A DNA stretch of 64,000 bases from Lophium mytilinum (Eukaryota; Ascomycota; Dothideomycetes; Mytilinidiales; Mytilinidiaceae). Every line of letters starts with the position of its first letter. Positions within the stretch are counted from its first letter, which is position 1. The translations under genes were made by a program, and so were the position numbers. The stretch lies in NCBI GenBank assembly GCA_010093605.1, contig MU004182.1, forward strand, positions 653,032 through 717,031, in the 5' to 3' direction. The notes under the pieces were generated by a model. It did not search any database. It was not told the origin of the DNA and worked only from the letters and a program-made list of their open reading frames with translations. Of this stretch, positions 1-64,000 are shown piece after piece.

Positions 1-545
1 CAGCAGTCACTATATAAGCAGACCAGTAGGTGCGAGACGTAGACACAAGTATACGAGAGAAAGTAACGCTATTGCAGCGAATATGAATATATCTTTGTAG
101 CGTACCGCACGTCTAGGGTTCTACGCGGTCTATTTATCGCTAAAATGACATCAGTAGCTCCCTGGCGACGAGCTCCCAAAAAATCAGTGGTCCTCATTGA
201 TGTTTCAGCTTCCCGCCCACCTTCCTTGGGGGGTACCGGAACGGGACTCTAATATGTCATATGAGAAAGAGGGAAGAGCAGACTGCGACAATCCGGATAA
301 ACTTGCGTCCCGTAGATCCCAACGAGGCTGGAAAGCCTGAAGTTGCTGATCTCGGCATTCCTTCTCTGAGTTCGCGCTGTCACAGGATGGATGCCCCGGA
401 TACGTCTCTTCGTTTGTTCATTGGGCTAGGCTCCTTCCAATCCCCTCAATCTAGATTATAATATGAAATGATCGCCCCAGGCCCAGCCCCGTCCCAACCG
501 AAATTTTGATCCGTCTCTTTTCGCACTCCAAACAGTAACTGGACC
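1..545. other. Upstream region of the first cluster gene, no gene seen
   Basis: No supportable coding region. The last 250 bases probably hold the promoter of the flavoprotein gene at 546. A perfect 8-bp palindrome of CCGGAT type lies at 291-298; CGG-containing palindromes are typical of Zn2Cys6 regulator sites, but one short match is weak evidence. Confidence 0.5.
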
Positions 546-2258
546 ATGGCGACCCAATACAGCGATGAGTATGATGTCGTCGTTGCCGGATCTGGAATTG
601 GTGGTCTTTCAGCCGCCATCACCGCCGCCGAGCGAGGTGCGCGTGTTCTCGTAGTAGAAAAGCTCGATAAGCTGGGAGGGGTCACCGCATTGTCGTCTGG
701 AGTATTATGGCCAGGACCCAATTCGCTTTCAGAGAGCTTGGGCTTTGAAGACTCAGTTGAAGAAGCCCAAGCATATATGAACACGATTACGCGCGGCTTG
801 GCCAAGGAGGACCTGAAGCTGGGATATCTCGCTAGGAGTCGTGAAGCCATTCAATACTTTACCGACAAGATTGGGGTTGAATTACAGGTCATTCGAGGCG
901 TGCCAGACTATTATCACCCGTCTGTCCAAGGTTCCAAGGTCGAGGGGCGCTTTCTGGAAAGCAAGCCTTTTTCTGGCAAGCGCTTGGGGATGTGGACTGA
1001 CAAGGTGCTCACCTCACCATATGGACCCGCCTTCAGCTATGTCACAGGCACAGAATGGGCTGCGTCGCAGACCGGTAAGGCGAACATCGTCGAGAGCCTT
1101 CAACAGCACGTCCAGGAAGATGAACGCTGTGGGGGCGCTGGATTGTCGGCCGCCCTCGTCTACGCCGCGCTCCAGCACAACGTGGAGTTTCGGACTTCGA
1201 CCGCGCTCGCGGATTTGATTGTGGAAGATGGAAGAGTTGTAGGAGTGCTTATTGAACCAGTGGCGTCCTCGTCAGGGGGGGATGGGGTTACGAATGACAC
1301 TACGAAAGGAACTGGGAATCATGAAAAAGCACTTCGGCTGCAAGTACGGCAAGGAGTAGTTATGGCAATAGGGGGTTACGATTGGCGAAAGGATCTAGTA
1401 CAGGCATTTGACGGACTGAAGGAGTGTTCCACCATGGTGCCACCTACAATCACCGGAGACCACATCGTCATGGCATCAAAGGTCGGTGCTATTCCGATCC
1501 CGGCACGACTTCCAGGCCAAAGTCCTATATTCGTCGGGTATCGCGTTCCAGGAGAGGTCATCTTTGGGTATCCGTCATCACGTTTATTACTGGCAGGCGC
1601 TCCCCACAGCATTATCGTGAATCGAAAGGGGCTCAGATTTGCGAACGACGGCTTTTATCCCCACGTTGTCGAGCAGGTTACCCGATATGGCAGCCAGATG
1701 ACACACATGCCCAATTGGCCCGCCTGGCTGGTGTTCGACCAGAGCATGCTCGACAAGTATGGTTTGGCACCGACCTATCCTGGACAGCCACTTCCCGAAG
1801 GCCTTGCCATACAGGCCGATAGCATCAAAGAGCTTGCTGAGCGCGCTGGCATTGACTCAACCGGTCTGAGCGAAACTGTGGACCGATACAACGGCTACTG
1901 TGAAACAGCCACGGACCCTGAATTTGGCCGCGGCACGTATCCCTGGTCTGCAATTATGGTGGGCGACTATCGATTGAGGAACCCCAACATGGCAGAGCTT
2001 GCTCGAGGCCCATTCTACGCGGTTCAATTGGTTCACGTGTCGCTCGGTTCGGGAACTGCAGGTCTGTCAACTGATGAGCATGGCCGGGTTCTGACGGTGC
2101 TGGGAGCACCTATTCCTGGCCTCTTTGCAGCCGGGAACTCCACAGCCTGGCAAGACTGGGGTGGAGGTTATACGAGTGGCGTGGCTGGAATGCGTGGGAT
2201 GATTTACGGGCATCGGGCGGCATTGCACATGACATCAGATGTCTCCCCTAAGCTGTAG
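546..2258 (+). CDS. FAD-dependent 3-ketosteroid-dehydrogenase-like oxidoreductase
   Basis: Single exon, 570 aa. The family (FAD_binding_2; fumarate reductase and 3-oxosteroid 1-dehydrogenase relatives) introduces or removes a double bond next to a carbonyl using FAD. An N-terminal dinucleotide fold is clear: GSGIGGLSAA at about residues 15-24, followed by VLVVEK. A second FAD segment (VVMAIGGYDW) follows near residue 275. The C-terminal FAD signature GLFAAGN lies near residue 525 and is followed by a glycine-rich GGGYTSG stretch as in ketosteroid dehydrogenases. Length fits that subfamily (about 550-570). No signal peptide is seen. It is the leftmost visible gene of the cluster and is convergent with the P450 at 2724. 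The substrate is unknown; a steroid or other cyclic ketone is a family-based guess. Confidence 0.85.
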   Translation: MATQYSDEYDVVVAGSGIGGLSAAITAAERGARVLVVEKLDKLGGVTALSSGVLWPGPNSLSESLGFEDSVEEAQAYMNTITRGLAKEDLKLGYLARSREAIQYFTDKIGVELQVIRGVPDYYHPSVQGSKVEGRFLESKPFSGKRLGMWTDKVLTSPYGPAFSYVTGTEWAASQTGKANIVESLQQHVQEDERCGGAGLSAALVYAALQHNVEFRTSTALADLIVEDGRVVGVLIEPVASSSGGDGVTNDTTKGTGNHEKALRLQVRQGVVMAIGGYDWRKDLVQAFDGLKECSTMVPPTITGDHIVMASKVGAIPIPARLPGQSPIFVGYRVPGEVIFGYPSSRLLLAGAPHSIIVNRKGLRFANDGFYPHVVEQVTRYGSQMTHMPNWPAWLVFDQSMLDKYGLAPTYPGQPLPEGLAIQADSIKELAERAGIDSTGLSETVDRYNGYCETATDPEFGRGTYPWSAIMVGDYRLRNPNMAELARGPFYAVQLVHVSLGSGTAGLSTDEHGRVLTVLGAPIPGLFAAGNSTAWQDWGGGYTSGVAGMRGMIYGHRAALHMTSDVSPKL

Positions 2259-2723
2259 TAAGTGTAAAACTTTATCAGGCTTAATAGCTAGATGTGAGAG
2301 AACATGTCAAGCAAGGGAAGACAAGAAGAGGGTGAACTGGTCGTGCTTGGTAAAGCAGGCTATAAAAACTGGGAGTGATCGTACTAGTATTGACATGTCG
2401 CTGTCTCTTACTATTAGGAAGGAACATCTCTGTCCCGGTCGCAAAACGACCCAAGGCTGTTAGGAAAGGAATTGGTTTACTTGAATGGAGGTCTGGCAGG
2501 GGTTCTACTTCATCATGAGCTTAACATGGTGGTCCCGTCATTTCCAAGTTCTTATGATCGGAATGATAATCTAGAGATTATTTCCAAGGGTTCATGCTAT
2601 TTGGGATATTTTAAGTAGGAAACACCTGTGTTCCTGACATAAGTAGGCCCGTTGTTTAAAGCTGTTGATGTATCTGATGCATTGCTCTTTAGATATGCTT
2701 AAGGCATCTTCATGCGTGACTCA
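2259..2723. other. Convergent intergenic spacer
   Basis: Lies between the 3' ends of the flavoprotein gene and the P450 gene. No coding region, RNA gene or repeat recognised; it should hold both 3' ends. Confidence 0.5.
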
Positions 2724-4519
2724 TCAGAACAAGTTATCAACGTCGATCTCTGCCTCCCGTCTGCGAATCTCCAAGTTCGTTTTGTGGTCAGCCGCAAGAT
2801 GCCAGCCGTGGACGAAGGGTTTCGGTGTTTGTCCAGCTGGAAGTTTCCAATCATACTTCAACAGAATGTGACACATAATGATTTTGATCTCATTTGACGC
2901 AAAGAACCGGCCAGGGCACGCATGGTCCCCATGCCCGAAACCAAGGTGGTTTGGACTGGTGGTCACAAACTGACCGACGTTTTCCTTGCCTGGCTGGGCT
3001 CGCATCTTCAGGAATCGGTCTGCCACAAATTTGTCGGCATCAGGGTAGATTTCGGGATCCCAGTGTTGCGTCGAAGAAGCTGCGAATACTTGACCTGGGC
3101 GAAGAATGGTTCCGTCCGACAACTTGATCTTCTTGATAACAATTCGTCGAAGGGCAGCTAACATCAAGCTTAACGTTAGCTCGATGAAGACGAAAATAGA
3201 TGGTTAATGAGAGAACACCTGGGCTAACGTACTGTCATTGATGGGGCGAAGCCTCTGGCTCTCCTTCATGGCGCTATCAAGTAGTTTCATGTTGTATAAC
3301 GACGTCTTCTTCCAACCGTCCTTTCCCAGAACAGCAATCACTTCTTCGCGAAGTGGCTGAATGTATTCTGGGAACTGAGCCAGGTCAAACATCAATTGCG
3401 TAATCATGTCGGCGGTGGTGTGGATTGCAACGAAGGATAAGGTCAGTTGCGCGTATACAGGGTCGTAGTGTCGGCCCTGAGCAACATCCTGGCACCATTC
3501 GATGGCATCCACATACTCGGGCTTCTCTCCCCTGGCTTTCAAGCTCGCACGATCCTTAAGGACCTTACCGATGAGACCTCGAGCATCGCTTACCTGTTGG
3601 GTCAGCGCCTGAACCTTTGTCAAGTATGGAGCAACGATTCGCCGAAAAATGGCTGGGTACGAATTTAGCTGGAAAACCGTCGCGGCCACGTAGGTCGTAT
3701 ATGTTGTGGTTATCTTCAACCACGCTGGATCCCTGCACAGCTTATCGCCCAGGAACAGACGAGAAGAGACACGAGCAACACCATTGAGGAGTACTTGCTG
3801 TGGATTGATGCTATGCCACTCTGAGGAACGTCAGGCAAAGAGTGTTGCTTCATGGTTCTGGCCGCCTACCTTTGTTATCTGTGAAAGATTCTTGGAGCGT
3901 TAGGGCAGTCTCATCAGAGAGTGGCTGTGTCACACCCCCTGGTAAAGGATGTCAGCTGCCAGTACTGTTGTTACACGCTTGCGTTTAATGCGTCGCATTC
4001 AACCCACCGAGTGCCTGAGTAAGTTTCAATTTGACAGCGTCTTGAACGATGCCTTCACCGTAGCCGAATTCGTAGAAAGCTTCTAAGCCCGGGTAGTGAG
4101 CGTTCACCATCTGCGATCCACCGAAATCAGTATGTGTGGCTATATGGAAGATATAACTCCTCGTAAGCGATCCGACATACCTTGGCTATTGCTCTGGCAT
4201 GGCTGACGTCCTCCAGGTTCCGTAGTTCGTCTATGTATTGAGGTCCAAAGACTAACTCGTACCCATGGTCAGTCATCATATTGAAAGGCTTGCCGCCAAA
4301 CTTCTTTAAGCCTTCCCGTAGCATCTGACGTCCCCGAATCGTGTATTCTCGCTTCTGTCGTTTTTGGGAAAATTCGAAAGGTTTTGGTCCATTGATCACT
4401 GGAAATCTGTAGATTTCATACCGCCGGTAGAACACGAACAGCAGGTAAATGGGGACAAGACCAGCAAAGATCTGTAGGTACCAGTGCTGGAGGAAATTTG
4501 GAAGGTCGTTGAGCAGCAT
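2724..4519 (-). CDS. Cytochrome P450 monooxygenase, five exons
   Basis: Modelled with exons 4519-4181, 4110-4008, 3938-3870, 3820-3233 and 3157-2724, giving 510 aa; all four splice phases agree. An N-terminal membrane anchor (LVPIYLLFVF, about residues 20-29) indicates an ER-bound enzyme. The heme-binding motif FGHGDHACPGR lies near residue 430; the AIHTTADM helix-I segment and the ESQRLRP (ExxR) motif precede it. The type resembles fungal P450s of gibberellin and terpenoid clusters (helix I with TTAD, a heme loop with GHGDHACPGR followed by FFASNEIK). It would hydroxylate or oxidise a hydrophobic substrate with a microsomal reductase. The neighbouring flavoprotein and hydrolases suggest it acts in the same pathway; the substrate cannot be told. 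Confidence 0.85.
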
Positions 4520-5557
4520 TTTACTCGTATAATCGAAGGTTGTGCTATCAGCAAAGGAGCTGTCCTGATTGTATAAGAAAAGCAGGTCTTACACAGACGA
4601 CAACAGTTGAAATTGATGTCAGAAACGACAAGTAGTCAAAACAAGCTCAATTGGCAGTTCACAGCTTTGAGTACTGGACCCCACGGGGAAGATCTGCGGG
4701 ACTCGGATAAAAGCCATCCGTTGGATCCGAGCAATCTAAATCTACAAGGTGCGGCCCGCGGAGGTTTTCCCCGCATAACTTTCGAGGCCGACCCCCGCGT
4801 TTGGTCCCGTGGCGCTTCGGTCGTCGTCAGCAGGATGAAAGTGACTGGACCATAACCCCACGCTGGTGCCTAATTTATGGACCTGCATTGACTTGTTATC
4901 AAACTGGCGGAGCGGCTGGTTGCAGCTCCGACTCCACTTTCCTACCGCCGCTAAAGACAACCTTTGAAGCTACTAATGGTCTTCGGAAAAGTTAGAAAGG
5001 CGGAAGCAATCGCTTGAGGGTCAATGCGAAACGTTGTAACACACTTTTGCCTCCGATTCTCCTGACAAGCATCGGCCCTCATCAATATAGAAAGCAGCAG
5101 TGAGCTGAACTGGAAAAAGGATCATGTTCCCGATTCCACCATTTACGCCCAATTACTTTTCGAAAGCAGTCGATGTGCTTGCTTCCTAGGATAAAGGTCA
5201 AGAGTTTGTAAGGTAGATTGAATTTAACCTGATCTTGTACTGAGGTGAATGAGGGTGTGTATGCACGTGATGAGTGAAAATGATGATGATTTATGGCTAG
5301 GTACAAAAGGAGGGAAATCAAATCCCAAGGCGGGAGTTTGTTTCATACGCCTGCAGTCTCTTCATGCGTTAACGTGATAGCTTACGCTTACTGAGAATGA
5401 GACGTCATGGCGATTTCCGATTGCGGTAGGTCACAGTTTCGCGGTTGGAAGCAGCAGTCATCTTTCAAAGGCGGATCAATGGCATTTCCAGCATGCACAA
5501 GGATGTTTCCATGACTAAATACCAGCATACGACTGGCGTAGCTAGACTGAATTGCAT
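4520..5557. other. Spacer upstream of the first P450, no gene
   Basis: About 1 kb without a supportable gene. It holds the promoter of the P450 starting at 4519 and the 3' end of the FAH-family gene. The only structure noticed is the inverted repeat at 4702-4731, listed separately. Confidence 0.5.
4702..4731. promoter_or_regulatory. 7-bp inverted repeat upstream of P450, possible regulator site
   Basis: CTCGGAT at 4702-4708 and its exact reverse complement ATCCGAG at 4725-4731 are separated by 16 bases, about 185-215 bp upstream of the P450 start. Inverted CGG-type half sites with a fixed spacer are the usual targets of dimeric Zn2Cys6 proteins, and one is encoded at 13547-16076. A shorter pair of the same core (TCCGA and TCGGA, 13-base spacer) lies at 6769-6791, upstream of the FAH-family gene. 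Binding is only inferred. Confidence 0.35.
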
Positions 5558-6552
5558 TTACAGGAAGTGTGCAATGTTTGAAATTTTGCCAATCTTCTCG
5601 AACTGAACCTCGACCAGCGAGCCGTCGGGAATGCCATGAGTCTTGCCCTTGTCAGTGAACCATTGGCCACCTCCACAAGTCCCTGTGAATACGACGGTGC
5701 CTGGTTGAACAGTAGTCCCTTGGATGATTGTTAGTCTCTTGTGTAGCTCGTTAGATGAATAGTACAGTGAGAGTCGCCTACCTGTAGCCATAGCCGCAAC
5801 CACTTCCGCAACATTGAATGTCATATTCTTAGTATTGTCCTGCTGAACGACCTTGCCATCCACGATGGTTTTCAATTCGATGGCAGGTGGAACTCCAAGA
5901 ACTTCAGCATTCACCAAAACCGGTCCGATTGGCGTGAATTCGTCGAACCCCTTGGACCATATGTAGTTCATAGCACCAAGTTTGGGCCCTGGACGAGGAG
6001 ACACATCGTTTCCTACGGAATATCCGATGATCTGCTTCCCTGCTTCCTCAACTGTGACATCTTTGAAGGGCTCGTATCCCACTAGAATGATTAGTTCGCC
6101 CTCATAGTCGAGCGAGTCTTGTTGGACCGGATGCACGTTGATTTTCGCATATGGACCAGCGAGACAGGTTGGTGGTCGCCAGAAGAGATATGGGCGGGGA
6201 GGTGGAAGGTTCTGCAAGCACATTCATCTGTCAACAACCACAAGCCTTTCAGTTTCAGAGACACGAGGGAAGAACGGACCTGATATCCAACCTCTGTGGC
6301 TTCCTTGACGTGGTCATTATAGTTCAACCCTGTTTGTACCACGATCGGAACATCTGCCGCGGGCGGTAATAGGTCCTTCTTATCCACTGTTACAGTCTCT
6401 CCGGTGAACTCGATGTTGCGTTTGACAGGATTTCCGGTGACGATCTCCGCTTTGATCTTATCATCTAAATCACCATTCTCTTTTGGGTTGACAAGTTGCG
6501 CGAAAGTTGGGGAACCTTTGTGGTTGAATCGTATGAGATGAGTCCACGACAT
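5558..6552 (-). CDS. Fumarylacetoacetate hydrolase family protein
   Basis: Exons 6552-6280, 6211-5782 and 5718-5558 give 287 aa, the usual length for small FAH-family enzymes (FAA hydrolase fold). These metal-dependent enzymes hydrolyse or decarboxylate beta-diketo acids formed by ring cleavage. Visible family features: VVQTGLNYNDH (about residues 71-81), the metal-site segment DYEGELIILVG, GNDVSPR, KGFDEFTPIGP and a C-terminal TVVFTGT. The second intron (5719-5781) is 63 nt, in frame and without a stop, so the sequence also reads straight through; the spliced form restores the family's MATGTT segment, so I prefer splicing. It lies next to the extradiol dioxygenase gene on the same strand, matching the ring-opening then C-C cleavage order of aromatic degradation. 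The exact substrate is unknown. Confidence 0.88.
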
Positions 6553-7221
6553 CTTGGATTGCTATTGAGTGAATGTTTGATTCAAAAAGTATGATTCTTG
6601 GCTGGAAATGGCTCAGGTAGACACACAGCTCGCAGACAGGACTGTTATATTGCTCCAATTACCGATATGTCTCAAGGACTCGTTTGAACACTTTATTAGT
6701 TCGTAACAGTAGCACCGGATCCTTTGCACCCGAATCTTCGTCATTATTGGGGATTTTTACTCTATCAGTCCGATTTCTCGACGTGTTCGGATATTTTGAT
6801 CATGTCAATCGCCCGACAACATTCTCCCGGCCCGGCACCCCACAGTCTTGTATTGTCGCTCTCGGGTCACGTATTAGCGGCAAAACTATGTAACATATTC
6901 CAGAGCAGAGAGAATATCGCTTACTAACTCTATAAGCAGCTCTGGGGCAAGGAGCGGGGAAAGTTAGGCATGCCTTGCTGTCTAGGCCTTGTTCGCAGGC
7001 CACACTGCCACATTAATGGGATTGGAAGCCACATTGGGGGCAGTGTATGCTTGGCATCTGCGAGGGCGGAAGCAATCATGGATGCAAATGAGCTTCATTC
7101 AAAGTGATTTGGTGTTATAAGGAGACGAGCTATACATTTTCAAAACTAAACTCCAGCGATAGATTTCCAGCTCAATCCATCATTCTTGAGGAGCCAAAGT
7201 CATCCTACCACTACTCTCGTG
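6553..7221. other. Promoter region of FAH-family gene
   Basis: Between the FAH-family start and the 3' end of the dioxygenase gene. No gene seen. CCGGAT lies at 6715-6720, and a TCCGA/TCGGA inverted pair spans 6769-6791. Confidence 0.4.
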
Positions 7222-8076
7222 TTAAGCCCAGATGTACGAGGAGCTGATGGTATTAAACATTATCCATTCTCCCAGTCTCTTGCCGGGGTCAGAGCCGCCA
7301 GCTGCAGCGGTGACCAAAAATGGGACGAAATGTTCATCTTTCCCAGGAGGTTGCACGTAATCAGCATCTGGGAAAGACCTCCACTTACTCAGCCCATCCA
7401 ACCGCTTCTTGAGATTCTTGTCCGTCGACACTTCCTCCAGTTTTTCTTCAAATTCTCGGTTGCTCCGTGGGCTCGATGCTCCGGGGACGCCCATGATAGG
7501 TTCAATGATGGATGCAAAATTGTGGTACGTGTGCCCACTTCCGAGAATTGCCCAGCCTTCGTCGCGGAAGGGCTCCAGCGCTTTTCCCAGGGCGAAAGAC
7601 TCCTTGATGACCTTTTCAGCGTCTCCCTGTGGAATGGAGACTTGAACGACGGGAAGGTCGGCTTGTGGTCGCATGAGCATCAGTGGTGTCCACACACCGT
7701 GATCCCAACCCCGTTCCTCGTCCAGCTCAGCTTCCAGGCCTTGTCGCTCCGCGCTCTCCTTGATCCGACGTGCGAGTTCTGGGTCTCCAGGAGCATCGTA
7801 GACAATTTCCCAGGCTTCTTTTGGCAGCGGGTTTCCGGGGACAGGAAAGTAATCGCAGTAAATTGGCGGCTTTGCGGCTGATGAGATGTATGTCTTGTCG
7901 GCCTCCCAGTGTGCAGTCACAACAATCACCCCTTTGCATCCATCCAGCACCCAAGCAGTCTCCTCACAGAGATCAATTAGGGGCTGCTGGGAAGGTGCCT
8001 TCAGGATTGCCAATGGACCTGCTCCATGCGAGACAAAGAAGGCGGGAGCACGTTTTGGGGTCTCTTTGATGGCCAT
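7222..8076 (-). CDS. LigB/DODA-type extradiol aromatic ring-cleavage dioxygenase
   Basis: Single exon, 284 aa, within the usual 260-300 aa of the LigB superfamily (4,5-DOPA extradiol dioxygenase-like). These non-heme iron or zinc enzymes split catechol rings next to the two hydroxyls. Seen in order: FFVSHGAGP (first metal histidine, about residue 17), VVTAHWEA (second, about residue 55), RGWDHGVWTPL (catalytic loop histidine, about residue 125) and GSGHTYHN (about residue 181). No signal peptide; probably cytosolic. It sits between a FAH-family hydrolase and an epoxide hydrolase, all on the same strand. Fungal relatives include DOPA dioxygenases of pigment pathways, but the surrounding genes here suggest a degradative or tailoring role. 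Confidence 0.88.
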   Translation of the reverse strand: MAIKETPKRAPAFFVSHGAGPLAILKAPSQQPLIDLCEETAWVLDGCKGVIVVTAHWEADKTYISSAAKPPIYCDYFPVPGNPLPKEAWEIVYDAPGDPELARRIKESAERQGLEAELDEERGWDHGVWTPLMLMRPQADLPVVQVSIPQGDAEKVIKESFALGKALEPFRDEGWAILGSGHTYHNFASIIEPIMGVPGASSPRSNREFEEKLEEVSTDKNLKKRLDGLSKWRSFPDADYVQPPGKDEHFVPFLVTAAAGGSDPGKRLGEWIMFNTISSSYIWA

Positions 8077-8798
8077 ATTGGATATGTACGATGGAAGATG
8101 ATGCTAAAGCACGAGAGAGCAACAACGATTGCTTAGAAAACTTCCACTACTTCTCGGGTTCTCCGCCGGTGATTAATAGACAGTGGGCTGGATTGCCCTA
8201 GCATATCGGTTAAATGCCTTCCGGTAAGGCTGCAGTAGTGGTGGCCTGACTTCCGGGTCACTGTGTCGGTTGCCTTGGTTTTAACCGATGATCGTTCCGA
8301 GTTCAGTGCAGTTGAGTCCTGATTGGAAGAGAGTTTCCTGCAGGTCAGGAAACTCTCCAATGCTGCCCGCCTAAGACGCGGACAACTAAGTGAGGGGGAT
8401 CGGCATGAGACCTTCCAGATTAATTTGGGCAATCCCACCCAGGAGCCAAGAGTATCATGTCGATATTACTACCGACGCCACGGCAACGGGCTTTGACATC
8501 ATTTACTGTCCCAGGGCTCTTGATCACTTACCGCGAAAGCCTTGCAAGCCATCGTGACAGAGTAACGCCGCCTCCTACATCCATGGTAGTGCCCAATTTT
8601 CCATATCGCAATTAGTTCGAGGGTGGTATAGTAGACGGTCTTCTTCTTCACCGTAGCGCACAAGCTCAAGACGGAGACAGGAGTGAGAATGCTAGATAAA
8701 TCTATTCCAATGCATTTCAACCGTTGACTCCGATCTTAGGATCCGGCTTGTCGTTTATCAGACTACCGCTAAAGCTTATCTCCAACACAGTGAAATAG
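8077..8798. other. Spacer with the dioxygenase promoter
   Basis: About 720 bp without a gene, upstream of the dioxygenase and downstream of the epoxide hydrolase. It contains TCCGA near 8729 and ATCCGG at 8741-8746. No repeat or RNA gene recognised. Confidence 0.4.
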
Positions 8799-10235
8799 TC
8801 ATGGTACCCAGACACTTACTACAAAATCTTCAATGTCTTGTAGAAAGGCGTCGGGCGTTTCTAATGCAGCAAAGTGGCCTCCTTCACTATGTATCCTACT
8901 CCATTCCAGGTTCCCAGTCGATCGAACCCACGAAATCGGGGTTGGTGCAATCTCGTAGGGGAAGAATGAGAAGCCCAGAGGCTTATGGATAAAGTACTCG
9001 GGCAACTCATGATATGGAGAGTGCAGCGCGTCGCGGTATGGGTATAGACAGCGGGCGATGGTCTTGGTAAACCAGTATACTGTGGCTGCATCGAGTATCA
9101 CTGAGAGTGGGGGCTTCTGGTGTGACCAGGTCAAGTACTTCTCCCCTATCCTGTCATCGGAGAAGTGATCAGTAGTATGCCGCAAAGGAGGCTGTTGGAT
9201 CAGACTTACCAACTCAGCAATGCAACGGGGTTTGAAGATAGCACGAATCCAATTGTAGCCGGCCTAGTGGCATGCTCCAAGGCGTAGGCGAACTCAGTCA
9301 TAGAGGACAGCTTAGTTCGTTCCAGTGCAGTCTCTTCGATGGTACTCTGTGCTTCGCCCGCGGCATCGGTACTCTGTGGTTTTTGCATGCCACAGAAGTT
9401 CACTAGTGTTTCCAAAGGGCTGACTCAGGGATGGTATATTTGTGCGAAAGGGTTCGAAACTTACAGTGAACTGCCTTGCATTCTTCAAATTTTGATCCGA
9501 GTATCCTCGCCAAGTAACTCCCAATATCACCGCCTTGGGCAACATATCCGTCTGCAAAGCCCAGACCAATCATCATAGAGTTGGTGACCCAAGCAACGTC
9601 GGCAACCGTTGTATTTGACTTGACTGAAGGCCCCGCGGAAAAACAGTAACCAACTATGCTGGGAACAATTATGTGGTAGGGCAGAGTTGATGGGGTGTAG
9701 CGCTTTCTGACAATGTCGAGACACGGCAGGAATTCCATGAAACTTCCTAACCCTAGGTCAGCGTCTCGTTCGAGCTGCATTTTCATAATCAATATCGGGC
9801 GTAATAGTACCAGGCCAACCATGTAGCATCACGATTGGGATAGCGTCTGGATTCTTTGAAAAAAGTGCAACAAAGTGAATGTTATAGTCCGTTCCCCCCT
9901 CATCGGTCACCGAAACCTGGTAATTGGGGAACGAGTTTATGCGTTTCTCGGTCTGACGCCTACACAGAATTGTTTAGAGGGTTGGCCCTTTCTTGCTGTT
10001 GCAGCTCTCAAGAAACTCACCAGTCGTATTGATCTTTCCATGAGCGGAGCGCATTGGAAAGCCATGCATGAGAAATCCCTACACTCCCATCTTCTTTCAG
10101 GTTCTCATACGTCTCGGGCGCAATATCAGCGAGATCTAGGTGCTGGTAAAGACGCGCGACCTCCGAATCAGGGATCGATACTTGGAACGGTGTTGGCTTT
10201 GACGTGGATCGTGGGGGTATCGTGGAGAATTCCAT
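8799..10235 (-). CDS. Epoxide hydrolase, alpha/beta fold with EHN domain
   Basis: Exons 10235-10021, 9959-9811, 9746-9465, 9402-9210 and 9150-8799 give 396 aa, the usual length for microsomal-type fungal epoxide hydrolases. The N-terminal EHN domain is seen (FQVSIPDSEVARL, IAPETYEN). The oxyanion-hole motif HGWPG lies near residue 119, the nucleophile elbow GGDIGS near residue 195 (Asp is the nucleophile) and the catalytic histidine in GGHFAALE near residue 377. It opens an epoxide to a diol, a natural step after a P450 epoxidation. An in-frame ATG at 10277 would add 14 residues; the internal Met is favoured because homologous proteins begin close to the EHN domain. It diverges from the P450 at 10551, with a shared 315-bp promoter. 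Confidence 0.87.
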
Positions 10236-10550
10236 GGTGTAGCATTGGATCACCAATTCAGTCACAAAGAACCTCAATTCGAATTCATTCAGTGGTCTAA
10301 TGGCATTCTTGAGAACCTTCGATTTGTGAGCCTAGGTTGCATGGCAGTCGATGTTACCGTGAACGGCTATTCCTATCTACCAACTCCGGTGGTTGGGACG
10401 AACCAGGGGTCTGCGGGAAAACCAAAGACGCGCTCCGTAACCCGAATTTCGTCAACTTCAGCGACACTACGTACTATTTGGTTTTCTCTTCTCATATCCG
10501 CGTCTTACAGAACATCGTCTACTGGTGTGGTTTCTTCCATCTACAGTGAA
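10236..10550. promoter_or_regulatory. Bidirectional promoter between epoxide hydrolase and second P450
   Basis: The two genes start 315 bp apart in opposite directions, so this interval must hold both promoters. Shared control would couple epoxide formation and opening. TCCGG and ATCCGCG elements occur, but no strong palindrome was found. Confidence 0.55.
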
Positions 10551-12242
10551 ATGGCAAACTTGCCAGCATTGTTCAGTATTTCGAATATAGCTTTTGGGGT
10601 AAAGGGTCAAATCACTCAGTGCCATATACTCAAACTAAGAAACCCAAACAGGTCCTATTATACTACTTCGTAAGGACAGTGTACCGTCTCTTCTTGCACC
10701 CACTATCCAAAGCGCCTGGACCTTGGTATCTGGCCATTTCAACCATCCCCGGCACATACTACATATGTATCAGTGGGCGCTGGAACCTGGTCAACCGCGA
10801 ACTACATGAGCGTTATGGGCCAATTGTCCGGGTTGGGCCACACAAGCTCAGTGTAAGGGGAGAGATTGGATGGCAGGCAATCTACGGCCACAAGGCGCGC
10901 GATGCCGAAGAATGGTCCAAATGGCCAGACTTCTTTCCGAATATCCCGAAGGACATCGTTACTGCACCCACCGCTGAACATCGCCGGCTAAGGAGGGAGA
11001 TCCTTCGCGCTTTCTCAGACAAGGCGATCCAAGAGCAGCAAGCCATATTCAATCACTACGCAAAGATTTTGATATTGCAATGGAAGAAGCGAGACCAGAC
11101 CGTCATTGATGTTGCCAAGTGGTTCAATTTCTTCACATTCGACACATTTGGCGATCTCGCTTTTGGGGAGCCATTTGGCTCACTTGAGGGTGGCGAGTCT
11201 CATCCATGGGTCAGTCTGATCTTTGACAGTATCAAGATCAACAAAATGTCAGGTTTCCTGGAGGAGTTTCCGTTGCTCAAGCAACTTGCGATTCTGCTTA
11301 CGCCCGCGGAGATCAAGCGGCGCGCCAGCGAGCATTTTGAACTCAGTGAACAAAAAATCAGACAGAGACTGGCACGGGGCGCAAACGACCGAAAAGACTT
11401 CGTCTCTTACATTTGGAAGTCCGATGGAACAGGATTGACCCAGCAGGAACTTGAGCGAAATGCTTCCACATTGATTGTCGCCGGCAGCGAGACCACGGCA
11501 ACGACATTGTCTGGTCTGGTGGATTACCTTTTGAAGAATCCTAAAAAATATGCTCGACTCACGCACGAGATTCGCTCGACTTTCAAAGCGGACGACGACG
11601 AAGTGACCCTGCTAGACACCGCAAATGTTCCTTACGTCCACGCATGTATCGAGGAGACTTTACGACTATTTCCAGCTGTGCCAGTTGGAGCCCCTCGGCA
11701 GGTGGGCGCAAGCGGAGGACACATTGAGAATTACTATCTACCTCCGAAAGTAAGTGCCCCCCTATGCTTTGAATATCGAACGGTGTCCGTCGGGTAGCAC
11801 AATCACAAGAGTTAACACGGCGCGCATTGCTTTGCTAGACCTTACTTGAAGTTCCCCAGTGGGCTACACACAGAGCCAGCGTCAACTTCCGCGATCCCGA
11901 TGACTTCGTTCCAGAGCGGTGGCTGCCGACCGATCATCCTTGGTACGATGCGAGATATGCCAATGACAATAAAGGTGTCGTTCAGAGCTTTTCATACGGA
12001 CCACGTGCCTGTGTGGGAAAGAAGTAGGCCCTCCACCCAGTAGACTTACATGGGCTTTGCCTTGCTAATCGATAAACAGCCTTGCCTACCACGAGATGAG
12101 ATTTATCACGTCTCTCATTTTCAAGAACTTCGATCTCGAGCCCACACCAGAAGGGGCTGGCTGGGTAGAGAGGTGTGAGCATTACTTCTTTTGGGATAAG
12201 CCACCCTTGCCAGTCAAACTGAAGGCTGTGGCGGTGAAGTGA
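10551..12242 (+). CDS. Cytochrome P450, CYP65-like (isotrichodermin hydroxylase type)
   Basis: Exons 10551-10598, 10652-11749, 11839-12023 and 12080-12242 give 497 aa. The first exon is only 16 codons; joining it yields a membrane anchor followed by the typical VYRLFLHPLSKAPGPWY segment. Further motifs: helix I AGSETTATT (about residue 287), EETLRLFP (ExxR), a PERW motif (PERWLPTDHP) and the heme loop FSYGPRACVGKN, whose last codon is split by the third intron (branch-like GCTAATC). This set is typical of fungal CYP65-type enzymes used in secondary metabolism. It diverges from the epoxide hydrolase and could form the epoxide that gene opens (inference). Confidence 0.88.
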
Positions 12243-13546
12243 TACTCAAATTTCCTTCAAAGCGCTCTGGAAAGCCGGGTATTTGATCGTATCTTTTTAT
12301 CGGTGGCTTTCTGAAACATTCTTGGTAAAGCTGAGCATCAGGTGTTTGATTGTTTCCATATCCAGTAAAGAGATGATTCTACGTACCATCCGTCGTCAGC
12401 AGTAGTGCGGATATATATAGTAGACATTTACAGACTTGAAACGCCACGCGTGAAAGGTCTTCAATAAGAAACAATGCAAACGTGAATTAATATCGAGAGA
12501 GAGGTAGGGGGAAGGGTTGGCCGAGTATTATGCCCAATACTAACAGTCTAGAACAGAAACACCAAGCGAACACATCGAGGGCTTGATTCTTTGACTGCTG
12601 TTATTGGAGATGCTCGGGTATTTGAACTGATCCAATAAGTTTGACAGCGCAAAGAGCGATTTGGAGAAAGCCCATACTCTCTATATCCACGCACCAGATT
12701 CTGGAGTGAAACTCGAATAAACGCTCACTGGAGCCAAGAGCGTACATGAGACCGGGCTTTTCAAGCGCTTTGGACTGACTGACCTCCCGTTGACCGAGGT
12801 GGAGTGCATGTACACAGCATAGTCCCGCAAAGGACGCAGCATATATCCTGCTCACTGTCTACTGGGGGGACATTACAGCGGCGTGATCAGGAAACCGGAG
12901 ATATCCTTGTGTGCGATCTTCAGAGAATTAGGTATCCGATTCAGCCCGCCGGCTGGGGGCGCCTCACAAAGATAAAGGAACAGGTCCTCGGTGAGATCAG
13001 GAGGTTCGACCTGAACGCGAAGTATGGCCAGACATAGGCTCTGAAACCCGAGATTTTCTGGGAACACTGGAAAAATTGGCATACAACGCCCGCGAAATGA
13101 AGTGTCGACGGCAGAACTAGTCTGCCGGTGGGTTTCGTGGCATGGAATTATAGAGCCACAGTATAGAGATAGTTTCCCTCTCGCTGCAAGCACTTTCGAG
13201 CAGACAGAACAAGTGGTCCGGCGTATTGACCCTAGCCCGCTATCAGGGAAAAGCCGAAACGACACCGGCGCTCTCTAGTACAGGGTTAAGCATGGGGCTC
13301 TGCGGGAGAACTCTGTGGCCGTCCACTTTGGGACGCGGTAGACGAGATCAAAAGCAAGGCCCGGCTTCTCGAGCTTTTCCTCACGATATCTGTCGGACAT
13401 ATATAGCTGTGGGCTCATATTCTGTATTGCAAACATACATAATAGTGAGGTTCTGTAAGGACCCTAACTCTCCCCTCTTCGGAAAGTCTGCTATCGCAAA
13501 CAGATATCTAGTTCTCTCACATCCACTTGCACTTATCTTAGCCGTA
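12243..13546. other. Convergent spacer, no gene
   Basis: About 1.3 kb between the 3' ends of the second P450 and the regulator gene. Short open frames occur on both strands, but none shows a family motif or a consistent splice structure. No repeat recognised. Confidence 0.45.
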
Positions 13547-16076
13547 TTAGTTGTAGCTCTGCAATGGCATGTCCATCGGAAAATCATCAGTGATTTGAAA
13601 CGCCTCGGAATTCCACATAGGCAAGCAATTTGGAAAGTCAACCTGCGAATCCAGGAACGCGGCCGGCAAGGAACTCCCGAAGCCTGGTCCCAGGCCCGGA
13701 AATGAAACAGGAAAAGTGCCACCACCGGATATACCATCCTGGTTTTGTGTCAGATTAAATGACGATAAAGTCTCAAAAGCATAGCAAAGACCAAAGAGCA
13801 TTTCAGAACGTACCGGCACACCATCATGTTGTATTCCAGACGCGATGCTTGGCGGGTCTTCTGAATCCTTCCCAGGACCTATATATGTGAGTCAGTGAAT
13901 GTCCAAATCAGCCTATACACCAGGGCGCATGTTCAATACCTGTCCATTTGTTTCCCCTCGAAGTATTCTGCGCTTTAGTGACGATTTCGCGGCTCAATCG
14001 CCCAAGCTCTAAAAACAGTCGCCGAAGTTGACCAACACTCCCAACATCGGGATCCTTCATCTTCGAAAACAGGTTCGCTAATGAATCAAGAAGTGCGACA
14101 TCGGTCAAAGCTCGAGGAGCATTTGGATCGTCTCGGATGCCAACGAACAAGGCCATCGACGCCAGAACAGGGTAGCACAGTGTGCGCCTTCAGCAGAGTC
14201 AGGACAAATTGCTCACCTGGTTTATGTGGTAAATGAATGGGGACATACATACCATACAAACGCCGGCATGTCCACCGCAATACCTCGACTCATACGAAGG
14301 ATGGATCGAAGGCACGAGAAGTATGTGGCCCGAGACGAAATGATCTGATTTTGAAAAGAGCTGTCGTTCGTTGACCGCCTCAGGGTCAGGGCCGCGAAGT
14401 GGATGTTGCTCAAGCATGTGTAATACTGGAAGTGTAGGACTTGGACGTAGTGACGAAGGTAGGGGTCCGAAGTGTTGATCTCGTACTCTGGTTGGAAGTC
14501 GATATCGATGCTGGCTTTCCATTCCTCAAGCTGTTGTTCCATATCCCCCATGGCCTTCACTATCTCGTGTTCCGGTCGCTTGCGCCCATTGGAGCTGTAC
14601 AGCTCTTGGAAGACCTTTGATGCGATGACCGAAAGCTCCGACATGACTCGAAATAAATTAAACGTGCTGTGGCCATCATCAAGAGGAATGATTCCCAAAC
14701 CGTCTGGTGGCTCTTCGGCAGGAAGCTCGATATTCAAATTACCAGGAGTCTGGATCAAAGGCAAGGTCGAAACCATGGAATTCTCATTGTCCAGCATGTA
14801 GGCAAACCAAAGAGCCCGATTGATCTGACGTGTGTCGACTACGTCACATTCAGTCGTAGCTTTGCCCTGCCTAAGCCCAAGGATTTGCAGAAGTCGTAAG
14901 GCGCATGAGACTAACATTGCACTGGCCTGAGGCTCCCCGTTGCCTCGGGTAAAGACCGCCATACACAGAAGAGCTTGCGCGCTCAGAAGATCGTTACTCC
15001 TCATCATCAACTCGGTCAGCACACTGAGTGCATTGTGCATATAGCGCCATGCTTGTGCAGTTGACTCCCGAGTCGTATCTGCCGGGTTTTGCAAGCGTAT
15101 CCCAACAGCAATGACACTATGCAAGCTGGCCCACCACCCAACCCGCTTGTCTGGCTGACCAGAAAACTCCTGTTGCGCCAGACTCATGAATGATGCATAG
15201 TCGTAAAGGGGAAAATATCTATTGTGACAGCGGAAGAAGACCTCCACCAGTCGCAACGTCTCATCTTTGGGCGGCAGTGACGCATGTACTGGCCCCCTCA
15301 ATCCGACAGACAAGAAGTCTAACCACTTGGGCGTGGTTGCGTTTGACAGAACATGTGCAGTGAAGCCGCTCTGGAAGGCCTGTTTCTCCTCGGCTTTGTC
15401 CATGATCCATTGTACCGGTGGTGCAAATTCAGGGTCGATAGTGTCTGGGACAGATGTGACGGTGTCTGGGATCGATGCGATGGTGCTTTGCGTGTCAGAG
15501 CCTGGTATATTAGGTAAAAATTGGCTCGATTGGAATTGGGGTTCAGTGTCAGAGGAAGGATGAGGGAGGTGAAGATCTTCCGGCACTCCTGAGAGGCTTC
15601 CAGCGCTGTTATTTTCACCGGAGACTCGATCCGCAGATGGCGCAACTCTGATCGTAGCATCGACCGAGTCATTGGCCCCGTCGGCAATGACAGGATCGGA
15701 ACCAGTTTGTGACAGGCCTGGCGAGGGGCTTGTCCTATAATCATCACCGTCCAAGAGGCTCTCCATGCGAAGTAATCGCTGCTCCAACCTGCTGAGATGG
15801 TTCGAAATGGCGGGTATTCTACATCACTGTTAGACAGCGGCCGATATAGTCTGCTGTCCTCACCTTCTGGGAGGGCCTCTCTTCTTCTGCGACTCGACAT
15901 AAGTACATTCGACGGTACGATCGCTGCAATTGCTACAGGCAGGTTGCTTCCCGTCGCATTTGATCTTCTTCGCCTGACAAGTACAGCACGCCTGTACCTT
16001 TGTTGATTAATTGGGCTCTTTTGAGGACAAGTCAACTTACCTTGGCCACTCGTTTCCGCTTGGTTCGTTGCTCCAT
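13547..16076 (-). CDS. Zn(II)2Cys6 transcription factor, probable cluster regulator
   Basis: Six exons (16076-16041, 15991-15864, 15818-14253, 14187-13940, 13878-13814, 13738-13547) give 744 aa with all phases matching. After a basic start (EQRTKRKRVAK) comes the binuclear zinc cluster at about residues 14-41, with spacing C-x2-C-x6-C-x6-C-x2-C-x6-C. A basic linker and a leucine-rich dimerisation segment (SRLEQRLLRMESLL, about residues 63-76) follow. The middle region (about residues 180-560) matches the fungal-specific transcription factor domain, with RYFPLYDYASF and a central ALWFAYMLDNEN. The C-terminus is Gly/Pro-rich. It should bind paired CGG-type sites in the nucleus. Its place at the cluster edge suggests pathway control, but no target is proven. 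Confidence 0.9.
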
Positions 16077-18498
16077 GATCTTTGAGGTCGGAACAAGCTG
16101 CTGAGCTTGAACAGTCTGGGGACGAGACGGACAGTCGAAAGTTGACATGAACTGCCGCATTGACATCACGTGTTATGCAGCGGGGATAGCAAGTTGCTAG
16201 GAAGATCCCTTCGAAAAACAGGAGGGCCTGTGGTTTATCGGAAGACCCTCATTCTCACATGCAGGGCTACAGTACCCCGGGCAAAGCGGGGAGCACCTTC
16301 CAAGGAACTACCCCGGGATCCGTATTCATAGCAGCTCTGTACGTCTGATGATCCAGCGCTGCAACCAAGCCACAAAATTACGGTATGAGGTAACGATTCT
16401 GAACGCCTCTAGAGGCAACAACAGCTCCCTAGCCAATGAATCTCCGCGCCTGCAGATTATCAGCCCAGAAAAGAAGGCTTACAGGGATCGACTCAGTTTC
16501 CGCGCTAGGTCATAAGACGTAAAGAGAGGCTGCGAAGGCAATATATATCGGCGACGCGATTGGATCCTTGGAGGTCGTTTGGTAGACTCAGGGTGCATTT
16601 TAGCTTCCTACCCTATGTCCCCCGCATTCTTGGACGATCCCCCGCATTCTGGGAGCATCCCCTCCATCTTTGGGGCCGGCTCGGACCGTAATTACCGTGT
16701 TTATCCGTTTTTGAGACGATAAATGTGCACAAACTGGGCATAATCCCTTACGTGTGCACGAAAAGACTGACTAACTCCAAGGATGTCCACTGATTCCCAG
16801 TTTTCGAACCTGGATAAACAGCGTTCAGTTTAACCGAGGGAATTGTGCAGGTGATGTGAGCTAGAATGATCGCCTCTCAATTGGTGACGAGACAAGATTT
16901 CCAATTCAACCAACGAACAGCACCACCCCTTCTTATTCGACCTCCGATACCTGATACCCTACCTCTGTAACACTCTTCTCCGTGCACTTTATAACGTTAC
17001 TGTGAGTCTTGAAGGCGGAAGTGAAGCGCGCTTGCGCGTGCTGTGAGAGTGTGAGATTCTTGATGTTCGGTGATATTCGGTTTCTGAGCACGTGATTTAT
17101 GTATATATTGTAGTAAAACATTTCTTCACTAGATCTAGTAAAGATTGGACTTGCATAGGCTTTGGATACATGCATTTACTAGCTACAATTCACCTGTAGT
17201 AGACATTTGTTGTTCGCAAATATCTTCAATCACGTGATCGGAAATGTCACTCCATGATCTCACCTTCTTTTTTCCACTTTCGTTGCCTTCTTCAAACTAA
17301 CTATCCCCATATTCGTTGTGAGCATTATTTGCATCACTACAGTCATGTCTAGATGCTGCCGGTAGGTAGCGTTAAGTAGCTATCGGTCTTCCGTAACAAC
17401 CATATCTACATTGATATACTGCTAAGTATCAGCAATGGCCTGCGTCAGTAGCTTCGCGTTCATTCAGCAGCACTGTTCAAACGTCATGCCATAAAGTTCA
17501 ACCGATTCATTACAGCAAATGAGCTATATCAGCGGCCGGAGAAAGATTAGATTCTATTCCTCTTACGTTCAACGGTAAGTAAAGATCAATAGAGTTACAC
17601 TGCCATTATCTATTCGAATCACGTTCAAGCCCCATACAACCCGCCCACATATTACTCAGACGTTTACCACTTGCCCTCCTTGGCCCTGTGACCATGAAGC
17701 TGTGCCAAAAAAGAGTACGCAAATTAAAGGTCCCAGCACCGCAATGTCGGCTCCAGCACTAGTGCAATTCGATCTTCTCGCCCTTCCATTTACTCCATCT
17801 GATAGTTCTGTGAGGCTGGGTAGTTCTGCTGGCTAGGTTTCTGCTTGCCCGATTCAGCAGCGCTGACGTTGCCGCGTGGATTTTGCGGAGTGACACGCAA
17901 TCCACTACCCATCGTATACGGCGCACCCGAAGTGCGATGACGATGAATATTGATGCCGAAAATCGACAGCGAGATGTTTTGATGAGTTTTGAAAACTGAA
18001 GGGGCATTGCTGGCTTTTTGGACGATCCGATCAACACACTGGAAAAAAACTCTCTGATGGCTCTAGAAACATGAGAAACTCTAACTGTGCTTTGGGTGGC
18101 AAGTTTCACACTGACCAAATGGAAGTCCTAGTCTTACTCTGTGCAGAGTAAATACATCGTTGGGATGGTCATACGGCGCGACCCCGCTGAAGGCCATTTT
18201 GTGGTCCATTGGCTCCCATTCGAGGCTTGCACCTCACGCAATGTTCAATGTTTCACGTTTCCACGGCACTTGTCCAGCAGCGAGTTGGCATGAAAACTCA
18301 TGAGAGCGTTCTCGTGGTGTAGCAGTGAATGGGTAAAAGGTGGGGTATGGGAGATCGCCGCCAGGTCAATATTGCGATGAGAGCCGGGGCACCAAGTGGC
18401 CCTTGCACCGGCTCCTTCACCCCTATTGCAACCACATTCCGTGCCCAGTCAATAGCATTGCTTTCTTTCAAACATCAGCCTTCAGACGTTACTCCAAG
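16077..18498. other. Gene-poor region after the cluster
   Basis: About 2.4 kb without a supportable gene. The first part holds the regulator promoter. A short direct repeat of CCCCCGCATTCT occurs twice between 16619 and 16652. Around 17250-17330 the plus strand is pyrimidine-rich like a promoter, but the ATG at 17345 meets a stop after six codons. A 119-codon open frame on the minus strand (17759-18118) has no recognisable feature. A decayed gene is possible. Confidence 0.4.
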
Positions 18499-19821
18499 AT
18501 GGCGTTGCTCATGGCCACACGTCCTGTGAAGTTTGCAACAGTCAGGCTCAGTACGAGAAGATTGCTTCACACCGTCCTTGTCCCATCTAAGAAAGGCACC
18601 AGGGATTACATGGAGATCTTACAATACTCTGCTCTCAACCCACTTGTTTCAAAAGTCATCTTCGATACAACCCTCTTCCATGAAGACGTCGTACCGAATA
18701 CAAAGCGGGGAGATATAGCCGACGCTGAGTTGTCCCAGGAGTGTCAGGAAGTCATAGCAAATGTCGGGCGGTTCAAAAACCTCCAATCCGTCGAACTGAA
18801 GTACCACAGCATGTGTGCCGCACCCGACTCATGCCTCGGTTGGCCGATGGACTATAACCGCAGTCTAGGAGCATATTCGCCCGAGACGACCGAATTTCGC
18901 ACCGAGGTGTTGGGAGCGTTGATGAAAGCAATGAATGATAAAAGGCATCCTGCTTCTGGAGTACGAAGCTTGGCTATCGAGAACCTTCAAGATATATCCC
19001 CAAAAGCCGTCACACAATATGATGATTTCAAGGAAGTATTCAGCCACCTTGACAGCCTCGCTCTCCACATTGCTACGGAATCCCACGGCGTCAGCCCCGA
19101 GGCCAGTCTCGAACTCCCAGAACCTCACGTATTTTATGACACGGAACTCAAAGACCAATGGCTGCGCCCTGTTTCACCTCACCTCGAAGAGCTCGCTTTG
19201 TACGGCGACGACTTCTGGGGCTATTGGCCTCGATGCGATCTCCGATCCTTGCACTTCCCGAAGTTGAAATCGCTCTCTTTGGGAAACTTGACCTTCACGC
19301 ATGACTGGCAGCTCGACTGGATTCTTTCTCACGCTGATACACTTGAAGAGCTCCGTCTCGACCATTGCCCTATCGTCCAGGGCATTCGCATCGGTGGTGG
19401 ACTTGACGCCGAGAACTACCCCAAGGATCTTGAAAAGGTGTGGCACTGTGACGAATTATGGTTCTATGAGAGGAGGTGGCATGAGCTACTTCTCCGCATC
19501 AAGACCGGCCTACCGAAGTTGAAGCATTTTGGCATGGGCAGCGGAAGCCCTGACGGTTCCTTCAGCACACCTTCATTCGAGAAGCGGCATAACCTTAAAG
19601 CTGAAATCGTCCCGACTCGATACTGCTTTTATGACCGTGGAACGTTGCCGACTCCATGGATCCCGCCTGAAGTCCCACCCAGCCACCCTGATGAGGAGTA
19701 TGAATCCGGCTATCATACTGATAATGCTGGCAATATCGATCCTAGAGCCACTTATCCAGACTGTGAGGAGCAGGATAAGATGGCTTTAGAGGCTCTGATG
19801 GCGGAAACTGCACGACGATGA
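18499..19821 (+). CDS. Hypothetical LRR-like protein, F-box family without F-box
   Basis: 440 aa, single exon from the ATG at 18499. The frame is open 53 codons further upstream, but that part is Pro/Cys-rich and not domain-like. The body has irregular leucine-rich segments of the fungal F-box/LRR type: FKNLQSVELKY, FSHLDSLALHI, LEELALYG, LKSLSLGNLTF and ADTLEELRLDHCP, spread from about residue 90 to 330. No F-box is visible at the N-terminus. It may be a truncated paralogue of an F-box protein or may use an unseen upstream exon. The C-terminus is acidic and hydrophilic. Function unknown. Confidence 0.6.
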   Translation: MALLMATRPVKFATVRLSTRRLLHTVLVPSKKGTRDYMEILQYSALNPLVSKVIFDTTLFHEDVVPNTKRGDIADAELSQECQEVIANVGRFKNLQSVELKYHSMCAAPDSCLGWPMDYNRSLGAYSPETTEFRTEVLGALMKAMNDKRHPASGVRSLAIENLQDISPKAVTQYDDFKEVFSHLDSLALHIATESHGVSPEASLELPEPHVFYDTELKDQWLRPVSPHLEELALYGDDFWGYWPRCDLRSLHFPKLKSLSLGNLTFTHDWQLDWILSHADTLEELRLDHCPIVQGIRIGGGLDAENYPKDLEKVWHCDELWFYERRWHELLLRIKTGLPKLKHFGMGSGSPDGSFSTPSFEKRHNLKAEIVPTRYCFYDRGTLPTPWIPPEVPPSHPDEEYESGYHTDNAGNIDPRATYPDCEEQDKMALEALMAETARR

Positions 19822-19966
19822 GACCACCCTTAATTAGAAGCTTGAGATAGTCACGAACTAGACCAATACTTGAATTGGCCAGGACTACTTCTCACCGCTT
19901 ATTGGAGAAGTATAGGTAAATAAAATGCGCTTACATAGCCTCCCTATAGAGGAACCATCAACGCAA

Positions 19967-20971
19967 CTAATCGAACGCAGCCGTAAGCGTCTTGATCGAG
20001 TCCTCCAAGGTCATCCAACCAGGCTGCCCAAACCGCTTCAGCAGCTCTTCCGCACGCCCATTAGCAATCTTGCTCAAGTCCTGCCCCAGCCCCGGGAAAT
20101 CATCCCTGAACTCCCGCTGCGGATACAACTTCCTAAAAATCGCCAGTAGATCATTCCAATTAAACGCCCGCGCAAACGCAAACAACCGCTCCGCCTTCAC
20201 ATCCTCATGAACTAGCGCTGCAACGTGCAACCTCGCATCATCCTGCACATCAACAAACCACTGCGATATAGTGCTCGCTAAGGACGCCGCACCCTCGCCA
20301 CCCGTCCACAACAACTTTACTAAACTCGCCGACGTCGGGTGCCCCTGGTGCTCGACGGAGATGATGTTCCCAAAGTTCATGTTCGGCAGGACGGTATTGA
20401 GCACGAAACTCGGCTTCTTCTCGCGCATGAACTTCCACGCCGCTTTCTCGCCCTCCGTCTTGCTGGCGGCGTAGACGTCGCTTACCCGCTTCGGTCCTTC
20501 GTACGGCGGAGGCGCCCATGCCGCTTCCACGGCTGCGTCGTTCCAGGAGTTCGCGTCGACGTAGACGACCTTGTTCGGCTGCGGACTCGTCGCTGCAGTC
20601 GACGAGGACGTTAAAACTACCCGCTTGACGGATGCCTCATTTCTCGCTGCTTCAAGGGCATTGATCGTCCCGTCCACAACAGGCTGAATACCCTTATTCG
20701 GGTCCGCGGTCGTCATGACGGGAGTAGCGGCGTGCACGACGCCAGCGGCGCCTTTGACAGCCTCGGTGTAGGCATCCGGCGCAGCCATGTCGAAAACTTC
20801 GATGAGAGAGAATTTGCCTTTGCCGTACTTAGCGTCGAAATGGGAGAGCATCCAGTTTGAGCGGGCGAGGCTCCGGACGGTTCCGCGGACGTAGTAGCCG
20901 GCGAGCAGGAATTGGTCGACGATGTTGCTGCCGATGAGGCCGTTGGCGCCGGTCACGACCTGGGATTTCAT
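19967..20971 (-). CDS. NAD(P)-dependent aldehyde/ketone reductase, extended SDR
   Basis: Single exon, 334 aa, matching extended short-chain dehydrogenases of the dihydroflavonol-reductase / fungal aldehyde reductase II type. The nucleotide-binding motif GANGLIG lies at about residues 9-15; VVHAATPV, RVVLTSSST and the catalytic YAASK (Tyr-x3-Lys, about residue 170) follow. The enzyme would reduce a carbonyl with NADPH in the cytosol. The open frame extends 89 codons upstream, but the Met at 20971 places the Rossmann fold right at the start as in the family. The 3' end is 145 bp from the LRR-like gene (convergent). Coding-strand base use runs from C-rich at the start to G-rich at the end. Confidence 0.85.
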   Translation of the reverse strand: MKSQVVTGANGLIGSNIVDQFLLAGYYVRGTVRSLARSNWMLSHFDAKYGKGKFSLIEVFDMAAPDAYTEAVKGAAGVVHAATPVMTTADPNKGIQPVVDGTINALEAARNEASVKRVVLTSSSTAATSPQPNKVVYVDANSWNDAAVEAAWAPPPYEGPKRVSDVYAASKTEGEKAAWKFMREKKPSFVLNTVLPNMNFGNIISVEHQGHPTSASLVKLLWTGGEGAASLASTISQWFVDVQDDARLHVAALVHEDVKAERLFAFARAFNWNDLLAIFRKLYPQREFRDDFPGLGQDLSKIANGRAEELLKRFGQPGWMTLEDSIKTLTAAFD

Positions 20972-21899
20972 ATTAGATTTCGAAAAGTCAAATGGGATGC
21001 CGGGGGGTCTATACGACGAGGGAACCGCGCGGGAGGGCGAGTTCATAGGACGCCATGGTGGTCTTTGATTCTTTCGAGGGCGAGTGCCAATATTCGACGT
21101 CTCAGTTTTCGGGCCATTGAGAAAAGAAGGAAGCAATCGCACTTTCTTAAAGATGAAGAAGGTGGGTCTGTGGATCGCATCATTACTAGGTATGCATGTA
21201 CCCACGCTTACCGCAATGAACGCATTAGTAATCGCCATTCTGAAATGTTCGCAGGGCGTTGTCAGTTTTATCCTGTTTGTTTGGTCGCCTCATGGAAAGT
21301 GCGACTAATCTTCTAAGGCTGATTAAAACGATTACAAATTGCAATATGGGTAACCGACAATTGCCACGGTATCGATCTCAATCTTACTCGCTCGATTACC
21401 ACGAAAACAGGTACTCGATCAGTCGAAAGGTAATCAAATTCGATGTCGTATCGGGGTTTTAGAAAGCCCGTAGGTGAACTTTAAGCAATAGTAGTAAGAG
21501 CTAGTGTTTAAACCTATCCCTCAGGACCGTAGAGCCGGTGGAAATGACAGACGCCAGCGGTGCAGGCCCGGAAACAGTCCGCGTAGTCCGTTCCTAAGGG
21601 CGTTTGAGTCGAGTTAATAGAATGTCGAACGGAATACCAGATCCGGAGTACCGGGTACCTGAGGGTACAAATAACTTGAAGAACCGCATACGAGATGTGG
21701 AAAATTTTGAAAGGATTAAGATTGATACGAACTAATATAATCCTTGGGGTCTGAGAAAGAGCGAGCGCAAGTATTTTTAGTACTTTAGCGCCCAGGTATA
21801 TCCACCGTGCGGTCTTAGCTTTTGAACACCTGGAACCCCAAACCTAGACGCCACTACAGAAATGAAAAGAAAGAAGATACTGAGCAGCACAGATCACTG
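20972..21899. other. Intergenic region, no gene
   Basis: About 930 bp containing the SDR promoter and the 3' end of the lysozyme-like gene. Part of it (about 21450-21780) looks like degenerate, non-coding sequence. No RNA gene or clear repeat was found. Confidence 0.4.
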
Positions 21900-22843
21900 C
21901 TAGCAGTCACTGGCTTGCCTCAGCTGTCCAGGACACTGTGCGCTTGCCAAGCAACCCGCACGCTCGCCATTCCACCCCGTCAACCGACTCGAAATGTCGG
22001 AAGCATACACCTTCGATTTCGGGCCCGAGCCCTCGACAACTGCGAGGTTATCGCCTCCACTTGCGCAGCCCGCATTGTAGATATGCGCGGCGAGGTACGG
22101 GTTGCCGAATTGGCCGTTGTTGATCCACGAAACGCCGTTGAGATAACCGGCCAAGCCTGGTGCTGCGCCAACGCCTTGAACGCCGTCTCGAATCATCTGC
22201 TCGATGCTGTTCTCGGGGTCCTTGGGGTTGAAGGACACGCTTCCGCCGGCGGCTTGCATGAGACCGCAATTTGTCATGCTGCCCTGGGTGCAGGGGACGT
22301 TCAAATTACCAGTCGACTAGTCGGTTGTCAACGGGGGATTTCTCTCAGGGTTGTAATTGCATGCATGTACAGGGCTCATACCTCTTCCATTATGACGGCT
22401 AGAATTAGTCGTGCGTCCACTTGGCTGTCCGCGGACACCAACTCTATCTTTTCTCTAATGGTCGGGATCAAGTCAAGATACTCGGGATTCACGGCCTCCA
22501 GTATCGGCTCGTTGATCTTCCACATGTCGTCGAAGCTGATCCATTCTTCGAAAGAAGGGAAGTCGGAAAGTTCGGTGCCGTGGCAGTTGTAAAAAGAAGC
22601 AGCCTTCTCTGGAGCCGGCCCGCCCTTATCGAAATTTGTTGAGTACCACTTCAGGGCAGCTCCGTTCGACACAGTTGCTAATCCTGGCGACACCTGAGCG
22701 GGATATGCCAAGACCGTTGGGAGGAGTCCCAAAGCCGCAATTAGCGGTATAATCTATATGGATATGAGTCTCTTAACGCAAAGGATAATTTAGTGTGTAT
22801 TTAAGAACTGTAAGCTTACCTTCGCCAACATCTTGATATGCAT
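21900..22843 (-). CDS. Secreted lysozyme-like (SLT-fold) protein
   Basis: Exons 22843-22820, 22753-22382 and 22316-21900 give 270 aa. Joining the 8-codon first exon produces a signal peptide (hydrophobic IIPLIAALGLLPTVLA, cleavage expected near residue 24), so the protein is secreted. The core motif LILAVIMEESTGN (about residues 121-133), with a Glu in the catalytic position, followed by NCGLMQAAGG matches the goose-lysozyme/transglycosylase-like fold of small fungal secreted proteins. Several cysteines in the second half suggest disulfides. It may cleave peptidoglycan of competing bacteria or a related glycan; the activity is inferred from the fold only. Confidence 0.7.
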
Positions 22844-23093
22844 CTTGTCTTCGTGTTCTAGTGAAGTGGGACTGAAAAGTGAGGTTCTCGAAGTCGGTAG
22901 AAGGTAGGTAGTAGTGTTGGGTTTCTTTGAGAAAGGTAAGGCCGTGTGTGTAGTTGCTTCGAAAGAAAAAAAGACGGAATTTGCGATGTACTTATATTCG
23001 TTTGGAAAGGCTAATATTCAGATCTATGATTCGTGATGGAGGGGGAACCAGTGGTCCAATCTGTGCGTGGTGATTAGGCGGGGCCAGTGGGCG

Positions 23094-23155
23094 TCGGATC
23101 TGTGATTCAAGGGGGTCAGATCTGTGGTTCGAGGGGGTCAAATCTGTGGTTGAAG
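23094..23155. repeat. Short tandem repeat, about 22 bp x 3
   Basis: Three adjacent copies built on ATCTGTGGTTCGAGGGGG-like units, differing by a few G/A and C/T changes. They lie about 250-310 bp upstream of the lysozyme-like gene. Low complexity; no function inferred. Confidence 0.6.
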
Positions 23156-23649
23156 ACAGAGGCAGCCAGTGGGTATTAAATTTGAGAATCACAGAAAGAT
23201 TATCGACTAAAATGAGAGCGAGGGTCATGAAGCGATAGAAGAAAACAGTATATCTTCAAAGAAGGTTTGCGTATCGATCCGTACCTGCTGAGAGGATGCA
23301 TTACATATAGGACGTATCTTCTCCATTGCAGTCGCCTTCGCTAACATACTGTCAGGATTTATACTATCCAACCCAGACCACCCTCGCGCCTGGTCTAAGG
23401 ACACGATGCTAATATTGATCCTGCGGGCATGGTTGAAAGCATGACTAGCCAGTGAGCTTCATCGCGTGCCTGACCCTGAAACAGCCTCTTTGGAGAGCCA
23501 TGGTAAGCAGATCACGGCGGCCATACCGAGTAGGCTAGGCTAGAGATATCATTTCCCTGATCCGAGAGCTGTCAAAGTGTGCAGTGAGCGGCCTAAAGTC
23601 GTTGGTTGAGGCTGTGCGAAAGGCAGAAATAGATCGTCAACGGGAGCCC

Positions 23650-24130
23650 GATTTGTCGGGTGCGAAATAGCGTAGAATCCTTGGCGGACTTTTTGGAGCT
23701 TTCTTACTACAAAATCCTGTGAGTTCTAAAACTAGCTCCACAACGCAGACTTAAACACCGTGTGCAGCACTCCTAAGATACTAATCTAGATATAAGAAGC
23801 CTTTACCGGAGGTTTTAGCTGATAATATTTAATATTGGCTGTTTTATTTAGGGTACAAGCCTGCAGGAGAGAAGTAGACGCGATAAGTTGCAATCGCGCT
23901 AAGTTAGCGCATCTTGGCAGCTTTCGAGGCCAACTTTGCACTAGAATAACTCCTCTCTTTGCGAATATTATAGGCTAAGATTAAAGATTTTATGCAAGCT
24001 GTAGGCTAAGAGTATACATGTAAATTTTTAAGACTATAGCTTCCCATTCGTTGTGGGAATCTTTAAAACTACAACGCGGAGCTCCAAAAAGTCTGCCAAG
24101 GATTCTACGCCATTTCGCACCCGACAAATC
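23650..24130. mobile_element. Non-autonomous inverted-repeat element (MITE-like), 481 bp
   Basis: The 51 bases at 23650-23700 are the reverse complement of 24080-24130 with only two mismatches, both G/A transitions. The interior (about 380 bp) is AT-rich and has no long open frame, as in a miniature inverted-repeat transposable element or an internally deleted DNA transposon. No convincing target-site duplication was found at the borders. The transition differences would fit repeat-induced point mutation, but two changes are too few to prove it. Confidence 0.7.
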
Positions 24131-24547
24131 CTACTAGGCCTTGTTGAGCTTAGGGGTGCAACTCCAACATCACGACCAGGTCTAATCTACACAGCCTTGA
24201 TCCAAATACCCTCAAGTCCTCATCTAACTGTACAGAGTTGACAAAGGCTTGTTTCAAGAAAACGAGATCGCGTCGTAAATACTTCTCTTGGCCGCCCTTT
24301 CGCAAGTCTTTAGCGTGTTGTCCCGCTAGGTCACGTCGAATGTCAGAGGACAGCCCTGCATCAGCGTTCATGATTCGAACGGCGTAACAATATCATTCCA
24401 TCCGCTCTTAGTGAAGACCTTTGTAGGTTACTCCCTTTAAATAGCGAGCGTTAGACCTCAGCATTAGGTCATGTTCCTTATTTGCTTTCAGAACCACTTC
24501 ACCCTCTTTCATCTCGATTGCCTGTCTGGATAGCAATGCCATATAAC

Positions 24548-24721
24548 TTAGTAATCGCGTTGTTCTCTGAAATATACTCTACAAGATATCATTCGCGTGT
24601 ACTCTATATGTCTGAATTTTGTTCTTGGGTTCTGCTACTACCTCAAGATGAAGCTTACCAATATATCTACAGTAGGAACTGAAACATATTTCATATATAT
24701 TCACCTATGCCTACTTACTAA
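24548..24721 (+). promoter_or_regulatory. Two Yap1-type sites upstream of glutathione synthetase
   Basis: TTAGTAA at 24548-24554 and its reverse complement TTACTAA at 24715-24721 are perfect matches to the Yap1 response element, about 175 and 340 bp before the start codon at 24896. In yeast, glutathione synthesis genes are Yap1 targets under oxidative stress. Control by a Yap1 orthologue is inferred. Confidence 0.5.
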
Positions 24722-24895
24722 GACTACGAGCGTCACTTTTAGGTTATTTCGTCTTAACAGTCATTAGTGGACCCGACCTACTATTCCGCACTTCCAGCCC
24801 GCGAACATCTTATTGTTAACAGAACTTCTTACTGTCTATCTTGGCCAACATTCATAAAAGTCAGAAACTTGTAATATAAGCTGTTTCATCTCACG

Positions 24896-26443
24896 ATGTC
24901 ATCAAACCCAAAACGAGAATACCCTCCCTTGGCCCTCCTATCGGACGACCGCCTCGTCGCTCTCCACTCCAGCATCCGAGACTGGCAACTAACCCACGGC
25001 TCTCTCGTCAAGATCGGCAACTGGAACGACGAAGACAACATCCGAGCCCGCCCAATCGGAACCAGCATATTCCCCACACTCTTCCCACGTTGCAGATTCG
25101 AAGAGGCGCTGGAACTCCAGCAGGATTACAATGAGCTCTACGCCGCAGTAGCCGAAGATGCCACCTGGCTCGCCGAAGTGCTGCGTGATATGCTAGTCTC
25201 AGATCCCTTCGCCAAAGCCCTATGGAGCGTGCATCTAAAAGCGAAAGAAACCGGCTACATCCAACCTCTAACCATGGGCATATTCCGATCCGACTACATG
25301 CTCCACCAACAGTCCCTCTCCCCAACCTCCCCATGCCCATCCCTCGCCATCAAACAAGTCGAATTCAACACCATGTCCTGCGCCGGCGGCACCCACGCCA
25401 ACATTATCAACCGCATGCACCACCACCTCGCCGCTACCGGCCTCTACACCACGAATGGGGGGGCCAATCCCATCCACCCCTCCGCCCTCCCAACCACTTC
25501 CACAGTCGCGAACCTCGTCGCCGCCCTCGCCACCGCCCACACCGCCTACGGTCCTCCCACCTCCCCCCTCGCCACCACCACCGCAGTCCTCATGCCCGTC
25601 CAGCCCTTCAACATCAACATCTGCGACGAGCGGCCCCTCGAGTACGCCCTCTGGGCCCATGACCCCCCGATCCCCTGCTACCGCGCCGACTTCCCAACCG
25701 AGTTCCTCGCGCGCACGACACGTACCGAGGCAGGGGCGCTGCTGTTCTACCCGCCGCACAGCACGCAGCCGGTCGAGATATCCGTGGCGTACATGCGCGC
25801 GGGGTACGAAGCCGACGAGCACGACGAAGAAGGCGTCGAAGCACGCGTGCGGATCGAGACGTCGCGGGCGATCAAGTGTCCGAGCGTGCTGGGGCAGTTG
25901 GCGGGGTTTAAGAAGGTGCAGCAGGCGCTGGCGGGGGCGGGGGTGCTGGAGCGGTTCCTGCCGGCAGGGAGCGTGGAGAGGGTGAGGGGGACGTTCGCGC
26001 CGATGTTTCCGCTGGATGAGACGGAGGTGGGGCGCTGGGCGCGGAAAGAGGCGTGGAGGGTGGAGACGGCGGGGCGGTATGTGCTGAAGCCGAGTTTGGA
26101 GGGGGGAGGGCATAATGTGTATAGGGGGGGTATACCGGAGTTTTTGGAGAGGACGCCGGAGGTGGAGTGGCGGAATTGGGTGCTGATGGAGATGATGGAG
26201 CCGCCGAAGTTGAGGAATGTGTTGTTGTCGGCGGAGGGGGTACATGAGGGGGGTGTGGTTTCTGAGCTTGGGGTATTTGGGACATGCATCTGGAGAAAGA
26301 GAAAGGGTGGAGGCGCGGAGATAGTAGAAAATAGGCAGGCCGGGTGGAGCTTCAAGACAAAGGCGGACAGTGTGGACGAGATGAGTGTGGTTAAAGGGTA
26401 TGGGTGTTTTGATACACCGTGTTTGGTGGATGATCTGCTATAG
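24896..26443 (+). CDS. GSH2: Glutathione synthetase
   Basis: Single exon, 515 aa, the normal length for eukaryotic glutathione synthetase, which joins gamma-glutamylcysteine and glycine using ATP in the cytosol. Typical segments are seen in order: FPRCRFEEA (P-loop side), KQVEFNTMSCAGG (about residues 155-167), RTTRTEAGALL-type substrate strand near residue 270, ETSRAIKCPSVLGQLAGFKKVQQ (about residues 321-343), YVLKPSLEGGGHNVY (the Gly-rich ATP loop, about residues 400-414) and the C-terminal GYGCFDTPCLVDDLL. The first half uses mostly C-ending codons and the second half mostly G-ending codons, with the change near 25750-25900. Its 3' end lies 178 bp from that of the FKBP gene. Confidence 0.95.
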   Translation: MSSNPKREYPPLALLSDDRLVALHSSIRDWQLTHGSLVKIGNWNDEDNIRARPIGTSIFPTLFPRCRFEEALELQQDYNELYAAVAEDATWLAEVLRDMLVSDPFAKALWSVHLKAKETGYIQPLTMGIFRSDYMLHQQSLSPTSPCPSLAIKQVEFNTMSCAGGTHANIINRMHHHLAATGLYTTNGGANPIHPSALPTTSTVANLVAALATAHTAYGPPTSPLATTTAVLMPVQPFNINICDERPLEYALWAHDPPIPCYRADFPTEFLARTTRTEAGALLFYPPHSTQPVEISVAYMRAGYEADEHDEEGVEARVRIETSRAIKCPSVLGQLAGFKKVQQALAGAGVLERFLPAGSVERVRGTFAPMFPLDETEVGRWARKEAWRVETAGRYVLKPSLEGGGHNVYRGGIPEFLERTPEVEWRNWVLMEMMEPPKLRNVLLSAEGVHEGGVVSELGVFGTCIWRKRKGGGAEIVENRQAGWSFKTKADSVDEMSVVKGYGCFDTPCLVDDLL

Positions 26444-26621
26444 AAGCCCGGAGGTCATCGAAGCACAACCAAAGCAAAGATGTTGTCCGTGGTCAGACTG
26501 ACACATTCGCTACCCCATATATCATCGGCTTTTTGTTGAGCCCTTCATGTACCGAGCCCGTTGTCATAACCATCATAACCCGTATCCCGCCTCACGGCCC
26601 ACCCACGCATCCAATTGTGCT

Positions 26622-27076
26622 CTACAACTCATCCTTCACCCCATCAATACTAACAAGCTCCGTCTCGAACACTGTCCTCAAATTAGCCTCTACACACCAA
26701 TCTTCAAATCAAGATCCCACTCACCCAACACGCTCCCCGCAGGAATCGGCCCCATAGCCCTCTCCCCATACGCCCACTCCGGCTGAATCGTCAACAACCT
26801 CTTCTCCCCGGGACACATATCCAACAATCCCTGATCCCATCCCTTAATCACCTGCCCCTTGCCGACCGTGAAGCTGAGCGGCTGGCCGCGGTTGTACGAC
26901 GCGTCGAACTCGGCGCCCGTGGACTCGAGCGTGCCGCGGTAGTGCACGTTGACCTTGTCGCCGGCGACGGTCTTGCGGGTGCACTCGGCGGGCGTCGTGA
27001 CTTCGATGTTGAGGGGCTTGTCGAGGCACGCGGCGAGGGCGGGGAGGAGGGCGAGGAGGAGGGTTGGGAGGCGCAT
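26622..27076 (-). CDS. FKBP2: ER FKBP-type peptidyl-prolyl isomerase with KDEL tail
   Basis: Exons 27076-26725 and 26671-26622 give 133 aa. The protein starts with a signal peptide ([16 protein letters not shown]). The FKBP domain follows: [42 protein letters not shown]-type core (about residues 58-88) and [18 protein letters not shown]. Without splicing the frame ends in an unrelated tail; using the donor after 26725 and the acceptor at 26672 restores VFETELVSI and ends in KDEL, the ER retention signal. It folds secretory proteins in the ER lumen and would bind FK506. This matches the FKBP2/FKBP13 group. Confidence 0.92.
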
Positions 27077-27547
27077 TTTGGAGGTTTGAGGGGTTGGGAG
27101 TGGAATTGGGTGGGTATGGGTTTGGTGGGTGAAGGTAGAGGTTTGTGAGATGTGGTAAGAGCTCTGGTGGGCTTTGTGGCAGCTTGCACTGGAGGGACAG
27201 ATTGCTTTCCAGGGTCTCCCCGCGGAGGGCGGTGTGGCGGGGAGCTGATTGGTCGGTGGCCGAGCAGTTGACGTTGGTTTAGAGCCTCATGGATCTGGAT
27301 ATAGTGAAAGAGTTGAAGCCAGCAGTCGAATTCCGATTAAAATGCTTAGACGTTTCTTTGGTTTTCCGGTCGAAACACAGCTTCCTCGCGATTTGCGTCT
27401 CAAAGCACGCGAGTTTGACATTCTACATAATTGAGCGGGCTGTTTGCTATTTCCTGCTTATCACGTGCTTGTTTCATAAATCAAAAAAGGTGCATGTCTC
27501 GAAGTTGTAGATTCATCTCTCATTTTAGGATCGCCGTACTGTGACAC
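27077..27547. promoter_or_regulatory. FKBP promoter region with CCAAT box
   Basis: 470 bp between the FKBP start and the 3' end of the WD40 gene. ATTGG at 27248-27252 gives a CCAAT box in the direction of the FKBP gene, about 175 bp before its start. Nothing else recognised. Confidence 0.4.
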
Positions 27548-28739
27548 TCAAGGACCATCCTCCACCCACTGCAACCCAAAAACCCCAGCCCCAACCTTCA
27601 CCTCCCTCTCCAACAATCCAATTGTATTGAAAATCAGAACCTTCCCATCCTCCCTCCCAATCGCTATCAGTACCTTCCACTCAGTATCCGCATCGCGTCG
27701 ATGGCGTCTTCGCGGTGGAGAAAGCTTCGGCACCGGTAGGACAGAAAGACTGGTCGCAGGACCACTGATATGCCACGTCCTCAGCATCACCGTCCCGCGC
27801 CCGAAGTCGACCAACCGGCATTTTCCATCCCTGCCGACGCTCACCACCCGCGCATCGTAGCCGTATATGAACTCGGCAGCAACAATGCCGCCCATCGACG
27901 CTTTATGCAAGCGCTCATAGCGGCCGATCTCGGACGGCGGGCGGAGAGCGAGCCAGCCAGAAGTTGTAGGAATTCGATATACCGCAAGCGTGCCATCCGC
28001 GAATCCGAGAATGAAAGTCGTAGAATGTGAAGGGTGGAATGAGGCGCATACGACTCGACTCAGTGAGGCTAAAGGTAAGAACTCTAGGGGTGCGCTTCGA
28101 GTGCTGAGATTCTGGATAGAGATCGTAGGTGGGCTGTCCGAAGCCACGAGGAGTAGTTCTGAATTGCTCGAGGTAGCTACCACGGTTGGAGGAGACGGGT
28201 GGGTTTGTGCGGGCTCGAGGAAACGTGAATAGTCGATTGAATAGGTCTGTACAGCGTTGCTGAGGGTTGATGTGAAGAAAAGAGTTCGTGAGTCGCTCGA
28301 AAATTGTAGGACACGAAGTTCGCCCTGTAATCTCTAAAGTCAGAATTGCATCATTTCACAGAGGGCCCAGACTGATACGCACGTCCTCGCCCTTCAACTT
28401 GTATTCCCGACTCATTCCCGGCCTGACATTCTGCAAGATCACGATTTGGCTGTCTGCAATGGCTAGTATCCCGCGTCCATCTCCACTTTGCCTGGCCGCA
28501 AGGATCCCGTTTGTTGCGGACCGAAACACTGGTACTAGGCCGTCGTGTGACCAAGAGAAAACACGTTTGTGAGTCGCTATAAGTAAATGGAAACCGCTTG
28601 GAAACGAGAAGTGGTTGGCCATTGGGAGAATCGGTCGCGCGGCTAGGAATGTTCGTAGGAGTGATAGATGGTAAGCGATGTCGGAGATACTCCTTTGATC
28701 AAACGAGAAGGCTCGGCCTCGAGCAGGCGCTGATTCCAT
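27548..28739 (-). CDS. WD40-repeat-like protein
   Basis: Exons 28739-28383 and 28324-27548 give 377 aa; the GTGCGT donor joins in phase to GELRVLQFSS. Beta-propeller character is seen throughout, with repeat-like strands such as RVFSWSHDGLVPVF, ILAIADSQIVILQ, RVVCASFHPSHSTTFILGFADGTLAVYR and RVVSVGRDGKCRLVDF, the last two being WD-like units. Such proteins are scaffolds for protein complexes. No further domain or targeting signal is seen, so the specific role is unknown. The 5' end is close to the 3' end of the F-box gene on the same strand (131 bp). Confidence 0.75.
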
Positions 28740-28870
28740 TCAAGGTAGGCGAGACCACTGGACTTCCATTTGAAACTATGCAACCATCGGTTCGCACCCT
28801 GCGTGGGTTGTTACAGCCTTGCAAGTCTTCAATAATGCTGCCATGATGTCAAAATCGTCTTGTTGATTGG

Positions 28871-30437
28871 TTAGACGCCTTCAGAGTCAATGGGAAGCGC
28901 CAGATCATCCACCGCAACGAATTCCCCAATTGCATCTGAAGCAAATTAGAAAGAGTGCAGAGATAGCAGAAAACACCGCTCACTCACTTTGGGCTTCAAC
29001 CCTGTATCCCCATTGATTAAACCTGATAGTCAAGATGCCTCGAATACTTCCTACATCTCTACCTTTGAGGCCAAAAGTTATAACTTCCAGCCGTGGGCAT
29101 TGCTTTGAACCCTCCGATGCTAGTTCCTTCACTAGCTCATCAATTTCGGCCCTACTACCAATCTCAAATGTCGGCAGCTCCAAAACCTCTAGTGTTGGAG
29201 GAAGAATGTCGGCCCGGTAATCTGTGAGCCAGTCGTGGAGGGCGGGTTCTGGGACAAGAAGATGGGTCAACTTCGCAAAATCTCGGAAAGACACTGGCGA
29301 AGGCAGATGTTTTCCATGCTCCCGAGTTTCCATTTCGGTCCCTCGGATGAAGTGCCCCCCTGGATTTTCGATACTCCACATTCCATCTAGTCTCAATATG
29401 TTTAGGGAGTCCTTTCGGCAAAGCAAACTTTGCAAAGTTCTGTACAGATTGAACTGTGCTAGGTTCTTGGCGCGGTACGGTCGCAAATAGAGTTCGAAAG
29501 ATTTCAATGCCGTGCAATAGAATAGTATATCATCGAGTGCATCTGGAGTCATATCATCGCAATGAATAGCGAGAGAAGTGAGTGAAGAGGTAAATTTCGG
29601 CAAACCAATAGAAGGACGTGTGGAATCCACACGCCATCGTAGACTTTCCAAATCCTGCAACGCTGGGATGCATGGGAAGGCATAGAGATGTCCGACGTCT
29701 AGGCTTCGCAGCGACGGCAGCAACAACCAGGGTGATACAGGGCTGAAGTTATGAGAAAGATGGAACCAAATCCTTAATTTCTGAAGCTTGCTGAATGGCA
29801 GACAGGAATCTGGGTGAACGAAAGCCTTGAGTATGAGCTCTTCCAGCATGCTGTAGCCCCGCCCGTCCTCGTGCTCAATGTACAGTTCACGAAGGTTCGG
29901 TGTATGCCAGAGAAGCAGCACCATCAGGGTGTCCCCCATGGTACATCCCACGTGGAAAAGCTTTAAAAATTGGCTGCGGGTGCTATCGCCCATGGAATGG
30001 TGACGTTTCAGGACGGACGTGAACAGTGACCCAACTTCTCCGTCTAATCTCCGGCCATAAAATCTGGCCAAGTCAGAGCGAAGGAAATGGGCGTAGACCC
30101 TTCGAACATGCAAAGCGAAATTTGGTTGGCGAAGTAGGCTCCGTAGGAAAAGAAGGAGGGAGCGCGGTTCTTTCACATCCTGGTCGAAGCACTCGTAGAG
30201 AGCCGGCTGAGTGTTGAAATTAAGAAACCGGCATGTCAGACAGAGATTCCTCAGGTCGGCCTCTGTGTTGTTCAGGACTATCCTTGCCTCTGGTATTCTC
30301 CTCTGGAACCTAAAGCCACCCCGCTCGTTCTCTTCCAGAACAGCGTCGCGCTCACAAGTAAGCCATGAGAGAATCTCGAGCCAAACCTCTTGCGGGAGAT
30401 GTTGAAGCCCTCTTTCAATGACAGAATTTGTCGACAT
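28871..30437 (-). CDS. F-box protein with leucine-rich region
   Basis: Exons 30437-28988 and 28935-28871 give 504 aa; the short last exon replaces a 2-codon read-through end and adds a acidic tail. The F-box LPQEVWLEILSWL lies at about residues 14-26; the CLTCRFLNFNTQPALYE segment typical of fungal F-box proteins follows near residue 67. The rest has irregular leucine-rich stretches (LRELYIEHED, LRSLDVGHLYAF, LTSLAIHCDD, LEVLELPTFEI). The F-box should bind Skp1 and place the protein in an SCF ubiquitin ligase; its substrate is unknown. Confidence 0.85.
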
Positions 30438-30660
30438 ATTGTTAGTTACCCCTGTTCCGTGTCAAAATGAAGATACTATGATCTTTAGTGAAGGATGTGT
30501 GAAGGATGAAGATTAGGTTGAGGTTTCGGACTACCGTCTCACTGAAGCCTGGGGAATGGTCCGAGCCATCCCTGAGCTCTTCGGCTCGAGATCGGAGCTT
30601 TCAGGTCAACTTTTTCCTCCCCTCACTCCACCACCTCTCCCTCCCCCAATTCACGCTTCA

Positions 30661-31858
<1,198 letters not shown>

Positions 31859-32618
31859 ATGAATGTCTAAAGTAAGATACCCGTTTACTCGTTAGACATC
31901 CACGGTCAATAGTGAGGATTTTACAAAGCCCGAAAGCTATAGTAGGAAGTTGGGCAGTCTCCGAGCAGTACCCTCTCAGCGTACACTTTTTCGGCTCCGG
32001 CTGCGCAAAGGTAGAATTTAAGCGTAGATCTATGTACCTATAGACATGCGGCTTTAGTCCAAAAATCGCAATGCAAATCGGGCCTCAATAAACATAAAGT
32101 GGCAGTCTATGATAACTCCGTCCAAGGCGGCTCGAAAATCCTGCGTGCTTGACAGACTTGTCATCTTCCACTATCCAACAATGCCGTACCAACTACTAAG
32201 AGTCTCGAAGCGGCATTACTCTTGTGTACATACACCCAAAGTAGACATTCAACGGATTGGAAATATCGAGATATCGAGATAGAATCACTTATTCGTAGCC
32301 TGCCACCTTCTATTCAAAAAAGCCAGGCAGTACAACAAAACAGTTCCTTAGTGCAGGTACAGCCAGTTAAGCAAAGAAGTATACGATGGGAGGTTGCAGC
32401 CGTACACGACCTGGTAGAAAGTAGTCACGCCTAGCACTTTGAGCAAGGTTTGTCGCGGGTAAACGCGACCCAATACTCGGAAGACGTCCCAAAAAAAGCT
32501 TTTATTGAATACATGAGGAACCAACATGTGAGAAGTGAGATAAAAGCGCTAGCTGTTGGGTTGGGGCTCTTCGATGCTCGAATGACTCCAGTTGACATCA
32601 CCACTCACATCAGCTCCA
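31859..32618. other. Intergenic region, no gene
   Basis: About 760 bp between the 3' ends of the lysine gene and the kinase gene. No supportable coding region or RNA gene. The segment around 32015-32050 has a weak likeness to the dispersed repeat at 56314, too faint to call. Confidence 0.4.
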
Positions 32619-33680
32619 TTACTCGACCCTTTTTCTGTATTCTTCCGCGTCTCTCCAAGGTTCGATCCACGTGCCATCAAGGACAGCTTGGGGTAAAGTG
32701 GTGTCTGTGAGAGAACATGCTTCAAGTTGGGGTAGTATCGCATCATCGAATAGAATAAAATGGTACCTAAATAGGCGTCTACAACCATATTTATTGCCAT
32801 TGCACTTCCAAAGTTCAGAGGCTCTCGGCCGCCGTTCTGGGACTGCGTCAAGGAGTGCTGCCATTGCAGGTAATATTGACAACCATCGCTTGGTATTGAA
32901 GAGGTGTATTATCCAAAGATAGACTTTGGGAAGATTTGCGGCATAAGCCCGTACACCGTCGGCGATTCGATATTCTTCAAATTCTGCTAGAGACTTCCCT
33001 GAAGCAACTGTCCACATCTCAAGAAATACACACCCGAGCGAAAACATGTCTGCAGCACGCCCTCGCCGCGCGTCTTCGATGTTAGCTTCTGGTGCGCAGT
33101 ACATAGGCGTCCTTTCGCTAGGAAAGCCGATAGATCCGGTTGTAGCGTCATTGATTAGATCCTTTGAAATGCCGAAGTCCGTGATAAATATTTGGTCGCC
33201 CTTGATAAGGATGTTGGCTGGCTTGAGATCCTTATGTCGAATTTTCTCGCCGTGAAGATAGTCGACGGCGCTGGTAAGGCAAAATATCCACTTGTGTAAG
33301 CGGCAACGGGCGTCCATTTGCGTATAGAATCCGGAATCAACGTCTGCTCGAGCAAGATATTCGCCGAGATCCATGTCAGCGACCGGACTCATGATGATTC
33401 CAAAATCAAGACCAGCTTGATATGTCCCGATCAGCCTGACGATGTGGTCATGCCGAAGTCTACGAGCGATCTTGATCTCAGACGTTATCTGTTTTTGCTG
33501 TGCAGCAGCACGAAAGTATCTCGTTCGTATAGTTTTCCTGGCATAGATCTGTGGATCAGACCCGATGGTCTCAACTTTGTCCACGAGCGCATAGCTCCCG
33601 CGGCCGAGATTATCCAAATGCTTGTAAGGCAGCTCAGCCTTGTTGGCGTAAACGGTATGCTTGTGTTCTCCGTCCGCCAT
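32619..33680 (-). CDS. Serine/threonine protein kinase
   Basis: Single exon as modelled, 353 aa. A full kinase domain is seen: glycine loop LGRGSYALV (about residues 25-33), ATP lysine in YARKTI, helix-C Glu in SEIKIARRL, catalytic loop RHKDLKPANIL (HKD in place of the usual HRD; Asp and Asn are kept), ITDFGIS (metal Asp) and the MYCAPE end of the activation segment. It should be catalytically competent. The family is one of the expanded small kinases of filamentous ascomycetes with no clear orthologue. The tail after about residue 290 has no domain, and the last 40 residues could be altered by an unseen intron. Confidence 0.85.
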   Translation of the reverse strand: MADGEHKHTVYANKAELPYKHLDNLGRGSYALVDKVETIGSDPQIYARKTIRTRYFRAAAQQKQITSEIKIARRLRHDHIVRLIGTYQAGLDFGIIMSPVADMDLGEYLARADVDSGFYTQMDARCRLHKWIFCLTSAVDYLHGEKIRHKDLKPANILIKGDQIFITDFGISKDLINDATTGSIGFPSERTPMYCAPEANIEDARRGRAADMFSLGCVFLEMWTVASGKSLAEFEEYRIADGVRAYAANLPKVYLWIIHLFNTKRWLSILPAMAALLDAVPERRPRASELWKCNGNKYGCRRLFRYHFILFDDAILPQLEACSLTDTTLPQAVLDGTWIEPWRDAEEYRKRVE

Positions 33681-34185
33681 GATAGCAATCCAAGGGGTTC
33701 TTCATAGGCGAGAGGTCGATGGGTCAAGGTCTGGTAGTGCGTCGGACGGCAAAGAGAGCCTTCGAAGGAAGTACTGCTGTCCTTCAAATAAACTAGACGT
33801 CATCTCGTCAGTGAGGGACGTTCCTAGTTGTGGGCGTTGCGGCTCAACTCCCGCACATACCTAGCTTGCCTCGTTGAAGGCTGGCAACGAAGATCGTCTC
33901 ACGCGTATAGGGTTCTTGGTGTGAGCATGATAGAGAGAGAAGCAGAGGTGTCGAAGAAGCATTGAAAAAGAAAGGGCAAGGCTGAGGCTGAGGGCTGAAG
34001 CGAAGGCGGGGTGGTTTCCCACCAATTGTAGATATCCAGCCTTGTGTAACAATACACGACCGATCTGCGCCGACTCTTGAGGATCAGCTCTAATATTATC
34101 GCAAACTCTCTTGGTTTCGAATGCTTCTCATCTAATTCGTTCATACGTGTTTCGTATCCCAAGCCGCATGTCTCCTTCGCCCACA
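33681..34185. other. Spacer upstream of the kinase
   Basis: 500 bp between the kinase start and the 3' end of the DUF1769 gene. Open frames here are short and without motifs. It is expected to hold the kinase promoter. Confidence 0.4.
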
Positions 34186-35430
34186 TCAATCCACGCCCTC
34201 ATCCACGTACTCATTCTCTTTCTGGTCCCCCTTCTCTTCTCCTTTTGTGCTGCCCGCTTTCGCGTCTTTGTGTACCTCCCCAAAGATCTCCTGTGCACTC
34301 TTCACCTTGCCATTCTCCGCCGGCAGAAGCTCGAAGACAATAACGAACAGCTCAGTACCAGTCGCGCGATCTTTAAGCACGTATCTGAGGGAGTGGGTGC
34401 TGCGTTAGAAGAGTTAGGCATGGGATGGGTCGCTAAAGGGAAGAAATAGTACGAATAAAACGAGAGACTCGAACGGAAAGTGGCAAGGAGCAAAAGAAAT
34501 CACAAACATACCGGAGAGGCTGGCCATCCCAGTGACTCACTATAGAGATAGCAGGGAGCCCATATCCAAGTTTTAGCGCGAACTCTGCCAACCATTAGCT
34601 TCTGCACTTTCTTCCAGGATATACCACCAGTTCATCTATACCATTGAAATCCAAATACGGATTGAAGAAATCACACGCATACGTCCTCCCCTCCTCAAAC
34701 TTAAATCCCGTCCGATTCGCCTCCTGCAACGCCCATTTCTGCCGCTGCCGCGCATCATTTGGCATCCCGGACTCTTTCCGTACCTCACGCCCATCCTCTT
34801 CTGCTCCCTCTTCAAACACGACCTCTTCCTCACCCTTCCCGTCTTTCGGCTTCGCTTTGTCGGCGTCTGCTTCTAGCTCCTTTCCATCCTCGCCTTTCCC
34901 GCCGACCCGGAAGATGTTTATGGAGCTGAGTAACGGGCCGTAGAGGTATGGCTCGTCTCCGAGTACGTCGCCATCGAGTCCTGGGTCTATCCAATACTTC
35001 ACAAGCCCTAGTGCCTTATCGAAGAGCGGTGGTAGGCGGTCGCGGATCGGGTGGTCGAAGTCATTGCCAAAGACGAGGTCCTGGCCGGTGATGTGGCGTT
35101 TCGGCGTGAAGGTGAAAGCTATGCTGTAGCGATCGTAGGTATGGAAGGGGTGGGAGAAGTAGGGAGAGTTGGATGGCGAGCTTTTAGGTAGTCCTGTATA
35201 GTATGAGCCTAATCTTCAAGTATATGGGTTGTTGAGGCGTTTGTTGGGATGAAAACGGAGGGGCGAATTTTACCTCTATAGTCCTTTATCCGGACATGTA
35301 TACGGGCGTCAATGTGTTCGGAGGATATGGAAATTGGCTTCGAGCTGTTGACATGTACATCCTCGTGCGTGGTGGGGTCGTAGGAATGCCCCGCTGTGAC
35401 TTTGAGGATGTAGTTTGAGTGATCGGCCAT
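34186..35430 (-). CDS. DUF1769 (UPF0590) family protein
   Basis: Exons 35430-35274, 35193-34642, 34584-34512 and 34384-34186 give 326 aa. The family is fungal and of unknown function. Family segments appear in order once introns are removed: YILKVTAGHSYDP, RIKDYRGLP, SPYFSHPFHTYDRYSIAF, FGNDFDHPIRDRLPP, DPGLDGDV, EPYLYGPLLSSIN, FFNPYLDFNEFALKL and SHWDGQPLRYVLKDR. A Lys/Glu-rich insert (about residues 140-185) looks disordered. No signal peptide or membrane segment. I assign no function. It is the last recognisable gene before a 9-kb gap. Confidence 0.85.
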
Positions 35431-38400
35431 GTTGGCGGCCGGGGGAGCGGTGTTGGCCTTGCTACGCTTCTTATGAGGGTCTATTCTAGCAGGAACTGGA
35501 AAATATTGATTCGAGAGCAATCGGAGGGTAATCGATTGAGACCGAGGCGGTTATGGTCGCAAACGATGAATGCACTATTTTTTGTGACGGCGGATGACGT
35601 CCTAAATGTCGCTAAAGCTTGGCATGCAAGTCATAAGCAACGATCACGTGATATGCTCGATATACTCAGACTCTCATCATAGCATGCGAATCCAAAATAG
35701 CAGTAATGTACTGTACTAGGGGAGGGGGGCAAGGCGAAGATCGCAGCATAAGTAGAAATTGTACCAGGCAGAAAGGCATTTTCCACCAGAGATGCCATGT
35801 GAATAGACGTCCACTCCTAATATCCCACAAGTCTAATTGCGACGCTTTAATATATTGAGACGCTATTAGTATTTAGATGTGGTAACAGAAGAGTGCAAAA
35901 TGGCGAAGAGGTAAAATGACCATAGTCTATTGATAATTTCATGACTTCCAGTTCATGGACTCCTACCGCTAGGGAGGCCAATGCCACTGCGGCACCTTGA
36001 CACGTCTGATGGACGAGCTTGAAACCAAGACAAGAAAGGTAGCCGCGCGGTAGCATAATCTAGAAAGTAACGCCTCGCGATACCATGCTTTTAGCAGATT
36101 CATCTTCGCCTTAATGCAGTACTAGACCACAAGTCCAAGCACACGGATCTATCACTGCTCTGCTTTGATGTTGCTCACTCGACACCACTGTAGGGGGCTG
36201 GCCCCTCTGCTGAGCTGCTGATTAGACAAGAGTCATTCTAATCTACACTGCTTGAAACTTGACATCGCCCTTAGATCTTCAAAATCCTGTGGCGGTACCC
36301 CAAGCAGTGGCAGAGTAGTGTGACTAGACTTATGGCCGGTCAATGTAATTGTTAGTTCGACAAGACATCCTCCGTTCTGGCCCCACCTTATCCACCTCGT
36401 GGTCTTCAAAGCTACGCCAGTTCACCGAACATATTAGGATGATGTAGATGAACTGGTGGAAGTTCTCCACTACTTACTCGAGATACATCACCCCTCTCTC
36501 TCTTGTACCTGAAACTTCTACGCTTGAAGTGTCTTTCTCCGACCAGTCGGACCTGGACGTAGAGAAGCCCTGAATTATAAGAATTGAAAGCCACAGTTCT
36601 GCAAAAGACCACGCTGAGCGCGCGACAACATGTCATAGACAGCACCCCTCTCCCTAATATTCCAAGAAAAAAAAATCTTGGCTAGGCGCTCGGTGGTGCG
36701 TGTAGCGCAGGAGTAGGACTCGGAGACCAAGACACGGTACTTGGATTTGGTGTGTGGTTGCTCTTGAGACCACGCCGACGTGCTGATGAGTTTTAAGTCG
36801 GAGCGGAACACTGCTGGATTAGTCAAGTTCCAGGAGATGCGGTGTCTAGCACTTGCTAAACACATCCACGAGAATTTCAGGCTTCCGCGAGCGCACATTT
36901 AGTACAACGACATTGACGACCTCGAGCAATGTAGAAGCGCTTGCTACTGCTATATGTGTTTTACAAAACTTCTAGGTCCAGTGTCGGAGGGTACAGTCGC
37001 AAAAGTTAAGCTATCATTCCTTCTAGGCTGGCCTTGAAAGAGGTCGCATCTCGTTACGAACCCGTTATGTGGTTATTCCCCTAAGCTGGGATCCCCCAGG
37101 CCCGGAAACCTTACAGTGGAGAAGAAGGGTATCCATTAATACGTAAAAGTTGAGTGTATTCCACGGAGTTCGTGTGAACAGCTCGAGGCTCGTTGGATCT
37201 TGCACGACGAGGAGCAGTTTACCATCCATTAGCTGACACTCGAAAGCGTTTTCAATGCGGGGAATTCCAAATCGACCTTCCAACTCCCCTCTTGACTCCA
37301 AAGAGCTTCTCCAATGTCGTTCTAGCTCGAGAATGAGTACAACTTTTCTGACGAGCCTCCGTGCTCGTTCACATCTCTGCTATAGTCAGCTAAACGATGT
37401 AACGAAGATGTGACCGCCTAGATGAAGGGGGTCGAGTATAATTGACGGGATGAAGGCAGGAGATTAGTCACACGACCCCCCTTCAGCACCAGGACCAGGC
37501 CCCACAAGCGGAAGCGATATTGCGGGACCCCCTCATGATCCACGCCGCCTTTGTGACGAGATTCTTAGCGCCATCTCAAGAACGGTGTGATGAGGCGCTC
37601 GGACAACCCCATCAATACATGCATGTTCCAGATCGCAGACTCCGCTAGGTCATGCGTGCATCCAGCACCTCTCAACACAGTCAGAGCGTTCCCTGGATCC
37701 AATTTCCTTGAGGCGTTTGCACGGCCGATAAAACAGAGTTACGCCGTGTGCTTTCCGTTGAAGATCCTTCACGATGCTATGACGGAAATGGAGATCAATA
37801 ATAGCCCCGTCCCAAAGAGGGCTGAGAGTCCCTGAGTCCAGTCGATCGGGCGGAAGCTAGCTGCTAGACGGCGGGGGGATGTACTGAAGGTTCCCGCGAT
37901 GGCGATGCGGATCGATCGCCGAAGATAGCGTGGATATTTTGAAGAGTCGGGTTGATGGATGACGAGCGATTTACATAAAAGGAGACTAGACGCGGGAGTG
38001 CTAAGAGCGATCCGATCGCCTCGTTTAGTAGCTGGAAAAGTCGGATGGACGGGCCGTGATGACTGGTGAGTATCTTAGAAGGAGGAGAATAAAGTTTGTT
38101 CAAGCAGACAATAGTACTAATGATTGTGGAGAGACTCAAGAAGATGGTGATATTGTGAACCATGGATGGGTTGTTTGATAGAGTTTCGATAACGCAGAAC
38201 CAGGGAAGACTAATATATGTTATGCAGCATCTAGTGCAGAATAACGGAATGGACGTGCGAAGTAGAAGACTGGAGATTATTGGAGAAACGGAAAAGAACA
38301 ATGCCAAGTGAGGAGCGTGGGATGTCGAGGCTTCTATACCCCGGGGAACCTTGTAGATTGACCGTATTGCGCCTTGTAATTATTGTTCTTGCCAGGATGT

Positions 38401-41400
38401 CTCGGTATTTTGTAAGGGTAGGCCACCAGCGTGCTCGTGTGCCGCTGAAAATGGAATAGATAGTAATCATAGGGAGAGATCGACATATAGATTTCGAGAG
38501 AACGGTGTAAGGATCTGCGAGCAAGTCGTCGCGATAGGGGGCACAATAGGTTCACGCTACCATTAGAGTTTGAGACATGTGCTGTGTGTGGTAGGGAGCT
38601 GAGCTGCTTACGACGTGCCTGACTACCGGATCCGTACGGCATGCGGACCGCCAGAACCACTGTTGGATGGCAACCGTGCTCAGTGAGTCGGGAGACGGCC
38701 GTCGAGCGCGAGTGGACGCGCAAGATCCTCGGATGAAAGCATAGCGGTGACAATTACTAGTGTAGAGTTAATGCAAACGTGCAGCAACGACACGACCCTG
38801 TGTCCTAGTGCCTGAAGACGACCTGCACAGTACGCATGAGAGAATTTACTCGTCAGATAGACGTCGGCAGCCTCTTCGGCCATGCCGCTATATGCCAACA
38901 CGGATGGAAGGTGGTCGATATCAATGACGGTGGTAAGGGAAGTCTGTACATTTACCAAAAGCAAACCGATGCATCTAGACGGCGCACAACGCAAGGAAGC
39001 GGGTAGCACGAGGCGCAGAGAACCGCCGGCATTGGCTCGCTCGGTCCAATAATGTGCTCGCCTTCAGATTGGCAATGCACGTCGCCCAGCGTCCGTTCTG
39101 ACTGAAAAAGTATCATTTGGCATCTGGAAAGCCGGCGCTGAAGGCAACGCTCGGGAAAGCGATAGCGCGCAACAGCCGCGACAGTTACCGCGAACCCGGC
39201 TCTTAACGACGTCGCAGAGCCCTTGTTCCTTGTGCCCCCAGAGCGCCGGCAGGGGGCAACACCATGGTCAAAGATCCAAGATGGCGGGCAGATGAGAGGG
39301 GAGGGCGGGGTTGCGGGCAGTCATCCCACGCCGAGATAGTTTCATGCACACGTGAAAGAGGTGACGTGGGGGTTCCGCTAGGGATGGGTAAATGCGGTTG
39401 TCGCATGCTTGCAAGATGATCTCCAGGGGATGCAGGTACCTGTCGAGTAAGGTCGACGCAAGACGACCAGGGCGTCGAGTAAGATGGCGATAAAGGTGTG
39501 GTCAGATACGAAGGCACCCGAGGTGTGTGTGAGACGCAATATGCGCGACGAAATGCGTGAACGGTTTCGATGCGGCCGACATGTTTCCTGACGGGAAAGA
39601 GACGGGGGCGCACTAATTCCGGTCAACGTCTTCCTCCAAGCGCTAGCTGTGCCGTGGCCAGGCACACTGGGGGCTATCGCGGAGCAGGTTTTCTGTGCCA
39701 CGTCGTTGAAGAGCGAGGCTAGCGGTGCAGGCATGCGCCGTGGGCATGATGGACTACGGATTCAATATCGACGGAGCCTTCACGATACGCGCTGACGTTG
39801 GAGTAGACCTTGCAGGGGTGAGGGGTCGGCCATGTCACGAGGGAATTAGCAAGAGACGGTGAGTGCAGCACTTCCACGTCACTGACGGATGATAATGCCG
39901 AAGAGGAGAATGGAGGGGCAGTCACAGAGAGTGGGGAGCGGTGGATGTGTAACGATGACAAAATACACTATTGATGTGGTAGTAGGCAGTATAGCGCAAT
40001 GCACCGCCATCTGAGAGGCAGCGTGGTATATATTCGTGACCAAAAATAGACAAATGGGTATTTCCATATCTCCCATATCCCATTAACTCCGGTGTAGCCC
40101 CATTCTGCAGGCAGGCCTATCCCTCGCGCCAGCTGATGCAATTACGAAAGAGGCAGTGCAAACACAAATCGCTGGTATATTACAAAACATGTGGGGATCC
40201 GAAAAGCTAAAGAAGGCCCCCAATACGGGCCAACGTATCCTTCCATCCGAACCGGCGGTGTCAAGGAGAGAAAGGCGGACGGGAGTTGAGTCAGAGCGAC
40301 GGTGGGCGAGGCAGCAGAACAAGAGGACGTGGTGATTGGCGGGCCAAGCATGAGGACCTTGTTGGAACAGGTCAGCAAGTGGGATGGCGATGTGCTGAGC
40401 ATGCGTAAGGCTACCATGCGAGGCATGATTGCTTTGCCGGAAAAAGGCGAACGTGGACGTGTGACACCTGCGGCATGGGTGTTGTGCAGCCAGCCAATGG
40501 GGCGAGTCCAGATCGATCGTGGTTCGCAAAGCAGCTGCATGCAGCAAGGCGCGGGAGGCATCTCAACCAGGGCTGGGTTGCGTCAGGCTCCCAGGATTCC
40601 TGAGACAGCTACGGATGCGGGCGGCCATTGATTTCAAGGTGTTGTGATTTCGGGGTTGATACCGGGGTGGAAAGGCGGAGAGATGCTCAGACTGAAACGC
40701 TGGGCGGTGTGATGATTGATCGAGTGACGGGGGAGGGAGACGGCCAGAATCCATGATGCAATAGGAGCCAGCTCGAGAGATAGGCCGAGACGGTATGTAA
40801 CGCCGAAGAGTGGATGGGGCGGTGAAGACGTTGTGGACTGAGGAGAGGCGGTCTATTTGGACGGGACTGGAGGAAGCGGCCTCGTGGGTGGCGGGCCTGG
40901 GCATGGAGGCAAGTTGGAGGTCGACATATTGCAATCCGTAAAGGTAAGTGCGGCCATTGAAGCTTGAGTGTAGTAGGACAGTGAAGTACTGAGGTAGCGC
41001 GGCGTGTGTGGTGGAGAGTGCAGCAGCGGATGAAACTGTTGTGGATTGTGGGTGTATGTGGTGCGTAGATGTAGTGGAAGGATGTATTATATTTAAGCTG
41101 CGGCACTGGTGTAGATCGTAGGCGTCCGAGAATGGTGATGAAACAGAGCGTGGATGGGGCGGCAGCGCGAGGTATTTATGCCAGGACTGCCAGGGACTTT
41201 TGCAATGTCAAATTCGGTCAGCCTACGCTGGCGGATGGTGTAATAAGCTGGCATGGCCATAGCGGTGAGCTGAGGCGTCGGGCGACGTGGAAAAGGAGAT
41301 GTCGCTGGGCAGGGATGCTTCGGTGAAAGGCTGCGCGCACAGCCAAGCTGCCCTCCCTGAACCGTGCATAAGCCAGAAACATCGCTCATCCCGGGCGTAA

Positions 41401-44400
41401 TGCCATGGCCAGCAAACACGGAGCCACGCCTGCCTCGTTTCAGGCGCCTCGTGACTGTGTGAAGATCATGATGATCCAAGCCCACCATGATGCCTGCCCA
41501 GCCATGATGCCCTGATGCCTGCGCGTCTGCCGCGGGCTGCCGATGGGTGTCTGCGTCGTTGCTAGGTTCCAGCACCTCGCCGTCGTGACATCACGGCCAT
41601 TTCGTTCGAAGCTAGACGGCCTGCTGGAATTTTGCAACCTTGTCGCCCGGTGCCACAGTGCAGAGTCCTGGGGCAGGGCGACGCGGCGCTGGCTGCCCGC
41701 AGCGCTCCACCAGTTCGGCCAGACTTGTCGGGATGCCCCTCTGCAGCTGTGCAGCAGCCTCGTGCCGCCTCAGGGCGAGCCACACTCGCGGCGTCTCTGC
41801 GGCGCCGAAACGGGCACGCTGTTGTCGATGGGCGGTCAGGAACAGGCAGGATCGGCCCCTTTTGGGGGTTGGTACAGTGCCCGTTCTTGGCCTGCACCAC
41901 CTGATCCACGAGTGTGGGAAGAGTGCCTCAGTTTGTTGATCCGTTAGAGAAGCAGTTCCAGTGTCGATGGCGTGAAGCGAAGCGGTGGATGTTGCAATAT
42001 CAGGAAGTGAACACCATGGCTTGGCCGGATCAGCGACCATTAGTAACCAGCTCTTTCTTGCATCCCCAACGACGAAACTGAGGTCTCCTTCTTTGCCACG
42101 CTCTCGCTACCATATCCTCTCTTGCTGCTCTCCCGAGGTCCTCTCCTCTGCTTAAGCGAGCCGCACATTCACTTTCACCCTGGCTGCCAAGCGTGCAGTT
42201 TACCACCCCCCTATCCAGAGCTCCTGTCTCAGGTGGGCATCCATCCAATCACCCCGGAGACGCCACGGCCCCGCTCCAGCCGGCATTGGGGGAATTGTGC
42301 GTTTTCATCAGCCAAGCCGTTGCGCGCCTAGGCTCCACCGCAGCGAGGTGGGCAACGATCTGGGGCTGCGACGGCGTCTTCTGCCGCTCTTCTCCCGGCC
42401 TTCCATTCCATCTCCCAGGGGGAGATTGCTCTTTGGGCCACCGCCCTTTCTCCTGCGCCGGCCTGCATGACTCTGCCAAATTGAAGGCAGTCCTCGGAGC
42501 GTGGCCAGGGCGCGTTTGTGCAGAGCCTGACTCTGGGGCGAAAGAAAACTTCAGATGTGGCCTCGTCGCCTTGTGGCCTGCTCGTATTTCCAACTTGTGC
42601 GCCCCGCACAAGCAGGCTTCACACACGAGGGCCATCCCTGCGCCGCACCCAATGAGGTTGCCAGAGTGACGGATTGGGACGCAGATGCGATTGCTGCTGG
42701 CCGGCGAGCCTGAAAGATGCCGGGCAGCTCCCCACACAGCGTCAGGCGATGATGACGACGTGACTCTGTATTTCCTTTTGGCGACGGGCGCGGAAATGAC
42801 CTGCTGTGGCAATGGAAGCTGCGGCACAGAATTTTGTATGTTTCCAGCGACATCGGCGCGATGTGCGAAGATCCGGCGGGTGCAAACCCGTCACACAGCT
42901 AGACATGATGGCCGCCGGCAAGCCATAGAATGCAAGGAAGCCGAGTGGTCGCCCTGGAGAGCGGCAGGGCCCAGGGAGGATGGAAAAGACGAGCACGCGC
43001 GCGAGGCGCTGCCAAAAGGAGGCGTCCGGGCAGCAGGTCCACCACACGTGGAGGCCGGGATGTGGCACGCCACGATGAAACACTGCACGCCCCGGTGTGA
43101 CGGCAGCAGCTTCGGGGGCGTTCAAACACGAGCCTGCGGTGCTTTTTGAATCGACGCGCAAATCGCCCTCTCCGTCGGCCCAGATGCACGCCTCGCGCGC
43201 CTTTCACGCCCTGTCACTGCTGTTGCCGAACCGAGGGCAGCAGCACCAGACCACGGCTGCGTCACCTCCCGGATCAGCACCAGCCACTGGAAATCTCTTC
43301 ATGACGCTTTGCCACGTGAGACATGGCTGGTACCTGATCGCCAGGGGTGCCGAAGCTTGATCTCAAACAGTGGCCCCGGCGAATCAGCTCAACAGATCGG
43401 ACGCTTCGTCCTCAGGACTCAACAATTCCGTCGACGTCGTACAGCTGGTCACGCTCTCGCGGCCGTGTTCCAGCGGCCCGGCCGACTGGAGCCTCGAGTG
43501 TCGGAGTGAGGTCCAGCGGAGCTTCTCGCCAGTCAGGCCATCCGAACACCACACTCGGCATCCCGCGTTCGGCCTGCAAGTCATCCTGGCACCGGCAGCC
43601 CTCCGCGTCGACCTGCCCCCTTGCTGCGCCCAATCGATATTCTCCAGCTGCTCTCTGCCCTCGTGGCATGCTGCAAGGCGGGGATGCCGTGCCGTGTATG
43701 CAGACACCAGAACCTCAGCTGGCCCGATTGCTGCTGAAGGCTAGATCTGCCGTGCCCGTCCAGCTGCTCTAGCCTTTGCAAAAGCACCGCGCGCTGCTGC
43801 AGGTACGCGCACCCTGTACTGCGTTCCACGGCGTCTTGTGCATGTTGAGCAGCTCCACTCCTCTCCACCAGACTTCCGTGGCTGGCGCGTGCTACTCGGC
43901 CTAATCGTTCGTTACCAGTCTGGAGGGCCGCCACAATACCGACCCCAGCACCGTGCAAATTGATGCATTGTCGTCAAATCGGCTGCTTGGTCCGACCTTG
44001 CCTGACAGGGCCTTGGCGCAGACTGCCGACGTCTGAAAGTGTTGCCATGTTCCGCCTTGTGAGATGTCTGGGTTTCAGAGCCACACCGCTGCGCTGTTGC
44101 GGACATGCAACCGCACATGCTCCATTGGGGGAATTACTATCATGGCATGAGGTGAGTTCTGTGGCACGGTGGATCACCCTCTTCCTTCAATTCATGCTCG
44201 TTGGAGCGTCATTCACCGCAACCTCGGCGGCTATCGTGTCATTCAAAATTTCGTATAGTGCCAGCATGACCACCTCCTTCACAGAACCGCCTGTGCACTC
44301 CTTTGCATCTCTCCATCTCTGCGCCGGGCGCTCCTCCAGGATCTCGCCGATCATTGATGCCGGACTGTGCGGCCACGTGGGCTTACAGAGCACGGTCAGC

Positions 44401-44548
44401 AAGGCGCCCGCCCGGTCTGCCAGGGTGAGGGTGTTGGAAACCCCCTTGCTTGGAAAGCTATTTTCTGCATCATCTCAGGGACCAGCTAGCGACATCGTTC
44501 CCGCAGGGCTCATGGAAGCGACGCTGTCAATACGACCACCACGCTACC
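35431..44548. other. 9-kb stretch without recognisable genes
   Basis: No open frame shows a family motif, a signal peptide with a plausible body, or a consistent set of introns. 35.8-36.7 kb is a decayed repeat. From about 37.8 kb the DNA is GC-rich and not obviously repetitive. From about 37.9 to 41.1 kb the minus strand is pyrimidine-rich, like fungal leaders and promoters, while 42.06-42.48 kb has this on the plus strand. Long non-coding RNA, very long leaders or a regulatory region are possible. A 147-codon hydrophobic minus-strand frame at 37864-38307 is the best protein candidate, but is not convincing. Confidence 0.55.
35831..36660 (+). repeat. Dispersed repeat, copy A (longer)
   Basis: Two blocks here (35831-35880 and about 36502-36655) resemble consecutive parts of 56314-56560. 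Shared landmarks in order: an AATYGCGAYGCTTTA block, a GACNNNGCTANATTAGTA-like block, CTTCTACGCTTG, GAAGCCCTG, CCACRCTGAGCG and CACTCCCTA-like ends. About 620 bp lie between the blocks in this copy but only a few bases in the other. Both are heavily mutated; no coding frame survives. Confidence 0.55.
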
Positions 44549-45702
44549 TCACCCATCTTCATCCCCGTCGTCGCCCTGTTCGGCCGCAGCCTGCGTCGAC
44601 ACCCAATTCTCCATCATCTGCTGACTTGAGCCAGCCATATCACCGCTTCCGCTCTTCGCCTGCGTGCCGCCCTTGCGCTTCACCACCAGACAGAGGATGC
44701 GGCCGTAGATGCTGAAACCGTCGTAGGAGGTTTTCAACCCCAGCTTCTTTTTGTCGTCGGTATCTCCACCCTCGGTAGCATCGTCAGCGGCCATATCCCG
44801 CTCCTTCTGCCTGCTCTTCTTCACGCGTTTCGTTGGCGGACGCTCGTCCTCCTGAAACGCTTCGTCTGAGTCACTCGACTCAACCACAGTCATTCCACTC
44901 TGCTGCCGCCTGCGCTTACTCTGCCTTACGACATCTCCGGTACCGATCGAGCGTTCGCCAGCCTGGTCGCCGTCGCTAGCTTCGGGAATATCGCTCAAGG
45001 CAACCTCGTCGTCTTCTGCCCTGATTACTATCCCAGCATCGCCGTCGTCCTCTCTGATCACAATCGGCGTGTCATCCCCCGCGGGAACCGTCAAAATCTC
45101 CCCCCGCGTGTCTGTCGTAAGCCAGCCCGTCAGCTTCCTGGAGTTACTCTCGATACCGGGTTTCTCCTTGAAGTTCTTCTGCTTGGTAAGGAGCGAATGC
45201 CGTGCGGATAGCTCGGTTAGGAAGATCGATACATCGAAGTCATCTGCATGTCGCGTCTTAAATTAGCTCCTACTACATGGAACAGGCAGTTGTGCTGTGC
45301 AAATGTGACCCGCATACACCGGAGTTCTATATGCGTTATACGAGCATGATCCCTCATCTCTTGATCTGACTTAATGCAACACACTGCCTCCATAAACACG
45401 ATTGCGATAATATAGTAATAATAGAATAAACCAAGCAGACCATATTGGAATAAGCTGGACGTACCGCAAACAACCACATCTTTGACACCCTTCTTCTTTC
45501 CCTTGCCTCTGCCCTTTGCGCGCTCGTTCTCCTCGCGCAGTTTGGGCAGCACGAGGGGTCGCACCGCTTCGATGACGCGTGGGAGCGCAGGAGCGGCGCG
45601 GTTGAGGAGCCAGGTGTCGGCGTCTGAGGGCCGGTCGACGTAGATGCGAACTTCGAGGACCGAGTGCTTGGTTATACGGAGGTAGCGGCGGATGGGCGCC
45701 AT
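44549..45702 (-). CDS. Conserved-type unknown protein, probably nuclear
   Basis: Exons 45702-45465 and 45243-44549 give 310 aa; the intron of 221 nt is much longer than others here. The N-terminal 110 residues form a compact basic segment (RRYLRITKHSVLEVRIYVDRP, LPKLREENERAKGRGKGKKK, then DDFDVSIFLTELSARHSLLTKQK across the splice). The middle is acidic with Ser/Asp runs. Basic clusters SKRRRQQ and TKRVKKSRQKERD could be nuclear signals. Near the C-terminus is SYDGFSIYGRILCLVVKRKG. I do not recognise a named family and assign no function. It diverges from the Sam37 gene with 278 bp between starts. Confidence 0.7.
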
Positions 45703-45980
45703 GGGAGTTGTATGTGTGGGGTGGAGAGGGAGCTCAACCTTGGACGTGATGGTTCTAAAATAGAGTGTCGTGCCAAGATATCGGCCCTCTTTTGACATCT
45801 GAAGAACTTTGGGGCGACAACTTCACACCGCGTCAACCATTACCGCTCAAACGCTGGCGAACAAACCTGCCCGACTTTGAAGAGCTCTTGTGTCTCGGAT
45901 GCAATTTCGAATGCACCAGGACCGCGTGGCAAATTCGCAACCCCCCGCGTAATTGCGCTTCCCCGACGAAAGTCCTTCCT

Positions 45981-47593
45981 ATGGTGTTTGAGCTCCATGT
46001 ATGGGGGCCGGCATTCGGATTACCTTCAATAGACGCAGAATGCAATGCCGCGATCGCATTTCTGAATCTCGCTGTTGCGCGATCACAATGGGTGCTGATT
46101 GTTGCTCACGACACATCACCGAGTCCAACCCGTATGTCTACCAACATTCTCGAACATTGCGTCCTTGGGGCTTGGTCATTGTGGAGGAGCCAACGGATAC
46201 ACTGAGACTAATTGGACGTATCAGATAATTTCCCTGCTCTCCGCGATGGTTCGACGTGTATAGGCGGATTTAATCAAATAGTTCAGTACCTCAGCCAGCA
46301 CCCCTCGGGACCACATAATCTGGATTCGAACCTCACCAGCAATCAAAAGGCCGACACGTTAGCGTATGTAGGGTTCTATAAGACCTTCATGAAGGGCAGA
46401 AGGCTGACAAAGTGCGTTTTAGCTTTTCTACATTCATCGAAACCACCGGCCGACCGCTCCTCGACCTCTCTTTATACACATCCTCACAAAATTACTCTAC
46501 CACAACCGCACCCGCATACACCGCTTTACTACCATGGAATTTGAACTACACAATACCACCTAGACACCGAGATGCTGCTAGAGCTCGGACAGCTCACCTG
46601 GGACTCTCTGGACTCGACGTGGACTCGGACCTTGGGACAAGTCTAGGCGGGGAGTTTGAGGCAGCGAAGAAAGCATCAGGCCTTCCATCGGACAGTCACG
46701 CAAATCGCCCAAGCATTCTGAATCTTGGTCGACAAACAGGCCTTCAGGGCCTGCTGAGCTCTCCGGTCTACGCAGCCCGGTTTAAGCTAGATGCGCTTGC
46801 CAATGAGTTCCTTACGCCTCTTTCAGACCTGCTCGGCAGGAAACAATACCTACTCGGAGGCGATGCGCCCTCCACATTAGACTCTTTAGCATTTGGGTAC
46901 TTGGCGTTGATGCTGTACCCCCCGGTCCCACAGACATGGCTAAAGGAAGCCATTGAAGCACGCTATCTGCGGCTGGAGAAGTACATCAGGCGCATGCGCA
47001 CGGCTCTACTAGGCAACGACGAGGACGTGAGCCCGTCCAAAGTGTTTGCCCTGGCTTCATGGCCCAGATATGATGCTGCGCTAGAACACGCTCGCCAGGG
47101 GCTTGGCCTGGCGTTGCCCTGGGCACCACCAAGAACAACATCGCTTGCTGCAACCGCATTCACAGTCGCGAGAGATATAGTCGGCAGCTTTCCCGCGGTA
47201 TCGACATTAATACGCGGCGACCCCGTCCGCAGGGACAGGCAATCCGAAGATATAGCTACAATACCGACGTCGGCACTGCCATCTCCGTTCATTGTAAACA
47301 CGTTCTTTGCGTTCTCTGGCGCCCTCCTCTCAGCTATCGCCGGCATGGCCGTCCATCACGCACGATCACCTCGTCAAGGGGATTTAGTGTTTGAGCTGCC
47401 CCGGAGGCGGCCCCAACAAACATTTGCGCAAGCGGGCGACTTTCTCGGGGTCTTGACTGACCAAATAAGGGCCGAGAGAGACTGGAATGAGCGGTGGCAG
47501 CGAGAAGGGAGCGGCGGGGATGGAGGACTCGGTGCTGAAGAGGCTATGGGCGTCGTTGACGAGGTCGTAGTGGAAGGCGTTGGTGAAAGATAG
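45981..47593 (+). CDS. SAM37: Mitochondrial sorting component Sam37/Tom37 (metaxin family)
   Basis: Exons 45981-46131, 46225-46363 and 46423-47593 give 486 aa. It belongs to the SAM complex that inserts beta-barrel proteins into the mitochondrial outer membrane. The N-terminal metaxin/thioredoxin-like part starts with VFELHVWGPAFGLPSID; then LPxL-type PALRDGSTCIGGFNQIVQYL follows, and AFSTFIETTGRPLLDL is created only by the second splice. The GST-C-like part contains YLLGGDAPSTLDSLAFGYLALML (about residues 245-267). A hydrophobic segment near residues 395-415 (FFAFSGALLSAIAGMAV) may anchor or contact the membrane. The Glu/Gly-rich tail is likely disordered. Confidence 0.88.
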
Positions 47594-48186
47594 GGTGGCC
47601 ACCGGCGTGTAGTAGTACAGAGCTGTACCATAGATCCAGATACCCATTTGTTTGGATATGACACAATGTATCGTGACAATTCCTTCCTGACCTCACTAGC
47701 CACAGACGTCGGGAGCTAGCGCTTGACACGAAATGCACTTGCATCTGATTGCAGTGTAGCCACAGCAACAGAAACACCACCTACGTCGTTGTGTACCTGT
47801 CTATAGGCCTCCAGCCACTTTTTGTAGCCCAATGCGACAGAATTTCAGTCGCCCAAGGGCTAGTTTAATTGGCGCCAGGCCCATACTGCGCAAGATCGGC
47901 CTCGACGGCATGACGATGCGCTTCGGGGTCCAGGCCTAGACACGGAACGAGGCGCATGGGCGTGTTCCCCCCCACAACTGCCACCTGCTGTTACTTGGCC
48001 GTGCTCACTATGGCGACGTCATGCCGGCCTGGCGTCACTGGGCGCAAACAAAACGACGACCATCCCTCCAGCCAAGCGGGCGCATCTTTACCACAACACA
48101 CACGCACGAAACTCCTTCTTTGTCTCCCAAATCCACTCCACTTCCTCAACACCTATTCACGTCCACGCCCTCGTCCACCCGCCACC
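47594..48186 (+). promoter_or_regulatory. Promoter region of the Pil1 gene
   Basis: About 590 bp. The final 150 bases on the plus strand are CT-rich, and the start codon has a strong GCCACCATG context, as in highly expressed fungal genes. No other gene seen. Confidence 0.45.
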
Positions 48187-49586
48187 ATGCACAGGACATA
48201 CTCGATGCGCCAGTCGCGCGCCCCGACCGCCTCGCAGATTCAGAGCCCGCCGCCGCCTGCGTCCTCGACGAAGCATGGCAGGTTCTTCGGCAGGGGCAAT
48301 ATCGGTATGTTTCTCTCATGATACTCGAGTCTGCAATGCGATCAGGGTGTCTGCTGCTCGAATGTCCGGCGCTCCCGGGCCAGGCCGTCTCCGGCGGAAC
48401 GACTCCGCCTGCTTCGACGCGACACCTCGAGTCCATTTGCGCATCATACGATCCATTACCTCATTTCTCTGCGTCTGATCAATGCTAATTGGTATGCTGT
48501 GCTACAGGCCACACTTTCCGCGGAAAGGCTGCTGGCGCCTTTGGCCCCGACCTCGCCAAGAAGCTCTCACAATTGGTGAAGATGGAGAAGAACGTCATGC
48601 GCAGCATGGAGCTCGTGAGCCGGGAGCGCATGGAGGTTGCAGTAAGCTGATACTCGCGCCAACTTGGAATTATTGATTCTGACTATTACAGCAACAACTC
48701 TCAATCTGGGGCGAGGCATGTGACGATGACGTCTCAGATGTCACCGACAAGCTCGGTGTGCTCATTTACGAGATTGGTGAGCTGGAAGACCAGTTTGTCG
48801 ACCGCTACGACCAGTACCGTGTGACGATCAAGAGCATCCGCAACATTGAGGCTTCAGTCCAGCCTAGCCGCGACAGTACGTCATGCACACCCATAATTCA
48901 GCGGAATCATCATTGACTTCAGAACAGGGAAACAGAAGATCACCGACAACATTGCGCAGCTCAAGTACAAGGAGCCGAACTCCCCCAAGATCGTTGTCCT
49001 CGAGCAGGAGCTCGTCCGCGCTGAGGCCGAGTCGCTCGTCGCCGAGGCTCAGCTCTCCAACATCACCCGCGAGAAGCTCAAGGCTGCCTTCACCTACCAG
49101 TTCGATGCTCTCAGCGAGCACTGCGAGAAGCTTGCCATCATTGCTGGCTACGGAAAGCACCTCCTTGAGTTGGTTGACGATACCCCGGTTACGCCTGGCG
49201 AGACAAGGCAGGCGTACGATGGATATGAGGCTAGCAAGGCGTAAGTTTACCCCAAGAAATACCTTTACTTTTACTCACAAATCCCCAGTATCATCCAAGA
49301 CTGCGAAGATGCCTTGACCAACTGGGTCTCCCAGAACGCCGCCGTCAGCAGCAAGCTCTCTGTCCGTTCCCGCACTCTGTCCCAGCGCCGTGCCGCCCGT
49401 CGCCAGCCCGGTGAGGGCGTCGACCTCTCCCACCAGGACCAGTCTCTCGGTGACAGGGAGTCTGGCCTCTGGATCCCCGCCTCCGAGCACCGTGGCAACG
49501 GCTACGAAGAAGACGAGGAGGAGGATGCGCCGTCCACAGTCGGCACTGAGACAAGAGGCCGCGAGGAGGAGCGAATCGCCGCATAA
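48187..49586 (+). CDS. PIL1: Eisosome core component Pil1/Lsp1 (BAR domain)
   Basis: Exons 48187-48304, 48508-48641, 48692-48875, 48928-49240 and 49289-49586 give 348 aa. The protein builds eisosomes, furrow-like domains under the plasma membrane. Seen: an N-terminal segment ending in GRGNIGHTFRGKAAGAFGP (with the split codon), the Pil1 BAR core LAKKLSQLVKMEKNVMRSME, LSIWGEACDDDVSDVTDKLGVL, QYRVTIKSIRNIEASVQPSRD and RKQKITDNIAQLKYKEPNSP, then a helical stretch to about residue 260. The C-terminus is acidic with many Glu residues, as in other Pil1 proteins. Codon use is strongly biased to optimal codons, which suggests high expression. Confidence 0.95.
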
Positions 49587-50262
49587 TTGCAGCCTAGTAT
49601 GATTGGTTAATGGGAAGAGTGCCCGGTCCACACTGTATACCCCGGTGGGTGCGGGCGCCGGATCTTTTTCATTGGAGGATTTGGGGATTCTCTGCAGAAC
49701 GGTTTTCGTGGTAATGGTGTTACGATGAGACGGCAGGGCGAAGAGTTTTTCCTTTTGGAAAATTATCGAGTGCTTCTCTGCATGTAGTCAGAATAGTAAT
49801 GACTTGTCCGAACTGATATGATCCTTGCTTTTTGAGTGCTTCCTACATGCAGTGAATGTGCATGTAGATCGATCTCTGGCGGTGAGTTTATGCGCTTGTG
49901 ACCAGATCCAACCCCTCTCCCGCATCGCCGACCCACCTACCTGCAGCATCTCCGCCAGGCGTTTACCAATCTATGTCAATTGGACCCTACCGTTTGCAAA
50001 CAAGCACTCACATACTCCATGGACCCAACTAGTTCGGGCAAGGTACACCCGATCAAGCGGAATGATCTGCAGTTCGCGCCCTTGGGCACTCCGAGATGCA
50101 CTCCGAGCTCGGCTTTCGCAATAAGGCGCCCTGATGAGTCTTTTCCTTTTGCCGCCGTCCGTCGGGATATAACCCGATGAACGTTGTCGTCTCCACTCCG
50201 ATGTGTGAAGTTCTGTACTTCACACCACATAAGAGCTAGGAAACCGAACACTGCAGAATAGG
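49587..50262. other. Spacer between Pil1 and MFS genes
   Basis: About 680 bp: the Pil1 3' end and the MFS promoter. Short open frames on both strands have no motifs. Confidence 0.4.
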
Positions 50263-52084
50263 ATGCGAGACGATACCGAGACATCCCCACTGCTGAGGCG
50301 GGGTTCCAGCACACCATCGCCCTCAGCCTCGAGCTCGAGCAAGTCGTCAACTTCAAGTCCAAGTACAGCTTCAGATCCGGATACCGGAAAGAGGAAATCA
50401 ACAGGAGAATGGTTATCGTCGAAGTTACCCGCCTTCACCACCATCGCCCCGCGCTACCGCTTCGTCCCCGTCCTGGGCTGCGCCCTCATTTTCATCAATG
50501 AGGCCGAGTACTTCATCAAGCAGGTCGCCTCTATGCGCGCGCTGGAGGCGATGCATTGCTACAACTACTATCTCGAGCGCGACTCCCCCCTCGTCGAGCT
50601 CGGCAAGCATATCCCCGAGCGGTTGTGTAAGATCGATACGGTGCAGAAGCAGCTGGCGCGCAGCGCGGGGCTGATTATGTTTGTGCGCATGCTGAGTGCG
50701 ATGGTGGGGGCGATTCCGTTGGGGTGGTTGGCGGATCGGGGAGGGAGGAAGTTGGTGATTGTGTTGCATAAGGTTAATGTGACGGTGGCGTGTGGGTTGT
50801 GGTTGTGTCTTTGTGGGTTTATTTCTTTTTCGTGCTTTGCTTCGCTTGTTCATGGTCATATTGGCCGATATCTTGATTCTTTGCTCTTCTCAAAAGATTA
50901 TGGGGTTGAATCCTTGTGTCCCTTGATATATACGGGATTGCTGACTTCTGATACCAGATCTTGGCTTCCCGAAAGTCCCCGTCTGGACGCTCTACCTCAG
51001 CGGGCTGCCCGGCCTTATCGGGGGTAACTACGATATTGGGTTGGCGATGCTGTTTGCATCCTACTCAGACGTGATGCCAGTGGCTACAGAGCGAGCGTCG
51101 CTGTTCTTCCTGACAACGAGCATGCAGTACCTCGCCCAAACCTTCTGCCCCTCCATCGGCGCGTTCCTGATGAATCTGGACGGGAAAGGGGGAACTCCGC
51201 AGGTCAATCTCGCCGTCAGCTTCGCCCTCTCCATTCTAACCGTCCTCGTCGCCATCTTTCTCTTCCCAGAAACAGTAGGCGAAAGCAGAACACACGCCGC
51301 CTCCCTCTCCCAACAACCCACCCCACAAGAACCCTCACCCGCACCCTCATCCCCCTCGCCATCCCCTTCAACCATCGCCCCTGAAGACCCCAAACCCCCA
51401 CCCCCCTCCACCCCCATCTTCGGCCTCGGCCTCCCCAACCTCCTCCTCCTCTTCACCAGCATCCTCCTCGCCTCCACGGGCATCAAATCCATCGACTTCT
51501 TCGGCCTGGTCCAATACCCCGTCATCAAATTCGCCTGGACCTTCCCGCAAGCCTCCTACATCGTCACCATGCAAGGCTTCCTCATGCTCCTCCACTTCTC
51601 CCTCCTCCTGCCCCTCCTCAACACCCTCGCCGCCCGCGCGCTGCACTCCGCCGCCGCCGCCCACTTCGCCATCATGCTCGCCTCGGCTGCGATCCTCGCC
51701 CTCGGCGCCCTCGTCATCGGCGCCTCCAACTCCGGCGCCGTGTTTGTGGGGGGCGTTGTCGTGTATTTGTTCGGCGAGGGCTTGCCGACGGCGACGCAGG
51801 CGTATATTGTGAGTCTGGTGGAGAAGGGGAGGGTGGCGCGGGTGATGGCGACGTTGAGTCTCGCGAGTATTGGGGGGAAGTTGGTGGCGAGTATTGCGTT
51901 TCCGGAGGTGTTGGCGGCCGGGTTGGATAGTGGGAGGAGGGGGTTGGTGGGGTTGCCGTTTTTTGTGGCGGCGGGGTTGTTTGCGGTGGCGGCGGGGTGT
52001 GTGGGGACGGTGGGGGTGAGGGTTGGGGTGGGGAGGGGGAGGGGGAAGGGGAAGGAGGTGGAGGTGGAGGTGGAGGAGGTGTGA
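50263..52084 (+). CDS. Major facilitator superfamily transporter
   Basis: Exons 50263-50812 and 50958-52084 give 558 aa. The donor GTGGGT is chosen because it is in phase and joins CGLWLCL to YLGFPKVPVWTLYL, a normal transmembrane step; other donors are possible. The N-terminal 60 residues are Ser/Pro-rich and cytosolic. Membrane segments include FVPVLGCALIFINEAEYF, SAMVGAIPLGWLADRGGRK (MFS motif A, G-x3-D-R-x-G-R-K type), the VSFALSILTVLVAIFLFPET segment and four or more in the second half. A Pro/Ser-rich loop (about residues 290-330) separates the two halves. Substrate unknown. Both exons begin C-rich and end G-rich on the coding strand. Confidence 0.82.
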
Positions 52085-52547
52085 GGAGAGGAGGGTTTGG
52101 AGGGGGGCTGTGTGGGGAGTACACAAAGGGGATTTGGTTTGCGATGTGCGATTTCGCAGGAAGAAGCGTGATAGATTTGCTTCGTGAGAAAAAGGGGTTA
52201 GATTTCGTTCTTGTCTCTTTCATCATTTTCAGGCGCAGGTTTCCATCGTCATCCGAGGTTTCTTTCCAATTACTTTTTCGGAATGGGTTTCGGGAACGTA
52301 TACACAAAAGTAATCATCGCTCTCCAGCGAGGACCTCGGGGATAATCCAGGCTTTACGCGTAGCATAACATCGTATGACAGGAATGACCAAGTGATGAAC
52401 GTAGAGATGCAGGGACGAGTATAGATCGAACAGTCAAGCAGGCGCTTTTTACCTGTTGTGTTATACACGAGTGAGTCTTCAGATCTATTCTACATGCTAT
52501 ATTACAACAATCTCACTTTTGTTCAACGCCACATGACTGCCGAAGCA
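52085..52547. other. Convergent spacer, no gene
   Basis: 460 bp between the 3' ends of the MFS gene and the isoleucyl-tRNA synthetase gene. Nothing recognised beyond possible 3' ends. Confidence 0.45.
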
Positions 52548-55500
52548 TCAAGGGGCCGCCGCCTCCTTATCTTCCTCCACTGCGTCTTCACACCTCAGAC
52601 ACAGCTCTTCCAGCTTGGGCGCCACAAAACGCCAGCACCTCGGACACTTATGCTCGAGCGGCGGCAGCACCACCACCTTTACCATCGGCCCCTCTTCTCC
52701 CAACTCAAACACTTCCTCGTACCTCCACGCCGGTTCCACTTCCCCGATCGCCTCTTTCACACCCGCCTCTCCCACCACACTGACCCCCGACACAACAAAC
52801 ACATCCGCCAAATCCTCATCTCTCAGCTCCAGCTTCTCAAACTCTTCTTCCACTTTCCCCTCCGGCAGAACCAGCACAACCCTACACTCCAGCCCACTCC
52901 CAATCTTCTTCTCCCCCCTCGCCTTCTCCTGCACGCCCTTGATAGCCGCATGCACCGCCCCAATCACCATCATCTGCCCCTCCAACCTCCGCTCCTCCCC
53001 GGCCTCAAGCTCCCACTCAAACGGCTCCCACACGATCCTCGCCGGATGCTCCTCCTCGCTCCGCATTCGCTCCGGCACGTGCTCCCACACCTCCTCCACC
53101 AACATCGGACACACCGGCGCGAGGATCTGGCAAAGTTCATGAAACAGCAAACCAAGCACATGCTGCGCGCACGCCCTCTCCTCAACACCCCCCGCATAAA
53201 TCCGGTCCTTCAGCGTCTCGAAGTAGAACGCCGACAAGTCATGCGCGATATACTTATTCAGCGCCACCACGCCTCTCGAGAACTCGTACTTCGCGAAGTG
53301 CGCGTGGATCTCTTTGCTCGTCTGCGCGAGGCGGTGGAGCGCGATCTCGTCGGCGAGGGCGAGGGGCGCGTCGGCGAGCCCTTCGTGGAGGTCCGCGAAG
53401 CAGGTTGGGGAGAACCCTGGGATGGGGAGGGCGAGGACGCCGAGGAGCCATTTGAAGGTGACGCGGTATTTGTGCAGCGCGAGGTTGACGCCGAGGAGCA
53501 CGGGCTGGCCGATGACGACGTCTTTGGTGTAGTCGCTGCTCGCGGCCCAGAGGCGGAGGGCGTCGGGGCCCATGGCGTCGTAGGTGGGGTTGGGGGAGGG
53601 GGTGGAGGCGTTGGTGGGCTTACCCTTGTTTTTCCGGGGTTTCATGGGAGGGAGGAGGGAGCCGGACATTATCTCGTCGGGGGAGATGACGTTGCCGAGG
53701 CTTTTGCTCATTTTGCGGCCGTCTTGGTCGAGGGTGAAGCCGTGGGTTATTAGGGTTCGGAAGGGGGGGAGGATTGTGCGTTGCGAGGACTGCGGTTGAT
53801 GGGCGATTCCTTCGGCGACTTCCTGGGGGGTGGTTTGGTGGGCGACGTGGGTGAGGAGCGAGGATTGGAACCAGCCGCGGTGTTGGTCAGTTCCTTCAAA
53901 ATACACATCGGCAACTGGGCCATCATTACGTTGTGATAGAAGAGTCCAGCTGGTGCCGCTGTCGAACCAGACGTCCATAGTGTCCTTGCCTCGAGTATAT
54001 GTCCCCGACAGAGACTCGGGTATCCAAGCAGGGTCGTCCTCGGGATCAGTCCACCAGGCATCGATTCCACGTTGCTCAATTACTTTTGTGATGTGATCAA
54101 TAGTAAGACCATCCATCACAGCTTCGGACTTTTCAGTATCCGTCCTATACAGTGCAGGAATTGGAACACCCCAAGACCGCTGCCGTGAAATACACCACTG
54201 GCTCCGGCCCTGGACGAAACTTTCGAGTCGAGTTCTGCCGACAGCAGGAATGAACGTAACGTCTTCTAATGCCTGCATGGCTCCTGATTTTATACCGTCG
54301 ACATTGGCAAACCATTGCTCTGTTGCTCGGATGATAACAGGTTGCTTCGTTCGCCAATCGATGGGGTATTTGTGCTTGATAGCGTGTGTGTGCAATACAA
54401 AGTCTTTCTCTTCCGCTGTTAGGTATTCCATGACCGCATTGGTACCCTCTTTCTGGACAGATAGACCCTGGAGAAGCTCTGGTTGATCTGGGAATGCAGC
54501 ACTAGTAAAATTACCATTATCATCCACTGGAGCAAAGGCCTGGATCCCAAGCTGACTACACACATTGTAGTCGTCCATGCCATGTCCCGGAGCCATATGC
54601 ACTAGGCCAGAGCCAGAGCTATCAGAGACGAAGTCGGCGTGAATGATAGGCTGAGGCTGTGAGCTGGATCCTTGGAGAGGGTTCCTATAGAACATGTTGC
54701 CCGCGATTTGTGACCCCCGAATACCGCTGGAAACTATCTCTAGCTCCACTCCCAGAACAGATTCGAGATAGCTCACGCGAGAGGTAGCTACTATAAACCG
54801 CCTTGACGAGTTCGGTCCTCGGACAACCGAGTAATCCAACCCATTATGCACCGCAATCGCTTTATTCGCCGGGAGCGTCCACGGGGTAGTCGTCCAAATC
54901 ACCGCATCCACCTCCTGCCACTGTACATCCGGAAACGCCGCCTGAAGCTCATCCGAAGCTTCCACGGGGAACCGTATAAAAGCCGCCGTGGACTCATGAT
55001 TCTCATCATACTCCAGCTCCGCCTCAGCGAGCGCTGTTCCCGACGACGGCGACCAATACACCGGCTTAAATTGCCTATGCACCAACCCTTCACATCCGTC
55101 AGCAACCCCCTCATGAAAACACATCAGCCGCACAAACCTCACCCTTCACAACCATCTCCCTAAACACCCCCAACTGTCTCATTTCAAACGCCTTATCCAT
55201 CGTCTTATACGCATTCCCCCAATCTCCCATCACACCCCACGCCCTAAACCCCGCCATCTGTTCCTTGACAGTCCGCTCCGCCAACGCCCTCGCCGCCTTC
55301 CGCACTCTCACGGGACTCATCCCCGCCCCGGGATCTTTCGCGGCTTGCAAAGCTTTCAGCTCGATCGGCAGCCCGTGGCAGTCCCAGCCCGGCACGTAGC
55401 TCACGCGCTTGCCCTGCCCGACCTCGAAGCGGCAGATGAGGTCTTTTGTGATTTTGTTCAGCGCATGGCCGATATGCAGGGGGCCGTTGGCGTATGGGGG

Positions 55501-55713
55501 CCCGTCGTGGAGCACGAATTCGGGCGCTGCCGACGACTCGGCGGCATGGTTATGGGGAGAGCGCGTCGATTGCTGCCACGCGTAGAACTCGTCGGTGCAG
55601 CGGGCGAGGTAGCGGGGTGCGGCGGCGGGGTTTGGGCGCGCGGGGAAGGGGGATTTCGGGAGGTGGAGCGAAGAGGTCCATTGGGCGCGGAGGAGGCGGG
55701 TTGGAGTTAGCAT
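52548..55713 (-). CDS. ISM1: Isoleucyl-tRNA synthetase, mitochondrial
   Basis: Exons 55713-55143 and 55087-52548 give 1036 aa. A class I synthetase that attaches isoleucine to mitochondrial tRNA. The Arg/Ser-rich N-terminus (LTPTRLLRAQWTSSLHL) fits a mitochondrial presequence. Class I HIGH motif in GPLHIGHALNKI (about residue 78), GWDCHGLPIE, KPVYWSPSSGTALAEAELEY (editing-domain entrance), the second signature KMSKSLGNVIS (about residue 650), a long anticodon-binding domain, and a C-terminal zinc site CPRCW...CLRC as in bacterial and mitochondrial IleRS. The first splice was chosen so that KGLVHRQFKPVYW is continuous. Earlier in-frame Met codons exist up to 55878. The start of each exon is C-rich and the end G-rich on the coding strand. 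Confidence 0.95.
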
Positions 55714-56701
55714 GGTAGCATTGTGGGGTTTGGAGTGCGACTGCAGTCGTGGTAGATCGGATGAAAAAATTGTGGCGCTCGAAACGAGATCACGTGAGGA
55801 ATATATTCGCTGGTCTCTTATTGGTTGAGAGCTGAGCATAGTAGGACTCTTAGAACACGGATGATGTATTGATCGCAACGTTCCAGAGTCTTACCAATGT
55901 ATTTGAACAGCAATTCTACAGGAAACTTGCATTACAGTACAAGGCAAACATTTAGTTTCTAGTAACTTGAAAAAAGTTGCAAAAGAAAGGTTCACAGCGG
56001 GAACCGAACTCAAAAACAAAAACTTCGAAGAAGGCGAGCCACTCGCAAGCTTACTAGGCTCAAACGGCCACCGCTAGTGGTAACGAGACTTGTCGGATTA
56101 CCACACGACCATGAGAGCTTTTCAGAGATTGAGTGTTTGGTGCGGACCTCGCTTGGAAGATGGGATACTGCTAGAATATTCTAGTATATAAGGCCTTGAA
56201 GATGGTTCACTCTCACTTTGAAAGTTAGAACAGGTTGCCTCTGTCTACCGCATGTAATGACAGGAAATGCTGGCCTAAATTCGCACGTGACTATGCTCAT
56301 TATTGTCTAGAGTCCTAATCGCGATGCTTTATTATATTGACAAGCTACATTAGTACGTAGACGTAGTCTATAAGCTTGTGTACATGAGGCTTCTACGCTT
56401 GGATTGCTCCTCCCGAAGATTCGGATCTAGTTGTATCGAAGCCCTGTGTTAGAAAGGATCTTAGGTTCGCGATTTCGCTAGGAACCACACTGAGCGTGCG
56501 TGAGTATATTATAAACAGCAGTTCACTCCCTAGGATTACACTCACTGGAGAAGAGTCTTAAGCTGAAGAACCTAGCGGTGCATCTCACTCTGGGGCAGCA
56601 ATCACAGAAGAAGTACTTACGAGCACCGATTTGAACCTATCCAGGTGGTAGTAGAATAGTGCCGACGATTTGGTATCCCAGCACTGCAATAATCCCAGTA
56701 C
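55714..56701. other. Intergenic region with a repeat copy
   Basis: About 1 kb between the synthetase start and the 3' end of the RNA ligase gene. It contains a short palindrome GGTTC...GAACC at about 55991-56007, and dispersed repeat copy B. No tRNA gene could be folded here. Confidence 0.5.
56314..56560 (+). repeat. Dispersed repeat, copy B (shorter)
   Basis: Same family as 35831-36660: matching landmarks in the same order and orientation, but without the internal 600 or so bases. Sequence differences are mostly transitions, as expected after repeat-induced point mutation. Could be a solo LTR or deleted transposon relic; no ends defined. Confidence 0.55.
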
Positions 56702-57742
56702 TCAATTGGCATATACCTCACTCTTCCCAATATACCAAGGTTTCGCAATGTCAGTAACAGCCTTTTTCAGCAACCCCACATTCACCCCCGACTCCTCAAT
56801 ATCCCACTTCTCCTCCACACAAACGTCCTCAACAATCCACTTCAAAAACGGCCCCAACCCCTTGCTATTCCTCTCCTTCCCGATTTCCCTCAGATAATCC
56901 CACGCCTGCTCCAGCCGCCCGTCCGAACACCACGCCTTCGCACATTCCCGCGCCATCTTTAGCTCCCCCAACACCCTATCCGACGGCGGCCCCTTCGCCG
57001 GCCTCGGCGCATAGTTCGGCTTAAACGGCCCGCCTTTCGTCTTGAACCACACCCGCTCCCTGTGTGGGAAATCATCAAACTTCCATACCACCCCCTCGCC
57101 GGCCCCCTCCACTCCGAACATCCGCGCAAACGGACACGCGGCCGCAACCTCTTCCGCGACTTCCTGTAGCCGCGCCTCCGCGGCCTCCGGCGCCGCGAGG
57201 TCGATCGTGACGTGGTAAACCCCCGCGCGCGAGATGTTAAAGATCTCTTCGCTTTCGTCGTCGAGGTCGGCATAGAGGCTGTCCGGCACCCATCTGCCGT
57301 TTAAGTTGACCGAGATGATGGCGAAGCGCTTGCTGAGGTGCACAAGCGCGACGCGCTTTTGGATACTCGCGCCGACCCACTCGCCGGCGAGGACTAGAGG
57401 GGCGGAGTCATCAACCACAACGCCCGGGTTCAGCTGCTGGAAGCGGGCGTAGTAGCGGTCGCGGAGTGCGAGGAGGGCGGCGGTTTTGGGGGCCATGGCG
57501 GTGGCGAAATTGTGGTTGTCGGCGGTGGTGCTGAGGTTGAGGCAGTTGCGGGATTGGAGCACGATGGTGTTGTCGTGGTAGATGAGGATGTCGGCGTGGG
57601 TGCCGTGGAGCTTGACGGTGCCGATTACGGTGAGTGCTGGGGGTGGGGGGGACTGCGAGGCGAATTCGTGGATGTATTGGAGGTCGTGGAGGATTTCTGG
57701 GAGCTTGGTGCGGATTTTGGGGTAGAGGGTTGATTCGGACAT
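56702..57742 (-). CDS. RNA ligase domain protein (covalent nucleotidyltransferase)
   Basis: Single exon, 346 aa. Motifs of ATP-dependent nucleic acid ligases of the RNA_ligase (Rnl2/DRB0094-like) group are seen in order: motif I KLHGTHADI with the AMP-accepting Lys at about residue 44, SRN (motif Ia, about residue 65), AGEWVG (about residue 127), FAIISVNLNG (motif III region), EGVVWK (motif IV, about residue 240) and WFKTKG (motif V, about residue 258). All key residues are present, so it should be active; whether it seals RNA or does another nucleotidyl transfer is unknown. An in-frame ATG at 57853 would add 37 Arg/Ser/His-rich residues resembling a mitochondrial presequence. Its neighbours on the same strand are an rvt reverse-transcriptase-like gene and mitochondrial IleRS. 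Confidence 0.82.
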   Translation of the reverse strand: MSESTLYPKIRTKLPEILHDLQYIHEFASQSPPPPALTVIGTVKLHGTHADILIYHDNTIVLQSRNCLNLSTTADNHNFATAMAPKTAALLALRDRYYARFQQLNPGVVVDDSAPLVLAGEWVGASIQKRVALVHLSKRFAIISVNLNGRWVPDSLYADLDDESEEIFNISRAGVYHVTIDLAAPEAAEARLQEVAEEVAAACPFARMFGVEGAGEGVVWKFDDFPHRERVWFKTKGGPFKPNYAPRPAKGPPSDRVLGELKMARECAKAWCSDGRLEQAWDYLREIGKERNSKGLGPFLKWIVEDVCVEEKWDIEESGVNVGLLKKAVTDIAKPWYIGKSEVYAN

Positions 57743-58407
57743 GGTGATAGCTCGGTCGGGTTGTAACAATAGTAACGTAGAGAGAGGATGACGCGAATGA
57801 CGATGAACGATGCGATGAACATTGAACGATGGGATGGATGATGAACGATGCAACTGACGATTAATGATGCGAATGACTCAACGAGAAGAAGGTGATGAAG
57901 AGAAGAAGACAACTGGAAGGAGACGGCCGAGAGCGAGAAAGGTGAGACTCGGCCATGGTTCTTTATTCTATAACAGGCACAATATTGACTCAGCTAGAGC
58001 ACTCTGACTCATTAGAATGCGGTGCATAGGTGGCAGCATTTAGACTTTCAGCTGCGACCATGAATGTCGAAGAGGAAGAGGGCGGAGTCGTAGCCTTAAT
58101 AGTCGGAATGAGATTCTCCGACTCCGGTCACTCTCACGTGACTGGGGCTTCAGCTGCTTATAGTACTGTTCAAGAGGTTTTTTGCATTTACGATTGTCAC
58201 GGCAATGAGGCCGTGGTTGTTCCATCACGATTTGAAGTCACACTATAGTGAAGAGTTGTGTGTAGTCCATGAATTGCCTGCCTAATCAAGCCAGCACAAA
58301 AGGTGAGACTCAAAGGTAGAACACCGTCCATGACGCCGGCTTCTGAGATAGCAGCGCATCTCCCTTAATTCGCGTCCTTCGAAGAACGAAGTCCACGGGT
58401 CCCGCAC
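57743..58407. other. Spacer between rvt and RNA ligase genes
   Basis: About 660 bp. Next to the ligase start, 57784-57880 is a low-complexity stretch of ATGAACGATG-like units. The rest holds the 3' end of the rvt gene and the ligase promoter; no gene seen. Confidence 0.5.
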
Positions 58408-61400
58408 TTAACCTTGCCAGTTGACCCTCTTCCCGCGGAACAAGCTAACCATCCCGATGGGCAGAAGGCCCGGGTCAACGACATTCAAGCCACCGAACCG
58501 CTCCATCATTTCCGGACCATACATCTGCGTAACCCATTTCCTGGGGCGAGGCGTTAGTGGAGAGTTGGTAAGAAGAGGGGTCAAAGGGGGACATACCAGT
58601 ACGGCTCCATGCTATGCCAGCTTCTCAGGTTTGCCGGCGTCCCTGTCAGTGTCCGCGTGCCGTCAAGCACCTGTGGCGTCGGATCAATGCTTTCCTCCTG
58701 AGGCCGCTGGAGCAATTTCTCAAAGACCTGGACAAGTCCGCTCGAGAAGTCGCTTGTATAATCCTCGCGATAGCGGGTGAACTCTTCGAATGACATGAAG
58801 ATGTCCTTTTCGCCGGCAGGTGGCTCCCATTCTGGGTCTTCGAGATAGTGAGAGTCTCGGCGTGTGGCGCCGCTCTCGAACTTGGCTTTTGCTTTGCGAT
58901 ACTGGTCGCGTTCTGCTTCGAAGAAGTCTTTGAGGAGGTCCGTCGGGCTTTCCAGGACGGCGTCGCGGATCTGGAGGAGATTGACGAAAGGACTACGGAG
59001 GTCGAGGCCGCCGAGTTCGACGGGAAAGAAGAGAAAGCCATCTGGAATGTTGGACACAGCGAACCGCTCCTGAATGGTCTTTTTGATGTACTCCACAACG
59101 CTCTTACTCTCAGTGTCCCCCATGGCGGCGAAGATAGCGGAGTGAATGCGCTTGTGGGTCGAAAGCATGTTATCGACGTGGTCACGCCCATAGCAATTAG
59201 ACGGCTTGCCGAAATTAGAGACGAAGAATACCGTGGCATAAGTGTTCCAAGCCTGGATCCAGCCAAAGATGCTCTTTTGGCTCTGCAGCTGCGTTTGAAG
59301 CTCTTCAATATGCGACTCGATGATCTTCTGGTCAATCTCAAAACGCCCGGATTGCGGGTTGAGGTACAGGAAGCCCCATCGAATAGTACCTTTGGGGAGT
59401 CGCTCATCAATCGCAAGTTCCTGACTGTCTCGTCCCACACGCACGGCACCAGACTTTGCCTTCTTCAGTGAAGCCCCGATTACTTTGGTAAAGTCGCTGA
59501 CTGTTTGCCAAGCCTTGACGCACTTCTCATGATTTGGACTCCAGAACCAAAAGTCATCGTACATTCGATACAGCGGTGCCCCTCCCACCATCTGATTGAT
59601 GGCGTAGTCGAGACAGAAGAGAGTCGTCTCTCCGAAGAGATCACTCAATGCATGATTGCCGGGCGTGCCACGTCGGCGTATGCGAGGGGATGAAGATGGC
59701 TCGTCCATGAACTTAAGAGGAGCTTCAAGGAACTTCTTGAAGAATGCAACCCACTTTGAAGACATGCCGAAGAATGCCATCACAGCTAATATGGTGTCGT
59801 GGGAGAGTTTGGAATTCCAGTCTTCGAACGAAGATCGGAAGCAGGTAAGCTCACCATGTATCTGGGTATTGATGACGATTTCAGTTGATAGCAGATGCAA
59901 AAGGGTCTGTCTATCATCCATGGGATTCTTCGATTGGACGTCCCCATCATCACTCTCAGCATCCGGATCCGGAGCATTAGTTCGTCGTTTAAAAGAATAC
60001 CCTTGAGGGTCATATCCTTGAGGGGGAGGCTGTCCTAAACTATCCGTTACATTATATGCACTAGCTCTCTGATAATTGGCCATCTGGCGCGACTGATGCG
60101 TCCTTGCCGCCCTCGGCGCCTGATACTGCGAGGCTGCCTGATACTGCTGGGCCGGCATTTGCATTGACCTTTGACGGGGAAACGCCTCTTCATCTTCGCT
60201 ATCGTCCGCCGCCACGCCGAAATTCTCGGCCTCTTCGTCTCCTTCATCGGCCACAACATTTTGATGCACCGAGTCCGGTAGCTGTGCTAAGAAGTACTTC
60301 TGGCGGTGGATACTCCGACGCTTTGTCTGCAGAGTTGGTGTTTGTTTCTGTGGGCCTAGGAAGTACTCGCGGCGTTTGTGGTCGAGTTTCGGAACAGTGT
60401 TTCTTAGAGGATTCCATGCTCCCTTGACCTTTCGGAAATTCTTCAACTCGCGCTTGAAGAAAACGGACCATTGCATACCAATGTACTGCAGAAAGATCGC
60501 CTGCAGTAGATCTTCATGCAGGTGAATTGAGTATATGCCATTGAGCCTCCGACGCTGTTCGACCGGGACATCGGGACCCCAGGACCAATCATCCAGTGCA
60601 GCCATGCGCATGTTCAACACATCTGCAATTTCTCCAAGAATCGTCGAATTGCTTTTGAAGTCCTTCAAGACAGCTCGCTTTTCGTCGTTGAGTAGATCAG
60701 AGGATAGCAGGCCCTCAATCGTCCAGCCAAGGGTGCTGATAGTGAACTGTGCTGGTCGTGACATTGCTGATTCATAGCCTTCGACCTGTTTGCGAAAATG
60801 CTTGAAAGCATTGTAGACATCTCGCTTTTCTTCGTCCATGGGCCTGAAAAGGTCCTCCAGGTATGATTTCAGAGCTCCCAGGTCAGCGTCGAACGGCTCG
60901 AAGACCGATTGCTCCCACAAGGCACGAGACTCTAGCTTCTTTGCAGCGGGTACCTCCTCAAACACGTCGGACATCTCTACGTCGTCTGCAGAGGTCGACT
61001 TAGGCTTTTGCTGGGAGGCGAGCCATTCGGTGACTAGCTGTCCATAAAGGGTAGCGTACTCGTACTTGAGTGACTGAACACTAAGATGTTGGAGGAGTAT
61101 CTTGTCCCACTCGCCCTGCAGCCTGGGAAGAACAGAAGGGTCGTAGCGAGCTTGCTCAGTGAATCGATCGAGGTACTTGAGATCGGCTTCAAGACGGGGC
61201 TTGCCAGCAATGGTTTTGGCGGCGAAGCAGGCTTTTAGGCCATCGATCAGGGTGCGGAAGCGGTCAATAGGGTCGGTCGTACCCTCGACGGCGGCTAGAA
61301 TTGCGGCATACTGCTGTTCAAAGCTGGCGCGCTTCTTGGACAGCTCGTCGAGCTTTGTGGTGGTGATGGATCGAAGCGTCTCTGAAAACACACTGCCCGA

Positions 61401-61409
61401 CGAAGCCAT
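58408..61409 (-). CDS. rvt: Reverse-transcriptase-related cellular protein (rvt class)
   Basis: Exons 61409-58597 and 58540-58408 give 981 aa; the last exon adds KWVTQMYGPEMMERFGGL and a terminal RVNWQG. The rvt class are single-copy cellular genes with a reverse transcriptase core but no transposon partners. N-terminal 300 residues are helical (ELSKKRASFEQQY). RT core: SSFEDWN (motif A region, about residue 540), RRGTPGNHALSDLFGE (motif B region, about residue 580) and LYRMYDDFWFW with the catalytic Asp pair near residue 617. Both Asp are kept, so polymerisation is plausible. An insert of Gln/Ser-rich low complexity (about residues 405-490) precedes the core as in this class. The biological role in fungi is unresolved. 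Confidence 0.9.
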
Positions 61410-62056
61410 GGTGGTAGAGGTTAGTGATGTGGCCCGGACGTGAGGTAGTGAGGTAGTGGAAAGGAAGTTGGAGGGCGGCGAGGCTAGCTTTTATATTGAA
61501 TTGCTGCGCCGCCCAGGCAGCGACGTCAGGGTCGCTATCCACTGGCCGAAATACCACATGGTACCCCTGCACGCATTCCTGCGGGTCATGGCCTTGAGAC
61601 ACGTGTGTATTCACTCCAAACCACACGCGAAAACGTTTTCAGAGATACGGAGAAGCGTCTAAGAGAATCAGGAGAAGAGTTGGGTTCTAGTAAGGTTTGA
61701 AGCTATTCTACTTTAGGTGTAGCGTTGGATAGATCATGACAACACCTCCGAATGTCTTCCATCACTGCAACATCCATCAATCAAAACATAACGTCAAAGC
61801 GACCATTCCTTCATCAAGCGTATGTAACCGTTCTCATGTCGGCCTGAGATGGAGAAGTTCCGATACATTTTCTGCGTCTGATTCTGCATCGTCATCATCC
61901 ATTCGTTCCGCAATATTATCGATCTCCTTTACTTCCATCGTCGCCACTATAGTCTAAGCTCGTAGATGATATGAGGAGGCGCTCTACGCATATCTAACAT
62001 ACCTTAGCTGCCATACTTAGTAGCATTAACCGCAGACTCGCATCCACTCGTCCACC
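61410..62056. other. Divergent spacer between rvt and the TEX30-like gene
   Basis: About 650 bp holding two promoters facing opposite ways. No gene, repeat or RNA recognised. Confidence 0.45.
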
Positions 62057-63514
62057 ATGCCGCCCAAACGCAACTCCCGATCTCAAGCCAAATCCAATTC
62101 AACCCACAACACTTCCCAAGACGAAGCATCCAGCAACCCAAACCCCATACAAATAAAACCGCCATCTAGGCCAATTCCCACAAAACCAAATTTCACTGCA
62201 ACGCCAACCCGATCCACAATCCCCAACCCCATACAAATAAAACCGCCATCTAGGCCAATTCCCACAAAACCAAATTTCACTGCAACGCCAACCCGATCCA
62301 CAATCCCCAACCCCATACAAATAAAACCGCCATCTAGGCCAATTCCCACAAAACCAAATTTCACTGCAACGCCAACCCGATCCACAATCCCCAACCCCAT
62401 ACAAATAAAACCGCCATCTAGGCCAATTCCCACAAAACCAAATTTCACTGCAACGCCAACCCGATCCACAATCCCCAACCCCATAAAAATAAAACCGCCA
62501 TCTAGGCCAATTCCCACAAAACCAAATTTCACTGCAACGCCAACCCGATCCACAATTCCCAACCCTTTCAAACCAACCGCCAAACCAATCCCTTGTCTCC
62601 GCCACTGCCCTTCCAATGTCAGCCCATCTCTCATCTTTACCCACGGCGCCGGCGGTGACCTCTCCGCCCCCGCCGTCGTCGACTTCTCAACCGGCTTCAC
62701 AGCAATATCCCCGCTGCTCTGCTTCGAAGGGAGCAGTAACCTCGCATCCCGCGCCTCCGCATTCGCCGCTGTTATCGCGAAAGAAGAGTCATCTACCCAT
62801 GGCTTCGCAGGCGCGTTAGGTGGCCGCAGTCTAGGCGCCCGCGCGGCGGTGGTTGCGGCCACTGAGCTGTTCAAAGAGGGCAGAAGGGCGCCGTGGCTTG
62901 TGCTGGTGAGCTATCCGCTGAATGGGCCCAAGGGGGACGTAAGAGATGAAATCCTGCTAGCGTTGCCGAAAGAGGCGGAGGTGCTCTTTATTAGCGGGAG
63001 CAGGGATGGGATGTGTGATCTCGCGCAGTTGAATGAGGTGAGAGCGAAGATGGAAGCGAAGAGTCAGCTGGTTGTAGTGAGAGGAGCGGACCATGGGATG
63101 CATGTTACGCCTAAGAAAGCTACGAGTGCCGTTGGAGAGGAGACGGGGATGGTGGCGGCGGAATGGTTAAGTGAAGAGCTGTCATTTTTGACGGATATCG
63201 AGATTTGGTGGGATCAGGAGGAGGGGAACGTCACTAGGGAGCTGTATGGCACGGAGGATGAGGTGCCGGCATCAAATGGCAAGGTTAAAGAGAAGGTGGT
63301 GACAAAGAAGGAGGCGGCATCATCTGCACGAGCAAGGAAGTCGACAGCGACGCCATCTAAATACCCCAAAGTGTCGACAGAGCAGCTGGATAAGGATGAG
63401 AAATCGACTAGAAAGCGGAAGAGCGCTGCTACTGGTCCGGAAACCTCAAAGTTTGCTTCAAATCCTTCAGGAAATACGAGATCTTCGAAACGGAAGAAGA
63501 GCGCCACGAAATGA
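62057..63514 (+). CDS. TEX30/KANL3-like alpha/beta hydrolase with N-terminal repeats and basic tail
   Basis: Single exon, 485 aa. Residues 1-28 are Ser/Asn/Gln-rich; residues 29-168 are five 28-residue Pro/Thr-rich repeats. The hydrolase-like domain (about residues 196-375) has IFTHGAGGD at the start, LCFEGSSNLASRASAF, the nucleophile elbow GGRSLGA (Ser at about residue 274), LFISGSRDGMCD (acid) and RGADHGMHV (His), so the triad looks intact. The tail is Lys/Arg-rich with two or more possible nuclear signals (STRKRKS, SSKRKKS). Human relatives are TEX30 and the NSL-complex subunit KANL3. Function in fungi is unknown. The coding strand changes from C-rich to G-rich near 62850. Confidence 0.8.
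   Translation: MPPKRNSRSQAKSNSTHNTSQDEASSNPNPIQIKPPSRPIPTKPNFTATPTRSTIPNPIQIKPPSRPIPTKPNFTATPTRSTIPNPIQIKPPSRPIPTKPNFTATPTRSTIPNPIQIKPPSRPIPTKPNFTATPTRSTIPNPIKIKPPSRPIPTKPNFTATPTRSTIPNPFKPTAKPIPCLRHCPSNVSPSLIFTHGAGGDLSAPAVVDFSTGFTAISPLLCFEGSSNLASRASAFAAVIAKEESSTHGFAGALGGRSLGARAAVVAATELFKEGRRAPWLVLVSYPLNGPKGDVRDEILLALPKEAEVLFISGSRDGMCDLAQLNEVRAKMEAKSQLVVVRGADHGMHVTPKKATSAVGEETGMVAAEWLSEELSFLTDIEIWWDQEEGNVTRELYGTEDEVPASNGKVKEKVVTKKEAASSARARKSTATPSKYPKVSTEQLDKDEKSTRKRKSAATGPETSKFASNPSGNTRSSKRKKSATK
62141..62560 (+). repeat. Five tandem 84-bp coding repeats
   Basis: Units start at 62141, 62225, 62309, 62393 and 62477, each exactly 84 bp (28 codons). They are almost identical at the DNA level; one copy has a C-to-A change (Gln to Lys). 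The sixth unit from 62561 is degenerate. Identity at silent positions points to recent expansion or gene conversion. Confidence 0.95.
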
Positions 63515-63728
63515 ATGCTTCTAGTCAGAGACTAGTCGTGTCTGGATTAGAATCGTACATTCTTCCTATCAATTGAACATCCGGGTAGCGTTTCATTTGA
63601 TTTTCCAGGCGTCTGAACCAGCAGCGGCGAAATGCTGAACGTTCGCAAGAACAGTAATATATTTGCATATGACCCCTTTACGTTGCAATTCATCGTGGCG
63701 TGCTTACAACCACTATCAATACCCACAT

Positions 63729-64000
63729 TCACGTAGAGTACCTGAACAACGGACTCTCATCGCCCATCTCCGCCAACTGCTCATCCGTATACTTCTCTCT
63801 GACCTCTTCAACCGGAAGAGCAGCTCTCTTAGCATTGATCCGTTTCAGGATGAAATAATAAAAGACGGGCCAGACGATTCCAAATACAAAAAGCATGGAG
63901 ATACTGACCCCAAACCCGACCGGATACCTTGGACTCTCATTCGCAAGATAGATATTGCTTCCGACGATGCCTCCCAGCTGCGAGAAGCTGATCATGAGCG
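63729..64000 (-). CDS. MFS permease, C-terminal part, cut by window edge
   Basis: Only about 90 C-terminal residues are inside; the rest lies beyond 64000. Seen are the last two membrane segments (QLGGIVGSNIYLA and MLFVFGIVWPVFYYFIL) and the tail KYTDEQLAEMGDESPLFRY, typical of the allantoate permease (Dal5-like) anion:cation symporter family. The substrate cannot be told. An intron close to the stop could change the final few residues. Confidence 0.8.
   Translation of the reverse strand, partial: LMISFSQLGGIVGSNIYLANESPRYPVGFGVSISMLFVFGIVWPVFYYFILKRINAKRAALPVEEVREKYTDEQLAEMGDESPLFRYST

What the first reader, a model, noticed from the sequence alone, without database searches (positions are those of the whole stretch)
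546..16076. Orphan oxidative ring-cleavage gene cluster with its own regulator
Seven neighbouring genes combine a ketosteroid-dehydrogenase-like flavoprotein, two P450s, an epoxide hydrolase, a LigB-type ring-cleaving dioxygenase, an FAH-family C-C hydrolase and a Zn2Cys6 regulator, with no scaffold synthase. Families are seen directly; the shared pathway is inferred. I know of no named fungal cluster with this exact set.
Basis: partly seen in the sequence, partly recalled or inferred. Interest (0 to 1): 0.75.

Follow-up and report, generated by a model that had tools for sequence, protein, structure and literature searches.

The report
Fungal ring-breaking catabolic gene cluster
The seven genes are the right-hand part of a roughly 40-kb fungal gene cluster that looks built to take apart a ring-shaped compound such as a terpenoid or steroid, by a route apparently not described in fungi; the compound itself is still unknown.

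Summary
All seven genes are present and read as complete models: KstD-like flavoprotein, two P450s, FAH, LigB, epoxide hydrolase, 746-aa Zn2Cys6 regulator. But the window cuts the cluster. Left of it on the same contig lie three more KstD/fumarate-reductase-type flavoproteins, two Baeyer-Villiger monooxygenases (one close to 5mq6, PockeMO), a 6-oxocamphor-hydrolase-like beta-diketone hydrolase, a second epoxide hydrolase, a third P450 and dehydrogenases. Both halves share a promoter word, CGGATAAA: 9 of 563 genomic copies fall within 33.8 kb, though it stands before only about half of the genes. A diverged second cluster on contig C12 repeats LigB, FAH, KstD-like flavoprotein and BVMO2. None of 21 ketosynthase matches lies within about 140 kb. 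Best reading: one co-regulated catabolic cluster that aromatises an alicyclic ring with KstD/ChcC-type dehydrogenases, then opens the catechol (LigB) and processes the product (FAH), while BVMO and beta-diketone hydrolase open other rings. Substrate and step order are inferred. Defining parts of the bacterial 9,10-seco steroid pathway (Rieske hydroxylase, VOC-type extradiol dioxygenase) are absent from the scanned genes.

The parts
546..2258 (+). FAD570: KstD/ChcC1-like FAD_binding_2 dehydrogenase, 570 aa, single exon
   Evidence: Pfam FAD_binding_2 180.5 bits; NCBIfam KstD PRK12844 289.7 and ChcC1 285.2 bits, both under the equivalog cut-offs of 789 and 1000; best solved relative 7p18 3-oxosteroid 1-dehydrogenase, 181.6 bits; KstD residues Tyr, Tyr, Tyr, Gly aligned
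2724..4519 (-). P450a, 510 aa, 5 exons
   Evidence: Hand-spliced; Pfam p450 133.8 bits; heme-type motif FGHGDHACPG
5558..6552 (-). FAH-family hydrolase/decarboxylase/isomerase, 287 aa, 3 exons
   Evidence: Pfam FAA_hydrolase 159.6 bits; nearest solved are entries named 2-hydroxyhepta-2,4-diene-1,7-dioate isomerase and HpcE/HpaG-type enzymes
7222..8076 (-). LigB-type (class III, DODA/YgiD-like) extradiol dioxygenase, 284 aa, single exon
   Evidence: Pfam LigB 88.9 bits, cut-off 26.3; 4,5-DOPA dioxygenase structures 8in2, 29ky, 9j2l; SHG, AHW, GWDHG, YHNF, EHF motifs, conserved in the C12 paralogue
8799..10235 (-). EHright: epoxide hydrolase with EHN domain, 398 aa, 5 exons
   Evidence: Pfam EHN 104.2 bits; HGWPG, QGGDIG, EGGHF motifs
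10551..12242 (+). P450b, 497 aa, 4 exons
   Evidence: Pfam p450 219.9 bits
13547..16076 (-). Zn2Cys6 transcription factor, 746 aa, 6 exons
   Evidence: Full model; Zn_clus 32.9 and Fungal_trans 52.6 bits on a 578-aa part
294..301 (+). CGGATAAA site, about 250 bp before the FAD570 start
4704..4711 (+). CGGATAAA site, about 185 bp before the P450a start
8207..8287 (.). two CGGTTAA variants (8207 +, 8281 -) before LigB
16700..16836 (-). CGGATAAA (16700-16707) and CGGTTAA (16830-16836) before the regulator

Best explanation
The feature is the right half of a co-regulated catabolic gene cluster (contig C2, about 627.7-669.1 kb) for a polycyclic, non-aromatic ketone or alcohol of terpenoid or steroid type. 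Most likely order (inferred): P450s and SDRs place ketones on the skeleton; KstD/ChcC-type flavoproteins desaturate a cyclohexanone ring until it becomes a phenol; a P450 adds the second hydroxyl; LigB opens the catechol next to its hydroxyls; the FAH enzyme processes the meta-cleavage product. In parallel the PockeMO-like BVMO, the second BVMO and the 6-oxocamphor-hydrolase-like enzyme open saturated rings through lactones and beta-diketones, and epoxide hydrolases and SDRs deal with intermediates. The Zn2Cys6 factor is proposed to switch on the block, at least in part, through CGGATAAA sites, one of them in its own promoter. Shown here: gene content, intact models, catalytic motifs, shared promoter word, second diverged cluster. 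Inferred: substrate, order, catabolic direction, regulator-site pairing.
For: Families. BVMO1 is nearest to 5mq6, 518.8 bits; that 5mq6 is PockeMO of Thermothelomyces is recalled; PMC7570940 (passages) says PockeMO oxidises rings A and D of steroids. OCH-like protein: Alr4455 beta-diketone hydrolase 213.2 bits, 6-oxocamphor hydrolase 183.5 bits. FAD570 and FAD596 keep Tyr/Tyr/Tyr/Gly at the KstD1 positions of 4c3x (counted by hand, residue roles recalled). FAD570 scores 285 bits to ChcC1; a 561-aa piece of FAD596 scores 395 to ChcC2, though its best match is an unnamed oxidoreductase family at 538.6; that ChcC1 and ChcC2 aromatise 4-oxocyclohexanecarboxylate is recalled. CGGATAA is in more of the 14 spacers than any other 7-mer: 12 sites in 8 spacers against 1.15 sites in 300 dinucleotide shuffles, maximum 5. 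CGGATAAA: 563 copies in 43.2 Mb, 9 within 33.8 kb, Poisson 1.2e-9, about 1.3e-5 genome-wide. Second cluster on C12: LigB 55%, FAH 48-56%, flavoprotein 57-61% to FAD550, BVMO2 43-61%; C12 holds the closest paralogue of LigB, FAH and, by identity, BVMO2. A Rhodococcus plasmid has FAD570-like and FAD596-like genes in tandem, with a BVMO2-like gene, a P450 and SDRs within 16 kb.
Against: In the NCBIfam scan of ten block proteins no row shown reaches its cut-off (lists capped at 25; P450s, epoxide hydrolases and regulator not scanned there), so substrates cannot be read from sequence. 0 of 63 prokaryotic LigB loci, sampled by two peptide patterns, have KstD-like, FAH or BVMO relatives at E 1e-10 in their flanks. 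CGGATAAA itself is in 7 of 14 spacers; the FAD550, NmrA/BVMO2, FAH and EHright/P450b spacers have no CGG-N-TAA at all and SDR307 only CGGGTAA. The word was found in the same spacers it was tested on; counted by spacers, 12 of 100 shuffles reach 8 or more for some 7-mer. Of 4 CGGATAA copies on the C12 stretch two lie in spacers (before FAH and before an MFS-type gene) and two in genes, so C12 does not confirm the word. A 10-N run at C2:635857 separates P450c, FAD484, an SDR and FAD550 from the rest. No transporter and no CoA-ligase were modelled in the C2 block.
Confidence: 0.56

Rival explanations
1. Biosynthetic tailoring cluster: the genes decorate and cleave a home-made scaffold whose synthase lies elsewhere in the genome.
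For: P450s, BVMOs, SDRs, KstD-like enzymes and epoxide hydrolases also occur in fungal triterpenoid and polyketide clusters (recalled, for example KstD-like HelE of helvolic acid). P450a has an FGHGxHACPGRFFA heme motif that I recall from terpenoid P450s.
Against: None of 21 ketosynthase matches lies within about 140 kb; no giant ORF in the block or flanks; LigB plus FAH, and an OCH-like hydrolase, are degradative by family; the core recurs in a second cluster where no giant gene was predicted either. Small terpene cyclases were not searched by profile.
Confidence: 0.18
2. Two neighbouring units: a right-hand aromatic (phenol/catechol) meta-cleavage unit with LigB, FAH, P450s and regulator, and an unrelated left-hand ketone-degrading unit.
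For: The left genes are mostly on + and the right ones mostly on -; 4 of 14 spacers, on both sides, lack the word altogether.
Against: CGGATAAA sites lie in both halves and before the regulator; the C12 cluster also joins LigB and FAH to a BVMO2 paralogue and a KstD-like gene; FAD570 and FAD550 are 53% identical sisters on the two sides.
Confidence: 0.16
3. Chance neighbours in a duplication-prone region.
For: BVMO-type genes are many in this genome (44 and 96 matches, exon pieces counted apart).
Against: Rare families (LigB 5 loci, KstD-like few) co-occur twice; shared promoter word.
Confidence: 0.04

Closest known systems
Bacterial 9,10-seco steroid degradation (KstD, KshA, HsaABCD)
   Same: KstD-type desaturation leading to a phenolic ring, then extradiol cleavage and C-C processing (scheme in PMC4064121, passages).
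   Different: No Rieske KshA or VOC-type HsaC among the scanned genes; here P450s, a LigB/DODA-type dioxygenase and an FAH enzyme. PMC4810484 (passages) found no steroid-degrading fungi with models built on the bacterial enzymes and asked for KshA and HsaC, so it would not count this set.
Cyclohexanecarboxylate aromatisation (ChcA P450, ChcB SDR, ChcC1/ChcC2; recalled, no paper found)
   Same: P450, SDR and two KstD-family flavoproteins that resemble ChcC1 and ChcC2.
   Different: Scores are far under the equivalog cut-offs; here ring-cleavage genes and BVMOs are in the same cluster.
Grosmannia clavigera limonene utilisation (two BVMOs)
   Same: Fungal use of terpenoids with BVMOs; a 2021 review calls these the only fungal enzymes characterised in terpenoid detoxification (PMC8120277, passages).
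   Different: The two primary Grosmannia papers asked for are not held, so gene content was not compared; no LigB, FAH or KstD-like genes are named for it in the passages seen.
PockeMO, polycyclic ketone monooxygenase (5mq6)
   Same: BVMO1 matches it over 621 residues, 518.8 bits.
   Different: Single enzyme; no pathway for it appears in the passages read.

Membership tests
Bacterial 9,10-seco steroid pathway | KstD | tested here: inconclusive
   KstD family with aligned Tyr/Tyr/Tyr/Gly in FAD570 and FAD596 but 289.7 bits against a cut-off of 789
Bacterial 9,10-seco steroid pathway | Rieske 9alpha-hydroxylase KshA | tested here: not met
   No Rieske domain in the 17 block proteins scanned (the second SDR was not scanned); not searched genome-wide
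Bacterial 9,10-seco steroid pathway | VOC-type extradiol dioxygenase HsaC | tested here: not met
   Among the 17 block proteins scanned the only extradiol enzyme is of the LigB family
Class III (LigB) extradiol dioxygenases | LigB domain with conserved histidines | tested here: met
   88.9 bits, cut-off 26.3; histidine motifs (metal roles recalled)
4,5-DOPA extradiol dioxygenase | equivalog score | tested here: not met
   96 bits, cut-off 233
Cyclohexanecarboxylate aromatisation (ChcC1/ChcC2) | equivalog scores of both dehydrogenases | tested here: not met
   285.2 of 1000 and 395.4 of 900
Fungal secondary-metabolite cluster | scaffold synthase in or beside the cluster | tested here: inconclusive
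   No ketosynthase match within about 140 kb, no giant ORFs; terpene cyclases, oxidosqualene cyclases and NRPSs not searched by profile
Fungal catabolic gene cluster | co-located, co-regulated enzymes that consume an external compound | tested here: inconclusive
   Co-location and a shared promoter word shown; expression and substrate not testable here
Fungal catabolic gene cluster | conserved co-location in other fungi | not testable with these tools
   No other fungal genome is held; only the within-genome second cluster was seen

The most novel reading that the evidence does not exclude
A fungal counterpart of the bacterial 9,10-seco steroid pathway, assembled independently from P450s, KstD-like flavoproteins, a PockeMO-like BVMO and a LigB-type rather than VOC-type extradiol dioxygenase, which lets a fungus dismantle the steroid or triterpenoid nucleus itself, in two diverged clusters for two substrates.
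Probability: 0.2. Interest if true: 0.85.

Novelty: new variant of a known kind. Interest (0 to 1): 0.6.

Why it matters
Fungal catabolic clusters seem far less known than biosynthetic ones; [quoted passage not shown] A defined block with its own regulator, a candidate promoter word and a second copy in the same genome makes the question whether fungi can break a steroid or terpenoid ring system directly testable, and offers a search profile (LigB + FAH + KstD-like + BVMO) for other fungal genomes.

Tried and rejected
Prokaryotic source of the LigB unit: 63 GTDB loci found with two peptide patterns; best identity 36%; 0 of 63 with KstD-like, FAH or BVMO relatives in the held flanks at E 1e-10; 4 of 63 had an SDR hit and 1 an epoxide-hydrolase hit (some flanks are short). 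Two Novosphingobium plasmid regions around a LigB gene: SDRs, TonB receptors, a FadD3-family ligase in pNL2, but none of the rest of the set except an SDR. Of four plasmid regions opened for the OCH-like and FAD550-like genes, two (Paraburkholderia sprentiae, Rhodococcus rhodochrous) look like P450/KstD catabolic regions and two (P. megapolitana, Pantoea) do not.

Classical CGG dyads as regulator sites: of those seen in at least 6 spacers none exceeds z 2. Testing the word on C12 gave no confirmation. By number of sites alone CGGATAA is second to a poly-C word, which I take to come mainly from one poly-C run.

First automatic gene models merged or lost intron-rich genes, so splice models were made by hand. 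The NmrA-like and 262-aa models are rough; the second SDR at about C2:632.3-633.5k was seen only as ORF pieces.

Literature: of ten searches, seven were aimed at such a cluster and their listings showed no fungal cluster with this set; three were on KstD residues, ChcC and PockeMO. Three papers asked for by id were not held. Seven papers were seen as passages only (with 80, 82). Absence here is a limit of the library as much as a finding.

Structure prediction and fold search were not used.
Full report
What was checked. The window is G000:C2:653032-717031 of a 43.2-Mb genome in 24 contigs; intron structure and gene families point to a filamentous fungus, species unknown. Models have no internal stops and all their introns are GT-AG, 43-115 bases long over all models. 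Pfam places each in the stated family above its cut-off: FAD_binding_2, p450 (twice), FAA_hydrolase, LigB, EHN/abhydrolase, and Zn_clus with Fungal_trans.

The cluster is larger than the window shows. A genome search with the flavoprotein found relatives immediately left of the window. Reading C2:603-653k gave, from left to right: P450c (629727-627723, -), FAD484 (630474-631928, +; fumarate-reductase-like), an SDR in pieces (about 632.3-633.5k, -), FAD550 (634072-635724, +; 53% identical to FAD570), EHleft (636220-637555, +), BVMO1 (638330-640315, +), FAD596 (640986-642840, +), SDR307 (643542-644465, +), an OCH-like crotonase (645364-646194, +), an NmrA-like gene (about 647.8-646.5k, -) and BVMO2 (649629-651881, +). 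With the seven window genes this makes about 18. To the right the block seems to end at the regulator: the next genes are a 440-aa protein without Pfam match and an epimerase-type reductase. A 10-N run at C2:635857 means that the linkage of P450c, FAD484, the SDR and FAD550 to the rest depends on the assembly.

Shared promoter word. Among gapped 3+3 patterns, CGG-N-TAA stood out in the 14 spacers of the block (10 of 14 against 0.92 in 60 random background sets, z 10.8; next pattern 6.6). CGGATAA occurs in more spacers than any other 7-mer (8 of 14, 12 sites; 1.15 sites expected from 300 dinucleotide shuffles, maximum 5); by sites alone it is second to a poly-C word. As a correction for picking the best word, the most frequent 7-mer of any kind in 100 shuffles reached at most 11 sites; counted by spacers, 12 of 100 shuffles reached 8 or more, so the spacer count alone is not decisive. 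Five other stretches of this genome, 125 kb together, hold 3 copies of CGGATAA, and the 60-kb C12 stretch 4. Genome-wide, CGGATAAA occurs 563 times; 9 lie in C2:635938-669738, Poisson probability 1.2e-9 for that stretch, about 1.3e-5 genome-wide. These nine precede EHleft, BVMO1 (two), FAD596, the OCH-like gene (two), FAD570, P450a and the regulator, 7 of 14 spacers; the P450c/FAD484 spacer has CGGATAA, LigB two CGGTTAA variants, SDR307 only CGGGTAA; the FAD550, NmrA/BVMO2, FAH and EHright/P450b spacers have none. The word resembles the half site that I recall for quinate regulators such as Qa-1F (not tested). That the cluster's Zn2Cys6 protein binds it is inference.

A second cluster in the same genome. 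C12:1698-1738k holds a BVMO2 paralogue, FAH, LigB and a KstD-like flavoprotein, with predicted genes that look like an aldehyde dehydrogenase, an esterase, SDRs, an MFS transporter, a second flavin monooxygenase and two P450s (the latter group named by eye or by tblastn, not by Pfam). Identities to the C2 genes: LigB 55%, FAH 48-56%, flavoprotein 57-61% to FAD550 and 46-56% to FAD570, BVMO2 43-61%, P450a 40-44%, P450b 31-39%. C12 holds the closest paralogue outside C2 for LigB (334.5 bits, next 82.3), FAH and the flavoprotein, and by identity for BVMO2 (the bit-score order there is confused by introns, and a C10 gene at 36% has the highest single score). For P450a this is not so: a C14 gene scores higher. 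P450b was not searched genome-wide. Of the 5 LigB loci over the cut-off, the other three (C4, C6, C7) have no FAH or KstD-like match nearby. The within-genome repeat is the only conservation test that was possible.

How it may work. The LigB protein is nearest to 4,5-DOPA extradiol dioxygenases, with SHG, AHW, GWDHG, YHNF and EHF motifs. The FAH protein is nearest to HpcE/HpaG-type enzymes, which act on meta-cleavage products (recalled). This pair argues for extradiol cleavage of a catechol. FAD570, FAD550, the C12 flavoprotein and FAD596 belong to the 3-ketosteroid dehydrogenase family; aligned to 4c3x, FAD570 and FAD596 keep Tyr, Tyr, Tyr and Gly at chain positions 139, 338, 507 and 511 (counted by hand), which I identify with KstD1 Tyr119, Tyr318, Tyr487 and Gly491 (roles recalled; a literature search for them found nothing). 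FAD550 and the C12 protein have the same Tyr-bearing motifs. FAD570 scores almost equally with KstD (289.7) and ChcC1 (285.2); a 561-aa piece of FAD596 scores 395 with ChcC2, below its best match, an unnamed oxidoreductase family at 538.6. ChcC1 and ChcC2 make a phenol from a cyclohexanone (recalled), the chemistry needed to feed LigB from an alicyclic substrate. BVMO1 is close to 5mq6, PockeMO, which takes steroids (PMC6315744 and PMC7570940, passages). The OCH-like protein keeps the His, His, His, Asp and Glu that I recall for 6-oxocamphor hydrolase, read from its alignment to Alr4455. Together: an attack on saturated rings by Baeyer-Villiger and beta-diketone cleavage, and on one ring by aromatisation and meta-cleavage. 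FAD596 has an arginine-rich N-terminus that could be a mitochondrial signal; none of the models ends in SKL.

Parallel in bacteria. Plasmid pGD02.2.1 of Rhodococcus rhodochrous has a FAD570-like gene (35%) next to a FAD596-like gene (33%), and within 16 kb a BVMO2-like gene (30%), a P450, SDRs and a gene annotated as 3-(3-hydroxyphenyl)propionate hydroxylase. Its substrate is not annotated. Paraburkholderia sprentiae pl1WSM5005 has the OCH-like gene (45%), a KstD-like gene (30-32%), P450s and a ring-hydroxylating dioxygenase within 30 kb. These support the catabolic reading, but no LigB or FAH relative was found in either stretch.

What it is not. It does not meet the features of the bacterial 9,10-seco steroid pathway (no Rieske or VOC-type extradiol domain in the 17 proteins scanned), and in the NCBIfam scan of ten proteins no row shown reaches its cut-off. 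It may still work like that pathway. PMC4810484 (passages) searched fungal genomes with models of the bacterial enzymes and found no fungal steroid degraders; its criteria would not count this set. Biosynthesis is less likely: none of 21 ketosynthase matches within about 140 kb, no giant ORFs, degradative families; but terpene cyclases and NRPSs were not searched by profile.

Verdict. Observation confirmed, interpretation right in kind but too narrow in extent. A new variant of a known kind, the fungal catabolic gene cluster, with a route that none of the seven literature searches aimed at it listed. Interest 0.6; it would rise if a steroid or triterpenoid proved to be the substrate.

Noticed in passing
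C2:635857-635866 (left of the window): A run of 10 N next to a poly-C stretch between FAD550 and EHleft: probably an assembly join inside the cluster.
   Followed up: partly
C2:619911-621873 (L019): A further BVMO-like gene about 6 kb left of P450c, beyond two genes of unknown family; its link to the cluster is open.
   Followed up: no
C2:625072-626130 (L007): Gene of unknown family (rough 262-aa model, no Pfam match) with a CGGATAAC site about 150 bp before its start; may mark the true left edge of the regulon.
   Followed up: partly
window 62030-63514: Open frame of 494 codons with five near-identical 28-residue proline-rich repeats in its first half.
   Followed up: no
window 12243-13546: 1.3-kb spacer between P450b and the regulator with no convincing coding sequence.
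   Followed up: partly
L090 (Rhodococcus rhodochrous pGD02.2.1): Catabolic-looking region with tandem KstD-family genes, P450, BVMO-like and MhpA-like genes between transposases, substrate not annotated.
   Followed up: partly
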